Source: Cytophagaceae bacterium
GTDB taxonomy: Bacteria; Bacteroidota; Bacteroidia; Cytophagales; Flexibacteraceae
Assembly: GCA_027490155.1 (NCBI GenBank)
Contig: JAIXYP010000026.1
Location: forward strand, 1-58,927
DNA length: 58,927 bases
Direction of reading: 5' to 3'
Shown: positions 1-58,927 of the stretch, piece by piece
Layout: each line of letters opens with the position of its first letter
Numbering within the stretch: position 1 is the first letter of the stretch
Notes under the pieces: generated by a model
The model's input: only the letters and a program-made list of their open reading frames with translations
What the model was told of the DNA's origin: nothing
The model's database searches: none
Translations under genes and position numbers: made by a program

Positions 1-74
<74 letters not shown>

Positions 75-85
75 ATATGGGATTG

Positions 86-116
86 CAAAGGTACGTAAAA
101 ATTCTATCTATCCTAA
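86..116 (-). promoter_or_regulatory. Probable promoter of tRNA-fMet
   Basis: On the minus strand TACCTTTG (86-93) matches the Bacteroidota -7 consensus TAnnTTTG. A TTAG sequence lies 19 nt upstream, a 3-of-4 match to the -33 TTTG. The -7 box ends 12 nt before the mature tRNA, the same spacing as at the tRNA-Thr gene in this window. Confidence 0.6.
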
Positions 117-339
117 TCTTGGCTTAAAAAAATGGTAATAAGTTAGGCCTATCAACCTGCATAATTTTAATAATCGGATTTAGTTGCACCTATCAGGTTG
201 CCAGACAAATGGTTATGGCCCAGTTTTTGTATAGACCCAGCCCCCTCCAGATCTAGTTTGTTGGCCTATTTGAGCCGATTTTTTGGATAAGGCGCCAAAC
301 GAAACTAGTTTTAACTTTTTGGAGTAAAAAAACACCTTT

Positions 340-876
340 ATGGAAAGACTTATTTTTGTACGCGTTGCTTGGATGAAAAACTACCAGGGCGAGGACGATG
401 ACATCCCGGTAGGCGTTGTTAGTAACGGAGATGAAAATGAGAAGAACCGCGAAGTTTTTAGTTTTCTTCCGATGACGACCCGCAAGGACTCGACCCCTCG
501 GTACTTCCCATGGTTTGCACTCCAGAAGTCTAAGAGTATCAATTTGGGCAATTTGGGTGTGGTTTCTACCAGCAAAGTGGTTTCGCCGGTCACGGTTGTA
601 ATGTTCGCTGCGCATCCAACGACAGGCCTAAACTGCATCGTTGGCTGGTACACAAAGGCAACATTGCATAGCATGATGCAAAAGGCCATCGACCCAGAAG
701 GCAAGGAGTTTGAGTACCGTGCAGTTGCCGAAGTAGCTCACTCTAAATTGTTAAGCCCAGCTCAGCGGACCTTCACATTGACAGGCCCCGGTCAGTCCAA
801 TGTCTGGTTCGGCCCAGATAGTAAAGACGATATCACCATGATTGGCAACTACATCAATCAATGGATGAAAAAGTAG
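340..876 (+). CDS. Stand-alone restriction-associated N-terminal-type domain protein (178 aa)
   Basis: A small soluble protein with no signal peptide or membrane segment. It carries a motif series I know from the N-terminal domains of some HNH-type or restriction-like proteins: RVAWMKNYQG near residue 8, FSFLP near 41, INLGNLG near 67, VGWY near 101 and GQSNVW near 150. In those proteins a nuclease domain follows. Here the chain stops after the domain, so it is either a stand-alone form or a decayed remnant. The start is an ATG and no Shine-Dalgarno site is visible. It is monocistronic, bounded downstream by a strong hairpin terminator. Function is unknown; the family assignment is from memory of the motif pattern. 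No partner methylase or nuclease gene is adjacent. Confidence 0.75.
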   Translation: MERLIFVRVAWMKNYQGEDDDIPVGVVSNGDENEKNREVFSFLPMTTRKDSTPRYFPWFALQKSKSINLGNLGVVSTSKVVSPVTVVMFAAHPTTGLNCIVGWYTKATLHSMMQKAIDPEGKEFEYRAVAEVAHSKLLSPAQRTFTLTGPGQSNVWFGPDSKDDITMIGNYINQWMKK

Positions 877-910
877 GTTAATAACTTTTGTTCAGACCAA
901 TTTATACAAA

Positions 911-942
911 AAGGCCCAATCAGCTATGGTTGGGCCTTTTTG
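911..942. terminator. Bidirectional intrinsic terminator
   Basis: AAGGCCCAA (911-919) pairs with TTGGGCCTT around a short loop and is followed by a T run. The 5' side carries an A run, so it also works as a terminator for the converging minus-strand nuclease gene. Confidence 0.85.
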
Positions 943-993
943 TGGATACAGCGAGCTGGTAGTTTTGCTTGGTTCAGATGGGCAGAGGCCTCA

Positions 994-3900
994 TTACTTA
1001 ACTACGGGCCATGCTCCACCATTACCGATAAGGGTATAATGCCCTTGTGGGAGATGTTGGATATTGAGCTGGTTGGTACCTTGCTTAAGCTCACCCTGCC
1101 AAAACAATTGACCTAGGGTATTTACCAGCGAATAGGAATGACCTAAGAGTGGGTCCTGTAGACCAAGCGAGATCGTCAGGATATCTGTAGCTGGATTTGG
1201 GTAGATACTAATCAGAGGCTGATCAGGTGCTATTTTGAGCAGCACTGGGCTACTAGTTTTATAGCTCTGGTCCTTATCCACCATCCGGAGTCGGTAGTAG
1301 ATTGACTGCTTGGCTGGCTTAGCATCTAGGTATTCGTATGTCTGGCTGCCATTGGCAGGGACTTGATCGATGGATTCGAAGGTTCTCCCATCTTGACTGC
1401 GCTCGACGGTGTAGTGGCTGAGGTTTAGCTCTGGGCCTACTGTCCAGCGAATAAGTTGTTGGTTGCCTTGGGGTTGTGCCGATAGGCGAATCAGATCGAC
1501 TGGAAGGACAACTTGCTCCTCAGTGGCGGTCCAGTCGCTAAAGGCTGCAATACCGGTCATTGAGAGGGTATTGGTACTAGGATTGTTGCTGGAGGCCGTT
1601 TGTTGTAAATAGCTACCGCTAGTTGGTTTGCGGAAAAGCTTGAGTTTATTTTCGTTCAGCCCATTGAGTTCGTCCTCAAAATAGTTGATGGTCAATGTCG
1701 CAGCAAGCCCTGTATTGGTGCTTGGGTGGATTTCGTATTGGCGCAGAATGCTCGATTGCTCGCCTATCGTCACGCCAGCGCCTAGGTGACGAACGACTTG
1801 AGTTATGCCCATAGCCGCGCCACTACTTGTGACATTAAGGCCAAGGTTGCCAAATGAGGAGCTGGTATTGAGAGCGAGAGTCCGTTCCGAAGTTAGGTTT
1901 CCCCAGACCCTTTTGGTACTGCTCTCGCCAACTAGGTTGCCACTGAGGTTCAAGGTGTTTGTGGCTGTACTCAAGTTGCCAAGATTTAGGGTAAGGTCAT
2001 TGCTGACTGTTAGGTCATTGGCTAGCAGGAGGTCATCATTAGTGCTACGGCTACTGCTATTGTTGACCAAGAGGTTAAAAACCGTAAGGCCGCCAGTAGC
2101 ATTCAGAGTCTGTTGATTGATACCGTTGAAGGCAAGGGTACTGGTGTTTGCAGTAAAAGCAGCTTGCCCATAAAAAGTGGCATTACCACCAATTGTAATC
2201 GTTTTGTCTCCTCCGGCGAGGGCGGCACTTCCAGCTATAGTTAGGTCACCAATTAGATTTAGGTTGCTACTGATGGATTTGATACCGCTACCACTTAATA
2301 CTAGATGATTAAAGTTTATCCCACCAGTTGCCCCAATCGATTGGGCACCTGCTTTGTTAAAAGTAAAGGTGCTGGTTTCAGGAACCAAGGAGGCAGTACC
2401 GGCCAGACTTAGGGTATTGCTGATGGTGATATTGTTGTCCTGAGCTTGAAGAGCTGCTGTACCAGAGACGGTCAGATCTTCGGCCGACCAATCGGCATCA
2501 AAGCCAACAGGGCTTGCACCATCGATCAGAACGGACCTGAAGGTGTAAGCGGTGGTACCTTGTTTGAGGGTATGCGGAACCCAGTTGGCAAGCGTGATGG
2601 CCGGGCTGCGGTCGAACCTGATGGTACTGCCTGTGCCCCAAATAAACCTTGCAGGGTCGTTTTTCCAATCACAATAGCCCTTGAGCGTCAGGTAGTTGCC
2701 GTTGAAATTGAGCTGCAATGGTCCGTCGTTTGATACTGCAAAATTGCCTTTGATCGTTGTTGCACCTCCACCAGCCAGAGGGCCGAGGTTAAAGGTCGTG
2801 CTGCCAGTGGGTGCCGGTGTGAATATGAGGTTGTTAAGGGCTGCGGCAGGGCTTGTAGTGCTAGCCGACCCAAATAGCGAATAACTGCCAGGGCTGATAG
2901 CAGATTGGGTTAGTAGCAAACTGCCTGTTAGGTTGTAATTGGCTGCCACACCACTGAGAGAAATGTTGCCTTGCTGCACCATGATGCTATTACCATTGTC
3001 TGCAAAAGCACCCACCCCGCTAAAGCTGAGACTGATTCCATTGGCAAGGGTAAGGGGTGTGGTGCCAGCACCTAGGCTGATGTTACCTGTGGTTTTGCTT
3101 GCTGTTAACAGATAGCATCGGATAGCATTGTTATTACTTATGAGGCTTTGGGTGGTGGTATTGCCTACCAAGGTCAGGCTTAATCTGTCAAAACAGGTTG
3201 ATGCCATTTCTGCTGCATCCTGTATGGTGACATTGCTACGAAGGCTCAAGGATTGGTTGGCATTGGAGGCTAGGATGGCATTTTCTGCCAAGGTTAGGTT
3301 GCCGTAAATATTGGCAGTGCTAGCAAAATTGAGCGTCTTGTTGCCTGAGCCTGAAAGGCGAACATTCGGTAGGTTGATGGCTGTAGCATTTGTCAGCTGG
3401 ATGGACTGATTGCCGAGTGCATCAAAGTCGACCGTGCCTATGTTGCCCGCTACGTAATAAGCTAAGGTACCAGTTGTGTTACGGAATGTTGCCCCAGCCA
3501 CGCCATCAAGGCCCAAGGGATTGGATGTGCGGATGGTGCCGCCTTGTAGGTTGAGCGAGAGATTGGTGCTAGAAATGGCAAACGATTGGGCATCTAAGAT
3601 GCCTACGATATTCAGGATATGACTACCTGTCCCGAAGGCTACGTTTCGATTGCAGGTAGCGAGTGCGCCTGACGAAATCTCTATTGTCCCAGTGCTGCTA
3701 GATGTAATTGAGGCGATACTAAATTCAGAGTCAGCCCCTGTGATTTTGATAGGGCCACCGTTGTTGGCGATAGTTCCAGCTCCTGCAAGGCCGAAAGCAA
3801 AGTTTTTGTCGCCTGTGCCAGTTAGGGTTAACGTTTTGCCACTCATGACTTCGACCACTGCATTAAAGTTGGTGGCAGAAGCAGCACCCACCGAGAAGGA

Positions 3901-6900
3901 ACCATTGATCCGCATGATCGGTTTGCCATTGGGTGCCATTCCTGTTGGGAAGTACTCCACACCAGAAGTGCTAAAGGCGCTGCTAATGTTCCAGTAGAAA
4001 ATACTGTTAGGTTCGTACAAGATTTTTCCATTAAGGTTGCCTCCAGACTCATTGTTTGCAAAGGCATCTCCTTTGCCACCTGTTGCGTCCGGAACCTCAA
4101 TGATCCCACCTTCGCGCACCCTAATCATGGCACCTGAGCTGACGGTCGGGACCCCAAGGCCTGAGGTGCCGGCATTGTTGTGGACATAGGTGCCTTCGAT
4201 GATCAGGTCATCCCCAGGTCCATTGTTGATGGTGTAGGCCACATTGCCAACCAGTTTGCCACCACTTGCGATTAATACTTCATCGATCGTGATGGTGGTG
4301 GAGATCGTAACCGTGGACCCAGATGTAATTAATACTGAGCTGCTGGCACTGCTGGGGTTGGATGTCGTGTTTACAAAACTACCGCCCCCATCGGTGCTGA
4401 TCATCCAGAGAGAGGTGCTGTTCCAGTTGCCAGATGTTGAAGCACGGGTACGGAACAAGTTACCAGAAATGCTAGCAGGGGAGGTTGTATTTACAATGGC
4501 ACCAATGCTCCAGGTGTTGCCTAAGCGACTAAAGACCTTGAACTGGTAGGCAGTGTTTTCGGTCAGGCCACTAACTGTAACGGTGGTCGCTGTCCCTTTA
4601 TAGACTACATACTGGTTGGTCCCGATCAGGAAACCAGAGCCATAGGCTGCATTGGCTGTGTAGCTACCCCCAGTACCTGACGGAGTAGCCGTTACGGAGC
4701 TCGAAGTTGTAGCCACTACCATAACCTCGTCAAAACAATTGGTAGGGTTTACCCATGTGACCCTTAGGTTTTGGCCACTGGCGACCGCGGTAAGGCTTGT
4801 TACATTGGGTGCAGCAGTAGTAATAACGAGGTCTGAGCCATTATTTGGGCCCGTTGTGCTAGGATCGGTAGCGATGACACGTATCCGATACTTAGATCCA
4901 GCAACAGTGTTGGCAGGAATTGTGGCTGAAATGCTAGTGGCTGTTGCACTAGCGGTGGTGCCGATTATGGTACTGCCGCTACTGAAGCTGCCACTCGCAC
5001 TAGATAACTCGGCTACGAATTGATTGTTGGCACTAAAAGTACCTGTTAGGGCATAGTTGACTGTAATGGCATAGCCTGACGAACCTAAACAGATCGGCGT
5101 GGTGGCAGGGGATAGGGTCACGGAGCTGATATCCACCCCACCGCAATTGCTGGTATGGCTGCCAAGGTTTGTGTAGGTGCCGGCGCTGTAAGCAATCCAC
5201 TCGGTGCTTAGGGTCGAAAATGCTGATGTGCCGCAAGTGGCACTTGGGTTGGTCCGGATGCCTGTGCAATAGACTGGTTTGCGGACTAGTGTTTTGGCAG
5301 CTGTCGTTAGGCCACCTGTAGCTGTCCAGGCAGTGCCAGGATCACAACCGATTTTGCCTATTAAGTCGATCATGGTGGTGTTATGGAACAGTGCCACAGC
5401 ATCGTCACCATTAAAGGCCATATTGGCGCTGGTCAGGTCGGCAGATGCTACAAAACTTGCACTAGGGTGGCTTATTACAAAGGTGTTGCCATCATCTAAG
5501 ATACCAGCCAAGGAGGTGCTTGTGCTGGCTGTAGCGTTGCCGTTCAGATAAACCTTGATGGAATATTCACTAAGGTCAACTTGAGCCCCAGTCGGATTAT
5601 AGAGTTCAAGAGCACGGTTGCTACTACCGCCCTCAACATATTCAGAAATAACCAAGTCGCTGCCACCAAGGGTCAGGAAACTAGTGTTAGATGGAGAGGT
5701 AAGGTTGTATTTATTGTCAACGCTGCACCACTCAAAGACGCTAGCATAATAACGGGAGGCTGGTAGCAGACCCGAAATCACAACTTGGGTCCCAGGCCCA
5801 GCATAAACGACCTTGTTGCCATTGGCTTGATCTGTTGCGGTGCTGAAGCTGGAGTTTGCCGTATAGGTACTACCATCTGTTGGTGTCCAGCTTGTAGGAG
5901 CATCTTGACGCAGAACTACAAGTCTGTTGGTGCCGTTGCCAGCCACAAAACGCAGGGTACCTCCTGTTTCGGCCATGCCAGATGCCTGCAAGGTACTTGC
6001 CTGTGTAAAGCCGCCACCTGCACAGGCAACAGTTGTTTGGAAGCTGGTGCTGGGAGGAGAGCTTGTGGTAAAGGCTGGTGTACCTGCGTTGCATAGCTCA
6101 TAGACCTTGGCGTAGTAGGTCTTGTTTGCAGTCAGGTTCGTGATATCCACCGAATTGCCCGAGCCTAGATAGATTACTTTGTTGCCGTTGCTTTGGTCTG
6201 TTGCCGAGCTAAAGTTGGCATTCCCGGTATAGGTAGTGCCTTGTGTCGGAGTCCAGTTGACAGCGGCGCCTTCGCGCAAAACAGCCATGCGGGCGTTGCC
6301 ATTGCCTGCGTCAAACGTAAGGCTGGCGATGGTAGTGCCGACGGTGTTGAAGCTTAGATTACTGGCCTGAACGGATGGATTTCCACTGCAAGTTGGTGTG
6401 CTGGCACTGGTAGTCAGGCCAGGAGTCCGGTAGGTATTGCCATTGCTACAATAGGCAAAAACTGCAAAATGATAGGTTATGTTGGCTGTTAGGCCTGTGA
6501 TATTGACTGTGTTGGACACGCCGTTATAGACCACCTTGTTGCCAGAGCCAATATCAGTGGCCATGCTAAAGTTATTGCTAACACCAGTGCCGTAGGCTCC
6601 CGAAGGGGAGGTGGAAACTGCAGAACCAGACCTTGCGATCACCAGTGCTTTGTCGCCACTGTTGTTTGTCCAGCTCAGCGTCAAGCTATTGGCCAACAAG
6701 TTGGTGCTGCTAATTGCTGAAGCCTGTGCCGAAGGAGTACCACTACAGATATTGATTCCCCAGGCACGGGCAGAGATTTCTGGATAATCGATATAGGGGT
6801 TTCGGTTCCCTTGTTGGCTCTCGACCCTATTGTTGCGGGTGCGCTCATTGGCATCGACGGGGTCCTGAATATGCCAAGCATACATGGTATCCACATTTAT

Positions 6901-7554
6901 GACATCAGACATTGGGCCTGCCTCTGTAGGATACATAGTGTAGAAGTACATGATTGCCCGCGCTAGGTTGCCCTTGTGTGCCCGCCTTGGCTCAAAACGG
7001 CTACCACCATATTTGCTGTAATTGTCACGCACGCCAATGGCTGGGGCCGTAGTGGTCGAGGTGCTTCCGGTCATCCACTTGGTTACACTGGCTACGGCAA
7101 GGCCGTTGAACTTGTAGTTGCTCCTTGTTGTGTTCCACTCATCTAGGGTGGGGAACAAGTGGTGAATGTCGCTCACCATTGGTGCATCCGAATTGAAGAA
7201 GGATTGCGGTACGGTATGCTCGCAGTTGATGGGTGTGGGGTTTGAGTTAGTCCCGCCATAAGTAACGGCCTTTTCGTAACCAGAATACACACAAATAACT
7301 TTGTTTGCATTTGGCCCAGTGCTCTCGTTGTCAATGATGTTATACATCTTGCGCCGGGCGTTGGCATAGCTAAGGCTGTTGAGCCTACCGTCATACCAGT
7401 TAGTCTTCAGCCATGTCCTGAGGGCAGACCCAGATAGGTTTGAGGGAGGAGCAGACTGTGCAAATGCCACCAAAGGCAGCACACAAATTAAGCAGAGAGC
7501 TATTTGTCGCCAATACGATTGCCAGATGGAATGAGAGCGTAAAGTTGGATCCAT
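994..7554 (-). CDS. Giant secreted endonuclease I with lamin-tail domain and T9SS sorting signal
   Basis: A 2186-aa secreted protein. An N-terminal signal peptide (IALCLICVLPLVAFAQ) is followed by an endonuclease I (EndA/Endonuclease_1) domain at about 40-270. It contains the CEHTVPQ, DIHH, EPRRAHKGN and DPVDANERTRNN motifs expected of this metal-dependent nuclease. Three fibronectin-III-like repeats follow, each with a GNKV(V/I)Y core, then a lamin-tail domain (DLVISEYVEGG) near 640-800 and another FN3-like unit. After that comes a very long Ser/Thr/Asn/Gly-rich beta-repeat region resembling adhesin stalks. The last 80 residues are a type A sorting domain (ISIYPNPATD...). It probably degrades extracellular DNA on or off the cell surface, with export by Sec and then T9SS. 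A longer frame begins at a TTG at 7578; the ATG at 7554 is preferred because it places the signal peptide better. Domain calls are confident, but the role of the stalk is inference. Confidence 0.92.
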   Translation of the reverse strand: MDPTLRSHSIWQSYWRQIALCLICVLPLVAFAQSAPPSNLSGSALRTWLKTNWYDGRLNSLSYANARRKMYNIIDNESTGPNANKVICVYSGYEKAVTYGGTNSNPTPINCEHTVPQSFFNSDAPMVSDIHHLFPTLDEWNTTRSNYKFNGLAVASVTKWMTGSTSTTTAPAIGVRDNYSKYGGSRFEPRRAHKGNLARAIMYFYTMYPTEAGPMSDVINVDTMYAWHIQDPVDANERTRNNRVESQQGNRNPYIDYPEISARAWGINICSGTPSAQASAISSTNLLANSLTLSWTNNSGDKALVIARSGSAVSTSPSGAYGTGVSNNFSMATDIGSGNKVVYNGVSNTVNITGLTANITYHFAVFAYCSNGNTYRTPGLTTSASTPTCSGNPSVQASNLSFNTVGTTIASLTFDAGNGNARMAVLREGAAVNWTPTQGTTYTGNANFSSATDQSNGNKVIYLGSGNSVDITNLTANKTYYAKVYELCNAGTPAFTTSSPPSTSFQTTVACAGGGFTQASTLQASGMAETGGTLRFVAGNGTNRLVVLRQDAPTSWTPTDGSTYTANSSFSTATDQANGNKVVYAGPGTQVVISGLLPASRYYASVFEWCSVDNKYNLTSPSNTSFLTLGGSDLVISEYVEGGSSNRALELYNPTGAQVDLSEYSIKVYLNGNATASTSTSLAGILDDGNTFVISHPSASFVASADLTSANMAFNGDDAVALFHNTTMIDLIGKIGCDPGTAWTATGGLTTAAKTLVRKPVYCTGIRTNPSATCGTSAFSTLSTEWIAYSAGTYTNLGSHTSNCGGVDISSVTLSPATTPICLGSSGYAITVNYALTGTFSANNQFVAELSSASGSFSSGSTIIGTTASATATSISATIPANTVAGSKYRIRVIATDPSTTGPNNGSDLVITTAAPNVTSLTAVASGQNLRVTWVNPTNCFDEVMVVATTSSSVTATPSGTGGSYTANAAYGSGFLIGTNQYVVYKGTATTVTVSGLTENTAYQFKVFSRLGNTWSIGAIVNTTSPASISGNLFRTRASTSGNWNSTSLWMISTDGGGSFVNTTSNPSSASSSVLITSGSTVTISTTITIDEVLIASGGKLVGNVAYTINNGPGDDLIIEGTYVHNNAGTSGLGVPTVSSGAMIRVREGGIIEVPDATGGKGDAFANNESGGNLNGKILYEPNSIFYWNISSAFSTSGVEYFPTGMAPNGKPIMRINGSFSVGAASATNFNAVVEVMSGKTLTLTGTGDKNFAFGLAGAGTIANNGGPIKITGADSEFSIASITSSSTGTIEISSGALATCNRNVAFGTGSHILNIVGILDAQSFAISSTNLSLNLQGGTIRTSNPLGLDGVAGATFRNTTGTLAYYVAGNIGTVDFDALGNQSIQLTNATAINLPNVRLSGSGNKTLNFASTANIYGNLTLAENAILASNANQSLSLRSNVTIQDAAEMASTCFDRLSLTLVGNTTTQSLISNNNAIRCYLLTASKTTGNISLGAGTTPLTLANGISLSFSGVGAFADNGNSIMVQQGNISLSGVAANYNLTGSLLLTQSAISPGSYSLFGSASTTSPAAALNNLIFTPAPTGSTTFNLGPLAGGGATTIKGNFAVSNDGPLQLNFNGNYLTLKGYCDWKNDPARFIWGTGSTIRFDRSPAITLANWVPHTLKQGTTAYTFRSVLIDGASPVGFDADWSAEDLTVSGTAALQAQDNNITISNTLSLAGTASLVPETSTFTFNKAGAQSIGATGGINFNHLVLSGSGIKSISSNLNLIGDLTIAGSAALAGGDKTITIGGNATFYGQAAFTANTSTLAFNGINQQTLNATGGLTVFNLLVNNSSSRSTNDDLLLANDLTVSNDLTLNLGNLSTATNTLNLSGNLVGESSTKRVWGNLTSERTLALNTSSSFGNLGLNVTSSGAAMGITQVVRHLGAGVTIGEQSSILRQYEIHPSTNTGLAATLTINYFEDELNGLNENKLKLFRKPTSGSYLQQTASSNNPSTNTLSMTGIAAFSDWTATEEQVVLPVDLIRLSAQPQGNQQLIRWTVGPELNLSHYTVERSQDGRTFESIDQVPANGSQTYEYLDAKPAKQSIYYRLRMVDKDQSYKTSSPVLLKIAPDQPLISIYPNPATDILTISLGLQDPLLGHSYSLVNTLGQLFWQGELKQGTNQLNIQHLPQGHYTLIGNGGAWPVVK

Positions 7555-7802
7555 TGAGCAGGAACAAGGTGGAGGCAACCTTAGCCAGAAGCCTTTCGGT
7601 GTAGGTTTATTGTATTGAGTGGTGTGGTGTTGTTGGTTCTAGATCAGGGTAAGCATCGCTGCTGAAGCTGGTCGTGGCTCTTTTGGTGATCAAAAGTACC
7701 GAAAGTCATTGGGTTTTAATCAGTCCCTAATGTTATTGTTTGATGGTCAATAATTTGGGCTAAGGTTCTCCCTACAGCGTACGCAAAGCGGCTAAGCTTC
7801 TT

Positions 7803-7810
7803 TATCTTTG
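7803..7810 (+). promoter_or_regulatory. -7 promoter element of tatC
   Basis: TATCTTTG matches TAnnTTTG about 40 nt before the tatC start. No TTTG is present at the expected -33 position, so only the -7 half is supported. Confidence 0.4.
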
Positions 7811-7850
7811 TGGTTGGCTTCGTATTAAGGAGCTGCCCCTTACCGCTGTG

Positions 7851-8684
7851 ATGACTGATCGAAAAATACCGCTGCTTGACACAAGCGAAATGTCATTTCT
7901 GGACCATCTGGAGTCCTTGAGGTGGCATATCATCAGGGGAGTGGCAGCTATTTTGGTTTTTACGATAGTCGCGTTCGTGAACAAGTATTTCTTGTTTCAT
8001 GAGCTGATTTTGGGTCCATCAAGGTCTGATTTCTGGACCTATCGGCAGCTATGTATGCTGGCTGAGCGGCTTAATGAGCCTGATTTGTGTATAAAGGGGC
8101 TAAATTTTACCCTCCAAAGCCGAACGATGGGTGGCCAGTTCACGACGCACCTCACGGTGTCTTTTGTAGCAGGACTGATTGTGGCTTTTCCGTACGTGTT
8201 CTGGGAGATTTGGCGTTTCATCAGGCCAGGTCTTTATCCGCAGGAACGCCGTGCCACCCAAGGTGCTGTTGCCTGGGTGAGTCTACTTTTTTTCACTGGC
8301 ATCATGTTCGGGTACTACGTCTTGTCGCCACTTAGTATCAACTTTTTGGCCAACTACACGGTCGATGAGTCGGTCACGAACAACTTTGACATCTCTAGCT
8401 ACATGAGTACCCTAGTCATCATGGTGATGGCCTGTGGGCTGACGTTCCAGCTGCCGATGATTGTCTTGGTGCTAAGCAAAATTGGCATCCTGACGCCTAA
8501 ATTTATGCGGACTTATCGCCGCCACGCCATTATCGTGATCTTAATCGTGTCGGCAGTGTTGACCCCAAGCCCAGACGTGTTCAGCCAGCTGTTGGTCGCT
8601 ATTCCGATCTACTTCTTGTACGAGCTGAGCATCTTCGTGAGCCGGTCGGTAGAGAAAGGTAAGTTGGCCAAAGCCAATGCCTAG
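7851..8684 (+). CDS. tatC: Sec-independent (twin-arginine) translocase subunit TatC
   Basis: A 277-aa polytopic inner-membrane protein, the receptor subunit of the Tat pathway that exports folded proteins with twin-arginine signals. The conserved cytoplasmic N-terminus (MSFLDHLESLRWHI) and the loop FPYVFWEIWRFIRPGL with the essential Glu are present, along with six hydrophobic segments. The C-terminal block (LTPSPDVFSQLLVAIP) is also typical. The frame can begin at a GTG at 7848; the adjacent ATG at 7851 is taken as the start. No tatA/tatB gene is visible nearby. A loop of about 50 residues between the first two membrane segments is longer than in Proteobacteria, as is common in Bacteroidota. 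Confidence 0.96.
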   Translation: MTDRKIPLLDTSEMSFLDHLESLRWHIIRGVAAILVFTIVAFVNKYFLFHELILGPSRSDFWTYRQLCMLAERLNEPDLCIKGLNFTLQSRTMGGQFTTHLTVSFVAGLIVAFPYVFWEIWRFIRPGLYPQERRATQGAVAWVSLLFFTGIMFGYYVLSPLSINFLANYTVDESVTNNFDISSYMSTLVIMVMACGLTFQLPMIVLVLSKIGILTPKFMRTYRRHAIIVILIVSAVLTPSPDVFSQLLVAIPIYFLYELSIFVSRSVEKGKLAKANA

Positions 8685-8742
8685 ACTAGGTACTTCCTGA
8701 TCCTAGCCAATCACAAATTAGGCTATAGGAGGGTGCAAACTG

Positions 8743-9423
8743 CTATTTGCGGGATTTTTTTGGCCTGGTTTTGTTGTGCGATTTGTCTGCCTGGTTGTAT
8801 TTTTTGGGGTCCATCAGGGCTGGGTCTAGCTCCTTAGATATCCGCTCGCCAAATGGCTTACGTAGGTAATGTTGGCATTGGGCCGTGGGGTGAGCTTTAT
8901 AGTAGGCCTCGTCCACGCCATAAGTCGAGCAGCCAAGCAACAAACTATCTGTATTAAACTGCAGGATACAGACTGGGCAGTCGATCGGTATACAACCGTG
9001 CATTTGGCGTTCGTTATCGATGACAAGTTTTTTGGCCTCTACCTTTACCGGGATGGCCACCACCGCGGACATAATGTTGCCGAGCATACAATAGGCCCTG
9101 ATGTAAGGTAGTTTGGTGGTCCAGCCACGAGTCCGGACCAAATCCCAACGAAAAGCCTGCTCAAATGCAACACCTTTGGGCCTTGAGGGTTGGTTTTCCT
9201 GGATCTGTTTCAAGAAATCCTTATGTTCGTCTGCCTTCAGGACCTTCATTATCATCTTGATGAGCTCTTTTTCGGTAGGCATTTTGGCTAGGCCAGTCTC
9301 GACCGTGCTGCTGATGGGCCCAGCTGTAGTCTTTTTAGGTCTTAGGTACTGCGCATGGCATGGCAGACCAGCGCCTAGCAAAAGGCAGCAAAACAAGATC
9401 AGGTAGGCAGTAATACGACGCAT
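8743..9423 (-). CDS. Secreted hypothetical protein (226 aa)
   Basis: I do not recognise the family. The ATG at 9423 starts a clear Sec signal peptide (MRRITAYLILFCCLLLGAG...CHAQ). The longer frame back to a GTG at 9468 would bury it and is rejected. The mature part is mostly polar with a Cys cluster in its second half (CIPIDCPVCILQF and LLGCSTYG) that could form disulfides or bind metal. The C-terminus is very basic (KKSRK). A -7 promoter box lies only five bases upstream of the start, suggesting a leaderless message. It converges with tatC across a 58-nt gap. Confidence 0.8.
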   Translation of the reverse strand: MRRITAYLILFCCLLLGAGLPCHAQYLRPKKTTAGPISSTVETGLAKMPTEKELIKMIMKVLKADEHKDFLKQIQENQPSRPKGVAFEQAFRWDLVRTRGWTTKLPYIRAYCMLGNIMSAVVAIPVKVEAKKLVIDNERQMHGCIPIDCPVCILQFNTDSLLLGCSTYGVDEAYYKAHPTAQCQHYLRKPFGERISKELDPALMDPKKYNQADKSHNKTRPKKSRK

Positions 9424-9428
9424 AGCTA

Positions 9429-9436
9429 CAAAAGTA
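9429..9436 (-). promoter_or_regulatory. -7 promoter element abutting a start codon
   Basis: On the minus strand TACTTTTG matches TAnnTTTG and ends five bases before the ATG at 9423. If it is used, transcription would start at or within a base or two of the start codon. No -33 TTTG lies at the standard spacing. Confidence 0.45.
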
Positions 9437-9612
9437 GGCCAAACTGGGTCAAAGTCCGTAACAGCCACTGATGTCTAACTAACCTGTGTGGCCATAACGA
9501 ACCTGCTTATGGCTTGGCAAAGCCAATCTCAAAGGATGGGGTGCTTTGGTTTTGTGCCTGTTTTTTTGACAACTTGCTCCTAGTCCTCCCAACCAAACCC
9601 GTTAGATCGAGA

Positions 9613-10551
9613 ATGTTAAGTCACTTGGCCCAGATTCCCTTAGTCAAACTTCAGCACGAGGATCATGCACTTAGCTTTGCCATCAAGGAAATGGCTGATA
9701 TTGATGACGCCCACCAAGGTGCTATCGAACCACCGCATCGGCACAACTTTTATACCCTGATTTGGCATAAAAGTGGGGCAGGCGTCCATATCGTGGACTT
9801 TGTGCATTATGACCTAGCACCGAATCAAATCTACTTTTTGGCCCCGGGTCAGGTGCACCAGATAATAGGTCGAGGTCGTCCAGAGGGTTGGGTACTTTTG
9901 TTTACAAGGGATTTTATTGAGGAGGCAGGCTGGGCTTGGCAGCACTTTGTCCAGTTGGGCCTATACGATGCCTGCCAACAATTGCCACCCATCCAGGTTT
10001 TGCCGCCGGAGGTGGATTTGCTAGAAGGCCTCATGCGGTCCATCCAACAGGAGTTTTTGACTGTAGGGATCGAGACCAATGCGATGATCGCCTCCTTACT
10101 ACGGATGGTCCTCATCACCTGTTACCGACATAAACAACAACAGCTACAAGCACCAGGGGCCCTAATAACGGGGTCAAACCAGATAACGGAGGGGCCAAGT
10201 AGCCGTCAACAGCAGACAGTACAGCAGTTTATGTCCCTCGTTGAGGCGCAGCACCAGAAGTTGCATCAGGTTGGACAGTATGCCGAGTTGCTTAGTGTCT
10301 CAGCTGGGTACCTCAATGAGTTGATCAAGAGCCACACCGGGCGCACTGCTAAGGATGTCATTATGGATCGGCTGGTGCTGACGGCCAAAAGAGAGGCTCT
10401 TTTTACCGACCGCAGTAGCAAGGAAGTAGCCTTTGCCCTGGGGTTTGAGGATCCAGCTCATTTCAGCAAGTTTTTCAAGACCGCTACAGATACTACCTTT
10501 ATGGCCTACAGGCAGCAAGTCCGGTTGGGCACTGCTGCCGCCACTGCCTAA
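9613..10551 (+). CDS. AraC-family transcriptional regulator
   Basis: A 312-aa DNA-binding regulator. Residues about 1-150 form a cupin-like sensor (PHRHNFYTLIWHKSG, then LAPNQIYFLAPGQVHQI). The last 100 residues are the AraC double helix-turn-helix, with LLSVSAGYLNELIKSHTGRT as the first motif and the signature EVAFALGFEDPAHFSKFFK. The frame extends upstream to a TTG at 9514, but the ATG at 9613 begins just before the cupin and is preferred. The next gene, an EboC-like prenyltransferase, starts 27 nt downstream on the same strand, so this may regulate that gene and the following oxidoreductase. That link is inference from position only. Confidence 0.93.
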   Translation: MLSHLAQIPLVKLQHEDHALSFAIKEMADIDDAHQGAIEPPHRHNFYTLIWHKSGAGVHIVDFVHYDLAPNQIYFLAPGQVHQIIGRGRPEGWVLLFTRDFIEEAGWAWQHFVQLGLYDACQQLPPIQVLPPEVDLLEGLMRSIQQEFLTVGIETNAMIASLLRMVLITCYRHKQQQLQAPGALITGSNQITEGPSSRQQQTVQQFMSLVEAQHQKLHQVGQYAELLSVSAGYLNELIKSHTGRTAKDVIMDRLVLTAKREALFTDRSSKEVAFALGFEDPAHFSKFFKTATDTTFMAYRQQVRLGTAAATA

Positions 10552-10578
10552 TTTTACAGAAGCCTCTGGATCTAAGAT

Positions 10579-11526
10579 ATGCCACCATTGCCCCGCCGGT
10601 CTGCAACTGATAACTCGCCTCGTCAAAAAGGTATTAATACAACAGGGCAACTCACGGCATGGCTCCAGACGGTCCGTCCGGCCAATGTATTGACCTCAGT
10701 CGCAGATGGATGTGCGGGCTGGGCTGTGCTCTCGACATTGATGCCAGCAGAGGTTTTGAATTGGGCGCATCTACCATTTTTGTTATTGATGCATGCCTTG
10801 CTATACGCTGGTGGCATCATGATGAATGATGTCTTTGACGCAGAGCTGGATCGTAGGCAGCGGCCTGAAAGACCTATTCCAAAAGGTTTGCTCCAATTGT
10901 CGATGGTGCAGTATGTTGCGGTTGGCTTCCAAGCTACGGCGGTCGGGATTGGGTTATTGATGGACCTTTCGTATGGCCTATGGTCTTTGTTGATCATCGC
11001 AGCTACATACCTGTACAATGGTGGGGCGAAGAACCATCCCATATTGGGCCCTGCGGCGATGGGCCTTTGTCGATCCTTAAACTTTTTGTTGCCTCTGGCG
11101 ATTTCTGTCGAATATCTCAGCTATGCCATTCCGATAGGGGTACTGCCTTTGGCCTACATCGCGGGCATCACCCTTAGCAGTCGGTATGAGGTTGAGGGTG
11201 GAAGCAAAAGGCCCCAACTGGCAGCTATTGTGCTTTATCTTGGCGTCATTGCTGCCTTGACGGATCTTGCCCTTCAGCAACATAAACCCTACATTGCCAT
11301 TACTTTTATTATTGGATTTATTGTCTGGTTGATGCCAAAGGCTGTCAAAGCATGGCAAGACCCCCAGCCAATGACAATTAGGGGGGCGGTGCGGGCTGGC
11401 GTGCTTGGACTATTGTGGTACGATGCTGCCATCTGTGCCATCTATCAGCAATGGATTATGGGCCTAATTGTGGTAGCCCTTTTGCCTAACTGTATCCGGC
11501 TGGGTAAGAAGTATAGTGTTACTTAA
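10579..11526 (+). CDS. UbiA-superfamily prenyltransferase, EboC-like
   Basis: A 315-aa membrane protein with about eight or nine hydrophobic segments. The first Asp-rich motif, NDVFDAELDRRQRPERPIPKG (given in part: NDVFDAELDRRQRP), binds the prenyl diphosphate through magnesium. The second half has GPAAMGLCRSLNFLL and AGITLSSRYEVEGG. These match the pattern of the EboC branch, where a Glu-containing motif replaces the usual second DxxxD, better than ubiquinone or heme enzymes. In other bacteria EboC belongs to the eboABCDEF cluster, implicated in moving precursors to the periplasm. No other ebo genes are visible here. It lies between an AraC regulator (27 nt upstream) and an oxidoreductase (89 nt downstream). 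The UbiA fold is sure; the EboC branch is likely, and the substrate is unknown. Confidence 0.85.
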   Translation: MPPLPRRSATDNSPRQKGINTTGQLTAWLQTVRPANVLTSVADGCAGWAVLSTLMPAEVLNWAHLPFLLLMHALLYAGGIMMNDVFDAELDRRQRPERPIPKGLLQLSMVQYVAVGFQATAVGIGLLMDLSYGLWSLLIIAATYLYNGGAKNHPILGPAAMGLCRSLNFLLPLAISVEYLSYAIPIGVLPLAYIAGITLSSRYEVEGGSKRPQLAAIVLYLGVIAALTDLALQQHKPYIAITFIIGFIVWLMPKAVKAWQDPQPMTIRGAVRAGVLGLLWYDAAICAIYQQWIMGLIVVALLPNCIRLGKKYSVT

Positions 11527-11615
11527 TCATCTCATTTCGAGGGTAGTTTGGATGGACTATTCGTTCGTTCAGTTGCCCCAGACTACAACTTCCGTTAGAC
11601 AAAACAAAAACGCTT

Positions 11616-12773
11616 ATGACACTACATCGCAAACTCCGAATGGGAATGGTCGGTGGGGGCAAAGATGCCTTCATCGGTGGGGTCCACCGCATCGCCGCCT
11701 TTATGGACGGTGAAATCGACCTAGTCTGTGGAGCATTTAGCTCTAGTCCCGAAAAATCAAAAGCAAGTGGCGAGGCACTCTACCTAAAGCCTGAGCGCTG
11801 CTATGGCACGTATCAAGAGATGATATTGGCCGAAGCTAAACTTCCGGTGGGCGATCGGATGGACTTCCTTGCCATCGTGACACCCAATAATATGCACTAC
11901 GGCCCAGCAAAAATGGCCCTAGAGCATGGATTTGCTGTGGTGTGTGACAAACCTGTGGCTTTCACCCTAGCTGAGGCTGAGGAGCTTGCCAAGATTGTTG
12001 ATGCCAAAGGGGCAGTCTTTGCATTGACGCATAACTACACGGGCTATCCGATGGTCAAGCAGGCCCGCACGATGGTCAAGACAGGTGCGATTGGCAAGGT
12101 TCGCAAGGTCGTGGTCGAGTATCCGCAAGGATGGCTGGCAACACCGCTAGAAGGCACTGGTCAGAAACAAGCAGACTGGCGCACTGATCCTGCTCGCGCG
12201 GGCAAAAGCTGTTGTATGGGTGATATTGGCACGCATGCCGAAAACTTGGCGGAGTACATTACTGGGCTAGAAATCGACTCGCTTTGTGCCGATCTCAGCA
12301 CCTTTGTCGAAGGCCGTCCGCTGGACGATGATGGCAATGTGTTACTACGGTTCAGGGGTGGAGCCAAGGGGATTTTGTTTGCCAGCCAAGTAGCAGCAGG
12401 TGAGGAAAACAACCTCCGGATCAGGATCTGGGGCGAGACCGGAGGCCTAGAGTGGCACCAGCAGGAGCCGAACACCTTGCTAGTCAAACACCTTGATCGG
12501 CCAACTGAAATCTACCGGACCGGCGGGGGGTATCTATCCCCGATCGCTCAATTTAATACCCGCACACCAGCAGGCCACCCAGAGGGTTATCTTGAAGGTT
12601 TTGCGAACATCTACCGCAACTTTGCCCTAGCCCTACGACACAAATTAGCCACAGGCAAACTAAGTGATGAGCACGCCAACTTTCCATCGGTCCATGATGG
12701 GGTTAGGGGCATGAAATTCATCGATGCGGTCGTGGAAAGCAGTGCACAGAACGGTGCCTGGATCAAGGTTTAA
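11616..12773 (+). CDS. Gfo/Idh/MocA-family NAD(P)-dependent oxidoreductase
   Basis: A 385-aa cytoplasmic dehydrogenase, probably acting on a sugar or cyclitol. An N-terminal Rossmann fold (MGMVGGGKDAFIGGVHR) is followed by the family motif CDKPVAFT at about 108-115, where DKP replaces the commoner EKP. The C-terminal substrate domain contains the conserved block CCMGDIGTHAENL near 200 with the likely catalytic Asp/His. Length is normal. It follows the EboC-like gene by 89 nt on the same strand and is closed by a strong terminator, so the two may share a transcript. The substrate cannot be told from sequence. Confidence 0.92.
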   Translation: MTLHRKLRMGMVGGGKDAFIGGVHRIAAFMDGEIDLVCGAFSSSPEKSKASGEALYLKPERCYGTYQEMILAEAKLPVGDRMDFLAIVTPNNMHYGPAKMALEHGFAVVCDKPVAFTLAEAEELAKIVDAKGAVFALTHNYTGYPMVKQARTMVKTGAIGKVRKVVVEYPQGWLATPLEGTGQKQADWRTDPARAGKSCCMGDIGTHAENLAEYITGLEIDSLCADLSTFVEGRPLDDDGNVLLRFRGGAKGILFASQVAAGEENNLRIRIWGETGGLEWHQQEPNTLLVKHLDRPTEIYRTGGGYLSPIAQFNTRTPAGHPEGYLEGFANIYRNFALALRHKLATGKLSDEHANFPSVHDGVRGMKFIDAVVESSAQNGAWIKV

Positions 12774-12857
12774 CGATCCTGATTGTTCTTAATAACGATC
12801 GGTTTTATCTGTTACTTCAAGATCACTAGCCTGTATTTTACGTGCTAGATACTTCGT

Positions 12858-12893
12858 GGGTGCATCATCTTTGCGGATGATGCACCCTTTTTT
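12858..12893 (+). terminator. Intrinsic terminator after the oxidoreductase gene
   Basis: A 12-bp perfect stem (GGGTGCATCATC with GATGATGCACCC) and a 6-nt loop, followed by six T. Confidence 0.92.
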
Positions 12894-13029
12894 GGGTATA
12901 TTCGGAAGGGCGAACAACCTATTTAGACTTAACTTGGTCTATCTTGCAAATAGGCCTAGTTGAAAGGTCTCACCTTTGGAAAATCAATGCTAGGAGCTAG
13001 GCTATAGCGGTCGATCAAACCCGAAAATC

Positions 13030-15297
13030 ATGACTATTAGAGGATTGCTGTGTTTACTGTTTTGGATCACCAGCGCAACTTTGGTTTGGGCCCAACCAAC
13101 GGAAACTCAGTCCATCATGCCCAAATTTGGCAGTAGGTTGCAATGGCTGGCTCGGTATTTTGAAGGTAAAACCATTGAACAATTGCAGGATGGTCAGCCA
13201 AGTCAGGAGGTCATCTCTGCATATCGCCTAACCAAAAAAAATGGGCAGTGGCAGGTGCCGATTATCTTACGTGGTAGGCACCGCACCCAAATGCCTGACC
13301 TCAAAGATCTAAAATATGGCACCACTATCGGCAGCATAGCCAATGCATCTTTGCCAATTCAGTTACTTACCCAGCTAGCCAAAGACCAACTGCTCGTAAG
13401 TGCTGATGCAGTCAAGAAACTAGAGCCCTGCATGGAACGAGAAAGGATCGAAACAAGGGCGGATAGGGTACAGGCTGGTATCATCAACAATACGCCCTAC
13501 CTCGGCACTGGGGTCATGGTCTCGATCATTGATGTGGGGTTTGACTATTTACACCCCAACTTTTTGGATACTGGCGGCACGCGTTCACGAATCCATAAAG
13601 TCTGGGACCAACTACGCGAACAAGGCAATCCACCCACTGGCTATGACTATGGCAGCGAATGGACAACGTTTCAGGACCTAGAGATCGCCCAATCTGATAC
13701 GTTTACTGCCTTCACCCATGGCGCACACACAGCAGGCATTGCCGCTGGTGGAGGGTATTTAACGCAGGGGTTCTACAAAGGAATCGCCCCAGATGCCGAC
13801 CTAATCCTTGTGCCAACTGATTTTTATAATGACCATGTTCTGGATGCCATCGTTTATAGTCATACACAGGCCAATGCCCTTGGTAAACGTTGTGTCGTGA
13901 GCATGAGTTTTGGTGGATGGGGTGGTCCTATGGATGGCTCTGACCTGTATGACATGGCCATGGATAGCCTCGCTACCCAGCTAACACCTAACCCAATCTT
14001 GGTGGCAGCCATGGGCAACGAAGGTGACTTCACCAGCTATGTAGAGCATACTGCCCAGTTTGGTGCTGATACCTTACGGACTTTTTTGGGCTTTAATCGG
14101 AAGAGTAATTTCTATAATGGTGAGCCACATACCGAGTTTTGGGCACCTCAAGGTCAGCCTATTCAGTTCAGGGTTAGCGTTTGGGATAGTACAGGGTTCT
14201 GCAAACGGCGTTATCCTTGGCATAACACAACTCGCAATAGCCCCTACACCCTTGAGCCTTTCTGGAAGGATGGAACCGATAGTTTTTTTGTTGGTATCCA
14301 GATTGATAGTAGCTATACAACCAATAAGGCGCAACACTTTTTACTCCATACTAAACCTTGGTCGCTAGACCATTATCTCTCTGTTGAGATCGTGTCTCAG
14401 CCTGGGGTTAGGGTATATGGCTTTAATCCCTTTTTTCAATTTTGGGATCGACCTGGTCGGTTTGCGAATCGGGTGCCGGGTTTCTTGAATGGTATGCGAC
14501 GGAATAACTACCGCAGCCCTGGTGGGACTTGCCAATATGTAACATCTGTGGGCGCTTATGTATCTAGAAACAAGTTTATCAATCTGGCAGGCAACATCCA
14601 GCTAGCACCGCCAGAGGATACCATTGTTGGGCAACTAGGAGCATTTAGCAGCCGCGGGCCAGGGCTTGGTCGGGCGGCGTTTGGGGTCAAGCCAACTGTG
14701 GTGGCACCTGGTCGGATTGTGTTGAGCTCACTTAGTTCCTTTGCCAATGATGACCCAGCGATTTTGGTCCGTCAGGTGACCTACCAAAGCATAGGCTATC
14801 CTTATGGGGGTATTTCGGGAACAAGTATGGCAACACCTATGGTAGGTGGCGCTGTGGCTTTGCTCCTCCAAGCCTATCCAACCCTCACTAGTGAGCAAGT
14901 GATGCGGATTTTGGCACTAACAGCCCGTAAGGATAACTTCACAGGTCCGCTTAGCACACCAGCCTTTGATTGGGGCTCTGGTAAGCTCGATATTGAGGAG
15001 GCAATCAGGCAAGCAGGTGCCATCACAGGCATCGGCACCCCTGCCAAGCCTGCTCATTTTGCAGGGAAATCTTGGGCTTTGGTGCCTAATCCTGCACATA
15101 GTAGCGTCCGTGTGCTGTCAGATGATGGTCTTATGAGCCAAATTTTTGTCATCAATTTTACCGGCCAAATGATTGTGCAATTGAGCCAAAATCAGTCTGA
15201 GGTGCAGTTAGACATAAGTAGTTGGCCAAGTGGTCTTTACAAAGTCATCAGGACCAACGCTCAAGGCACCCAGACCACTAGCCTAGTTGTTAGGTAG
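13030..15297 (+). CDS. Secreted subtilisin-like (S8) serine protease with T9SS sorting domain
   Basis: A 755-aa exported protease. The signal peptide ends near ATLVWAQ. The catalytic triad is visible: Asp in MVSIIDVGFDYLHPNF (about residue 165), His in THGAHTAGIAAGGG (about 235) and Ser in GISGTSMATPMVGG (about 600). An insertion of roughly 190 residues sits between the oxyanion region (AAMGNEG) and the Ser motif, as in many Bacteroidota S8 enzymes. The C-terminal 80 residues (ALVPNPAHSSVRV...) form a type A sorting domain, so it should pass the outer membrane by T9SS. It is monocistronic and precedes pyrG by 117 nt, with a separate pyrG promoter in between. Confidence 0.94.
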   Translation: MTIRGLLCLLFWITSATLVWAQPTETQSIMPKFGSRLQWLARYFEGKTIEQLQDGQPSQEVISAYRLTKKNGQWQVPIILRGRHRTQMPDLKDLKYGTTIGSIANASLPIQLLTQLAKDQLLVSADAVKKLEPCMERERIETRADRVQAGIINNTPYLGTGVMVSIIDVGFDYLHPNFLDTGGTRSRIHKVWDQLREQGNPPTGYDYGSEWTTFQDLEIAQSDTFTAFTHGAHTAGIAAGGGYLTQGFYKGIAPDADLILVPTDFYNDHVLDAIVYSHTQANALGKRCVVSMSFGGWGGPMDGSDLYDMAMDSLATQLTPNPILVAAMGNEGDFTSYVEHTAQFGADTLRTFLGFNRKSNFYNGEPHTEFWAPQGQPIQFRVSVWDSTGFCKRRYPWHNTTRNSPYTLEPFWKDGTDSFFVGIQIDSSYTTNKAQHFLLHTKPWSLDHYLSVEIVSQPGVRVYGFNPFFQFWDRPGRFANRVPGFLNGMRRNNYRSPGGTCQYVTSVGAYVSRNKFINLAGNIQLAPPEDTIVGQLGAFSSRGPGLGRAAFGVKPTVVAPGRIVLSSLSSFANDDPAILVRQVTYQSIGYPYGGISGTSMATPMVGGAVALLLQAYPTLTSEQVMRILALTARKDNFTGPLSTPAFDWGSGKLDIEEAIRQAGAITGIGTPAKPAHFAGKSWALVPNPAHSSVRVLSDDGLMSQIFVINFTGQMIVQLSQNQSEVQLDISSWPSGLYKVIRTNAQGTQTTSLVVR

Positions 15298-15351
15298 GGA
15301 CCTCGTAATCGCAGAATTAGGTGTACATTATCTGGTAAGACGCTGATTAAG

Positions 15352-15382
15352 TTTGCCAGTACGGCCCATTGGACTACCTTTG
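15352..15382 (+). promoter_or_regulatory. Promoter of pyrG (full Bacteroidota consensus)
   Basis: TTTG (15352-15355), then exactly 19 nt, then TACCTTTG (15375-15382): a perfect fit to TTTG-N19-TAnnTTTG. It lies 32 nt before the pyrG ATG. Confidence 0.8.
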
Positions 15383-15396
15383 TATCCCGTAACTAA

Positions 15397-17034
<1,638 letters not shown>

Positions 17035-17264
17035 GCATGCCTGGTTGCCCATTAGTAGCCGAAGCGATGACACAATTACATGGCCTACCAATCGGTTTTG
17101 GCTATGCAGCCGCTAGTGGGTAACTTGCGTCCAAATTGCCTGCAAAACCAACAATTGCTTGCAATTCCACCACTTGAATAGGTCTGGTCAGAGCCTCTGG
17201 CGACCTCCTGAGGATAGCAATAGAGACGTGCCTGTTACAAGCTTCAGGCCGTAATAAGATAAAT

Positions 17265-19064
17265 ATGGATCGTAATCAAGCCATTGGGCTTACCCTGATG
17301 GGGGTTGTGTTGTTAGGCTATATGGCCTTCTTCAGCTCTCCTGACCAAGCTGCCATCGAAACCAAAACTGGGAAAGATAGCAGCATCACTGCAACCGCAG
17401 CCAAACCTGCAACCACTGACTCCAGCGCAAAGACTGCCACCATTGCCACTCTTGACTCTGCCAAGGCCACACAGCTTTTTGGTGACTGGGCAGCCGCAGC
17501 GATAGGGCAGGAGCAGACCTATACCTTGATCAATCAGGATGTCAAGCTGACTTTTAGCAGTAAAGGGGCACAGTTGGTCGAGGCAGAATTGCTGAAATAC
17601 CGCACCTGGGATCAAAAACCACTGATCCTTTTTACTAAGGGAACTCGTATTGCCAACCTATCGGCTTATGATGGTGGCACGGAGCTTTTCGCTAGCCAGT
17701 ATTACTATGTCGCACAGGCATCCTCAGACCAGATTGTGTTCCGCACGACAAATGGTGCCGGCAAAGCGCTGATCCAAACATACAAACTTCCTAAAACTGG
17801 CTATCTGTTGGACTGGTCGGTCCGTACAGAAGGTCTTAGCCTTGCCAAAGATCTTCAACTGAGCTGGAAACAAGAGGCCCTTCCGTTAGAGCGCGACATC
17901 AAAGCGCAACGTATCACGACTACAGTAAACTGGCACGAACCGACCGAAGGCTATGACAATCTTGGCGAAACCAACCTCGGCGCTGAGGAGCGTGCTGGTA
18001 CGGCAGCTAGCTGGATCTCGGTCAAGCAGAAGTTTTTCATCACGGCCCTGCTAGCACCTAAGGGGTTGGGCAAGTGGTCTGCCAAGTCCTACACTAATGC
18101 AGAAGATACTGCCAGCATCAAGAGGCTAACTGTAGCTGCTGAGATCCCGGCCAAAGATGCAAGCACCCCAGGCGGGATCGCGATGCAATGGTATTTGGGG
18201 CCGAACAAATACCACGACCTTAAGCAGATCAACTCTGTTGAGGATTTTGACAAAAACCTTTACCTTGGTTGGCCGGTCATCAATTTGGTCAATCGTTTTG
18301 TGACGGTGAACGTGTTCAACTGGCTAGAGCACATCACGAGCAACTATGGCATCGTGATCATTGTATTGGTCCTGATGGTGAGGTTACTGCTGTTGCCATT
18401 AGGCTATCGTAGCTACATCAGCATGGCTAAGATGAAGGTCCTGAAGCCTGAGCTGGACGAAATTAAGGCTAGGGTAGGGGATGATATGCAGGCCCAACAA
18501 GCCGAGCAAATGAAACTCTATCAGCAAGTGGGCATCAATCCGCTAAGTGGTTGTATCCCGCTTTTGCTGCAAATGCCGGTTCTGTTCGCGATGTTCAACT
18601 TCTTCCCGAACGCCATCGAGCTGCGTCAACAAACGCTTTGGTGGGCGCAAGACCTAAGCACCTTTGATGATTATATCCATTGGCAGACAGCTGTACCATT
18701 TTTGGGGCACCACTTGTCGATCTTTAACGTGTTGCTGATGTTCAGTACACTAGGAATTACCTATTTTAACAACCAGAACACGAACGTCAATCCGCAGATG
18801 AAGTACATTGGTTACATCATGCCTGTGTTCCTGATGTTTGTACTAAATGACCTGCCTGCTGGACTTAACTTCTACTACCTCGGTAGCAACGTGATGAGTA
18901 TGGCACAGCAAATCATCATCAGGAAGTTTGTGAATGAGGAGGATCTTCATCGCAAATTGCAAGAGAACAAAACCAAAAATGCGAACAAACCCAAAAGCAA
19001 GTTTGCCCAGCGCATCGAGGAGGCCATGAAGTCTTCTGAGGAAGCTAAGAAGAAGAAAAAGTAG
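17265..19064 (+). CDS. yidC: Membrane protein insertase YidC
   Basis: A 599-aa inner-membrane insertase that works alone or with SecYEG to fold and insert membrane proteins. It has an N-terminal membrane anchor (IGLTLMGVVLLGYMAFF), then a large periplasmic beta domain (about 60-350) as in Gram-negative YidC. The C-terminal 60KD_IMP core follows with LINWLEH-type entry, SGCIPLLLQMPVLFAMF and PAGLNFYY. The tail is Lys-rich (EEAKKKKK), consistent with ribosome contact. A strong terminator follows 41 nt downstream. Confidence 0.97.
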   Translation: MDRNQAIGLTLMGVVLLGYMAFFSSPDQAAIETKTGKDSSITATAAKPATTDSSAKTATIATLDSAKATQLFGDWAAAAIGQEQTYTLINQDVKLTFSSKGAQLVEAELLKYRTWDQKPLILFTKGTRIANLSAYDGGTELFASQYYYVAQASSDQIVFRTTNGAGKALIQTYKLPKTGYLLDWSVRTEGLSLAKDLQLSWKQEALPLERDIKAQRITTTVNWHEPTEGYDNLGETNLGAEERAGTAASWISVKQKFFITALLAPKGLGKWSAKSYTNAEDTASIKRLTVAAEIPAKDASTPGGIAMQWYLGPNKYHDLKQINSVEDFDKNLYLGWPVINLVNRFVTVNVFNWLEHITSNYGIVIIVLVLMVRLLLLPLGYRSYISMAKMKVLKPELDEIKARVGDDMQAQQAEQMKLYQQVGINPLSGCIPLLLQMPVLFAMFNFFPNAIELRQQTLWWAQDLSTFDDYIHWQTAVPFLGHHLSIFNVLLMFSTLGITYFNNQNTNVNPQMKYIGYIMPVFLMFVLNDLPAGLNFYYLGSNVMSMAQQIIIRKFVNEEDLHRKLQENKTKNANKPKSKFAQRIEEAMKSSEEAKKKKK

Positions 19065-19105
19065 GTCCTAGCCACCTTAGTCTAGTATAGTTGTCAATAC
19101 CAATT

Positions 19106-19147
19106 CAGTCCGCCTTTGCCCATTGTGGTAGGGCGGACTGTTTTTTT
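19106..19147 (+). terminator. Intrinsic terminator after yidC
   Basis: CAGTCCGCC (19106-19114) pairs with GGCGGACTG (19132-19140), followed by seven T. Confidence 0.9.
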
Positions 19148-19443
19148 GTCATTCCCTAGGCACCTTAATAGAACCCGAGTGAGCGTAGTTGTTAAGATTG
19201 GCTTAGCTCATGGGGCATCTAAGACATCAGCTTGGCCTGTAACCCGTTAATGTGTTCGGAATCGGGGATTGGAGCCAATGATCAAGTGGCTTATCAATGG
19301 TATACCCATCAAGTATTGATGGAGGATATAGTTTTATGATTGTCGGTGCAAAACCAACGCCCCTGTCGATGGTGTGGAGTTGGTTGGACTAGAACGGCAG
19401 TAGGATTGGGAAAACAGTTGCACTAAACGAACTGGTAGAACGC
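19148..19443. other. Gene-free stretch between converging genes
   Basis: About 300 nt between the yidC terminator and the terminator of the next minus-strand gene. Only tiny open frames are present, the longest near 19336 being 18 codons. I see no RNA fold or repeat that I can support. Confidence 0.6.
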
Positions 19444-19475
19444 AAAAAAGCCACCCCATTGCTGAGGTGGCTTTT
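19444..19475 (-). terminator. Intrinsic terminator of the T9SS propeller gene
   Basis: AAAAGCCACC pairs with GGTGGCTTTT; read on the minus strand it is followed by a T run. Its stem is nearly the same as the one downstream of tRNA-Thr at 24264-24292. Confidence 0.85.
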
Positions 19476-19505
19476 GACCATAGATCTAGTGCCTAATGCT
19501 AGACC

Positions 19506-21953
19506 TTATTGTTTGGCAATGCGTGCACGGTACTGGCTATTTAGCCCAGTGGCTATCAGGGTATAGATGCCTTTTGGCAAATCAGCAAGGTTGATAAGGT
19601 ACTCGTTATCAGTTACTTTGGTTGGGTTGATCAGTACTGACTGGCCAGCACTGTTGATGAGCCTAAAGCTAAGCTCTTGGGCTACTTGGTTGTCAAACCG
19701 GACAATCACCTGCGTGGTGGCTGGGTTTGGCCATACGGTGAGAGCTTGGTAGGCGATGCTATTTTGCAAGCCGACGAGGCGCAGGATTCTGAACCGACGA
19801 TAGACCGTATCAGCAAGATGGTTGTTGTTTCCTGGCTGGATTACGCGCAACACAGCCCAACCTGTATCTGCAGAGGCAGGTACATTGATACGCGCAGGTG
19901 AACCAACATAGGTCACATTGGTTGGGGCGGTGGTCAGGCTATACTGAAGGGCTACTCCACTACTTGGGGCAGCAGTTGCAGCCGTCAGGTTATAGAAACC
20001 AGAACCAATAAACAGATCAGGTATGCTATCAACAGATAAGACCTGACCACGACGTGCGATCAAGAAGGTATCGATCAGGACGGTAGCGGGGTTGTAGTTG
20101 GTATTGCCAGCAGCATTAACCCGCACGATTACTGTGCCAGCACCGACGATTGTAATAGTCTGGGTGGCAGCAGCATACGTCGCAACGGTCGGAGGTGCTG
20201 AGACTGTATATGTTAAGGTTTGGCCAGATGGCAAATTAGTGACCTGACTATTGACGGTGCCAGTTAGCACAAACGGTGTATCTCCAAAGGTCTTATCAGC
20301 AATTGGTGTCCAGATGATTTGTTGGTTGGCTTTCAGCACTTGGAACGTATCCTGGATGATAACACCACTAAAGTTGGCATCACCAGGAGCGATGGCACGG
20401 TAAATGACCGAACCAGCAGAGTTGATAGTAAAGGTCTGGGTAGTAGTGTCGAAAGTAACGGTGTTCGCAGGGCTCATTGACACTACACGGATGTATGATG
20501 GACGGCCTGTGATGTTGTTGCTGGTGCTGTCAGCTACGCCAAATGGGGCCTCACCAAAACGGTAGTCACGGATTTTCTTGAGGGTTAGGGCTTGTGCAGA
20601 TTTGATGTTGATTGTGACAGTATCAGTCACAGGATACCAACCATCTTCATCTCCAGGGGTCTGGATTACAAGCTCGACAATACCTGTACCAGCATTGGGA
20701 GGGACCCTAAGTGTATCGCCAGAGAGTGTGACGTTTGCTGGGCTAGAAAGTAGGCTAAGACTAGAGGTTAGGGTGCCGCTTGCAGTGCGGACTAGGATGT
20801 TATCGCCACTACCGACCAATCGGTCAGTCAAGGGGGAGACAGCAAGTGTTGGGATACGTTTGGTGAGTTTGATATGGCGCTGCCCTTGGCTTACGTATAG
20901 TGTATCTGTTCCTTTGTTGAAACCGATACCAGTAGGCTCGCCAATTTGGGCACCAGTACCGATACCAGCAATATAGTCTTGGTTGTTGTTGGTACCTGTG
21001 CCAAGGCCTTGGCCATTACCAGCTAGGGTGTAGACATCACCACTACCCGGCTTGATTTTGCGAATGCGGTTGCCAAAGGTTGGGGATTTTTGGCTTGGGC
21101 CGTCATCAGCAATATAGAGGTAACCTTTTTTGTCAACAGCAATGCCCATAATGTCAAAGAAGCGGGCCTCATGGCGGATGCTATCACGATAATTGGGGCT
21201 AAGGGCAACACCTGGCATTGGGCCAGCATAGGTGCCAACAACTTGGTTGTTGACATTGACCCAGCGAATGGTGCGGTTACCTGGGTCGCCAACGTAAAGT
21301 GTGTCACCGGTGTTGTCAAAGGCCAAGGCACCACGATTACGGAAGTTGCCGTTAGGGCGTGGGAAATTGAATCGCGCTTTTGAGGCAGTATCATTGATGT
21401 AGTTATTACCACCACCACTATTGACACGTGGATCACCAGCGACAAGTGTCCTCACACCTGTGGCTGGGTTGATTTTGCCTAAGGTTGGCTCCCGTCCATT
21501 ATCAAGGCCTACTTCCATAGCGTAGATGAAACCATCAGCAGGGCGGAAGGCGATGTTGGTAGGGTATTGGAAACCTTTCCAGACATTACGCTTTTTGCGG
21601 GTCAGGAGGTTGAAGGCGCAGATGGTATCGTTACAGGCGTAGTAGATCACTGTATCTGCATATCCCATCGCTAGGCCAGCAATTGCATAATTGTTGACCG
21701 ATAGGTGGGTGTAGAGTGTGTCGCGCTTAGCTGTTGTCTGGTTGTAGCGGTAGAGTCGCAGGCCAGACGAAAAATAAATATTGCCTGAGCTATCCGACAA
21801 GATAGCTGGTGAGCTGCCAGTGCCTAGTACTACCTGTGTGGTTTGGTTTTGGGCAAGGGCGGTGCCAAGTCCTAGGATAAAGATCCCGAACAAGGTGCCT
21901 AAAGCGTTTTTGAGTCGATGTGTTGACATTGCCTTTTTAGCGTTGGTGAACAT
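19506..21953 (-). CDS. Secreted NHL-type beta-propeller protein with T9SS sorting domain
   Basis: An 815-aa exported protein. The signal peptide (LFGIFILGLGTALAQ) precedes repeated blade-like units of about 50-60 residues (GNIYFSSG, DTLYVGDPGNRTIRWV, GYLYIADDG...NRIRKI, DTLYVSQGQRHI) spanning about 40-370, typical of NHL/SMP-30-like propellers. From about 450 there are two or more MBG/Ig-like repeats of the style seen before FGDAPF motifs (YRFGEAPFGV, KTFGDTPFVLTG). The final 80 residues (LTVWPNPATTQVIV...) are a type A sorting domain. No catalytic residues are recognised, so a surface binding or structural role is likely. The ATG at 21953 is used; a second ATG eight codons in would also fit. 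Confidence 0.88.
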   Translation of the reverse strand: MFTNAKKAMSTHRLKNALGTLFGIFILGLGTALAQNQTTQVVLGTGSSPAILSDSSGNIYFSSGLRLYRYNQTTAKRDTLYTHLSVNNYAIAGLAMGYADTVIYYACNDTICAFNLLTRKKRNVWKGFQYPTNIAFRPADGFIYAMEVGLDNGREPTLGKINPATGVRTLVAGDPRVNSGGGNNYINDTASKARFNFPRPNGNFRNRGALAFDNTGDTLYVGDPGNRTIRWVNVNNQVVGTYAGPMPGVALSPNYRDSIRHEARFFDIMGIAVDKKGYLYIADDGPSQKSPTFGNRIRKIKPGSGDVYTLAGNGQGLGTGTNNNQDYIAGIGTGAQIGEPTGIGFNKGTDTLYVSQGQRHIKLTKRIPTLAVSPLTDRLVGSGDNILVRTASGTLTSSLSLLSSPANVTLSGDTLRVPPNAGTGIVELVIQTPGDEDGWYPVTDTVTINIKSAQALTLKKIRDYRFGEAPFGVADSTSNNITGRPSYIRVVSMSPANTVTFDTTTQTFTINSAGSVIYRAIAPGDANFSGVIIQDTFQVLKANQQIIWTPIADKTFGDTPFVLTGTVNSQVTNLPSGQTLTYTVSAPPTVATYAAATQTITIVGAGTVIVRVNAAGNTNYNPATVLIDTFLIARRGQVLSVDSIPDLFIGSGFYNLTAATAAPSSGVALQYSLTTAPTNVTYVGSPARINVPASADTGWAVLRVIQPGNNNHLADTVYRRFRILRLVGLQNSIAYQALTVWPNPATTQVIVRFDNQVAQELSFRLINSAGQSVLINPTKVTDNEYLINLADLPKGIYTLIATGLNSQYRARIAKQ

Positions 21954-22109
21954 TTAAGCACAATATATGTTGATCTGGTCTCAGAATCTATGTCAAATCT
22001 TTGGCAGGTGTTTGGCACGTGCCTAATTAATTGATATTAAGATGGTTAAGGGTGTGGTTCTGATTTCGCCTATTACACCTACCTTGGTAGATAGGCAACC
22101 AACCTCTTC

Positions 22110-23024
22110 CTAGTCAAACCTGTAACCAACGCTAAAGCTGACGGTTTGCTGCACATAAGAGGTGTAGAAAAAGCCGCCACCAAGCAGTGAATAGCAACCG
22201 TCAATGACCAAACCTTTGTACAGGCCAGCCGCCAATCCTGCCTTTGCCATGGCGCAAAAGCCGCCGACGTCAAGGCTTGCAACCCCTTCTTCTCTGCTGC
22301 CATCTTTGTATTGATACCCATAACGCAAAATGTATTGCTGCTGGCCAAGACCAATGCCACCACCGAGGTAAGGACTCAGGAACTGTTTATCAAAGGGCAC
22401 CCGGATCCCGATCATGGCGTTGAACAAGAGGTTAAAGCCACCTGATTCTTGTTCGGATTTGGTGATGATGGGAGGCTGAACTCCGCGGGTACCTCCGTAG
22501 GAATTGGTGATATAGCGAGTGCCGTCAAAAATGGGATAAGTAGTTGTTCGGAAGCCAGGTGCATCTACTTCTTCGTAGTTCAAAATCTTGAACGATCCGC
22601 CAAGGATGGTATTGACCTCTAATTCGGTAGCCCAACCGAAAGCGATTTTGGTTGGGTCTGGTGGTGGGCTCATAAGGGTGCCATTGGTCAGCTTTAGGAC
22701 TAGGGTGTTGGCATAACCAGCAAACATAGCTTTACCATATCTGCGTCCGAATGAGGCGCTGGCGGTGTTTGTCCCCGCACCTAGGCCTGCTGATAAGGTT
22801 ATTCTGCTGTACTGGACCTTGAAGTGTTTTGGCTTTTCGGGCTCCCGACCATCTAAGCTGATTTGTTGGATGGGTTTGCTGCGCTGCCCCGCCTTGGCTC
22901 GCAAGAATTGGTAGTAAGCGTCTGAGTGGGTGGTGTCTATGGTGATGGGGGATTGGGCCCAAGCCATCGGGAAGCTAAGTAGGCCAAACACAAAAACAAG
23001 ACAAGTGTGGGCAGCGGTGCACAT
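22110..23024 (-). CDS. Outer-membrane beta-barrel protein, tandem paralogue 1
   Basis: A 304-aa predicted outer-membrane protein. The ATG at 23024 opens a signal peptide (CLVFVFGLLSFPMAWAQ); the longer frame begins at a TTG at 23051. The mature part alternates aromatic and polar residues as in amphipathic strands and ends in FSVGYRFD, a typical barrel terminus. It shares the block SPYLGGGIGLG...Y.Y.DGS...G.AS with the next upstream gene, so the two are paralogues. The gap between them is 74 nt and they probably form one transcript. Function is unknown. Confidence 0.8.
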   Translation of the reverse strand: MCTAAHTCLVFVFGLLSFPMAWAQSPITIDTTHSDAYYQFLRAKAGQRSKPIQQISLDGREPEKPKHFKVQYSRITLSAGLGAGTNTASASFGRRYGKAMFAGYANTLVLKLTNGTLMSPPPDPTKIAFGWATELEVNTILGGSFKILNYEEVDAPGFRTTTYPIFDGTRYITNSYGGTRGVQPPIITKSEQESGGFNLLFNAMIGIRVPFDKQFLSPYLGGGIGLGQQQYILRYGYQYKDGSREEGVASLDVGGFCAMAKAGLAAGLYKGLVIDGCYSLLGGGFFYTSYVQQTVSFSVGYRFD

Positions 23025-23098
23025 GGGCAAAAGGGTATATCTCCTAGACAAGACTTGCCGCCTTGAGGGTTGTCCTATGCTGGATGATTATTTTGGAC

Positions 23099-24022
23099 TT
23101 ACCAATCAGCCAATGGTACACGTACACCCAGGTGGATATTTAGCCCTGCCTGAGATGCACTATCGCCTGTACCAAGAAACCCGAATCCGCTAAAAAATGG
23201 GTCTACATAGAAATACCTAAAGATGTTAACTGCACACCCGAGACGAAAAGTTAGCGCCCCACCCGAGCGGGAGATGGAGGCTCTACCTGATCTTTGCGAT
23301 CCATCATTGTAGAGATAGGTGTAGTAGTGGGTATATGTCTGCGACCCACCGCCAGCACCAATGCCCATGTATGGCGAAAAGGTGACATGATCAGTGAATA
23401 TCCTTGCACCAAATTTTACGTTAACCGCCTCGGTATAACCTTCTACGGACGTACTATGGTCCAAGACTTCTTTAATGTCGGTGCCTGAGCCATTATAGAA
23501 ATTTTTACCATCATAAAATGGGTCCAATGTTCTACCAAACCCATACGACCCTTCGGTGTAGGAAGTTGATTGGATTTCACCTACAGCAGTGCGATTTTGT
23601 TCATATTCGATCATCCAGCCAAATGCGGCTTTTTTCTCCCCTTTAACAGATGCGTACAAGTTGCCGAGCATGAAACGGTAGGAGGTTGTACTAAAGGTTA
23701 CATTGATTTTCCCCTTGGCCGTATTGCTAGGCGAAAAACTAAAGCCATAACTGCCAGAAGAGGTCCCCATACCAACCGAGGCCATCACGTCAAACGTAAT
23801 TGGCCATTTGCTTTTGGATTTGCTGAACCAATAGCTTCGCTCGGGCTCATCAAGGAGCAAATCTTCGGACTTGGTTATGCTTTGCTTGGGTTCTGCAGCA
23901 GAGGCAAGCAGCATTGATTGGCTAATGTCGTCGGCGATTTCTTGCCCATTGCCAATCAAGCTGCCAAACAAACATATCAGCAGAAGTGATAGGCGTAAGC
24001 GTATCGGTTGTAATGCCCTCAT
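23099..24022 (-). CDS. Outer-membrane beta-barrel protein, tandem paralogue 2
   Basis: A 307-aa predicted outer-membrane protein, the first gene of a probable pair. The ATG at 24022 begins a signal peptide (RLRLSLLLICLFGSLIGNGQ); the longer frame starts at a TTG at 24061. Gly- and aromatic-rich strands follow, with SPYMGIGAGGG...YLYNDGS...GRAS matching its neighbour. A short polar linker (LLLDEPERSYWFSKSKSK) precedes the barrel. The terminus is GVRVPLADW rather than the usual aromatic end. No enzymatic motif is visible. Confidence 0.8.
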   Translation of the reverse strand: MRALQPIRLRLSLLLICLFGSLIGNGQEIADDISQSMLLASAAEPKQSITKSEDLLLDEPERSYWFSKSKSKWPITFDVMASVGMGTSSGSYGFSFSPSNTAKGKINVTFSTTSYRFMLGNLYASVKGEKKAAFGWMIEYEQNRTAVGEIQSTSYTEGSYGFGRTLDPFYDGKNFYNGSGTDIKEVLDHSTSVEGYTEAVNVKFGARIFTDHVTFSPYMGIGAGGGSQTYTHYYTYLYNDGSQRSGRASISRSGGALTFRLGCAVNIFRYFYVDPFFSGFGFLGTGDSASQAGLNIHLGVRVPLADW

Positions 24023-24263
24023 GTGGAGATATTGGTCCAGTGGATTAGTAGGCAATATCAAGACTTTTTGCTCGCCAATTATCTAATTGCACAAGTACTC
24101 CAGATATTATTTTTGACGATCCGTCTGAGATTATGCCGTCTTCTAACACAGATTAAGACTAAGTTGGAGTGGGGTAGCTGAGGCATGAAATGCTGGATTC
24201 CACCAGCAGGCAGTGATCAATGCTTGCTTCCAATCGGCCTCAACGTTGGACCTGTATAAAACC

Positions 24264-24292
24264 AAAAAAGCCACCCCGTAAGAGGTGGCTTT
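24264..24292 (-). terminator. Intrinsic terminator downstream of tRNA-Thr
   Basis: AAAGCCACC pairs with GGTGGCTTT. On the minus strand it is followed by six T and starts four bases after the tRNA 3' end. Confidence 0.85.
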
Positions 24293-24295
24293 ATG

Positions 24296-24368
24296 AGCTC
24301 CCTGCCAGACTCGAACTGGCGACCCACTGATTACAAGTCAGTTATTCTACCAACTGAACTAAGGAAGC
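24296..24368 (-). tRNA. tRNA-Thr (anticodon TGT)
   Basis: The reverse complement forms a full cloverleaf. The 7-bp acceptor is GCTTCCT/AGGGAGC with one T-G wobble. The anticodon stem CTGAC/..CAG carries loop anticodon TGT, and the T arm is GCCAG-TTCGAGT-CTGGC. The discriminator is T. CCA is not encoded. Confidence 0.95.
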
Positions 24369-24379
24369 ATTTGGTAGTG

Positions 24380-24410
24380 CAAAAGTAGTCAAACTAGTGG
24401 TACTACCAAG
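24380..24410 (-). promoter_or_regulatory. Promoter of tRNA-Thr
   Basis: On the minus strand, CTTG, 19 nt, then TACTTTTG (24380-24387). The -7 box matches TAnnTTTG and ends 12 nt before the tRNA; the -33 box matches 3 of 4. Confidence 0.65.
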
Positions 24411-24476
24411 TTTTTTGGGTGCTTAGGGCCAAATTATTTTTCAACAAAATGGCCCTAGTTACCTTCAAAAGACTGA

Positions 24477-26798
24477 TTATGAAATTGCTTTGGCTTCGTC
24501 AGCCAGTCCTTGTTGAACGATCTTGAGCTGGCTCCGGACATCATCAAGCTCCTTGGTGAGGCCTTTGACTTTGCCTTCAACATCCTTGCGGAGGGAGTCG
24601 GCATTACGGCTATTAGCAAAGAAGCTGAGGTTGTTCTCGTAGCTATGGATTTGGTTCTCGATGGACTGGATGCGGGTCCTAAGATTCCGCTCCATGCCCC
24701 TAAGGCTACCGTCATCGGCAGTTGCGCCACGGCGATCGCCACCACGGCGGTCTCCACCACCCCGGTAATCTCCACGGCCTCCACGATCTCCACCTCTGTC
24801 ACCTCCATCACGACGGCCACCACGATCGCCGCGGTCACCTCTGTCCTGACGATCGCCACGGTCGAAACTGCGCTCGCCATCATAAGACCGGCCACCACCA
24901 CGGCTGGTGAGGCGGCTATGGACAGAAACTTTTAGCTTGATGAGGTCGGTAGGGTTGATGCCTTCAATGGCCTCAAGATAAGCCTCAGAAATACGCTGCA
25001 CATCTTTTGACAGCGTATCCATCGCCTTACGTGGCACGAAACCAATGGCTGTGAACTGATCTACAACGGCTTGGATTTCGGCTTCTGTTGCTGTTTTGGC
25101 AGCAATAGATGCCTCAAGCTTGGCTAGGAGCTCGCGTTTGGCGGCTAGGTTGACCTCGTACTCTTTTTCGGTTGACTCATTGAGCTGGCGTTTGCGCTCA
25201 AAGAATTTGTCCACGGCTGCTTTGAAGCGCTCGTAGATGCTGTCACGGACTTTAGTCGGCACAGGGCCGATTTCTTTCCAGCGGGTCTGGAGTTGCTTGA
25301 GGGCATTGGCTGCTGCTTCCCAATCTTCGCTATCTTGTAAGCCTTCTGCCTCGACACAAAGGGCTGTTTTGGCAGCTAGGTTTTGAGCCTTTTCTTTGTC
25401 TAGGGCTTTGAAATAGCCATGTTTGGCGTTAAAGAACTGCTTGATGTAGCCCCAGAAACGTTTGTTGACGTCATTGGCTTTTTCGATCGGGACATTGCCG
25501 ATGGTCTTCCACTCTTCTTCGAGCTTCATGACCTCTTGGCTCATGTTGTTCCACTCGTCGAACTTGTCAGCTTTGAAGTTGGAGATCAGAAGGGCCTTTT
25601 CGATCAGGATTTCCTTACGACCAAGGTTTTCGTTTTGCTCAACTTTGATTTTGTCTACATACTCGCGGCGGCGGGTGTAGATCTGATCGCTTAGGGCTTT
25701 GAATTCGGCCCAGATTTTTTCTTGTTCCTCCTTTGGTACTGGCCCAGTGTTGCGCCACTCTTCGTGCAGCTCATTAAGTTCCTTAACGGCTTTGTTCAAG
25801 GCTTTTTCGTTGACCAAGGCTTTTGCCTTCTCGATATAGCCTAATTTGGACTCAAGGTTTTTCTTGCGGTCAAGTTCCTTGAGCTCGAAGTAGATCGAGC
25901 GGCGGTCATAGAATAGGTTACGAAGGGCACCATAGTTAGAGCGGATGTCCTGGGCGAAAGTGTTCGGCACTGGTCCGATCGACTTCCACTCGTCCTCAAT
26001 CTTCTTGAGTTTGTCGAGGCTGGTAATTTCCTCGTCACTTTCGACAAGCTGGCGCAGGAGCTCGAGGAGCTCGAGTTTGCGGGCTTGGTTTTTTTCTTTG
26101 CTACGCTCGGCTTCAACAGCCTCGACCCTACGCTTTTCGCGGTAGAGTTTGATCATGTTGTTGAAGCGTACACTGGTGCCATCAGCTTTAAGCTCGAAGG
26201 CATCCTCTTCGCCACCATCAGCCAAGAATTTCTCAAGGGCAACGCTACGTTCGGACTCTTCGATGTGATCAAAAGCAGCTTTGATCTTGCGGATGGCCGC
26301 ATCATTTTTGGTGCTATAGGCCTGAGCGGTATAGGTCTCGAGGTGATCTGCGAGGGATTTTTTGTCCAGCCCAGCGAGGTCTAGCTCTGCCTCAACTTCC
26401 GCCTCGGCTAGGGCCACTATTTCCTCTGTTGCTGCCTCAGGTTCGGCTGTTGTATCAGCAGTGTGCTCTACCACAACATTAGCTTCAGGCTCTGCATTGG
26501 CAGGTTCGACAGCTGGAACGGCTTCTACCACTACCTCCTCTACCTGTGCAACTGGCTCAGGCGTGATTTCGGCCACTACTTCTGGAGTGACGGCTTCTTC
26601 AGCAACTGGAGTTGATTCTGGTTCTGGCTGCGTTGCTTCTGGCTCGGCGGCAACTGCGTCGGCAGATGCTGCTTTTGCGGCATACTCTGCCAAGATTTGG
26701 TCTGCTAGCGATAACTCAGCAGCTACAGGAGCGGTGTTTTCGGTAGTAGTAGGTACTTTATCAGGCTCAGGGGCCAGATCAGGACGATTTTCCTCCAT
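24477..26798 (-). CDS. DUF349-repeat protein with acidic N-terminus and Arg-Gly-Asp-rich tail
   Basis: A 773-aa cytoplasmic protein. Residues 1-135 are a low-complexity Glu/Ala/Pro/Val region. About 140-620 holds five DUF349 units, each built on a (E/T)(E/R)WK.IGPVP-like core followed by a coiled segment (EDEWKSIGPVPN, EEWRNTGPVPKE, EEWKTIGNVPIE, TRWKEIGPVPTK, QFTAIGFVPRK). About 640-690 is rich in Asp-Arg-Gly and Arg-Gly-Gly repeats. The last 75 residues form a coiled coil (NQIHSYENNLSF...KGLTKELDDV). DUF349 has no firmly established biochemical role. The RGG-like tail, which I have not seen described for the family, suggests RNA or nucleic-acid contact; that is inference. Confidence 0.9.
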   Translation of the reverse strand: MEENRPDLAPEPDKVPTTTENTAPVAAELSLADQILAEYAAKAASADAVAAEPEATQPEPESTPVAEEAVTPEVVAEITPEPVAQVEEVVVEAVPAVEPANAEPEANVVVEHTADTTAEPEAATEEIVALAEAEVEAELDLAGLDKKSLADHLETYTAQAYSTKNDAAIRKIKAAFDHIEESERSVALEKFLADGGEEDAFELKADGTSVRFNNMIKLYREKRRVEAVEAERSKEKNQARKLELLELLRQLVESDEEITSLDKLKKIEDEWKSIGPVPNTFAQDIRSNYGALRNLFYDRRSIYFELKELDRKKNLESKLGYIEKAKALVNEKALNKAVKELNELHEEWRNTGPVPKEEQEKIWAEFKALSDQIYTRRREYVDKIKVEQNENLGRKEILIEKALLISNFKADKFDEWNNMSQEVMKLEEEWKTIGNVPIEKANDVNKRFWGYIKQFFNAKHGYFKALDKEKAQNLAAKTALCVEAEGLQDSEDWEAAANALKQLQTRWKEIGPVPTKVRDSIYERFKAAVDKFFERKRQLNESTEKEYEVNLAAKRELLAKLEASIAAKTATEAEIQAVVDQFTAIGFVPRKAMDTLSKDVQRISEAYLEAIEGINPTDLIKLKVSVHSRLTSRGGGRSYDGERSFDRGDRQDRGDRGDRGGRRDGGDRGGDRGGRGDYRGGGDRRGGDRRGATADDGSLRGMERNLRTRIQSIENQIHSYENNLSFFANSRNADSLRKDVEGKVKGLTKELDDVRSQLKIVQQGLADEAKAIS

Positions 26799-26986
26799 TG
26801 CGGCAGGCTTTTGTGGAATTACTAACAGGATAAACCATCAGCGACCAAGGTACGGAAGTACGCTGGCCCAGATAGACGTTGCGCAAAATGCTGTGCAATT
26901 ACGCCAATCTGGATGCAATAGGCAAGTGTCGGAATGGCTCTGTCAGGTTATTATCTGGTTATGCGACTTTAACGGCCGCATAATCC

Positions 26987-28684
26987 CTACTTATGTGGGA
27001 TGTGCCCATGCCCTATGTTTTGGTAGTCAAGCCTTTGTGCGGTAGTCTTGACTCTGGTCAGGAAGGTGGTCCAGCTAAGGTTAGATCGGGTTGTCCACCC
27101 AATTTCTGAAAGGGCCAACATGCGTGGGAAAATTTGCTGCTGGACACGACCAAAGTTGGGTAAGTATTCGGTCCAGACGTTGCCTTGTAGGCCTAATATC
27201 ATTTGTTGGGCACGAGGACCAAACTCGGAAGGAGCAGGCTCAAAACTATATACCTTGCGTAGCGTGGTAAGCCGGCCGATACATAGAGGTTCGGAGACCT
27301 TGTCATGTTGATAAAAATCGAGGTAGCAATGTGACATAGGGCTCATGACCACGGGGTGCCCTGCCTGTGCGGCCTTTCGTCCGCCATCGATGCCACGCCA
27401 GCTCATGACTGCTGCATTTGGTGCTAGTCCACCCTGTAGGATTTCGTCCCAGCCAATAAGGATACGCCCTTTGGTATTGAGGTAGCGTTCAATCCGTTTG
27501 ATGAAATAGCTCTGGAGCTCGTGTTCGTTACGCAGTCCCAGTTGTTTGATTTGGTTCTGGATCTCGGAACTACGTTTCCATTGTTGTTTGATGGCCTCGT
27601 CTCCGCCTATATGGATGTACTTGCCGGGGAAAAGGGCCAATACCTCGTCTAGGGTGCGTTCGATAAACTGAAAGGTAGGCTCTTTAACATTGAAAATATA
27701 AGGCGAAATGCCCCACTTGCGCATCACACTTGGGGTGTCAAGACAACCTAACTCAGGGTAAGCTGCGATGGCGGCTTGTGCATGGCCGGGCATCTCGATT
27801 TCGGGGACGACGGTGATGTAACGGTCTGCAGCGTAGGAGACGATATCTTGGATGTCTTGGTGGGTGTAGTGTCCTTCGTGCGGGGTGCCATCATACCGAT
27901 AGGGCTGGTGCCGGGTGTGCCCAAGCATAGATTCATGCCTTTTGCTGCCGTGGGATACTAGCTTGGGGTATTGTTTGATTTCGATTCGCCAACCTTGGTC
28001 GTCGGTCAGGTGCCAGTGGAATACATTGAACTTGTAGGTCGCTAGGTAGTTTAGGTATTGTTTGACTTCTGCCACGGTGAAGAAATGCCTGCTGACATCT
28101 AGGTGCATACCCCGCCAGCCAAACCTTGGGCTGTCCATGATTCTGACGCTAGGCACAGACCAGTCCTGCTTTGTGTGGCTGTTTTTATCAATGTCGTGCG
28201 GGAAGAGCTGCCAAAGGGTCTGGAGACCGTAAAATAATCCGGCAGGTTGGGTCGCCGTAATCCGGATTTCGGTTGGGCTAACATCGACAAAGTAGGCTCC
28301 GTTAGTGCCCGGCTCCGTCTGGTCGGCTTTAGTCTGGGAGGTTCCTTTGCTTTCAGAAAGGCTAAGGATGGATAGATTGATCTGGCGACCAATTAGGCCT
28401 GGGCCGTTATGCCGCAGCATAATACCTGTCGCTTTCCCGAAGCGGTTGGTAAACTGGGTGGCGATTTTGCCAAGCTCTGGGTTAGTAGTCGAATAGGTTA
28501 TTCTTGTCTGAGAATTGACTAAGAACATACCTTGGCCCCTGACAACGGATACTGGTTGAGGGATGATATGGATTTTGACATTCTCTGAATTAGGTACCTC
28601 AGACCTTAAAGTGTTGGCCGCATGAGTCGGCATAAACCCAAGGGTTAACAAACCAACCAACAGCAACCATCCAAACCTCAACAT
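26987..28684 (-). CDS. Beta-N-acetylhexosaminidase (glycoside hydrolase family 20)
   Basis: A 565-aa exported enzyme that removes terminal GlcNAc or GalNAc from glycans or chitin oligomers. The ATG at 28684 starts a signal peptide (MLRFGWLLLVGLLTLGFMPTHA); longer frames begin at an ATG (28717) or TTG (28768). An N-terminal GH20b domain (IIPQPVSVVRGQG...) precedes the catalytic barrel with RGMHLDVSRHFF, FHWHLTDDQGWRIEIK and the catalytic pair Asp-Glu in HIGGDEAIKQQW. The signature EYLPNFGRVQQQIFPR is also present. No sorting domain is seen, so it is probably periplasmic. Confidence 0.95.
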   Translation of the reverse strand: MLRFGWLLLVGLLTLGFMPTHAANTLRSEVPNSENVKIHIIPQPVSVVRGQGMFLVNSQTRITYSTTNPELGKIATQFTNRFGKATGIMLRHNGPGLIGRQINLSILSLSESKGTSQTKADQTEPGTNGAYFVDVSPTEIRITATQPAGLFYGLQTLWQLFPHDIDKNSHTKQDWSVPSVRIMDSPRFGWRGMHLDVSRHFFTVAEVKQYLNYLATYKFNVFHWHLTDDQGWRIEIKQYPKLVSHGSKRHESMLGHTRHQPYRYDGTPHEGHYTHQDIQDIVSYAADRYITVVPEIEMPGHAQAAIAAYPELGCLDTPSVMRKWGISPYIFNVKEPTFQFIERTLDEVLALFPGKYIHIGGDEAIKQQWKRSSEIQNQIKQLGLRNEHELQSYFIKRIERYLNTKGRILIGWDEILQGGLAPNAAVMSWRGIDGGRKAAQAGHPVVMSPMSHCYLDFYQHDKVSEPLCIGRLTTLRKVYSFEPAPSEFGPRAQQMILGLQGNVWTEYLPNFGRVQQQIFPRMLALSEIGWTTRSNLSWTTFLTRVKTTAQRLDYQNIGHGHIPHK

Positions 28685-28859
28685 ATTGCCAACTAATCCT
28701 AAGCCTTGGTCTGCCATTGGCAGAAGATGCTTAGGTAAGGTCGCTTGTTGGTTTGACTTACGTTTCAAGCTTGAGGTCAGGAGGATTGGAGATCTAAATA
28801 GGTCTCAAATATGGTAAAATTTGACTATCTATTTGGCCAACCACCAAACCTCGAGGCCT

Positions 28860-29273
28860 ATGTGTGGTTATATCGGTATGTCGGCACACCAAACAAATAC
28901 AAAACTAGCACCTATTGGGCCAGACCAAGTTGAAACGGCTTCGTCCTCGCCCCAGCTGATTGCACCGATAGATAAACAACTTGGGACCTCTAGGGGACAA
29001 GGACCACTTTCGGCTGCTGATATTGACCGTATTATCGAGATGGCCTGGGAAGATCGCACACCATTCGATGCCATAACGGCGCAGTTTGGCCTGAAGGAAG
29101 CGGAGGTGATTACCCTAATGCGACGAGAAATGAAGGCGAGCAGTTGGCGCATGTGGCGAGCTAGGGTCCAAGGTCGCAAAACCAAACATAAAGCCCTGTC
29201 CCCAACTGATATGGATACCTTTAGGTGTAGTCGTCAGCGGATGATAACCCATAACAAGATCAGCAAGCGGTAA
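28860..29273 (+). CDS. DUF2805/TIGR03643-family small protein
   Basis: A 137-aa soluble protein. The family core is clear: DIDRIIEMAWEDRTPFDAI, then AQFGLKEAEVITLMR and SWRMWRARVQGRKTKH. The helix pattern resembles a helix-turn-helix, but the function is not established. The open frame begins at a TTG (28821); the ATG at 28860 or the one at 28878 is a more likely start, as the first 60 residues are unconserved. It converges with hrpB, seven bases apart. In other Bacteroidota this family often lies close to DUF5522 or photolyase-like genes; here a DUF5522 gene lies about 5 kb away. Confidence 0.85.
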   Translation: MCGYIGMSAHQTNTKLAPIGPDQVETASSSPQLIAPIDKQLGTSRGQGPLSAADIDRIIEMAWEDRTPFDAITAQFGLKEAEVITLMRREMKASSWRMWRARVQGRKTKHKALSPTDMDTFRCSRQRMITHNKISKR

Positions 29274-29280
29274 CAGATGG

Positions 29281-31854
29281 CTAGGTAATTGGTCTTCGTT
29301 TGACGGGGCCACGGACTGCTATGGCAGTAAACGGATCATCGGGCCAGCTGTGTTTGGGATACCTGCGCTTGAGTTCTTTCTTGACTTCTTGATAAGTATT
29401 GGTCCAGAAGGAACGTAGGTCTTGGGTCACTTGCACAGGTTTGAACCCTGGCGACAGCAAATGAATTAAGACACCGACCTTACCTTGGTTGACCGTTGGC
29501 GTGTCCAGAAGACCGAAAAGCTCTTGCAGGCGGACTGCCAAAACAGGTTTGTCTCCATCGTTATGGTATAGGAGTTTTATGTCACTCCCACTCGGGACTT
29601 CGATGTAAGCAGGAGCATTTGCGTTCAGGGTCTGCTGTTGGTCCCAGGTCAGAAGCTGCTGTATGTAGCTAAACGGATCAATTTTGTTGAGGTCCTCCGC
29701 TTTCCGGACTTGGTCCACTGCATGGCTTAGCCAGAGGTCAATGGAGTTGAATAAGGTGTCATCATCTATGGATGGCCACTCAGCAGTGAGGGTTGGCTCC
29801 CATTGTTTTAGGCTCATGATCCTTGCCTGCCATTGCTCTAGTCCCTCGGGTTTGGGTAACAGACGCCAGCGTTGGTCTCGAATGGCTTGGAGTACAATTG
29901 GTCTACTTTCGGCATGGGGTGGTGTGGCAAGGTTACTCGTTTTGATGACAAGCTCACCAATTTTGGTCTGGGTCTCCGCTGTAAGGCGATTAGTGCTCTG
30001 GTTCCAGCCGACCACATTGGATTGTGTCCAGAGATGTTGTAGGGTGTTGATATCCAACGGAGCTGCACCATAAATGCGACCTTGTGCGGTACCAGCGTCG
30101 AGGTCCGCAATTGCAATCCAGGGGTCGGTGCTTAATGGATCATGGTCAGGCAAGGCGGCCATCCGACCATTGATTAGTTTGTAGGTCGGTTGGTTAGGGT
30201 TCCGTTGCTGGGCGATGCGGTCAGGATATGCGGCAGCGATCAGCAGACCTACTTGATAGGGATTTGGGGGATTATTACTTGATCCTGTTTTCAGAATCCG
30301 GAGCCATTGGTCTGATAGACGAACAAGCCGATCAAGCACGTTGCGATGTGCGTTGACAGGTTCCTGCCTCCGATACTTCCTCAGGGCTTCAACCCTCAGA
30401 CTAAGGTCAATGCTATCAGCCTGCATAAGTGGGTCACGCTCTTCAAGTACTGCCGCAACATCAGCAGCCAAGGGGGCTAGGTTTGGTGTTGTTGCACCAA
30501 GGGCCAAGAGGGTAGCAATGCGTGGATGGGTAGGGTAGGCCCCAAGTTGTTTACCAAGGATAGTAGGTTTGGTGTCCTGTAGGGCGCCTAAGTTGGTTAG
30601 CAGTTGCTGTGCCGATACCCAAGACCCTATCGGTGGCACTGTGATCCATGGAAGGCCAGTGGGGGTGGCATGGCCCCAATATGCATTTTCCAGTACCAAG
30701 GAGGCAAGGTCTGTCGTCAGGACTTCGGGCTGGCGACTAGGCAATAGTTGTGTTTGTTGGGCCTTGGTCCAGAGCCGAAAGGCCACACCGTCACCCTGCC
30801 TCGCAGCCCGCCCTGCACGTTGGGTGGCGGCATCGACAGTAACACGGACGGTTTCGAGGCGCGAGAAGCCACTTTTGGCATCATACCTTGGCTGCCGTGC
30901 CCATCCACTATCGACTACAGTTCTGATGCCAGCAATCGTGAGGCTCGTTTCGGCAATGCTGGTGGCGAGGATCACTTTGCGGATGCCGTTGGGGTGTGGC
31001 ACTAGTGCTTTTTGCTGTTCGGATGCGGGTAGATCGGCATAAAGAGGCAAAACGACTAAGGGACCTGAAAGTCCTGAAGCATCCTTGCTTTCCAACATCG
31101 TTTGTACTTGCCTGATTTCGGATTGGCCAGGTAGGAAAACGAGTACATCTCCGATGGTACTTGCTATTGCTTTGCGGATCAACTGGGTGGTTTCGGCAAC
31201 AATGGATCGTTGGTCCACGGTACCAGAGCCGGTTTCGAGGTAGCGGATGTCTAGGTTGAATTGCCTTCCGGCACTAACGATAACAGGTGCATTGGGCAAG
31301 GCAGTAGTCAAGTCCTCAAGGCCCAATGTGGCAGACATGATCAGGATTCTGAGGTCAGGCCGCAATACATCCTGCACCTCTCGGCAAAGGGCTAAGGCTA
31401 GGTCGGCGTTTAGGCTGCGTTCATGAAACTCGTCAATGATGATCAAGCCGATGCCTGCAAGTTCACTGTCTTTCTGTAGGCGACGGAGTAGGATACCCTC
31501 GGTCATGACCTCTAGACGGGTGGCTTTGCTGGTTTTTTGCTCGAACCGGACCGTATAGCCTACTGTCTCACCTACGGTTTCGTCTAGCCCGGCTGCAAGC
31601 CGCTCAGCAACCATTTTTGCTGCAATTCGGCGTGGTTGGAGCAGCGCAATTTGTTGTTGGCCAAGCCAAGGCAGACTGAGGATTTCGAGTGGTAGGGCGG
31701 TGCTTTTCCCAGCGCCGGGTGGCGCCTGTAGGATAACGATAGGCGCCGTGGCCAATGCCTTAATGACCTCTGGAAGGACCTCAAATATCGGCAGTTTGGA
31801 TAAAGAATCTCCTGAAGAGTCCTTGCTGGCGGGTCTGGTGCCTTGGTGCTGCAT
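29281..31854 (-). CDS. hrpB: ATP-dependent RNA helicase HrpB
   Basis: An 857-aa DEAH-box helicase. The Walker A motif is APPGAGKSTALPLE (about 45-58) and Walker B/DEAH is IIDEFHERSLNADLAL. Motif III is MSATL, and motif VI lies in QRAGRAARQGDG. The C-terminal HrpB-specific domain includes the LSPGFKPVQVTQDLRSFW block and ends in KRRYPKHSWPDDP. The helicase has been proposed to act in RNA metabolism, but its substrate is unclear. Length is normal for the family. Note the Walker B variant reads DEFH, as in HrpB rather than DEAH proper. Confidence 0.95.
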   Translation of the reverse strand: MQHQGTRPASKDSSGDSLSKLPIFEVLPEVIKALATAPIVILQAPPGAGKSTALPLEILSLPWLGQQQIALLQPRRIAAKMVAERLAAGLDETVGETVGYTVRFEQKTSKATRLEVMTEGILLRRLQKDSELAGIGLIIIDEFHERSLNADLALALCREVQDVLRPDLRILIMSATLGLEDLTTALPNAPVIVSAGRQFNLDIRYLETGSGTVDQRSIVAETTQLIRKAIASTIGDVLVFLPGQSEIRQVQTMLESKDASGLSGPLVVLPLYADLPASEQQKALVPHPNGIRKVILATSIAETSLTIAGIRTVVDSGWARQPRYDAKSGFSRLETVRVTVDAATQRAGRAARQGDGVAFRLWTKAQQTQLLPSRQPEVLTTDLASLVLENAYWGHATPTGLPWITVPPIGSWVSAQQLLTNLGALQDTKPTILGKQLGAYPTHPRIATLLALGATTPNLAPLAADVAAVLEERDPLMQADSIDLSLRVEALRKYRRQEPVNAHRNVLDRLVRLSDQWLRILKTGSSNNPPNPYQVGLLIAAAYPDRIAQQRNPNQPTYKLINGRMAALPDHDPLSTDPWIAIADLDAGTAQGRIYGAAPLDINTLQHLWTQSNVVGWNQSTNRLTAETQTKIGELVIKTSNLATPPHAESRPIVLQAIRDQRWRLLPKPEGLEQWQARIMSLKQWEPTLTAEWPSIDDDTLFNSIDLWLSHAVDQVRKAEDLNKIDPFSYIQQLLTWDQQQTLNANAPAYIEVPSGSDIKLLYHNDGDKPVLAVRLQELFGLLDTPTVNQGKVGVLIHLLSPGFKPVQVTQDLRSFWTNTYQEVKKELKRRYPKHSWPDDPFTAIAVRGPVKRRPIT

Positions 31855-31933
31855 TGGTTTGCTAAGGTAGGTCTCCGAAGGATCTTTTAGTAGTCATCCA
31901 TTCATTTGCGATGATGGATTTAGCGTACAAACT

Positions 31934-31963
31934 AAAAAGGCCCACAGGAACGTCCTGGGGCCT
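31934..31963 (-). terminator. Intrinsic terminator of rpmB
   Basis: AGGCCC-A-CAGGA pairs with TCCTG-GGGCCT with one bulged A; on the minus strand it is followed by five T. It lies about 40 nt after the rpmB stop. Confidence 0.85.
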
Positions 31964-32004
31964 CTATATGCTTATCCGGTAGGCCATAAGGCCAAACTCA
32001 GTTC

Positions 32005-32241
32005 TTAGCTCAATGTTCCGCGCATGGCAGCCTTCTTGAGGGCACCCTCTAGGCCCAACTTGTCGATGGTACGGATACCAGCAGCAGAGACTTTGAGGTC
32101 CACAAAAATGCCTTCAGACTCAAGCCAGAATTTTTTGCGATGCAAGTTCGGGTTGAACTTACGTTTCGTCTTATTGTTGGCGTGAGATACATTGTTACCA
32201 GAACGTGGTCTGCGTCCGGTTAGTTGACAGACTTTAGCCAT
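32005..32241 (-). CDS. rpmB: 50S ribosomal protein L28
   Basis: A 78-aa basic ribosomal protein with the family start [20 protein letters not shown] and the downstream block [16 protein letters not shown], ending in [11 protein letters not shown]. Length and start are normal. It has its own consensus promoter and terminator, so it is transcribed alone. In many Bacteroidota rpmG and a DUF4295 gene follow in the same operon; neither is present in the 150 nt before hrpB. Confidence 0.98.
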
Positions 32242-32270
32242 AATCTTACCTTTTTCTTATTAACGGGTTG

Positions 32271-32301
32271 CAAAAGTAGCAACAATCTGCCTGATACCAA
32301 A
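32271..32301 (-). promoter_or_regulatory. Promoter of rpmB (full Bacteroidota consensus)
   Basis: On the minus strand TTTG (32298-32301), exactly 19 nt, then TACTTTTG (32271-32278). It fits TTTG-N19-TAnnTTTG and lies 30 nt before the ATG. Confidence 0.8.
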
Positions 32302-32528
32302 GGCTTTATCTAATTCTGCCGCGCTGGGTTGGTTATTGGCTACATTGTTTGGCGTCCCTTAAGCTTAAGTATTTGATATAAAGTGCTGATAAACAGTAAG
32401 ATGTGTTGATGTTGTTTCCGCCAGACCAATCATGATTATTTGGCTACAGGGCCTATGCTCTTGATGCGATTTTAGTAGGTTACCATGGGTTAGGGGGAAC
32501 TCGTAGCGGGTTAGTGCTTATAATAGCC

Positions 32529-32536
32529 TACCTTTG
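32529..32536 (+). promoter_or_regulatory. -7 promoter element of der
   Basis: TACCTTTG lies 77 nt before the der ATG. No TTTG stands at the -33 position. The rest of the 370-nt divergent region between rpmB and der holds nothing else I can support. Confidence 0.45.
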
Positions 32537-32612
32537 TGGTTGATCAGTATGGCTGCGTGCTACCTCGTGAGGGGGTGGGCCAGTCCCTGACGAGCTTCAT
32601 TAACGAAGAGAT

Positions 32613-33923
32613 ATGAGCAACATAGTAGCCATAGTAGGGCGCCCAAACGTAGGCAAATCTACTTTATTTAACAGGCTGATTGGTGAGCGCAAAGCCATCA
32701 TGGACGACGAGAGTGGTGTCACACGTGACCGCCACTATGGATATGCCGAGTGGATCGGCAAGTTTTTCACCCTTGTTGATACAGGGGGGTATGTTGTCGG
32801 TAGCGATGACGTATTCGAAGAGGCGATCCGGAACCAAGTCAAACTAGCGATCGATGAATGCACGGTGGTCTTGTTCATGGTGGACATGGTAGCCGGCCTG
32901 ACTGAGTTAGACAAGGATTTTGCAGACGTACTTCGTCGCAGTAAAAAGCCTGTCTACTTGGTTGCCAACAAGGCGGACACTCCTGGGCGAGCCAACTATG
33001 TTGGTGAGTTCTATGCCCTAGGCATGGGCGAGGTCTATGCTATTAGTGCGCAGAATGGATCTGGCACCGGTGATCTGCTGGACCAAGTCGTGAGCCACTT
33101 CCCGAACGATGGTGTCGAAGACCCTGAAGATGGCATTCCGCGCATTGCTGTGCTTGGCCGCCCCAATGTCGGCAAGAGTAGTTTCATCAACGTCTTGCTT
33201 AATACTGAGCGCAACATCGTAACGGATATCGCAGGGACAACACGCGACTCGATCGATACCCATTATAAAGCCTATGGCAAGGATTTTATCCTTACCGATA
33301 CTGCAGGTATTCGGCGCAAAAGTCGTCTGCGGAACGAGGATATTGAGTTTTACTCAGTCTTGCGTAGCGTCCAGGCGCTAGAGCGTAGCGACGTAGCTAT
33401 CATTATGCTCGACGGCACCCGTGGCCTCGAAGGTCAGGATGCGGGAATCATCTCGATGGCTGAGCGCAATAGCAAGGGTATGGTAATCCTAGTCAACAAG
33501 TGGGACTTGGTCGAAAAAGACCATACAACTGCTCAAAAGTGGACTTTGGAGATCAATGCCAGACTAAAGCCGATCGACTATGTGCCAATCTTGTTTATAA
33601 GCGTCCTGACGAAGCAGCGGATTTTTCAGGCTGTGGAAAAGGCGATCGAGGTGCACAACAACCGCAGGATGAAAATCCCGACCAGTGCCATCAACGACAA
33701 AATGTTGCCTGAGATTGAGCACTACCCACCGCCAAGTAACAAAGGGAAGTATGTTCGTATCAAATTTGTGCAGCAGTTGCCGACCTACACGCCGTCCTTT
33801 GCTTTCTACTGTAACTTGCCACAGTACGTTAAGGAGCCTTATGCAAGGTTCCTTGAGAACAAGCTGCGCGAACATTTTGGCTTTGAAGGAGTCCCTATCA
33901 ACGTGTTTTTCCGAAAAAAGTAA
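32613..33923 (+). CDS. der: Ribosome-assembly GTPase Der (EngA)
   Basis: A 436-aa GTPase with two tandem G domains, needed for maturation of the 50S subunit. Both P-loops read GRPNVGKS (about residues 8 and 182). Switch and G3 motifs are DTGG and DTAG, and G4 motifs are NKAD and NKWD. The C-terminal KH-like domain (KIPTSAINDKML..., VRIKFVQQLPTYTPSF) is complete. Length is typical. It diverges from rpmB, a sensible pairing of ribosome genes. The stop is followed by an imperfect hairpin (33934-33962) without a T run. Confidence 0.97.
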   Translation: MSNIVAIVGRPNVGKSTLFNRLIGERKAIMDDESGVTRDRHYGYAEWIGKFFTLVDTGGYVVGSDDVFEEAIRNQVKLAIDECTVVLFMVDMVAGLTELDKDFADVLRRSKKPVYLVANKADTPGRANYVGEFYALGMGEVYAISAQNGSGTGDLLDQVVSHFPNDGVEDPEDGIPRIAVLGRPNVGKSSFINVLLNTERNIVTDIAGTTRDSIDTHYKAYGKDFILTDTAGIRRKSRLRNEDIEFYSVLRSVQALERSDVAIIMLDGTRGLEGQDAGIISMAERNSKGMVILVNKWDLVEKDHTTAQKWTLEINARLKPIDYVPILFISVLTKQRIFQAVEKAIEVHNNRRMKIPTSAINDKMLPEIEHYPPPSNKGKYVRIKFVQQLPTYTPSFAFYCNLPQYVKEPYARFLENKLREHFGFEGVPINVFFRKK

Positions 33924-33941
33924 CAATTTTTTGGCCCTTGC

Positions 33942-33972
33942 CTTGTTTTTACAAGACAGGGCAGTATATTTG
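33942..33972 (+). promoter_or_regulatory. Promoter of the small lipoprotein gene
   Basis: CTTG (33942-33945), 19 nt, then TATATTTG (33965-33972), which matches TAnnTTTG. The ATG is 31 nt further on. Confidence 0.65.
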
Positions 33973-34003
33973 CAGTGGTTTTAACCCCTAAAATCTCATT
34001 AAG

Positions 34004-34234
34004 ATGAAAAAAGTATTTGCGTTATTGATGGTTGCTGGTGTGTTCGCTCTTGCGTCATGCGGTAAAAAAGAACAAGCTGCTGAAGGTGCTGCCACCGATT
34101 CTGCTGCTGTAGTTGCTCCTGCTGTTGACTCAGCTGCTGTTGTTGCTCCAGCTGATTCAGCTGCTGCTCCAGTTGATTCTGCTGCTCATGGTGCAGACCA
34201 TGCTGCTGATCACGCTGCTCCAGCTGCTCACTAA
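34004..34234 (+). CDS. Small Ala/Val/Asp-rich lipoprotein (76 aa)
   Basis: The signal peptide MKKVFALLMVAGVFALASC ends in a lipobox (ALAS|C), so the protein should be lipidated at Cys19. The mature 57 residues are low complexity, with repeats of (P)(A/V)DSAA(V/A)V and a His-containing end (AHGADHAADHAAPAAH). The His/Asp tail could bind metal, but there is no evidence for that. It has its own promoter and terminator and so is a stand-alone gene. Short lipoproteins of this style are common in Bacteroidota and mostly uncharacterised. Confidence 0.85.
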   Translation: MKKVFALLMVAGVFALASCGKKEQAAEGAATDSAAVVAPAVDSAAVVAPADSAAAPVDSAAHGADHAADHAAPAAH

Positions 34235-34257
34235 TCAGAACGAAAGTTCCTGACCTA

Positions 34258-34287
34258 GAAACCCTGCTAGCAATAGCGGGGTTTTTT
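34258..34287 (+). terminator. Intrinsic terminator of the lipoprotein gene
   Basis: AACCC-TGCTA pairs with TAGCG-GGGTT (one G-T wobble) around GCAA, followed by six T. Confidence 0.88.
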
Positions 34288-34419
34288 GTTTCTAGTCCTA
34301 GGTTTTGAACGTCCTGAAGCTGGTTGTGCATATCTCTTTGGTCTGATAGGCTATCCGTAACGTCAAAAATCAAGCAAAGCCTATGCCAAACCGCTATATA
34401 CAGGTCCTAGCCGCCTTAT

Positions 34420-34593
34420 TTATTTTTGGTATTGGTAGGGGCAATGTTTGCAGCCGCTTTTGCAGCAGTATCCTCGTTTAAGGTGGTAAGCCTCTGTAAA
34501 GACCATATAGCCCTGTTCGTTAAAGTAAAAATCCGGAGCTAGGAGCTGGTTTGTGCCTGCCTGGTTTTGCTTTGTTTTTTTTGGCGTCTGCAT
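34420..34593 (-). CDS. DUF5522-family Cys-rich mini-protein (57 aa)
   Basis: A short gene read by hand on the minus strand: ATG at 34593, stop TAA at 34420. The second half holds the family signature VFTEAYHLKRGYCCKSGCKH followed by CPYQYQK, with four Cys and two His that could bind a metal or cluster (CC...C..HC). The first 17 residues are Lys/Gln/Thr-rich. Its function is not established. The family signature and the clean start-to-stop frame support a real gene despite its size. No promoter consensus is seen directly upstream. Confidence 0.82.
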   Translation of the reverse strand: MQTPKKTKQNQAGTNQLLAPDFYFNEQGYMVFTEAYHLKRGYCCKSGCKHCPYQYQK

Positions 34594-35053
34594 CACTGAG
34601 GTTAATGGGGTGGTGGTTACCTTTTTGACTGGATTTGGTTAATTATATAGGTCCGACACCTAGCAAGTTAGGGTTAATATGCTCCCTAACGTCTAAGGAA
34701 CAACCAGCATTCAGAGGTTTTTGATACGCTATAATTTGGCCTTGGGGATACACTAGGTAGCTACTTTCTTTTTCCAAATCCTCGTGCGGTGCGGGTTATG
34801 GTGCAAAAATGATGCGGGAACTTGAATATTTATTGCACCTATGCGCTTATCTGCCTTCAGGATAACAAGGCTATGGCTTTTATTTCCGAAATTTGTATAT
34901 AGGTTTTGGCCAGACAAAAAGCTATTTACTTTGGCCATTTCCTTGCCGCAAGGTCATCATTGCAGTTAACGGGTCTACATCGTTACAAGTTAGTCTGTAC
35001 ATACGCCTTACTAATACACCAAACCGATTCCTCACACACAACGGACTGACCTT
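34594..35053. other. Gene-free stretch upstream of rocD
   Basis: 460 nt between the divergent DUF5522 and rocD genes. One open frame of 61 codons on the minus strand (34753-34938) has no family features and is not accepted. No perfect TAnnTTTG element or strong hairpin was found. Confidence 0.5.
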
Positions 35054-36289
35054 ATGGTTATTGATTTTCAGATAGGCCCAGAAGAGGCCATTGCCCTCGA
35101 AGAACAGTATGGCGCTCACAACTATCATCCACTGCCAGTTGTCCTTAGTCGTGGGTCTGGTGTGCATGTTTGGGATATAGATGGGAATCACTATTATGAT
35201 TTTCTGTCGGCTTATAGTGCAGTCAACCAAGGACATTGCCACCCCAAAATTGTCGAGGCTTTGATGGCTCAGGCTCAGGTGCTGACACTGACGAGCCGGG
35301 CGTTCCACAACGATAAACTGGGTTTGGCCGAGCGATTTCTGTGCAAAACCTTTGGCTATGACAAGGCCCTGATGATGAACACAGGTGTTGAGGCCAACGA
35401 GTCGGCCCTCAAACTAGCTCGGAAGTGGGGCTACAGAGTTAAGGGGATTCCGCATGACCAAGCAATCATCATTGCTGTTGAGCGCAATTTCCATGGTCGG
35501 ACAATGGGTATCATTTCTGCTAGCACAGACGAGACTGCAAGGGCTGATTTTGGTCCTTTTATGCCTGGTTACCAGATCATCCCGTATGACGACATCGAGG
35601 CCTTAGAGGTAGCACTTGCCAATCCTAATGTTTGTAGTTTCTGGGTTGAGCCTATCCAGGGTGAAGCTGGAGTTTATGTACCAGAGGATGGTTATCTGGC
35701 CAAAGCATTCGCCCTCTGCCAAAAGCACAATGTCCTCTTTATTGCCGATGAGGTGCAAACTGGTATCGCCCGGACGGGCAAGATGCTGGCCTGTGATCAC
35801 GAAAATGTACGTCCTGATGTCCTGATCCTAGGCAAGGCCGTTTCTGGAGGGGTTTATCCAGTATCGGTTGTTTTGGCTGATGATGCAGTGATGGGCCTCC
35901 TGAAACCAGGAGAGCATGGCAGTACCTTTGGTGGTAACCCGATGGCCTGTACCGTTGCGATGGCTGCTTTGCAAGTCGTTGCCGATGAGGACTTAGCTGG
36001 TAATGCCGAACGTCAAGGCATTAAGTTCCGGCATCGTATGCAAGCACTTGCTGAACGATGCCCACATGTGTTGGCAGTGCGTGGCAAGGGCCTATTAAAT
36101 GCTGTTGTCATCAAACCAACCAATGATGGCCGCACGGCTTGGGATGTCTGCTTGAAGCTACGTGATAATGGCCTCCTGGCCAAACCCACGCATGGCGATA
36201 TTATTCGGTTTGCACCGCCACTAGTCATCAATGACGAAGAGCTTGAGGCTTGTATCCAGATTATCGAAACAACTTTGTTGGCGTTCTAG
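35054..36289 (+). CDS. rocD: Ornithine aminotransferase
   Basis: A 411-aa PLP enzyme (class III) that converts ornithine and 2-oxoglutarate to glutamate semialdehyde and glutamate, linking arginine and proline metabolism. The family start [18 protein letters not shown] is present. So are [19 protein letters not shown], the PLP-contact [15 protein letters not shown] and the Schiff-base Lys in [13 protein letters not shown] (about 260). [18 protein letters not shown] completes the signature. Length is normal. Divergent to the DUF5522 gene; the downstream PfkB gene is 120 nt away on the same strand. Confidence 0.97.
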
Positions 36290-36409
36290 TCAATGACCTT
36301 GAGGGCATAGCCAAAACAGAACGATCCATTCACCAATATCTATACCTAGCTTGGTATGGTCTGGCTTGAGGTACCTCGGTGCCACAATTAAATTATCAAA
36401 ACCAAAATT

Positions 36410-37330
36410 ATGAGTCTATTAGTTGTTGGGTCTGTTGCGTTTGACGCCATCGAGACCCCTTTCGGCAAGACCGACAAAATCATAGGTGGTGCTGCGACCT
36501 TTATCAGCATTGCCTCTTCGTTGTTCAGCACTAAGGTTAAACTAGTGGGTGTTGTTGGTGGGGACTTCCCTAAGGCCGACATCCAGATGTTGCAGACCAA
36601 GGGTGTGGACACCGAAGGCCTCCAGATTAAGGAAAACGAGAAGTCATTCTTCTGGTCAGGCAGGTATCATAATGACATGAACAGCCGTGACACCTTAGTG
36701 ACAGAGCTGAATGTTTTGGCCGATTTTGACCCTATCATCCCTGCTAGCTATCAGGATGTACAATTCGTGATGCTGGGCAACTTAGCACCTGCCATTCAGC
36801 GGATAGTGCTTGAGCGTCTGGACCATAAACCAAAACTGGTGGTGATGGACACGATGAATTTCTGGATGGACATCGCACTCGATGACCTGAAAGAGACACT
36901 TAAGCTGGTTGATGTACTTAGCATCAATGACGAAGAGGCCCGCCAACTGAGTGGTGAGTATAGTCTAGTCAAAGCCGCGGCGGTTATCAAAGCCATGGGT
37001 CCTAAAACCCTAATCATCAAGAAGGGTGAGCACGGTGCTCTGCTTTTCGGCAATGATGGGTCAGAAGAGAAAATTTTCTTCGCTCCTGCGTTGCCTTTGG
37101 CTGATGTTTTTGACCCGACTGGTGCAGGTGATACGTTTGCTGGGGGCTTCATCGGCTACTTGGCTGCACATAACGATACGAGCTTTAGCAGCATGCGCAA
37201 AGCCATCATTTACGGGTCGGCATTGGCTTCGTTCACAGTAGAGGCTTTCGGCACAGAGCGCCTTCAGTCCTTGACAAAAGTTGAGCTAGATGCACGTGTA
37301 GGTCAGTTTGCAGAGTTGGTTAAATTCTAG
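36410..37330 (+). CDS. PfkB-family sugar/nucleoside kinase
   Basis: A 306-aa cytoplasmic ribokinase-fold kinase. The N-terminus (LVVGSVAFDAIETPFG, GGAATFIS) and the C-terminal signature DPTGAGDTFAGGFIGYLA with the catalytic Asp (about residue 246) are clear. The Asn-Asp-Glu-Glu block (SINDEEARQLSG) matches the family. The substrate cannot be read from sequence. An adenosine- or ribose-type substrate is possible. It follows rocD by 120 nt and is closed by a terminator. Confidence 0.92.
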   Translation: MSLLVVGSVAFDAIETPFGKTDKIIGGAATFISIASSLFSTKVKLVGVVGGDFPKADIQMLQTKGVDTEGLQIKENEKSFFWSGRYHNDMNSRDTLVTELNVLADFDPIIPASYQDVQFVMLGNLAPAIQRIVLERLDHKPKLVVMDTMNFWMDIALDDLKETLKLVDVLSINDEEARQLSGEYSLVKAAAVIKAMGPKTLIIKKGEHGALLFGNDGSEEKIFFAPALPLADVFDPTGAGDTFAGGFIGYLAAHNDTSFSSMRKAIIYGSALASFTVEAFGTERLQSLTKVELDARVGQFAELVKF

Positions 37331-37464
37331 CAAACATCTCCAACTGGTACCCATCCAAGCTATAAACCTTGTTGTTAATATATCCTACCAGCTATCACTC
37401 TAACAATAGGCAAGGGCCAAGATTAAGATTTTGTAATTAGGGCTGGTAGAAATTGGTTATTTTG

Positions 37465-37497
37465 CCTCTTACCTTAGCGATAGGGTAAGAGGTTTTT
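37465..37497 (+). terminator. Intrinsic terminator between the PfkB gene and kmo
   Basis: CCTCTTACC (37465-37473) pairs with GGTAAGAGG (37484-37492), followed by five T. Confidence 0.85.
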
Positions 37498-37551
37498 GGC
37501 TATATAGCATCTTATTGAATCCGCTATAAGCCGAAAGGCTGGCGACTGGAT

Positions 37552-38964
37552 ATGGAAAACAAACACGTAGGTATTTTTGGTGCAGGATTGGTAGGCACGC
37601 TTTTGGGCCTCTACCTAGCCAAGCGTGGCAATAAAGTCGATATTTTTGACCGCAGAGCCGACCTTAGGTTGACAGGGGTACCACCCAAGACTGGTAGGTC
37701 GATCAATCTAGCGCTAAGCATGCGTGGTATCGAGGCCCTCAAGGAAATTGGGGCTTATCATGAGGTCGAAAAGGTAGCGGTCTCGATGCAGGGACGAATG
37801 ATGCATGACCCAGAAGGTCGGCTCAGTTTCCAGCCTTACGGACCTAATGGCGAAAGTATCTATAGTGTCTCGCGCACGGCCCTTAACGAAACCTTGATGA
37901 ATATGGCCGATAAGGACCCAAGGATCAAGTTTCATTTTAATCGACGCTGCCTAGAGCTAGACTTTAACACCACCAATGCCACCCTTCTTGACACCGAACA
38001 GGGAGGAACAGAAACCTACCATGCTGACTGGATTTTTGGTGCGGATGGGGCCTTTAGCTCGGTGAGGACAAGTATGGTCAAGACGGATCGGTTTGACTAT
38101 TCGCAGACGTTTATTGAGCACGGCTACAAGGAGTTCACGATCACCCCAGGTGACAATGGCGAGTGGCGAATGTTCAAGAATGCCTTGCACATCTGGCCCC
38201 GTGGTCACTTTATGATGATTGCCTTGCCGAACCCTGACGGCAGTTTTACTTGTACGTTGTTTTTCCCCTTTGAGGGGCTGCCTAGTTTCCAGAGTATTGA
38301 GACACGCAAGGATGTTGAGGAGTTTTTCTTATTTTACTTCCGTGACCTCATTAAGCTGATACCTGACTTTGTAGATCAGTATTTTGCCTCGCAGCCGAGT
38401 AGTCTGGTGACGATTTCATGTTTCCCTTGGATGCGAGGCAATAGCATGGTGATCGGGGATGCTGCACATGCCATCGTGCCTTTCTTTGGTCAGGGTATGA
38501 ACTGCGGCTTCGAAGATGTCCGGATCCTGAGCCAGATGCTGGACCAGGGTGGCAGTGATTGGCATACTGTGTTAAACGAGTTCCAGTATGTTAGGAAGGT
38601 AGACACAGACGCCATTGCCCAGCTGGCACTTGATAACTTTGTCGAAATGCGTGACAAGGTTGCTAATCCTAGTTTCTTGCTCCGGAAGCAGATAGAGGCA
38701 AGGTTGCACCGCTATGCGCCAGAGATCTGGATTCCGACTTATAGTATGGTTACGTTCAACCACATGCCATACTCGGAAGCGCAAGACAGAGGTGCCTGGC
38801 AAAATGCGATCCTTGATGAGGTGATGCTGGACGAGGAGCTGAACGAAATCCTGACCCTTGAGGATTTTGAGGCTATCGTCTGGGAAAAATACGTTGCTCC
38901 GGCATTTGAGGAGCTGGACAACATCGCAGAGGAAATGGAAGTGCCTAGGGAAAGGGGTAGATAG
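37552..38964 (+). CDS. kmo: Kynurenine 3-monooxygenase
   Basis: A 470-aa FAD-dependent hydroxylase that turns kynurenine into 3-hydroxykynurenine, in tryptophan breakdown or NAD synthesis. The Rossmann motif IFGAGLVGTLLGLYLAKRG is at 8-26, followed by the KMO-specific GRSINLALSMRGIEAL (about 51-66). The second FAD motif is VIGDAAHAIVPFFGQGMNCGFED near 305. The C-terminal segment is Glu-rich, and no strongly hydrophobic membrane anchor is seen. Other kynurenine-pathway genes are not in the window. The SAM methyltransferase gene begins 38 nt downstream and may be co-transcribed. Confidence 0.95.
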   Translation: MENKHVGIFGAGLVGTLLGLYLAKRGNKVDIFDRRADLRLTGVPPKTGRSINLALSMRGIEALKEIGAYHEVEKVAVSMQGRMMHDPEGRLSFQPYGPNGESIYSVSRTALNETLMNMADKDPRIKFHFNRRCLELDFNTTNATLLDTEQGGTETYHADWIFGADGAFSSVRTSMVKTDRFDYSQTFIEHGYKEFTITPGDNGEWRMFKNALHIWPRGHFMMIALPNPDGSFTCTLFFPFEGLPSFQSIETRKDVEEFFLFYFRDLIKLIPDFVDQYFASQPSSLVTISCFPWMRGNSMVIGDAAHAIVPFFGQGMNCGFEDVRILSQMLDQGGSDWHTVLNEFQYVRKVDTDAIAQLALDNFVEMRDKVANPSFLLRKQIEARLHRYAPEIWIPTYSMVTFNHMPYSEAQDRGAWQNAILDEVMLDEELNEILTLEDFEAIVWEKYVAPAFEELDNIAEEMEVPRERGR

Positions 38965-39002
38965 TTTGGCAAAACCCTACATTTTGCTGCATCTTTACAG
39001 CT

Positions 39003-39737
39003 ATGAGCACAGATCCTAATAGCAAGTCTTCAGCAGGGCAGACTAGCGGCTTTGATAACTTTGACACCTTTGCTACTGACTATCGCAGCATCCATAACGA
39101 CAACATTAAGCTCAGTGGGGCCGATAGCGACTACTTTAGCGAGTACAAGATCAAGGAGATCAAACGGGTAGAGGGGACTGCTCAGGTCCAGCAGATACTA
39201 GACTTGGGCTGTGGTGATGGCAATTCGGCTCGGTTTTTTTACCAGCATTTCCCCTATGCCCAAACACAGGGGATCGACATCTCGGCAGATAGCATTGAGG
39301 AGGCAAAAAAGCGCCAAATACCAGGGGCTAATTTCCGGCCTTATGACGGGTCTCATATTCCGTTTGAGGACAATACGTTTGACGTTTGCCTGATAGCTAC
39401 TGTGTTGCACCACATTCGGTTTGTACATCACCCGGACTTGTTGCGTGAGGTGCTAAGGGTACTCAAACCAGGTGGTAGGCTCTATATCTTTGAGCATAAC
39501 CCATGGAACCCGGTGACGCGCAAGGTGGTTGATAACTGTGTCTTTGATAAGGATGCGGTGCTTTTGTCACCTCCATACAGTAAACGCGTGGTACGCGAGG
39601 CTGGTTTCAGTCAGGTTAGTAATACCTATACTATCTTTTTCCCTCGGAGCCCACTATTCAGACCCTTTGTTCCGCTTGAGCCGTTTTTAGGCTTTATTCC
39701 TGTTGGTGGTCAGTATTTCACACGTGGGGTCAAATAG
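39003..39737 (+). CDS. Class I SAM-dependent methyltransferase
   Basis: A 244-aa soluble protein. Motif I LDLGCGDGNS (66-75), the acidic residue after beta 2 (GIDISADS), motif post-II (NTFDVCLIATVLHHI) and motif IV-like LREVLRVLKPGGRLYIFEHNP are all in order for Methyltransf_11/25. The first 60 residues are polar. The C-terminal end (FVPLEPFLGFIPVGGQYFTRG) is hydrophobic and may hold the substrate. Substrate is unknown. It sits 38 nt after kmo and 66 nt before recG on the same strand. Confidence 0.88.
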   Translation: MSTDPNSKSSAGQTSGFDNFDTFATDYRSIHNDNIKLSGADSDYFSEYKIKEIKRVEGTAQVQQILDLGCGDGNSARFFYQHFPYAQTQGIDISADSIEEAKKRQIPGANFRPYDGSHIPFEDNTFDVCLIATVLHHIRFVHHPDLLREVLRVLKPGGRLYIFEHNPWNPVTRKVVDNCVFDKDAVLLSPPYSKRVVREAGFSQVSNTYTIFFPRSPLFRPFVPLEPFLGFIPVGGQYFTRGVK

Positions 39738-39803
39738 AGATCGGTTAGTTTCAGGCAGTTGATTGCTGCCAATTCGCTGACTCAGGTCTAAACTATTGTT
39801 CGT

Positions 39804-42017
39804 ATGTTTCACAATCCATTGAGTTCGTTAGCCGGGATAGGGCCAGCCAAGGCTGCCTTGTTAGCGTTTGAATTGGGCTTAGAAACATGGGGTGATCTAT
39901 TGAATCATTTCCCGTTCAGGTATGATGATCGTACGGTTTTTTACCTTGTTAAAGAGCTGGATGCAGATATGCAGACGGCCCAATTGCGAGGGATTATCAC
40001 GGGGCAACAGCTGATTACGACGGGCAAAATCATGCGGTTGGTGGCTACCTTGGTCGATGCTGACGGGAATAAGTTGCAGTTGGTGTGGTTCAACTCAATT
40101 AAGTTCTGGCAGCAGAAGATGCCCTTGGGCCATCAGGTAGTGGTCTATGGTAAACCTAATTTCTTTCGGGGTACATACTCCATCATCCACCCCGAAATCA
40201 CAGTTGTGGCAGGTGCTTTGGCAACTGATGCTATTGCAACTGACAACCCTGCATTTGAAAATGTAGCAGCCCAAAGTGCTGTGACGGAAAATACGATCCC
40301 TGCTCTGAGCCCGGTCTATAGCCTGACAGAAAAACTACGCAAAAAGGGTGTTGATAGCCAAGTGTTGGGCAAACTGGTACAACAAGTCTATGATCAGACT
40401 AAACAATTGATCAGCGAAAATCTACCTTTAACGGTAGTAGAGCAATATCAGTTTCTGGATCGCAAAACAGCCTATCAATTAATTCATTTCCCGACAGATT
40501 ATGCTGCCTTAGAGGCCGCACGCTATCGGCTTAAGTTTGAGGAATTGTTCTTTAATCAATTACGGTTGATAAGGGTAAGGGGCCTGCGGAAACAACAGCT
40601 TGCTGGCTGGCCAATGAGTAAGCTGAAGTTGTTCACTGCTTTCTATAACGATCATCTTCCGTTTCAGCTGACGAATGCGCAACAACGTGTGTTGCGTGAA
40701 ATTAGGCAGGACATGGGTAGTGGCAGGCAAATGAATCGGTTAATACAGGGTGATGTGGGTAGCGGCAAAACAATTGTCGCCTTTATGAGTATGCTGATGG
40801 CAGTGGACAATGGCTGTCAAGCCTGCCTGATGGCCCCGACCGAGATATTGGCAGAGCAGCACTTAAATGGTTTACAACCTTTAGCAAATGCCATCGGTCT
40901 GCCAATCGCAAAGCTGACTGGTAGCACCAAGGCCAAAGATCGTAAACCAATTTTGGAGGCATTGGCGTCTGGTGTCCTGCCGCTTATTGTAGGCACCCAT
41001 GCGTTACTTGAGCCTAAAGTACATTTCCAGCGGCTAGGCCTGAGTGTGATCGACGAGCAACATCGGTTTGGGGTGGCGCAGCGGGCGAGGCTTTGGGATA
41101 AAAATAGCCGACCAGACCAGTCTAATGAATTGGGGATAGAGACAACCGATCTGCCCGAGGTAATTGCGCCTCATATCATGGTCATGACAGCCACGCCTAT
41201 TCCACGTACATTGGCCATGACCCTATATGGTGACCTCGATGTATCGGTGATTGATGAGTTACCACCTGGCCGTAAACCAATTAGGACTAGCCATGTATAT
41301 CAGTCCCAACGGCAGCAGGCTTGGCATTTTATGCAGCAACAGATTGCGGATGGTAGGCAGATCTATGTGGTGTATCCATTGATTGAGGAAAATGAAAAAC
41401 TCGATTTTATGGCCCTGGAGCTTGGCTACCAGATGATGCAAGAACACTTCAACCCGATGGGCATTGCCATCAGTATGGTGCATGGCAAAATGCCTAAGGA
41501 AACGCGCGATTACGAGATGGATCAGTTTGTGAAGGGGCGGACCCAGATCATGGTGGCAACAACGGTCATCGAGGTGGGGGTCAATGTGCCCAATGCCTCA
41601 GTGATGCTGATAGAAAGTGCTGAGCGTTTTGGGTTGAGCCAATTGCATCAGTTACGGGGCCGTGTTGGGCGGGGGGCTGACCAAAGCTATTGTATCTTGA
41701 TGACGGACGTCAAACTCAGTAGCGAAACACGTGAGCGCTTGGCTACCATGGTTAGGACAAATAATGGCTTCGAGATTGCAGAAGTGGACCTCAAACTACG
41801 TGGGCCTGGTGACATTTTGGGCACCCAGCAGTCAGGCGCAGTTGATCTGAAACTTGCCAATCTTGCTACTGACATGGTCCTCATGACCCAAGCGAGGGAT
41901 GTTGCCACCCAGATCATCGAACGAGACCCTGACCTGACTGAACCAGAGCATATTGCCACTGCCGAATATTTGGCAGGCAGTGCAGCTACTGGTTTGGCTT
42001 GGAGTAGGGTAGGCTAA
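39804..42017 (+). CDS. recG: ATP-dependent DNA helicase RecG
   Basis: A 737-aa branch-migrating helicase that processes stalled forks and Holliday junctions. The N-terminal wedge/OB domain has the family starting block LSSLAGIGPAKAALL and FPFRYDDRT. The motor has Walker A GDVGSGKTIVAFM (about 315), the DEQH box in VIDEQHRFGVAQR, motif III MTATPIPRTLAMT and motif VI QLHQLRGRVGRG. The C-terminal LRGPGDILGTQQSG is also diagnostic. Length is slightly above the usual 690-700 because of an insert after the OB fold (about 140-160). Confidence 0.97.
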   Translation: MFHNPLSSLAGIGPAKAALLAFELGLETWGDLLNHFPFRYDDRTVFYLVKELDADMQTAQLRGIITGQQLITTGKIMRLVATLVDADGNKLQLVWFNSIKFWQQKMPLGHQVVVYGKPNFFRGTYSIIHPEITVVAGALATDAIATDNPAFENVAAQSAVTENTIPALSPVYSLTEKLRKKGVDSQVLGKLVQQVYDQTKQLISENLPLTVVEQYQFLDRKTAYQLIHFPTDYAALEAARYRLKFEELFFNQLRLIRVRGLRKQQLAGWPMSKLKLFTAFYNDHLPFQLTNAQQRVLREIRQDMGSGRQMNRLIQGDVGSGKTIVAFMSMLMAVDNGCQACLMAPTEILAEQHLNGLQPLANAIGLPIAKLTGSTKAKDRKPILEALASGVLPLIVGTHALLEPKVHFQRLGLSVIDEQHRFGVAQRARLWDKNSRPDQSNELGIETTDLPEVIAPHIMVMTATPIPRTLAMTLYGDLDVSVIDELPPGRKPIRTSHVYQSQRQQAWHFMQQQIADGRQIYVVYPLIEENEKLDFMALELGYQMMQEHFNPMGIAISMVHGKMPKETRDYEMDQFVKGRTQIMVATTVIEVGVNVPNASVMLIESAERFGLSQLHQLRGRVGRGADQSYCILMTDVKLSSETRERLATMVRTNNGFEIAEVDLKLRGPGDILGTQQSGAVDLKLANLATDMVLMTQARDVATQIIERDPDLTEPEHIATAEYLAGSAATGLAWSRVG

Positions 42018-42299
42018 TACCTCCTGTTTTTTTCTTCAACTTCAGGCCAATCATGCGCGGTTTGGAGTTTGGTCCAAGATAGGAGCCGAAGGGTTTTCAT
42101 CCGTCAGTGACCAACTTTAGGGATGTTCAACTGAGCTTGTTGAGATCAGTGTTTATCAAAGTAAGATTATTGGGGTCCATGGGCATTTTTATATGCAGTA
42201 TCTTAAATTTAGTTAATCTTTTAGAAGTCGGCCTACAGGTAATTGCTTGCTTGTGAGTGCTTTGAAAAAATAAATAATCAGAACTAAGTGAAGGTAAAT
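42018..42299. other. AT-rich intergenic stretch after recG
   Basis: About 280 nt with a marked drop in GC content from about 42160 onward, continuing into the small membrane gene. A second minus-strand frame here (42127-42369) overlaps that gene and is not accepted. No terminator was recognised. Confidence 0.4.
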
Positions 42300-42572
42300 T
42301 CATAATATGAGAATAAATAAACACAATAATCCTGTATATATCCAGCAGGCTACCATTAATAAGTAACAAGTGACATCCAACAGATCGGTAATCGTTTTGC
42401 TGGTATTTAACAGGTATAATGCAAATAGAATAAAGTTAGTTAAAATTAATATAATCGATAGGCCAATGTGAAATACAAGCAAAAGGAATAAAGTGTTTTC
42501 ATCAGGTTGAAGTAAAAATGGCAACAGGATCGTTACTAAAGTTGTGAAAAATAATTTTCTCTGAGGACTCAT
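42300..42572 (-). CDS. Small predicted membrane protein (90 aa)
   Basis: Not recognised. The ATG at 42572 opens a frame with a short basic start (MSPQRKLFF) and three or so hydrophobic helices (TTLVTILLPFLL, FLLLVFHIGLSIILILTNFIL, CYLLMVACWIYTGLLCLFILIL). It fits an inner-membrane protein by composition. The region is more AT-rich than its neighbours, and the frame has no recognised promoter. The next gene upstream on this strand, the DUF4173 gene, ends 263 nt away, so it is not obviously in that operon. Moderately sure it is a gene. Confidence 0.5.
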   Translation of the reverse strand: MSPQRKLFFTTLVTILLPFLLQPDENTLFLLLVFHIGLSIILILTNFILFALYLLNTSKTITDLLDVTCYLLMVACWIYTGLLCLFILIL

Positions 42573-42835
42573 GTGTGCTATAGTAGGTTGAAATTGTTTT
42601 GGTGCCTTATGTCAGGTTAATTGTCCAGTTAAATTTTGGCCTGAGCACCACTTGAAGTAATGATTTGGAATTGATTCTAGATTTTTTTGGACCTTAGAAG
42701 CAATAGGTGCCATTTGCTATATTATTTCGCCAATAGGCTAATGTTTAGAATGGTGGCCTTGTACAACTTGGATAACCAATTGGATAGGAATTGCTGGTTT
42801 TTGAATCCCTATCCAACTGCTTCCATTAATACGGC

Positions 42836-44347
42836 CTATTTTTTGTTCTGCCCCTCAGGCCAATCCTGCACCGTTCGTAGGTTGGTCCAGGTCCAGGACA
42901 TGAGGTAACGAGCTTGAATCCTCGTCCTAACCTTTTTCAGATTGTATTCGAAATGAGCAGGGTAGATATAGGCATTTTGTAGGACGCTATCTGGGGAATA
43001 GTTTCCTTGATCCTGTTTGATAAGTTTTTTGTTTGCCTCATAGAATCCGTAAGCTGCGCTAGTGTAAGCAAGATGTTGGTCTGCAGAGTTAGACTTTAGA
43101 TAGTCAAACATGTTTTCGCTCTTGCAGTGTTTTAGCAAGCTTTGGGACTCTAGATAAACTATAGGCAGGGCTAGGTAAACAGCAACAGCGATCATGCCAA
43201 CTTGTGCCACACGGTTCATGATTTGCCATCCGTCATTGAGGGCTGTGCTTTGGACAAAGATGTAGATGATCGAGAACCAGCACCAACCAAGCCATAATAA
43301 TAGGCCAATGCGTTTGGCTGTAATGCCATGGTGAAGGATGTATAGGGCATCCTTGCTGAGCGTAATGCTGATCAGTGCAAGGTTTAGGACTAATAATAGC
43401 GCGAAACTTGCTTTGACGTCAGGGGTATAGTTTGCTTGGCCAGCACGGAAAATAAATCGATCGATGAAGATGATAAACATCGTGAGCACAAAGCTGATCA
43501 ACAGTACATTGAAAGTATCATGCAGTGAGCGTGAGATGTCAGGTGCGTTCAGATTATCGGCTGTGCGGAAAAAGGTCATGGTGGTATCAAAGTCCGCCAC
43601 AAAGAATAAAATCAGAATAACTGATAGACTCCATTTGACCCAATTGAAGGTAACCCGACTAGCTATTTTGCCTTCAGTAAGTGGTAGGTTACGTTTGCTG
43701 ATCCAGAACCTGCGGAAACTATTGCTGACTGAGACAATATAAGGGTTGGTGCCTCTTGACCAACTGGTTAAGCTGAGCTGACCACCGAGATTTATTAGGA
43801 TAAGGTAAAAGAGGTCTTCGAAGTTGATGTAGTCCAAGATGGGAGATATCATCTCATAAAACTTTGGTTGGGCAATGCCATACAGGATGCAGAAGACAGT
43901 CAGAATACCTAAACCTATAGGCACCATAAAAAGGATGGTCCGGATGGGGAGTTTGCTATCATGTTTTTTGTCCATCCAGATAGACAAGATGGCGCCAGAC
44001 TTTAGCAGGCGGAAGATTCCAAATATGTACTGCATGATGCCGAGCAAGGGTATCCAAAATATCTGGGTGATCGTCCGGCGGGCACTCATGATTGTGAACG
44101 GAATAAGGAGATAGTAACAGACTACGGCTATGGTCGAGCCGTCCATAAAGATGCCGATAGCGATCAGAGTGCTAGCAACCCAGAGTGCGGCGAAGTTAGG
44201 CTTGAGCCAAGCTTTTGGCGTTTTGATCAGCAGTACGGCGGTGATGATACAATGCAAAATCAGGTAGTTGAGGCCTGGGTATTCGTGGTAGAACAAGACC
44301 GTCCAGAGGATTGAAATGAGGAGGGTGCGGATTAGGATTGATTTCAT
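42836..44347 (-). CDS. DUF4173/DUF4153-family multi-pass membrane protein
   Basis: A 503-aa integral membrane protein with about ten to twelve hydrophobic helices in the first 430 residues and a soluble tail of about 70 residues (KKLIKQDQGNYSPDSVLQNA...). The block YYLLIPFTIMSARRTITQIF and the overall architecture resemble DUF4173 proteins found next to small winged-helix regulators in Bacteroidota. Biochemical role is unknown. It starts 88 nt from the regulator gene, and its promoter region contains the same inverted repeat as the regulator's own operon. Confidence 0.8.
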   Translation of the reverse strand: MKSILIRTLLISILWTVLFYHEYPGLNYLILHCIITAVLLIKTPKAWLKPNFAALWVASTLIAIGIFMDGSTIAVVCYYLLIPFTIMSARRTITQIFWIPLLGIMQYIFGIFRLLKSGAILSIWMDKKHDSKLPIRTILFMVPIGLGILTVFCILYGIAQPKFYEMISPILDYINFEDLFYLILINLGGQLSLTSWSRGTNPYIVSVSNSFRRFWISKRNLPLTEGKIASRVTFNWVKWSLSVILILFFVADFDTTMTFFRTADNLNAPDISRSLHDTFNVLLISFVLTMFIIFIDRFIFRAGQANYTPDVKASFALLLVLNLALISITLSKDALYILHHGITAKRIGLLLWLGWCWFSIIYIFVQSTALNDGWQIMNRVAQVGMIAVAVYLALPIVYLESQSLLKHCKSENMFDYLKSNSADQHLAYTSAAYGFYEANKKLIKQDQGNYSPDSVLQNAYIYPAHFEYNLKKVRTRIQARYLMSWTWTNLRTVQDWPEGQNKK

Positions 44348-44356
44348 TTGAAAGTG

Positions 44357-44371
44357 CTTTGAAATGCAAAG
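44357..44371. promoter_or_regulatory. Inverted-repeat operator candidate, copy 1
   Basis: CTTTG-AAATG-CAAAG, 10 nt before the DUF4173 start. Its right arm overlaps a minus-strand -7 element TAACTTTG (44367-44374). A near-identical 24-nt sequence stands before the regulator operon at 45376-45399. Confidence 0.65.
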
Positions 44372-44435
44372 TTAAAGGGTAAAAAAATATAGGTTGGTAA
44401 GTAGGCTTTTTTGAAAAGCCCTTGTCTGTGCATGT

Positions 44436-44735
44436 TTAGCCCATGGATTTGATTAGGGTTTCGAGGGCATTGAGGTGGTCACGGAAAGCGGACTTTCCGG
44501 CATCGGTTGCTTGGTAACTGGTTTGGGTTTTGCGGCCGACAAAGGACTTGCTAAAGGTGATATAGCTAGCCTCTTCTAGGTTTTTGAGATGGGATGCTAG
44601 GTTGCCATCTGAAAGGTCAAGTAGTTCTTTCAGGTGGTTAAAGTCAAGGGACTCGTTGACCATCAGGGCAGACATGATGCCTAAGCGTACGCGACTCTCA
44701 AAGGCTTTATTGAGGGTGTTGAGCTGTATCTTCAT
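44436..44735 (-). CDS. Small winged-helix transcriptional regulator (HTH_34 type)
   Basis: A 99-aa one-domain regulator. The fold is visible as helix 1 NKAFESRVRLGIMSALM, helices 2-3 FNHLKELLDLSDGNLASHLKNLEEAGYI-like (here EEASYI), and the wing KSFVGRKTQTSYQATDAGKSAF. This is the pattern of ArsR/MarR-like winged-helix proteins that act as dimers without a large sensor domain. Its ATG overlaps the stop of the membrane gene upstream by four bases, so they are translationally coupled. Probable autoregulation through the repeat at 45381-45397. Confidence 0.9.
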   Translation of the reverse strand: MKIQLNTLNKAFESRVRLGIMSALMVNESLDFNHLKELLDLSDGNLASHLKNLEEASYITFSKSFVGRKTQTSYQATDAGKSAFRDHLNALETLIKSMG

Positions 44736-45370
44736 GCCTTGTCAGTTTTCATCATCCAGACACCTTGGGCGATGTGTGCAAGACCGAAACTCATGCCGAG
44801 CATGAGTACATTGTAGTGGGGCATAGCAAATGCTACTAGTCCAGAAAGGATACAGACGATGGCCAATGGGGTGATGTTAGTCTTGGCATTTTGCGACCCG
44901 CTATGGAGGGCCAATCCGTAGCAGACCATAGCCATCCCAGGAACTAAGCTCAACTCCTTTACGATCAGGATGGCACAGAGGACAGCACCTGTAACGATCG
45001 GGATACCGAGGGAAAGTACAAACTTGAGTCTATTGCGTGACCAAGCCACAGACTGATGGCCGTGGGTCTGGGTGTTTTGGCGTGCGGCAGACCAGTAGGA
45101 GACAGCAAGGCATGCTCCAAATGTAAGGTGAGCAATCAACGTTGTGGTCCAGTGATGGGCCAAAATGGACAAAAATTGCACCCATGCTGGGCCAGCTGGT
45201 AGAGTAAGGCTAGGTTCGACAAAGGTGATTTGGCCAGCGATTAGGCCTGTGAGGCAGATTAGACCACAGATCACACCCGATCGTCCATCGAGGGTGAGCA
45301 TCCTGTCAGACCGTTGCATGGTCTGCCTGATGTGGTCTAGGTCCGCTAAGAGGTCTTGTTGTGTTGCCAT
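44732..45370 (-). CDS. Polytopic membrane protein coupled to the winged-helix regulator
   Basis: A 212-aa predicted inner-membrane protein, not assigned to a named family. The cytoplasmic start is MATQQDLLADLDHIRQTMQR, followed by about six helices (VICGLICLTGLIAGQITF, LIAHLTFGACLAVSYW, FVLSLGIPIVTGAVLCAILIV, VCILSGLVAFAMPHYNVLMLGMSFG). The ATG at 45370 is preferred over a TTG at 45421 because promoter and operator motifs lie between them. The stop overlaps the regulator start. Such regulator/membrane pairs commonly form small two-gene units; a sensing role is plausible but unproven. Confidence 0.8.
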   Translation of the reverse strand: MATQQDLLADLDHIRQTMQRSDRMLTLDGRSGVICGLICLTGLIAGQITFVEPSLTLPAGPAWVQFLSILAHHWTTTLIAHLTFGACLAVSYWSAARQNTQTHGHQSVAWSRNRLKFVLSLGIPIVTGAVLCAILIVKELSLVPGMAMVCYGLALHSGSQNAKTNITPLAIVCILSGLVAFAMPHYNVLMLGMSFGLAHIAQGVWMMKTDKA

Positions 45371-45380
45371 AGGTAAAAGT

Positions 45381-45397
45381 ACTTTGTGATGCAAAGT
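45381..45397. promoter_or_regulatory. Inverted-repeat operator candidate, copy 2
   Basis: ACTTTG-TGATG-CAAAGT, a perfect 6-bp inverted repeat 11 nt before the membrane/regulator operon. Its right arm overlaps the minus-strand -7 element TAACTTTG (45392-45399), so a bound regulator would block the promoter. Confidence 0.68.
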
Positions 45398-45586
45398 TAT
45401 TGCCGTTTCGATCTCGAGCAAGTTTTTTTCTGATTTTTTTCTGTCTCTGTTTTTTTATGTGTCTACTGGGTCTTTAGGTTAAGATTCTATCCTGAGATGG
45501 TCCGAACCATTCAACTGGTCACATTATAGACACAAGGTGCTTATGGCTAGTCCTCTTTCCACGCTCGGATAAATTAAAAGCCAAAC

Positions 45587-46591
45587 CTATCCGACTACTA
45601 GTTGGCCTTCCAGGATCAAGGTTTCGGGGGCTATGGTCTGTTTGCGTCCTGCCTTGAGCCGCAGAATGAGCCTTTCGGCTGCCAGGTGGCCCAATTCGTA
45701 TCCACTATGTCTATAATGATCTAGGTTTGGAGAAAGGATGGAGGGTAAATGTCCATCACTGATGCCGATCACTTTGGGTTTATGTTTGTTATCTCCTGTT
45801 GTTGTGTTGATGGCTGCATATACACCAGCTGACAACTCGTCACTCATACAAAAAAAGGCATCGACCTCATAGTTGCCTAGCCAGTCGATGACCAAAGAAG
45901 TGCATTGGTCTTGACTTTTGGCATGGATTATATAGGTGCTATTAGGACCATTAGATAATAAGTTAGCCTCCACCATTGCACGTTGAAATCCTTGGTGCCT
46001 AAGTTGGCTCATCTGCAACTGTTGGTCGCCAAGTACGGCACAAATCTTGGTAGCGCCTGCCTTGATCAGGTAGCTGACACATTGGTAGGCAGCTTCTTCA
46101 TCATCAATCATGACCTGGTCAAATTGGGTTTGTTCGATGCTTTTGTCAAACAAGACGATCGGCACGGCAGCAGCTTCGAGCTCCTGAAGGTGGTCTAGGT
46201 CCTTGGTCTGAGCCGAGAGGGAGATCAAGATGCCATCAATGGATAGGTCAGCGCAAACCCTTAGGTTAGCAACCTCGCCTGCCAAGGCATTTTGAGACTG
46301 TAGGACTAGTAATTGGTATCCGTTGGCACTAACAACATCTTCTATCCCTTTAATAAGAGACGGGAAGAAGAACATCGTGATCTCTGGTATGATCAATGCA
46401 ATGAGGCCGCTGCGGTTGTTGCGGAGGTTGACGGCGGTTAAGTTTACATGATAATTGAGGGCCTGTGCCACCTGCCTTACCTCCTCCTTGACCTTGTCAG
46501 AAATGTCTGGATGGTCATTGAGTGCCCGCGAGACGGTAGACGGACTAACCCCTAGCTGTGAGGCGATATCCTTGATGGTGGCTCTTTTCAT
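45587..46591 (-). CDS. LacI-family transcriptional regulator of the adjacent sugar locus
   Basis: A 334-aa regulator. The N-terminal helix-turn-helix reads TIKDIASQLGVSPSTVSRALN (in part: DIASQLGVSPSTVSRAL) at 4-25, with the hinge YHVNLTAVNLRNNRSG. The remaining 270 residues form the periplasmic-binding-protein-like sensor (IALIIPEITMFFFPSLIKGIEDV, VDAFFCMSDELSAGVYAA, VIGISDGHLPSILSPNLDHYRH). It is divergent from the TonB receptor gene, and two LacI-type half-palindromic sites lie in the 303-nt region between them. Effector is probably the sugar handled by the locus. Confidence 0.95.
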   Translation of the reverse strand: MKRATIKDIASQLGVSPSTVSRALNDHPDISDKVKEEVRQVAQALNYHVNLTAVNLRNNRSGLIALIIPEITMFFFPSLIKGIEDVVSANGYQLLVLQSQNALAGEVANLRVCADLSIDGILISLSAQTKDLDHLQELEAAAVPIVLFDKSIEQTQFDQVMIDDEEAAYQCVSYLIKAGATKICAVLGDQQLQMSQLRHQGFQRAMVEANLLSNGPNSTYIIHAKSQDQCTSLVIDWLGNYEVDAFFCMSDELSAGVYAAINTTTGDNKHKPKVIGISDGHLPSILSPNLDHYRHSGYELGHLAAERLILRLKAGRKQTIAPETLILEGQLVVG

Positions 46592-46778
46592 GGTGGGTAT
46601 AGTGTGCTAGCCTATGACTTGGCCAAGGTCTTCCCCCAGATCTAGAAGTAGGGTAAGGGCCAAGGCCAGAGGATGTAGGGCACAATAGTAACAGATTTGG
46701 TCAGTAATTGGGGGCTTTAAGCCAGTACTTCAGATAAAATCAATGCTGGCAAGGCGAATGCAGAAAATAATTTTTGAC

Positions 46779-46816
46779 CGCAAACGGTACCGCAAACGAT
46801 TGCGGAAACGTTTGCG
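46779..46816. promoter_or_regulatory. Tandem LacI-type operator sites
   Basis: CGCAAACGATTGCG (46791-46804, arms CGCAA/TTGCG) and the AAACGTTT palindrome within GGAAACGTTTGC (46805-46815) are adjacent, with a third CGCAAACGG half-site at 46780. The central CG step and AAACG half-sites are typical of LacI-family operators. They lie upstream of the receptor gene's putative -33 box, so either repression or activation is possible. Confidence 0.75.
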
Positions 46817-46837
46817 TAAAAAATTGATAATCAGGAC

Positions 46838-46869
46838 ATTGTAATTCAGAAACAAGTCCGATATGTTTA
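46838..46869 (+). promoter_or_regulatory. Probable promoter of the TonB receptor operon
   Basis: ATTG (46838-46841), 20 nt, then TATGTTTA (46862-46869); both boxes are one base off consensus. The receptor ATG is 26 nt downstream. Confidence 0.45.
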
Positions 46870-46894
46870 CCTCACCAATTAACCAAAATCACAA

Positions 46895-49555
46895 ATGAAA
46901 AAGTCTTTACAGCTAGTGGTGCTCATCCTGATGGGCATCATTCCTCACCTACTGATCCCGACGGAGTCCTTAGGACAGGCCGCAGGTTCAGGAAAAATCA
47001 GCGGTCGTGTTACAAGTAAATCGGGTGAGGCAGTGCCCTTTGCGACCGTTTATATACTTCAACCTGCTGTTAACGCTGCCGCTGATACGGGTGGTAATTA
47101 TATCCTGAAGCGTGTTCCAGCTGGTACCCACAAGGTTGTAGCCTCGTTCTTAGGTTACAAAAAGCAAACCCAAGAGGTAACCATCGTCGCAGACCAAAAC
47201 CTAAGCCTTGACTTTGTGTTGGACGAGGAAGGGTCTGTGACCAATGAAGTTATCGTGACAGGTAACCTGAACCCCAAAACGGCACTTGAGTCAAGTATAT
47301 CTGTGAGTACCATTAAGGAGTCACAGGTCAACGAAACAGCCCCTCGGTCCACTGCCGAAATTCTTCGTTCGATTCCTGGCCTGAAATCAGAGGCTTCGGC
47401 AGGGGAGGGGAACACCAACATTACTGTCCGGGGTGTGCCGATTGCAACTGGTGGATCTAAATTTTTGCTATTGCAGGAAGATGGCTTGCCAATCCTCCAG
47501 TTTGGGGACATCGCCTTTGGTACTGCTGATATCTTTATGCGGGCGGATAACACGATCAGTCGGATTGAGGCCCTACGTGGTGGGTCTGCCTCGACAATGG
47601 CTAGTAACTCGCCAGCGGGTATCATCAATTTTATCAGCAAAACTGGCAAAACTGCCGGCGGAAGTGTAGCTACAACAGTTGGGGTGGACTACAATAACTT
47701 CCGTACTGATTTCGAATACGGCGCGCCGATTGGCAATGGCTGGTCTATGCACGCGGGCGGCTTTTATCGTCTAGGCGATGGACCCCGCCGCACCAATTTT
47801 ACATCTAGCAACGGTGGTCAGTTTAAGGCAAACCTGACTAAAGAGTTCGACCGTGGGTATGCCCGCATTTATGTAAAATTCCTCAATGACAGGACCCCTG
47901 CCTATATGCCGATGCCAATAGAGGTGTCGGGTACCAATGCATCACCAACTTGGTCCTCTGCCTCTGGTTTCAGTGCTCTTACTGGTGCCCTCCAGAGTCC
48001 AAACTTGCTTAATAGTATTGGTACGGGCCCAGATGGTAACATCAGGCGTAGCAATGTAGGTGACGGCATCAATCCGGTTTCCTCTGCCATCGGATCCGAG
48101 TTTTCGTTTGACCTGGGCGAAGGTTATAGCATCGAGAACAAAAACAGATTCTCTTTCAACAGCGGTAATTTTATTGCCCCCTTCCCAGCCCAAGTGACTG
48201 ATGCTGCCACAATGCTTAATAGTATTGGTGGAGCAGGAGCGCGCTTGACCTATCTGGATGGCGGTGCCTACCCTGCTAATGCCAACGGCAATGATTTGTT
48301 GATGCGTGTCCACATGTTTGACACCAAACTCAACAACTTTAATAACTTCAGCAATGACCTGACCTTGAGCAAATCATTTGGTCGGACAAATATCCATGCT
48401 GGGGTATATAAGGCTTTCCAAACGATCAGTATGTCATGGCTTTGGGCTAGCTATTTGATGGATGTTAATGATAAAGGTGGACGTCTACTCAATGTCAACA
48501 ATGCAGCGGGTACTAGCCTAACAGACAACGGATTGCTGGCTTATGGTACGCCATTTTGGGGCAACTTGCACCGGAACTATGATACTCAATATGACATCAC
48601 GGCACCATATGCTAACGTTGAGGTTAATGTAACGGATGCACTAACAGTTGACCTTGGTGGTCGTTGGGATATCGGCAAGGTCTATGGTACTTATGCTGGG
48701 GCCAACATCAAGCAAGTTGATGTCAATGGCGATGGCCAGATCTCGGTAGCCGAGCAGACTGTTGAGGTCATTGACAATACAAAGGTTAATCCTGTCAACT
48801 ATAATTATGATTACCTGTCCTACTCAGCTGGTGCTAACTATCGTTTGACGGAGAATATGGCTGTTTTTGGTCGTTATAGCCAAGGTGCCCGTGCTAATGC
48901 TGATCGGCTCTTGTTTGGTCCTTATGTTCGGCCAGATGGCTCGGCTGTGGATGGTCTGAAGGCAGATGTCATCACACAGGCTGAGGCGGGTTACAAGCTC
49001 CGCAAAGCCCACTACACGATCAATGCGACTGCTTTCTTGGCCAATATCAACGAGCAGAACTATGAGGCTACTACACAGCTGACCGTCAACCGTGCTTACA
49101 GGTCGTTCGGCCTTGAACTGGATGGTATGGCTGAGTATGGCAACTTTAGCCTCCGTGGTGGTTTGACCTTGACCAACTCAAAAATTGTGCGCGATGAAAT
49201 CAATAGCGCACAAGAGGGTAAAACCCCACGTCGCCAATCGCCTTATATCTTCCAGATTATGCCGTCCTACAAATCCAAGGCACATTCTGTTGGCTTTAGT
49301 GCCATTGGTACTGGTCCGTCCTTCGCACAGGATAACAATGACCTTGTGATGCCGGGTTATGCCTACATCAATGCCTTTGTCAACATAGCGCTTACCAAGG
49401 GATTGACCCTATCATTCAATGCCAATAATATCTTTAATCAGATTGGCATTACCGAAAGTGAAGATGGTTCGATTGTCGAAAACCAACGAAATATCGTCAG
49501 GGCCCGCTCTATCGCTGGTCGGACCATTTCTTCGAGTCTGCGATTCTCGTTCTAG
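46895..49555 (+). CDS. TonB-dependent outer-membrane receptor with carboxypeptidase-regulatory-like domain
   Basis: An 886-aa outer-membrane transporter for energy-coupled uptake. The signal peptide (LVVLILMGIIPHLLIPTESLGQ) is followed by a CarboxypepD_reg-like domain (about 34-115, GRVTSKSGEAVPFATVYI...GNYILKRVPAGTHKVV). The plug follows at about 125-255 (SVSTIKESQVNETAPRS, LRSIPGLKSEAS, ITVRGVP, NSPAGIINFISKTG). The rest is a beta barrel ending in SSLRFSF. No SusD-like partner gene follows, so it is not a classical SusCD pair. It is the first gene of the LacI-linked locus and should import the oligosaccharide whose hydrolase and porter are encoded next. Confidence 0.94.
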   Translation: MKKSLQLVVLILMGIIPHLLIPTESLGQAAGSGKISGRVTSKSGEAVPFATVYILQPAVNAAADTGGNYILKRVPAGTHKVVASFLGYKKQTQEVTIVADQNLSLDFVLDEEGSVTNEVIVTGNLNPKTALESSISVSTIKESQVNETAPRSTAEILRSIPGLKSEASAGEGNTNITVRGVPIATGGSKFLLLQEDGLPILQFGDIAFGTADIFMRADNTISRIEALRGGSASTMASNSPAGIINFISKTGKTAGGSVATTVGVDYNNFRTDFEYGAPIGNGWSMHAGGFYRLGDGPRRTNFTSSNGGQFKANLTKEFDRGYARIYVKFLNDRTPAYMPMPIEVSGTNASPTWSSASGFSALTGALQSPNLLNSIGTGPDGNIRRSNVGDGINPVSSAIGSEFSFDLGEGYSIENKNRFSFNSGNFIAPFPAQVTDAATMLNSIGGAGARLTYLDGGAYPANANGNDLLMRVHMFDTKLNNFNNFSNDLTLSKSFGRTNIHAGVYKAFQTISMSWLWASYLMDVNDKGGRLLNVNNAAGTSLTDNGLLAYGTPFWGNLHRNYDTQYDITAPYANVEVNVTDALTVDLGGRWDIGKVYGTYAGANIKQVDVNGDGQISVAEQTVEVIDNTKVNPVNYNYDYLSYSAGANYRLTENMAVFGRYSQGARANADRLLFGPYVRPDGSAVDGLKADVITQAEAGYKLRKAHYTINATAFLANINEQNYEATTQLTVNRAYRSFGLELDGMAEYGNFSLRGGLTLTNSKIVRDEINSAQEGKTPRRQSPYIFQIMPSYKSKAHSVGFSAIGTGPSFAQDNNDLVMPGYAYINAFVNIALTKGLTLSFNANNIFNQIGITESEDGSIVENQRNIVRARSIAGRTISSSLRFSF

Positions 49556-49652
49556 CACCTGGTATGGTTCTGGGCCAAGTTCTTGGGTGGACTTGGCCTT
49601 TGACCATTCTGGTGACATACTTCATTCTCACTTCTTATCAATCGATGGTTAT

Positions 49653-50936
49653 ATGTCTAGAGCAGCATCAAATAATAGTGATGAAGCCATGGCTGAGGCC
49701 TGGCGTGTGCTTAATAGTTGTATAGCGCAACAAACTGATGGTCTGGGTACCATATTGATTAAGGGTTTATACGCCTCCGACCTAGACCGTGATAACTATA
49801 AACGCATCTGGGCACGCGATGCCATGATTGCGGGTTTAGCCATTGTGCTTACTCCAAAATCTGGTAATGAACTGAAGGATGCTTTTCGGGCCTCTGTTTT
49901 GGCTTTGGCCTCGCAGCAAGCGGCAAATGGTCAAATTCCGTCTAATATCGGTATTGGTCCTGATGATAAACCAAGCTATGGGTCATTAGTTGGGCGGGTA
50001 GATGCAACAACATGGTGGATTATTGGTGCCTGTATATTAGGTGCTCAGGATCCGGACATTAAAATGCAATTGGCTGCCCCTGTCGCCAAGGCCATAGAGA
50101 TGCTCAAGGCATGGGAGTTTAACCAGCGTGGGCTGCTTTATACTCCGCTAGGTGGCAATTGGGCAGACGAATATCTAGTACAGGGATATACCCTTTATGA
50201 CAACTGTTTGTACTTGTGGGCGTTGCGGGCAGCTGCAAAGGTCTATAGCACAGTAGGCTATATGGAACAAGCGGCGACTTTAGAGCGTACTATCGTGGCT
50301 AATTATCTCCCTGGAGGATTCGATCAATCGAGCATAATCCATCCCACAGCTTATGCCGATGCCAACCAACAAATGCCTGATGGACCTTACTTCTGGTGTT
50401 GTTTCGGTCCGCAGGGATATGACACTCGTTGGGATATGGCTGGCAATGCATTGGCTTTGCTGCTGGGGTTGCATCCTGACCCAGATAAGTTGGTGGCATT
50501 TTTGTCATCAATGGCAAAAGGCCAAGGACATTGGTTGTTGCCTGTATTCAGCCCGGTGGTTGAGCCTACAGATTGGCAATGGCAATTGTTAAGACTCAAT
50601 TATACGCATGCGTTTAAGAATCAGCCACACCATTTCCATAACGGCGGGTGTTGGCCTGTTTTTATGGGGATGCTGTCATTAGGGCTTGCTGCTAATTGTG
50701 TTACTGCGCTTTCGGCAACAATCGAAAGTCAGATCATTGATGCCCTTAATGCGGAGGTGCCACCCTATTCGTTCCATGAATATTGGACTACTGACCATCA
50801 ACAACCATCTGGCGTATCTCCCTTGGCCTATACTGCAACAGGGACAATTTTGGCTTGCCTAGCAGCTCAGTATCAATCAAAGCAAGTAGTACCAAACCTA
50901 ACATCGATTCTTTGTAATGACAACCGAAAAGATTGA
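49653..50936 (+). CDS. (alpha/alpha)6-barrel glycoside hydrolase, GH100 (neutral invertase)-like
   Basis: A 427-aa protein without a signal peptide, hence cytoplasmic. Motifs in order: RIWARDAMIAG (51-61, the IW.RD motif of the catalytic Asp region), LVGRVDATTWWII (112-124), YTLYDNCLYLWAL, FHNGGCWPVFMG near 330, and a C-terminal FHEYWTTDHQQPSGVSPLAYTATG. They match by memory the order of alkaline/neutral invertases (GH100), whose block reads HNGG.WP. A glycogen-debranching-like (GH133) relative is the main alternative. The frame extends upstream into the receptor gene; the ATG at 49653 is chosen as it follows the receptor stop by 97 nt. It overlaps the downstream kinase gene by 20 nt. Probably splits sucrose or a related glycoside. 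Confidence 0.75.
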   Translation: MSRAASNNSDEAMAEAWRVLNSCIAQQTDGLGTILIKGLYASDLDRDNYKRIWARDAMIAGLAIVLTPKSGNELKDAFRASVLALASQQAANGQIPSNIGIGPDDKPSYGSLVGRVDATTWWIIGACILGAQDPDIKMQLAAPVAKAIEMLKAWEFNQRGLLYTPLGGNWADEYLVQGYTLYDNCLYLWALRAAAKVYSTVGYMEQAATLERTIVANYLPGGFDQSSIIHPTAYADANQQMPDGPYFWCCFGPQGYDTRWDMAGNALALLLGLHPDPDKLVAFLSSMAKGQGHWLLPVFSPVVEPTDWQWQLLRLNYTHAFKNQPHHFHNGGCWPVFMGMLSLGLAANCVTALSATIESQIIDALNAEVPPYSFHEYWTTDHQQPSGVSPLAYTATGTILACLAAQYQSKQVVPNLTSILCNDNRKD

Positions 50937-51576
50937 ATTAAGACCTTCATTTCTGACGCTAGGAAAAACTTTAGTTTCAGAAATTATAGGGTTTTATCCT
51001 TCATTATCAACTGGGGGGCAGCCTAAGCTTGTGATCGGGATTGCAGGGGAGTCTGGCAGTGGGAAATCAGTTACGGCCCTAGTGCTAAAACACGTTTTGG
51101 CGGAGGCTGGTATTAGGTCTGTCGTACTTTCCATTGATAACTACTTCAAATTAGCTCCTAAGCAAAATGACCTAGCAAGGCGCCAGAATATTGATCAGGT
51201 TGGGCCTTCAGAGGTCCGATTGGCATTGCTGCAGGCGCACCTATTTGCTTTTGTGGCTGGGCATACGGCCATTGTCGTTCCAGTAACTGATTATGCCAAT
51301 GATCGATTTGAACGTGAGGTTATTGACCTTGAAGATGTGGATGTCTTGATTGTGGAAGGAACATATGTCTATATGTTGGATGGTATTGATCGGTTGGTGT
51401 TTCTGGACCATAACTATAAGGACACCCATGCGCAGCGCCTAGCCCGTAACAGGGACAAAATGGATGACTTTGTGGAGCAGGTTCTGGAGATCGAACACAA
51501 GATCATCAGCGAGGGGAGGCAAAAAGCTGATTTTAGGATTACTACTGACTACCAAGTTAACTTCGTGCAACGATGA
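50917..51576 (+). CDS. Uridine-kinase-like P-loop kinase in the sugar locus
   Basis: A 219-aa cytoplasmic kinase of the uridine kinase/phosphoribulokinase superfamily. Walker A is GESGSGKS (44-51). A substrate-side Asp in LSIDNYFKL follows, then the Walker B-like VDVLIVEGTYVY, and the lid contains HAQRLARNRDK. The N-terminus (about 1-30) is extended relative to Udk. It overlaps the hydrolase gene by 20 nt and the porter gene by 4 nt, so it is surely co-transcribed with them. Uridine would be an odd substrate here. Phosphorylation of a sugar released by the hydrolase is more sensible by context, but this is inference. Confidence 0.85.
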   Translation: MTTEKIELRPSFLTLGKTLVSEIIGFYPSLSTGGQPKLVIGIAGESGSGKSVTALVLKHVLAEAGIRSVVLSIDNYFKLAPKQNDLARRQNIDQVGPSEVRLALLQAHLFAFVAGHTAIVVPVTDYANDRFEREVIDLEDVDVLIVEGTYVYMLDGIDRLVFLDHNYKDTHAQRLARNRDKMDDFVEQVLEIEHKIISEGRQKADFRITTDYQVNFVQR

Positions 51577-52874
51577 TGCGACCTCGCCTTAAGTTTTGGC
51601 AAATTTGGAACATGAGCTTTGGTCTGCTCGGTATCCAGTATGCCTTTGGGCTGCAGCAAGCCAATATGAGCCCTATATATCGGTATTTGGGTGCTGATGA
51701 GGCCTCAATCCCATGGCTTTGGCTTGCAGGCCCAATAACTGGTTTGATCATCCAGCCTATTATTGGTGCTATGAGCGATCATACCTGGCACCCTAGATGG
51801 GGTAGGAGGAGGCCTTATTTTGCTATTGGGGCGGTGTTGACGAGCATTGCCTTGGTCTTGATGCCTTATTCATCCTCGCTCTGGATGGCAGCAGCTTTGC
51901 TTTGGCTGCTGGATGGTGCTGCTAACATCACGATGGAGCCTTTCCGGGCCCTGATTGCTGACAATTTACCAGAAGAGCAACGTGTGACGGGATTTTCGTT
52001 GCAGAGCTTTTTTGTCGGGATGGGGCAAACTTTAGCCAACCTGATGCCGCTGATTTTGGTTGGTGTTGGCTTTTCGGTCCAGTCAATGTCTGGGTCTGAC
52101 AGGATTCCGGATTTCGTTAAGTGGTCCTTTATCATTGGGGCGGTATCGATCTTGTTTTCGGTTGGGGTGACGATTTTCACGACCAAGGAATATCCTCCTA
52201 CCGACCAAGAACGGACTAAGCCACGAACGCCAATTTTTACTGAAATATTTGCGGCTATCCGCGAGATGCCTAAAGTGATGAAACAACTTTGGTGGGTCAA
52301 GTTTTTTACTTGGTTTAGCCTGCCGCTGATGTGGCAATACTTGGCCATCGCGATTGCTGAGCGTTGTTTTGGTGCCACCGAGCCTTCAGATCCTGGGTTT
52401 GCTGATGGTGTAAAGTGGGGCAACTTGGGTTTGGCGATCTTTAATGTGGCCTGTTTTGTTTTCTCGATGTTTTTGCAGCCATTATCAGCCCGTATGCAAC
52501 CCAAAAACATCCATGCATTAGCCTTGGTATTGGGCGGCGTTGGTTTTATTTCGATGGAGGTATCTACGCATCAATACCATTTTATGATAGGGATGGCGAT
52601 GGTTGGTGTGGCTTGGGCCTCGATTATGTCCACACCGTATGTGATTTTGTCAGGCGGTGTGCCAGCTAGTAGAATGGGCGTTTATATGGGGATATTTAAC
52701 ATGTTTATTGTCATCCCGCAGATTTGCAACATGGTCTTGATCCCGTTCATCTATAATAATCTGTTAGGCGGTAGCCCGATCCATGCACTGTGCTTTGCTG
52801 GCATTTCGTTGCTAGTGGCGGGTTGGTTTAGCTATCGGCTTAGGTTATCGCCTGAGGACCAAGTAACTATTTAA
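51573..52874 (+). CDS. MFS sugar porter of the SLC45/GPH (sucrose or maltose) type
   Basis: A 433-aa inner-membrane transporter with about 12 helices. The start (FWQIWNMSFGLLGIQYAFGLQQANMSPIYRYLG, given in part: GLQQANMSPIYRYLG) and the loop SDHTWHPRWGRRRPYF with its RWGRRRP motif are those of cation-coupled sucrose/maltose-type symporters. It overlaps the kinase gene by 4 nt (ATGA) and is the last gene of the locus. It should import the sugar from the periplasm after the TonB receptor passes it across the outer membrane. Substrate is inferred from context. Confidence 0.88.
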   Translation: MMRPRLKFWQIWNMSFGLLGIQYAFGLQQANMSPIYRYLGADEASIPWLWLAGPITGLIIQPIIGAMSDHTWHPRWGRRRPYFAIGAVLTSIALVLMPYSSSLWMAAALLWLLDGAANITMEPFRALIADNLPEEQRVTGFSLQSFFVGMGQTLANLMPLILVGVGFSVQSMSGSDRIPDFVKWSFIIGAVSILFSVGVTIFTTKEYPPTDQERTKPRTPIFTEIFAAIREMPKVMKQLWWVKFFTWFSLPLMWQYLAIAIAERCFGATEPSDPGFADGVKWGNLGLAIFNVACFVFSMFLQPLSARMQPKNIHALALVLGGVGFISMEVSTHQYHFMIGMAMVGVAWASIMSTPYVILSGGVPASRMGVYMGIFNMFIVIPQICNMVLIPFIYNNLLGGSPIHALCFAGISLLVAGWFSYRLRLSPEDQVTI

Positions 52875-52952
52875 TATCGTAGTAATGGTTGTTTAGTAAT
52901 GCCGACTTTCAGGGGCATTGCCGATTGCCGGATCGTTTAGGCATCAGACGGG

Positions 52953-52997
52953 TAACAAAACAAAAGCCCTACCATCAGGATTTGATAGTAGGGCTTT
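52953..52997 (-). terminator. Intrinsic terminator of dnaK
   Basis: AAAGCCCTACCATCA pairs with TGATAGTAGGGCTTT (one mismatch) around a 5-nt loop; on the minus strand it is followed by T-rich sequence. It lies 33 nt past the dnaK stop. Confidence 0.85.
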
Positions 52998-53029
52998 GTG
53001 CTTACAGGAGTTAAAATCCCGATCGGGAC

Positions 53030-54931
53030 TTAGCTTTTGACCTCTTCGTAATTGACGTCCTCGACGCCATTTTCGTCGGTGTTGTTGGCAGCACCACCTG
53101 GTTGGGCTCCGTTTCCGTCACCACTGGTGTTGTTGTACATCTCGCCACTGGCAGCTTGCCATGCAGTGTTAAGGGCAGCTAGGGCTGTATCAATAGCACT
53201 GACATCTTGGCTAGCATGGGCTGCCTTGAGGTCCTCGAGGGCGGTCTGAATGCCAGCTTTGGTGCTGTCGCTCATTTTGTCGCCGTACTCGGAAAGTTGT
53301 TTTTCGGTGCTGAAGATCATCGAGTCGGCTGCATTGATTTTCTCAATACGCTCTTTCTCGAGTTTGTCTTCGTTCTCGTTGGCCTTAGCCTCGGCACGCA
53401 TGCGCTCGATATCTGCATCAGATAAGCCAGAGCTGGCCTCGATCCGGATCTTTTGCTCTTTGTTTGTGCCTTTATCCTTGGCTGACACATGGAGGATACC
53501 GTTGGCATCGATGTCAAATGTGACTTCGACTTGTGGTACGCCACGTGGTGCCGGCGGAATGTCGCTCAGGTGGAAACGGCCGATGGTACGATTGTCTTTG
53601 GCCATTGGGCGCTCGCCTTGCAAAACGTGAATCTCGACTGATGGTTGGTTGTCAGACGCGGTGCTGAAAACCTCGGACTTGCGGCTCGGGATGGTGGTGT
53701 TGCTCGAGATCAGGGTTGTGAAGACACCACCCATGGTCTCAATGCCTAGGGATAGTGGGGTCACGTCCAGCAAGAGGACATCCTTCACCTCGCCGGTTAG
53801 GACACCACCTTGGATAGCAGCGCCGATGGCAACTACTTCGTCCGGATTGACGCCTTTGTTTGGCTTGCGGTTGAAGAATTTTTCAACTTCATCCTGGATG
53901 CGTGGGATACGGGTTGAACCACCTACAAGGATAACATCATCGATCTGACCTGTGGTGAAACCTGAGTTTTTGAGGGCGCGGCGGCAAGGCTCCAGCGTGC
54001 GTTGGATGAGGTCATCACAAAGCTGCTCGAACTTGGCACGTGACAACTTGCGGACAAGGTGCTTCGGTGCTGAGTCGATGACGGTGATGTAAGGCAAGTT
54101 AATCTCGGTCTCAGAAGAGCTAGAAAGCTCGATCTTGGCCTTTTCAGCAGCTTCTTTGAGGCGCTGAAGTGCCATAGGGTCTTTGCGGAGGTCAACACGC
54201 TCTTCGCTCAAGAACTCAGTGGCTAACCAGTCGATGATCTTCTGATCAAAGTCGTCGCCACCTAGGTGGGTATCACCATCGGTGCTTTTTACTTCGAAGA
54301 CGCCATCACCCAACTCGAGGATGCTGACATCGAAGGTGCCACCACCAAGGTCAAAGACTGCGATTTTGGCTTCTTGATTTTTTTTGTCTAGGCCGTAAGC
54401 CAAGGCTGCTGCTGTTGGCTCGTTGATGATGCGTTTAACATCAAGACCTGCGATCTGGCCAGCTTCTTTGGTTGCTTGACGCTCAGCATCGTTAAAGTAA
54501 GCTGGTACGGTGATCACAGCTTCGGTGACTGTGGTACCCAAATAGTCCTCGGCAGTTGACTTCATCTTCTGAAGGATCATGGCCGAAAGCTCTTGCGGGG
54601 TGTAAAGGCGATCGCCAATCCGGACACGTGGGGTGTCGTTGGCGCCCTGCTCGACTTTGTAGGGCATCTGTCCGGCCTCTTTGGTGCTGGCAGAGTATTT
54701 TTTGCCCATAAAGCGCTTTACGGACGAAATGGTATTGGTGGGGTTGGTGATGGCCTGACGTTTGGCAGAGTCACCGACTTTGCGCTCGCCATTGCCATTG
54801 TCCAAAAACGCCACGATCGAAGGGGTGGTCCGACGTCCTTCGCTATTCTGGATTACGACAGGCTCGTTACCTTCCATTACGGCAACACAGCTATTGGTGG
54901 TGCCTAAGTCTATTCCTATTATCTTTCCCAT
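53030..54931 (-). CDS. dnaK: Molecular chaperone DnaK (Hsp70)
   Basis: A 633-aa cytoplasmic chaperone that folds and disaggregates proteins with DnaJ and GrpE. The N-terminal ATPase domain opens with [20 protein letters not shown] and contains [18 protein letters not shown] and [13 protein letters not shown]. The interdomain linker is [16 protein letters not shown], and the substrate-binding domain follows. The disordered tail ends in [10 protein letters not shown], a usual Bacteroidota variation of the EEVD-like end. Length is normal. dnaJ and grpE are not adjacent. A pseudo-palindrome lies 126 nt upstream. Confidence 0.98.
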
Positions 54932-55056
54932 AGTATCTTGGACGACTGCCTATTCGTAGCAGGTCTCACAGCCATTAGGCAAGCCTTATGCCAAGCGCTA
55001 GCTGGAGCAAGATACCTGACGGCTTGTCGCTTTTTGGCAGATTTTAGGCTAAGTTT

Positions 55057-55072
55057 CTGACAAATTTATCAG
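55057..55072. promoter_or_regulatory. Pseudo-palindrome upstream of dnaK
   Basis: CTGACAAATTTATCAG: the arms CTGAYAAA/TTTRTCAG pair with one wobble. It lies in the 176-nt gap before dnaK, about 126 nt from its ATG. A heat-shock regulator site is a possible reading; none is established here. Confidence 0.35.
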
Positions 55073-55107
55073 CCTAGGCAAGGGGATAAGGCCCCAATTC
55101 TGTCAGG

Positions 55108-56355
55108 TTAGGGTTGTTTGGGTTTGTTGTAAAAGCTGTTTAGGGCCTTCATGATGATCCATCCGCTAAGGCGGTTGTCGTACTCGGACGTGATGCTGCC
55201 GCCACCTTCGCAGAGGTAGGCACTGGCGCCATGTCGTTTGGCAGGTCCGCCTGCCCACATGACATCATCAATGGCCTCAGGTTTGGCTAGGTAGACTGGT
55301 TTGATGAGCTTGGCACCATCAAAACGTTTGATCAGTTTGGCTAGTCGTTGCCATCCTCCCAGCTGTGTCGTTTCGCGCGGATTGGCTCCGCGGACGCCGA
55401 TATCTACCAGACCTGGCCATGTATGAACGGACCAAACGGCATCGAGGCCAGTCTCGGTCCTGACGATACGCTCTAGATCCTGCTGGACTAGGTAGGCCTC
55501 TTGGGGTTGGGTTTTCGGATTGGGGCCTGTGATACTAAACGTGCGGTTCAGGTCCTTGCCATCTGCAGCCACCCGATACCAACCTTTGGCTGGGGCATCG
55601 GGGCTCATGTAAAACACGAAGTGACAGATGGTATTTTCGAGTAGCGTTTGGCCACTGTCGCCTAGCAGAAAATCGACCATGCCTTGCATCCGCCGATGGG
55701 CGTTATGCTCGCCGGGGTGTTGGCTGCCGAAGTAGATGCCCCAGCGTTTGTTGGCAGGCACTTTGCTTTTGTGCCCCGTTATCGTGAGGCGGTAAAAATA
55801 AGTACCACCTTGGCTTTTGCCGATGGCAGCCATCGAGCAATTAGGGTTGTTGCTTTGTTCGGTTAGCCAAACTAGGTGGTCTTTGTGGCTGTACGGTACC
55901 TGCGTGCCGATCCAGACACTGTCTGCTGTAAATGCGGGAAAGTCGAGGGTGTCGCATTTAGGACTAGTGTCGCGGTTCTGGTGCCATTGGATGGGGTGCC
56001 AGGTGATGCGGTCGTAACTATAGCTCTGGAAGTATTCGTTAAAAGCATAGTCTCTGGTGCCGCTATCGAACTTGACGATGAGCCTAAGCGCTACGTCTTT
56101 GGCAGCCTGCTTGATGTAGCAATTGAGTTTATTGGGCCAGGTGTTGTGTGTTGGTGCATGGCCAAGGGTCACGACGAAGGTATTGCCACCTTGGTGGGTT
56201 ACAGAGGCACCCTCGCTACCGAGGCCGCCGACTTTGCCGCTGAAGTCAAAATGCTCGGGCTTGAGTTTGCTGGCATTTTGGCCATTGGTCCTGAAGCCGA
56301 CTAGCGTTATAGCCGTTGCGATAAGGAGCGGAAGAAAAAAGACCTTTGTTTTCAT
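55108..56355 (-). CDS. Secreted M14-family zinc carboxypeptidase-like protein
   Basis: A 415-aa exported protein. The ATG at 56355 starts a signal peptide (FFLPLLIATAITLVGF); a longer frame begins at a TTG at 56442. An N-terminal beta domain (about 30-165) of the kind that precedes cytosolic-carboxypeptidase-like M14 enzymes is followed by the catalytic domain. It has the zinc-binding GSQHPGEHNAH (HxxE type), the substrate-binding GKDLNRTF and the second His in VWSVHTWPG. A candidate catalytic Glu is in YLCEGGGS. No sorting domain is present. It lies just left of the CRISPR array but shows no link to it. Confidence 0.85.
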   Translation of the reverse strand: MKTKVFFLPLLIATAITLVGFRTNGQNASKLKPEHFDFSGKVGGLGSEGASVTHQGGNTFVVTLGHAPTHNTWPNKLNCYIKQAAKDVALRLIVKFDSGTRDYAFNEYFQSYSYDRITWHPIQWHQNRDTSPKCDTLDFPAFTADSVWIGTQVPYSHKDHLVWLTEQSNNPNCSMAAIGKSQGGTYFYRLTITGHKSKVPANKRWGIYFGSQHPGEHNAHRRMQGMVDFLLGDSGQTLLENTICHFVFYMSPDAPAKGWYRVAADGKDLNRTFSITGPNPKTQPQEAYLVQQDLERIVRTETGLDAVWSVHTWPGLVDIGVRGANPRETTQLGGWQRLAKLIKRFDGAKLIKPVYLAKPEAIDDVMWAGGPAKRHGASAYLCEGGGSITSEYDNRLSGWIIMKALNSFYNKPKQP

Positions 56356-56625
56356 GACCTCAAAGTTGGTGATTGGAACGGGATTGGCAAGGGGGGGTAC
56401 AGCTAAAGGGGACCCATGGCTATTGCGTGATTGTAAACGCAATGAATAGCTATCCGGATTATCTGCCGGAATGTATGGCGCGAATTAGTTACGTAGATGA
56501 TGATTTTGGTAGCGGTGTCTTTTAATAATTTAATTAAATAATGAAATATTTGTAAAAGATTAAATACATACTTAGTTATTGCAGGCGAAGCCTGCTATTG
56601 GTTCAGATTTACTTATGACGACTTA
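56356..56625. other. AT-rich flank (possible leader) before the CRISPR array
   Basis: 270 nt with no gene. The part from about 56520 to 56580 is very AT-rich (TTAATAATTTAATTAAATAA). A perfect hairpin GCAGGC-GAA-GCCTGC sits at 56581-56595, 31 nt before the first repeat. No sequence complementary to the repeat (an anti-repeat for a tracrRNA) was seen here. Whether this is the leader or the distal end is not decided. Confidence 0.5.
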
Positions 56626-58927
56626 GTTGTGAATTGGTCTCAAACCTAGTAGATTCGCAACAGGCCGATATAGAGACAAGCCAAACGAAGCGTTGTGAAT
56701 TGGTCTCAAACCTAGTAGATTCGCAACCGTTGTCAGTGGCCAAGGTTGCAACATTGAGTTGTGAATTGGTCTCAAACCTAGTAGATTCGCAACACCACTT
56801 GTAAATACAGCACCAGTTGCTGTGTTGTGAATTGGTCTCAAACCTAGTAGATTCGCAACTCAGCGGCAAAATCTTAGGCACGTTCCTAGTTGTGAATTGG
56901 TCTCAAACCTAGTAGATTCGCAACATATTCGTTGTAAAGCTCAATCTTAAACCGAGTTGTGAATTGGTCTCAAACCTAGTAGATTCGCAACGAGCGGCTT
57001 ACCTTACTAGTTGGTGACGGTGTTGTGAATTGGTCTCAAACCTAGTAGATTCGCAACTGGCGAAAGGTTATGTGCCTAGGACTGTAAGTTGTGAATTGGT
57101 CTCAAACCTAGTAGATTCGCAACAAGAATTAGCCGATGCCCAAGCGTTACAAGGTTGTGAATTGGTCTCAAACCTAGTAGATTCGCAACGAGCAATGAAA
57201 CCGTACTACCTACTAGACAGTTGTGAATTGGTCTCAAACCTAGTAGATTCGCAACGACGCCATTTATTACCACACGTTGGCCTTTGTTGTGAATTGGTCT
57301 CAAACCTAGTAGATTCGCAACTTATACTTTGGAGTGCTACCCAAAGGCTAAGTTGTGAATTGGTCTCAAACCTAGTAGATTCGCAACAAAGGCAAGCCAC
57401 AACAGCAAGCAGGATGTGTTGTGAATTGGTCTCAAACCTAGTAGATTCGCAACAATTCACCTTTGCCGAGTTCATCGAATTGCGTTGTGAATTGGTCTCA
57501 AACCTAGTAGATTCGCAACGTGGGATTAATAAGTAGGGACATAGCAGATTGTTGTGAATTGGTCTCAAACCTAGTAGATTCGCAACAGTAACTTTATTAG
57601 CCTTTGCAATGTTCGGGTTGTGAATTGGTCTCAAACCTAGTAGATTCGCAACGAAGGCGAAGAAACGATCGACACCTTGCGTGTTGTGAATTGGTCTCAA
57701 ACCTAGTAGATTCGCAACATCCTCTGACACCAACAAAGCAACGGCATCGTTGTGAATTGGTCTCAAACCTAGTAGATTCGCAACATCGCCTTGAACTGAT
57801 AACGACATATCGCCGTTGTGAATTGGTCTCAAACCTAGTAGATTCGCAACAGACTGTTTTGGGCAACTAGTATCTGGCAAGTTGTGAATTGGTCTCAAAC
57901 CTAGTAGATTCGCAACGAACGTGGCTGACAAGAAGCGAGACATCAAGTTGTGAATTGGTCTCAAACCTAGTAGATTCGCAACTTAGCCATTAAAGAACAA
58001 AGACACGAGCACGTTGTGAATTGGTCTCAAACCTAGTAGATTCGCAACCGGTGATGTGGTAACCTTGAACGCCATTACGTTGTGAATTGGTCTCAAACCT
58101 AGTAGATTCGCAACTCAGCACCATTTGAGCCAACATAAACGTTTGTTGTGAATTGGTCTCAAACCTAGTAGATTCGCAACACATTTGCTTTTTATGGCCA
58201 TGAAATTAGTGTTGTGAATTGGTCTCAAACCTAGTAGATTCGCAACGACTAATATTTTTTGGAGTCAAGCCACGCAGTTGTGAATTGGTCTCAAACCTAG
58301 TAGATTCGCAACCTACAACATCAGGGGCTATATGCTGACAGCGTTGTGAATTGGTCTCAAACCTAGTAGATTCGCAACGTTTGGTTATCTAGTTTGGCAA
58401 AGTAAATAGTTGTGAATTGGTCTCAAACCTAGTAGATTCGCAACCAAAGCTAGTGAGAGTCCCTGACAGTTTTTGTTGTGAATTGGTCTCAAACCTAGTA
58501 GATTCGCAACACATACCATGGAATTTGATACAGCACACATGTTGTGAATTGGTCTCAAACCTAGTAGATTCGCAACCAAGCTAGTACATGGTATTACCCA
58601 TCGCATGTTGTGAATTGGTCTCAAACCTAGTAGATTCGCAACTATAAGCCTATATTGGTATATGTTGTTGCTGTTGTGAATTGGTCTCAAACCTAGTAGA
58701 TTCGCAACTATTGGAAGTTTGTAAACACCGTCCAAGATGTTGTGAATTGGTCTCAAACCTAGTAGATTCGCAACTTCGTAAGAATAGTGCTATTGCGACA
58801 GCTAGTTGTGAATTGGTCTCAAACCTAGTAGATTCGCAACGCAGCACCGCCGAACAAATCCTTGGCGGCAGTTGTGAATTGGTCTCAAACCTAGTAGATT
58901 CGCAACTGGTACATATTAGCGCCCTCA
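56626..58927. CRISPR. CRISPR array, 35 visible repeats, truncated by the window end
   Basis: A 36-nt repeat, from GTTGTGAATT to ATTCGCAAC at its ends, occurs 35 times from 56626 to 58906, all copies identical by eye. The 34 complete spacers are 30 nt except three of 29, 31 and 31 nt. A 35th spacer is cut at 58927. The repeat ends are inverted copies of each other (GTTGTGAAT versus GTTGCGAAT on the other strand). No cas gene lies within the window, so cas genes should lie to the right if they are adjacent. The 36/30 architecture and CAAC end fit type VI-B (Cas13b) and also some Bacteroidota type II-C arrays; the 5' half resembles II-C repeats. Class is undecided. The identical repeats and distinct spacers suggest a recently active array. 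Confidence 0.97.

What the first reader, a model, noticed from the sequence alone, without database searches (positions are those of the whole stretch)
56626..58927. Long, intact CRISPR array without visible cas genes; II-C or VI-B not decided
The array has 35 identical 36-nt repeats and 34 complete distinct spacers of about 30 nt. The repeat begins GTTG and ends CAAC with near-symmetric ends, which is the architecture of type VI-B (Cas13b) arrays. Its first half, GTTGTGA.TTG.T.TCAAA, instead resembles Bacteroidota type II-C repeats, which are often longer (about 47 nt). A repeat combining the two patterns could belong to an uncommon subtype.
Basis: partly seen in the sequence, partly recalled or inferred. 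Interest (0 to 1): 0.72.

Follow-up and report, generated by a model that had tools for sequence, protein, structure and literature searches.

The report
Ordinary type II-C CRISPR-Cas9 array
The long repeat array at the end of this sequence is the memory bank of a standard bacterial CRISPR-Cas9 immune system whose genes lie on another piece of the same genome, so it is ordinary rather than a new hybrid type.

Summary
The array is real and as described: 35 identical 36-nt repeats (56626-58906) and 34 distinct 29-31-nt spacers, cut off by the contig end. The cas genes are missing only because the contig stops inside the array. Contig C34 of the same genome begins inside an array with the same repeat (two more copies), followed 52 nt later by cas2, cas1, a 1101-aa Cas9 with RuvC and HNH motifs, and a tracrRNA gene that pairs with repeat positions 1-16. 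This is the II-C gene set. Genome searches found one cas1, one full Cas9 and no Cas13b. Among 42 arrays near Cas9 genes of the same order (this one included), 17 repeats have 36 nt and 25 have 45-48 nt; 38 start GTTGTG, 14 end CAAC, and one other 36-nt repeat has both GTTG and CAAC ends. The "hybrid" look is ordinary II-C variation. Side result, unproven: a Bacteroidota-type promoter (TTG, then TAnnTTTG) is enriched at repeat positions 23-25 in these repeats. Verdict: new member of a known kind, low interest.

The parts
56626..58906 (+). CRISPR array: 35 identical 36-nt repeats GTTGTGAATTGGTCTCAAACCTAGTAGATTCGCAAC with 34 complete spacers of 29-31 nt; crRNA sense is the + strand
   Evidence: the sense strand follows from the tracrRNA, which pairs with repeat positions 1-16
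58907..58927 (+). first 21 nt of a 35th spacer, cut by the contig end; the array resumes on contig C34 (L031:1-125: 24 nt of another spacer, repeat, 29-nt spacer, repeat)
   Evidence: that C34 follows is inferred
56541..56625 (+). flank before the first repeat, holding a small hairpin (56581-56595, GCAGGC-GAA-GCCTGC). [quoted passage not shown]
   Evidence: folding no better than shuffles (-11.8 against a mean of -12.3 kcal/mol), the hairpin is not in the best fold once the first repeat is included, and no terminator was found

Best explanation
The array is the spacer memory of a complete type II-C CRISPR-Cas9 system split by an assembly break. Order across the break: array (window end, crRNA sense +), 2 more repeats on C34, cas2, cas1, cas9 (all on the minus strand, convergent with the array), and a tracrRNA gene read divergently from cas9. 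Shown by sequence: genes, their order, anti-repeat, terminator-like hairpins. Inferred from studied relatives: Cas1-Cas2 insert new spacers at the cas2-side end (on C34), so the window holds the older spacers. The array is transcribed on + toward cas2, probably from promoters inside the repeats, and stops at a terminator just before cas2. Each crRNA pairs with the tracrRNA through GUUGUGAAUUGGUCUC, and Cas9 cuts matching foreign DNA next to a PAM not yet known.
For: The exact repeat occurs 37 times in the genome (up to 3 mismatches allowed, all found have 0), only at the end of C27 (35) and the start of C34 (2). C34 carries cas2 (L031:178-549), cas1 (498-1403) and cas9 (ATG at 4701, 1101 aa) by curated models: TIGR01865 E 2.2e-164, TIGR03639 type II Cas1 4e-68, TIGR01573 Cas2 6.4e-15; PADLOC agrees. 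RuvC (GLDLGANSLGW, IHLELAREAA, HHALDALVVA) and HNH (DVDHIIPQ, NKVLCLASEN) motifs can be read (motif names recalled); relatives in the PDB are Cas9s. Anti-repeat at L031:4742-4757, 15 of 16 matching; repeat-tracrRNA duplex -27.5 kcal/mol, 0 of 500 shuffles as low; best-pairing site outside the array in 20 kb of C34 and window 1-56500. Two stem-loops and a T-run follow it. One cas1 and one full Cas9 found in the genome. crRNA strand opposite to cas2 in 38 of 39 arrays of the order where cas2 was found, this one entered by hand.
Against: The join C27-C34 is inferred: the contig ends do not overlap, and the two partial spacers (21 and 24 nt) are different, so at least one repeat is missing between them. 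The one same-genus genome could not confirm the join. No convincing spacer target was found, so past activity is not shown from spacers. No expression data.
Confidence: 0.96

Rival explanations
1. Type VI-B array: the repeat serves a Cas13b nuclease that targets RNA.
For: 36-nt repeat with GTTG...CAAC ends; II-C and VI-B repeats share the leader-distal GTTGT motif in F. columnare and a similar sharing is stated for other species (PMC8092290, passages).
Against: No Cas13b by NF038190 in a genome given as 100% complete (its control rang in 1 of 14 genomes and below the cut-off, so sensitivity is weakly shown). The repeat pairs with a tracrRNA beside cas9, which VI-B does not use (recalled); an array with this repeat adjoins cas2-cas1-cas9.
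Confidence: 0.02
2. Shared array: a II-C array whose spacers or Cas1-Cas2 also serve a second CRISPR system in the cell, as proposed for Flavobacterium columnare II-C and VI-B.
For: Such cooperation is described in F. columnare (PMC8092290, passages).
Against: One cas1 and one full Cas9 in the genome and no Cas13b match; the repeat occurs nowhere else in it with up to 3 mismatches. Other effector families and other arrays were not searched.
Confidence: 0.02

Closest known systems
Riemerella anatipestifer type II-C CRISPR1 (PMC5006608, PMC6008519; passages)
   Same: cas9, cas1 and cas2, array next to cas2, 16-nt anti-repeat TGAAAGCAATTCACAA upstream of cas9 (here CGAGACCAATTCACAA), spacers of about 30 bp
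   Different: 47-bp repeat there, 36 here; 107-bp putative leader between cas2 and the array there, 52 nt with a terminator-like hairpin here; spacer acquisition was shown there, not here
Flavobacterium columnare and F. psychrophilum II-C (PMC8092290, PMC10309648; passages)
   Same: II-C loci of Flavobacterium (phylum Bacteroidota); F. columnare repeat also 36 bp and starting GTTGT; a TTG near the start of the repeat is proposed there as part of a repeat-encoded promoter
   Different: other species and loci; F. columnare also has VI-B and parD/parE genes; PAMs are reported there, unknown here
   Same: 36-nt repeat GTTGTGATTTGCTTTCAACAAACGATCTTTGACAAC, GTTG and CAAC ends, array opposite to and 117 nt from cas2, cas9 in the same locus
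   Different: different second half of the repeat; another family of the order

Membership tests
CRISPR-Cas type II-C | Cas9 with RuvC and HNH nuclease domains | tested here: met
CRISPR-Cas type II-C | cas1 and cas2 of the type II kind in the operon | tested here: met
CRISPR-Cas type II-C | no csn2 (II-A) or cas4 (II-B) in the operon | tested here: met
   no room for a further gene between cas9 and the array; the next gene beyond the tracrRNA (L031:5169-6491) has no PADLOC match. Not searched genome-wide
CRISPR-Cas type II-C | tracrRNA with an anti-repeat matching the repeat | tested here: met
   by sequence and predicted pairing only; transcription not shown
CRISPR-Cas type II-C (as found in this order) | array downstream of cas2, crRNA strand opposite to cas2 | tested here: met
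   for this locus (the long part of the array is joined by inference); 38 of 39 arrays with a cas2 in the order, this one entered by hand
CRISPR-Cas type II-C | RNA-guided DNA cleavage | not testable with these tools
   needs an assay
CRISPR-Cas type VI-B | cas13b gene | tested here: not met
   0 matches in the window's genome (control weak: 1 of 14, below cut-off)
CRISPR-Cas type VI-B | array beside cas13b, without a tracrRNA | tested here: not met
   array beside cas2-cas1-cas9 with a tracrRNA

The most novel reading that the evidence does not exclude
Many II-C repeats of this order are themselves housekeeping promoters of the Bacteroidota type: TTG at repeat positions 2-4 as the -33 element and TAnnTTTG at positions 23-25 as the -7 element, so that crRNAs start at about the repeat-spacer border (in 36-nt repeats) and run toward the newest spacers. 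The passages that I saw propose only the TTG half for Flavobacterium repeats. In this genome's own repeat the -7 element is TAGATTCG (5 of 6; reached by 1.6% of shuffles of its second half).
Probability: 0.5. Interest if true: 0.3.

Novelty: new member of a known kind. Interest (0 to 1): 0.12.

Why it matters
It settles a false alarm: repeat length and ends (36 nt, GTTG...CAAC) did not tell II-C from VI-B here, and the missing cas genes were an assembly effect. The 1101-aa Cas9 is distant from the relatives measured (at most 45% identity over a piece, in 15 other genomes of 98 searched) and its PAM is unknown, so it could interest people who collect Cas9 variants. The repeat-promoter pattern is a small testable point about how II-C arrays are expressed in Bacteroidota.

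Tried and rejected
Repeat catalogue: none at hand. The exact repeat was absent from genome contigs (the window's own or very near records may be left out) and, with up to 3 mismatches, from the other 389 of 390 genomes drawn from the order.

Cas9 in genome contigs: 12 stretches matched a pattern, none encoded a relative, so the organism has no name here. Cas1 in 'phages' gave 4 records and Cas9 in 'plasmids' 57 records, all under 60% identity: no help.

Flanks as a test of the join: the peptidase-like gene before the array and the gene after the tracrRNA were sought in 11 genomes of the family, the own one included. In the one same-genus genome (G001) both genes run off contig ends on the side facing the CRISPR region, so it neither confirms the join nor shows an empty site; its lack of a Cas9 match is not secure for the same reason.

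Spacer targets: the 3'-terminal 19 or 20 nt of 7 of the 37 spacers known (35 complete, 2 partial) were each scanned in viral contigs. Six gave nothing. One (spacer 30) hit two near-identical phage contigs, in a gene that looks like a tail tape-measure protein (recalled, not searched), but only 23 of 30 bases match overall. I put the chance of at least one such hit in 7 scans at a few tenths (rough estimate with an assumed collection size), and read in the phage frame the spacer has a stop codon (by hand). Not accepted. One spacer (34) in 'phages': no match. The other spacers were not searched.

Upstream hairpin as a terminator or shield against an extraneous crRNA (idea from PMC12080349): not supported; the first repeat is also unmutated.

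Full report
Observation. The window ends in a CRISPR array: 35 exact copies of GTTGTGAATTGGTCTCAAACCTAGTAGATTCGCAAC from 56626 to 58906, separated by 34 different spacers (31 of 30 nt, 2 of 31, 1 of 29), then 21 nt of a further spacer. The window is the whole of contig C27 of a 3.99-Mb, 69-contig genome, so the array is cut by the assembly.

Where the rest is. The same 36-mer occurs 37 times in the genome: 35 at the end of C27 and 2 at the start of C34, same strand, 0 mismatches. C34 starts with 24 nt of a spacer, then repeat, 29-nt spacer, repeat. The two partial spacers differ, so at least one repeat is missing in the gap (inference). That the contigs are neighbours is an inference from the two truncated array ends, the only places where this repeat is found.

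The cas genes. On C34, minus strand, lie cas2 (L031:178-549), cas1 (498-1403) and cas9 (ending at 1396, ATG at 4701; 1101 aa). NCBIfam names them type II Cas9 (TIGR01865, 2.2e-164), type II Cas1 (TIGR03639, 4e-68) and Cas2 (TIGR01573, 6.4e-15), and PADLOC agrees. RuvC and HNH motifs can be read in the protein (which motif is which is recalled). The 42 distinct PDB sequences matched are Cas9s or pieces of them by their names, one being called only 'HNH endonuclease domain protein'. Genome searches found one cas1 and one full Cas9 (one search counts 2 matches for this genome, of which one is shown, above the cut-off; the other is not in the rows listed). No csn2 or cas4 lies in the operon; the next gene beyond the tracrRNA has no PADLOC match.

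tracrRNA. At L031:4742-4757 (+ strand), just upstream of cas9 and divergent from it, CGAGACCAATTCACAA matches the reverse complement of repeat positions 2-17 in 15 of 16 bases. Downstream are two stem-loops and a run of T (83 nt folded, -31.1 kcal/mol, z -3.7). The repeat-tracrRNA duplex, repeat positions 1-16, is -27.5 kcal/mol against a shuffle mean of -17.3 (0 of 500 as low), and the site is the best outside the array among 15,284 stretches scanned over 20 kb of C34 and window 1-56500, both strands. Of 14 loci compared, 9 including this one carry such an anti-repeat followed by TAA (in L078 as the second of two equal matches); 3 gave no match at up to 3 substitutions and 2 gave matches unlike a tracrRNA.

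Is the repeat odd? I fetched 53 further Cas9 loci of the same order (15, 38) out of 55 other genomes over the model's cut-off among 390 searched; the two left out were G084 and G178. With this locus, 39 of 54 gave 42 arrays by my finder, and 15 gave none; four candidate arrays were dropped for too few copies or unfit length. Repeats of 36 nt: 17 of 42; 45-48 nt: 25 of 42. Start GTTGTG: 38 of 42. End CAAC: 14 of 42. L131 is the only other 36-nt repeat with GTTG and CAAC ends. L067 and L069 share GTTGTGAATTGGT with this repeat. The crRNA strand is opposite to cas2 in 38 of 39 arrays where cas2 was found, this one entered by hand; 35 of the 38 others lie within 1.5 kb downstream of cas2; the array on the same strand is a second, 4-repeat array in L067; in 3 arrays no cas2 was found. 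So the window's repeat is a plain II-C repeat of this order. The sequence itself was found in this genome alone among 390 of the order.

VI-B. NF038190 (Cas13b) has no match in the genome (its control rang in 1 of 14 genomes, below the cut-off).

How it works. Acquisition at the cas2-side end is shown in R. anatipestifer (PMC6008519, passages), and acquisition through the last repeat is stated for II-C in general by PMC12080349 (abstract and passages); by analogy the newest spacers here are on C34 and the window holds the older ones. Transcription toward that end from repeat-borne promoters is reported for II-C, and for Flavobacterium a TTG 33 or 35 bp before each spacer is proposed as part of one (PMC8092290, PMC10309648, passages). 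Against this, the R. anatipestifer authors found no promoter in their repeats (PMC5006608, passages). A 15-bp perfect hairpin running into five T (L031:129-170) lies between the last repeat and cas2 and would end array transcripts. In 29 of the 36 unique repeats with enough flank, a terminator-like hairpin follows the array in 12 (0.7 expected from shuffles) and precedes it in 3 (0.9 expected); some of the 12 are weak and three are one related motif, and convergent genes often carry such hairpins (recalled), so I do not read more into it.

Repeat promoter. TAnnTTTG at -7 with TTTG near -33 is the consensus of the main Bacteroides sigma factor; the -7 part was also seen in Flavobacterium johnsoniae, the -33 part not (PMC7366714, passages). 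In the repeats after position 16, a match of at least 5 of 6 occurs in 20 of 36 unique repeats (shuffles 6.3, sd 2.2, 0 of 1000 as many), and in 9 of 17 after clustering at 75% (shuffles 2.9, sd 1.5, 0 of 1000). Controls: reversed 5 of 36 and 2 of 17; other strand 1 of 36 and 0 of 17. Sixteen of the 36 sit at positions 23-25, 18-20 nt after the TTG that all 36 have at 2-4. An earlier run with 14 repeats agreed. This genome's repeat matches 5 of 6, which 1.6% of shuffles of its second half reach. Against it: only 4 of 36 match all 6 bases; 16 of 36 reach no 5 of 6; relatedness is only partly removed by clustering; and in 46-nt repeats the start would fall inside the repeat. Searches for TAnnTTTG with CRISPR (5 papers) and for repeat-encoded promoters, type II-C and Bacteroidetes (21 papers holding two of three terms, 8 listed) listed nothing that names this -7 element in repeats, but I saw passages of only three of these papers.

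Spacer targets. None accepted; 7 of 37 spacers were searched.

Verdict. An ordinary, complete II-C system split over two contigs: new member of a known kind, low interest.

Noticed in passing
L031:129-170 (contig C34): A 15-bp perfect hairpin running into five T lies between the last repeat and cas2; its arm holds GTTGTGA, the first 7 bases of the repeat. Terminator-like hairpins follow the array in 12 of 29 compared II-C arrays of the order, this one included.
   Followed up: partly
window 45587-52874: LacI-type regulator, TonB-dependent receptor, GH100 invertase-like protein, PRK-like kinase and MFS transporter in a row: looks like a sugar (perhaps sucrose) uptake and use cluster (function inferred).
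   Followed up: no
L067 (genome G072), 6328-15587: II-C locus with cas9 inverted relative to cas1-cas2 and a second, 4-repeat array with the same repeat on the other side of cas9.
   Followed up: no
L064 (genome G080), 8281-11630: cas9 is split into two overlapping open frames (337 and 816 aa) beside a normal-looking array: perhaps a broken gene or a sequencing error.
   Followed up: no
window 994-7578, - strand: A 2194-aa open reading frame, not examined.
   Followed up: no
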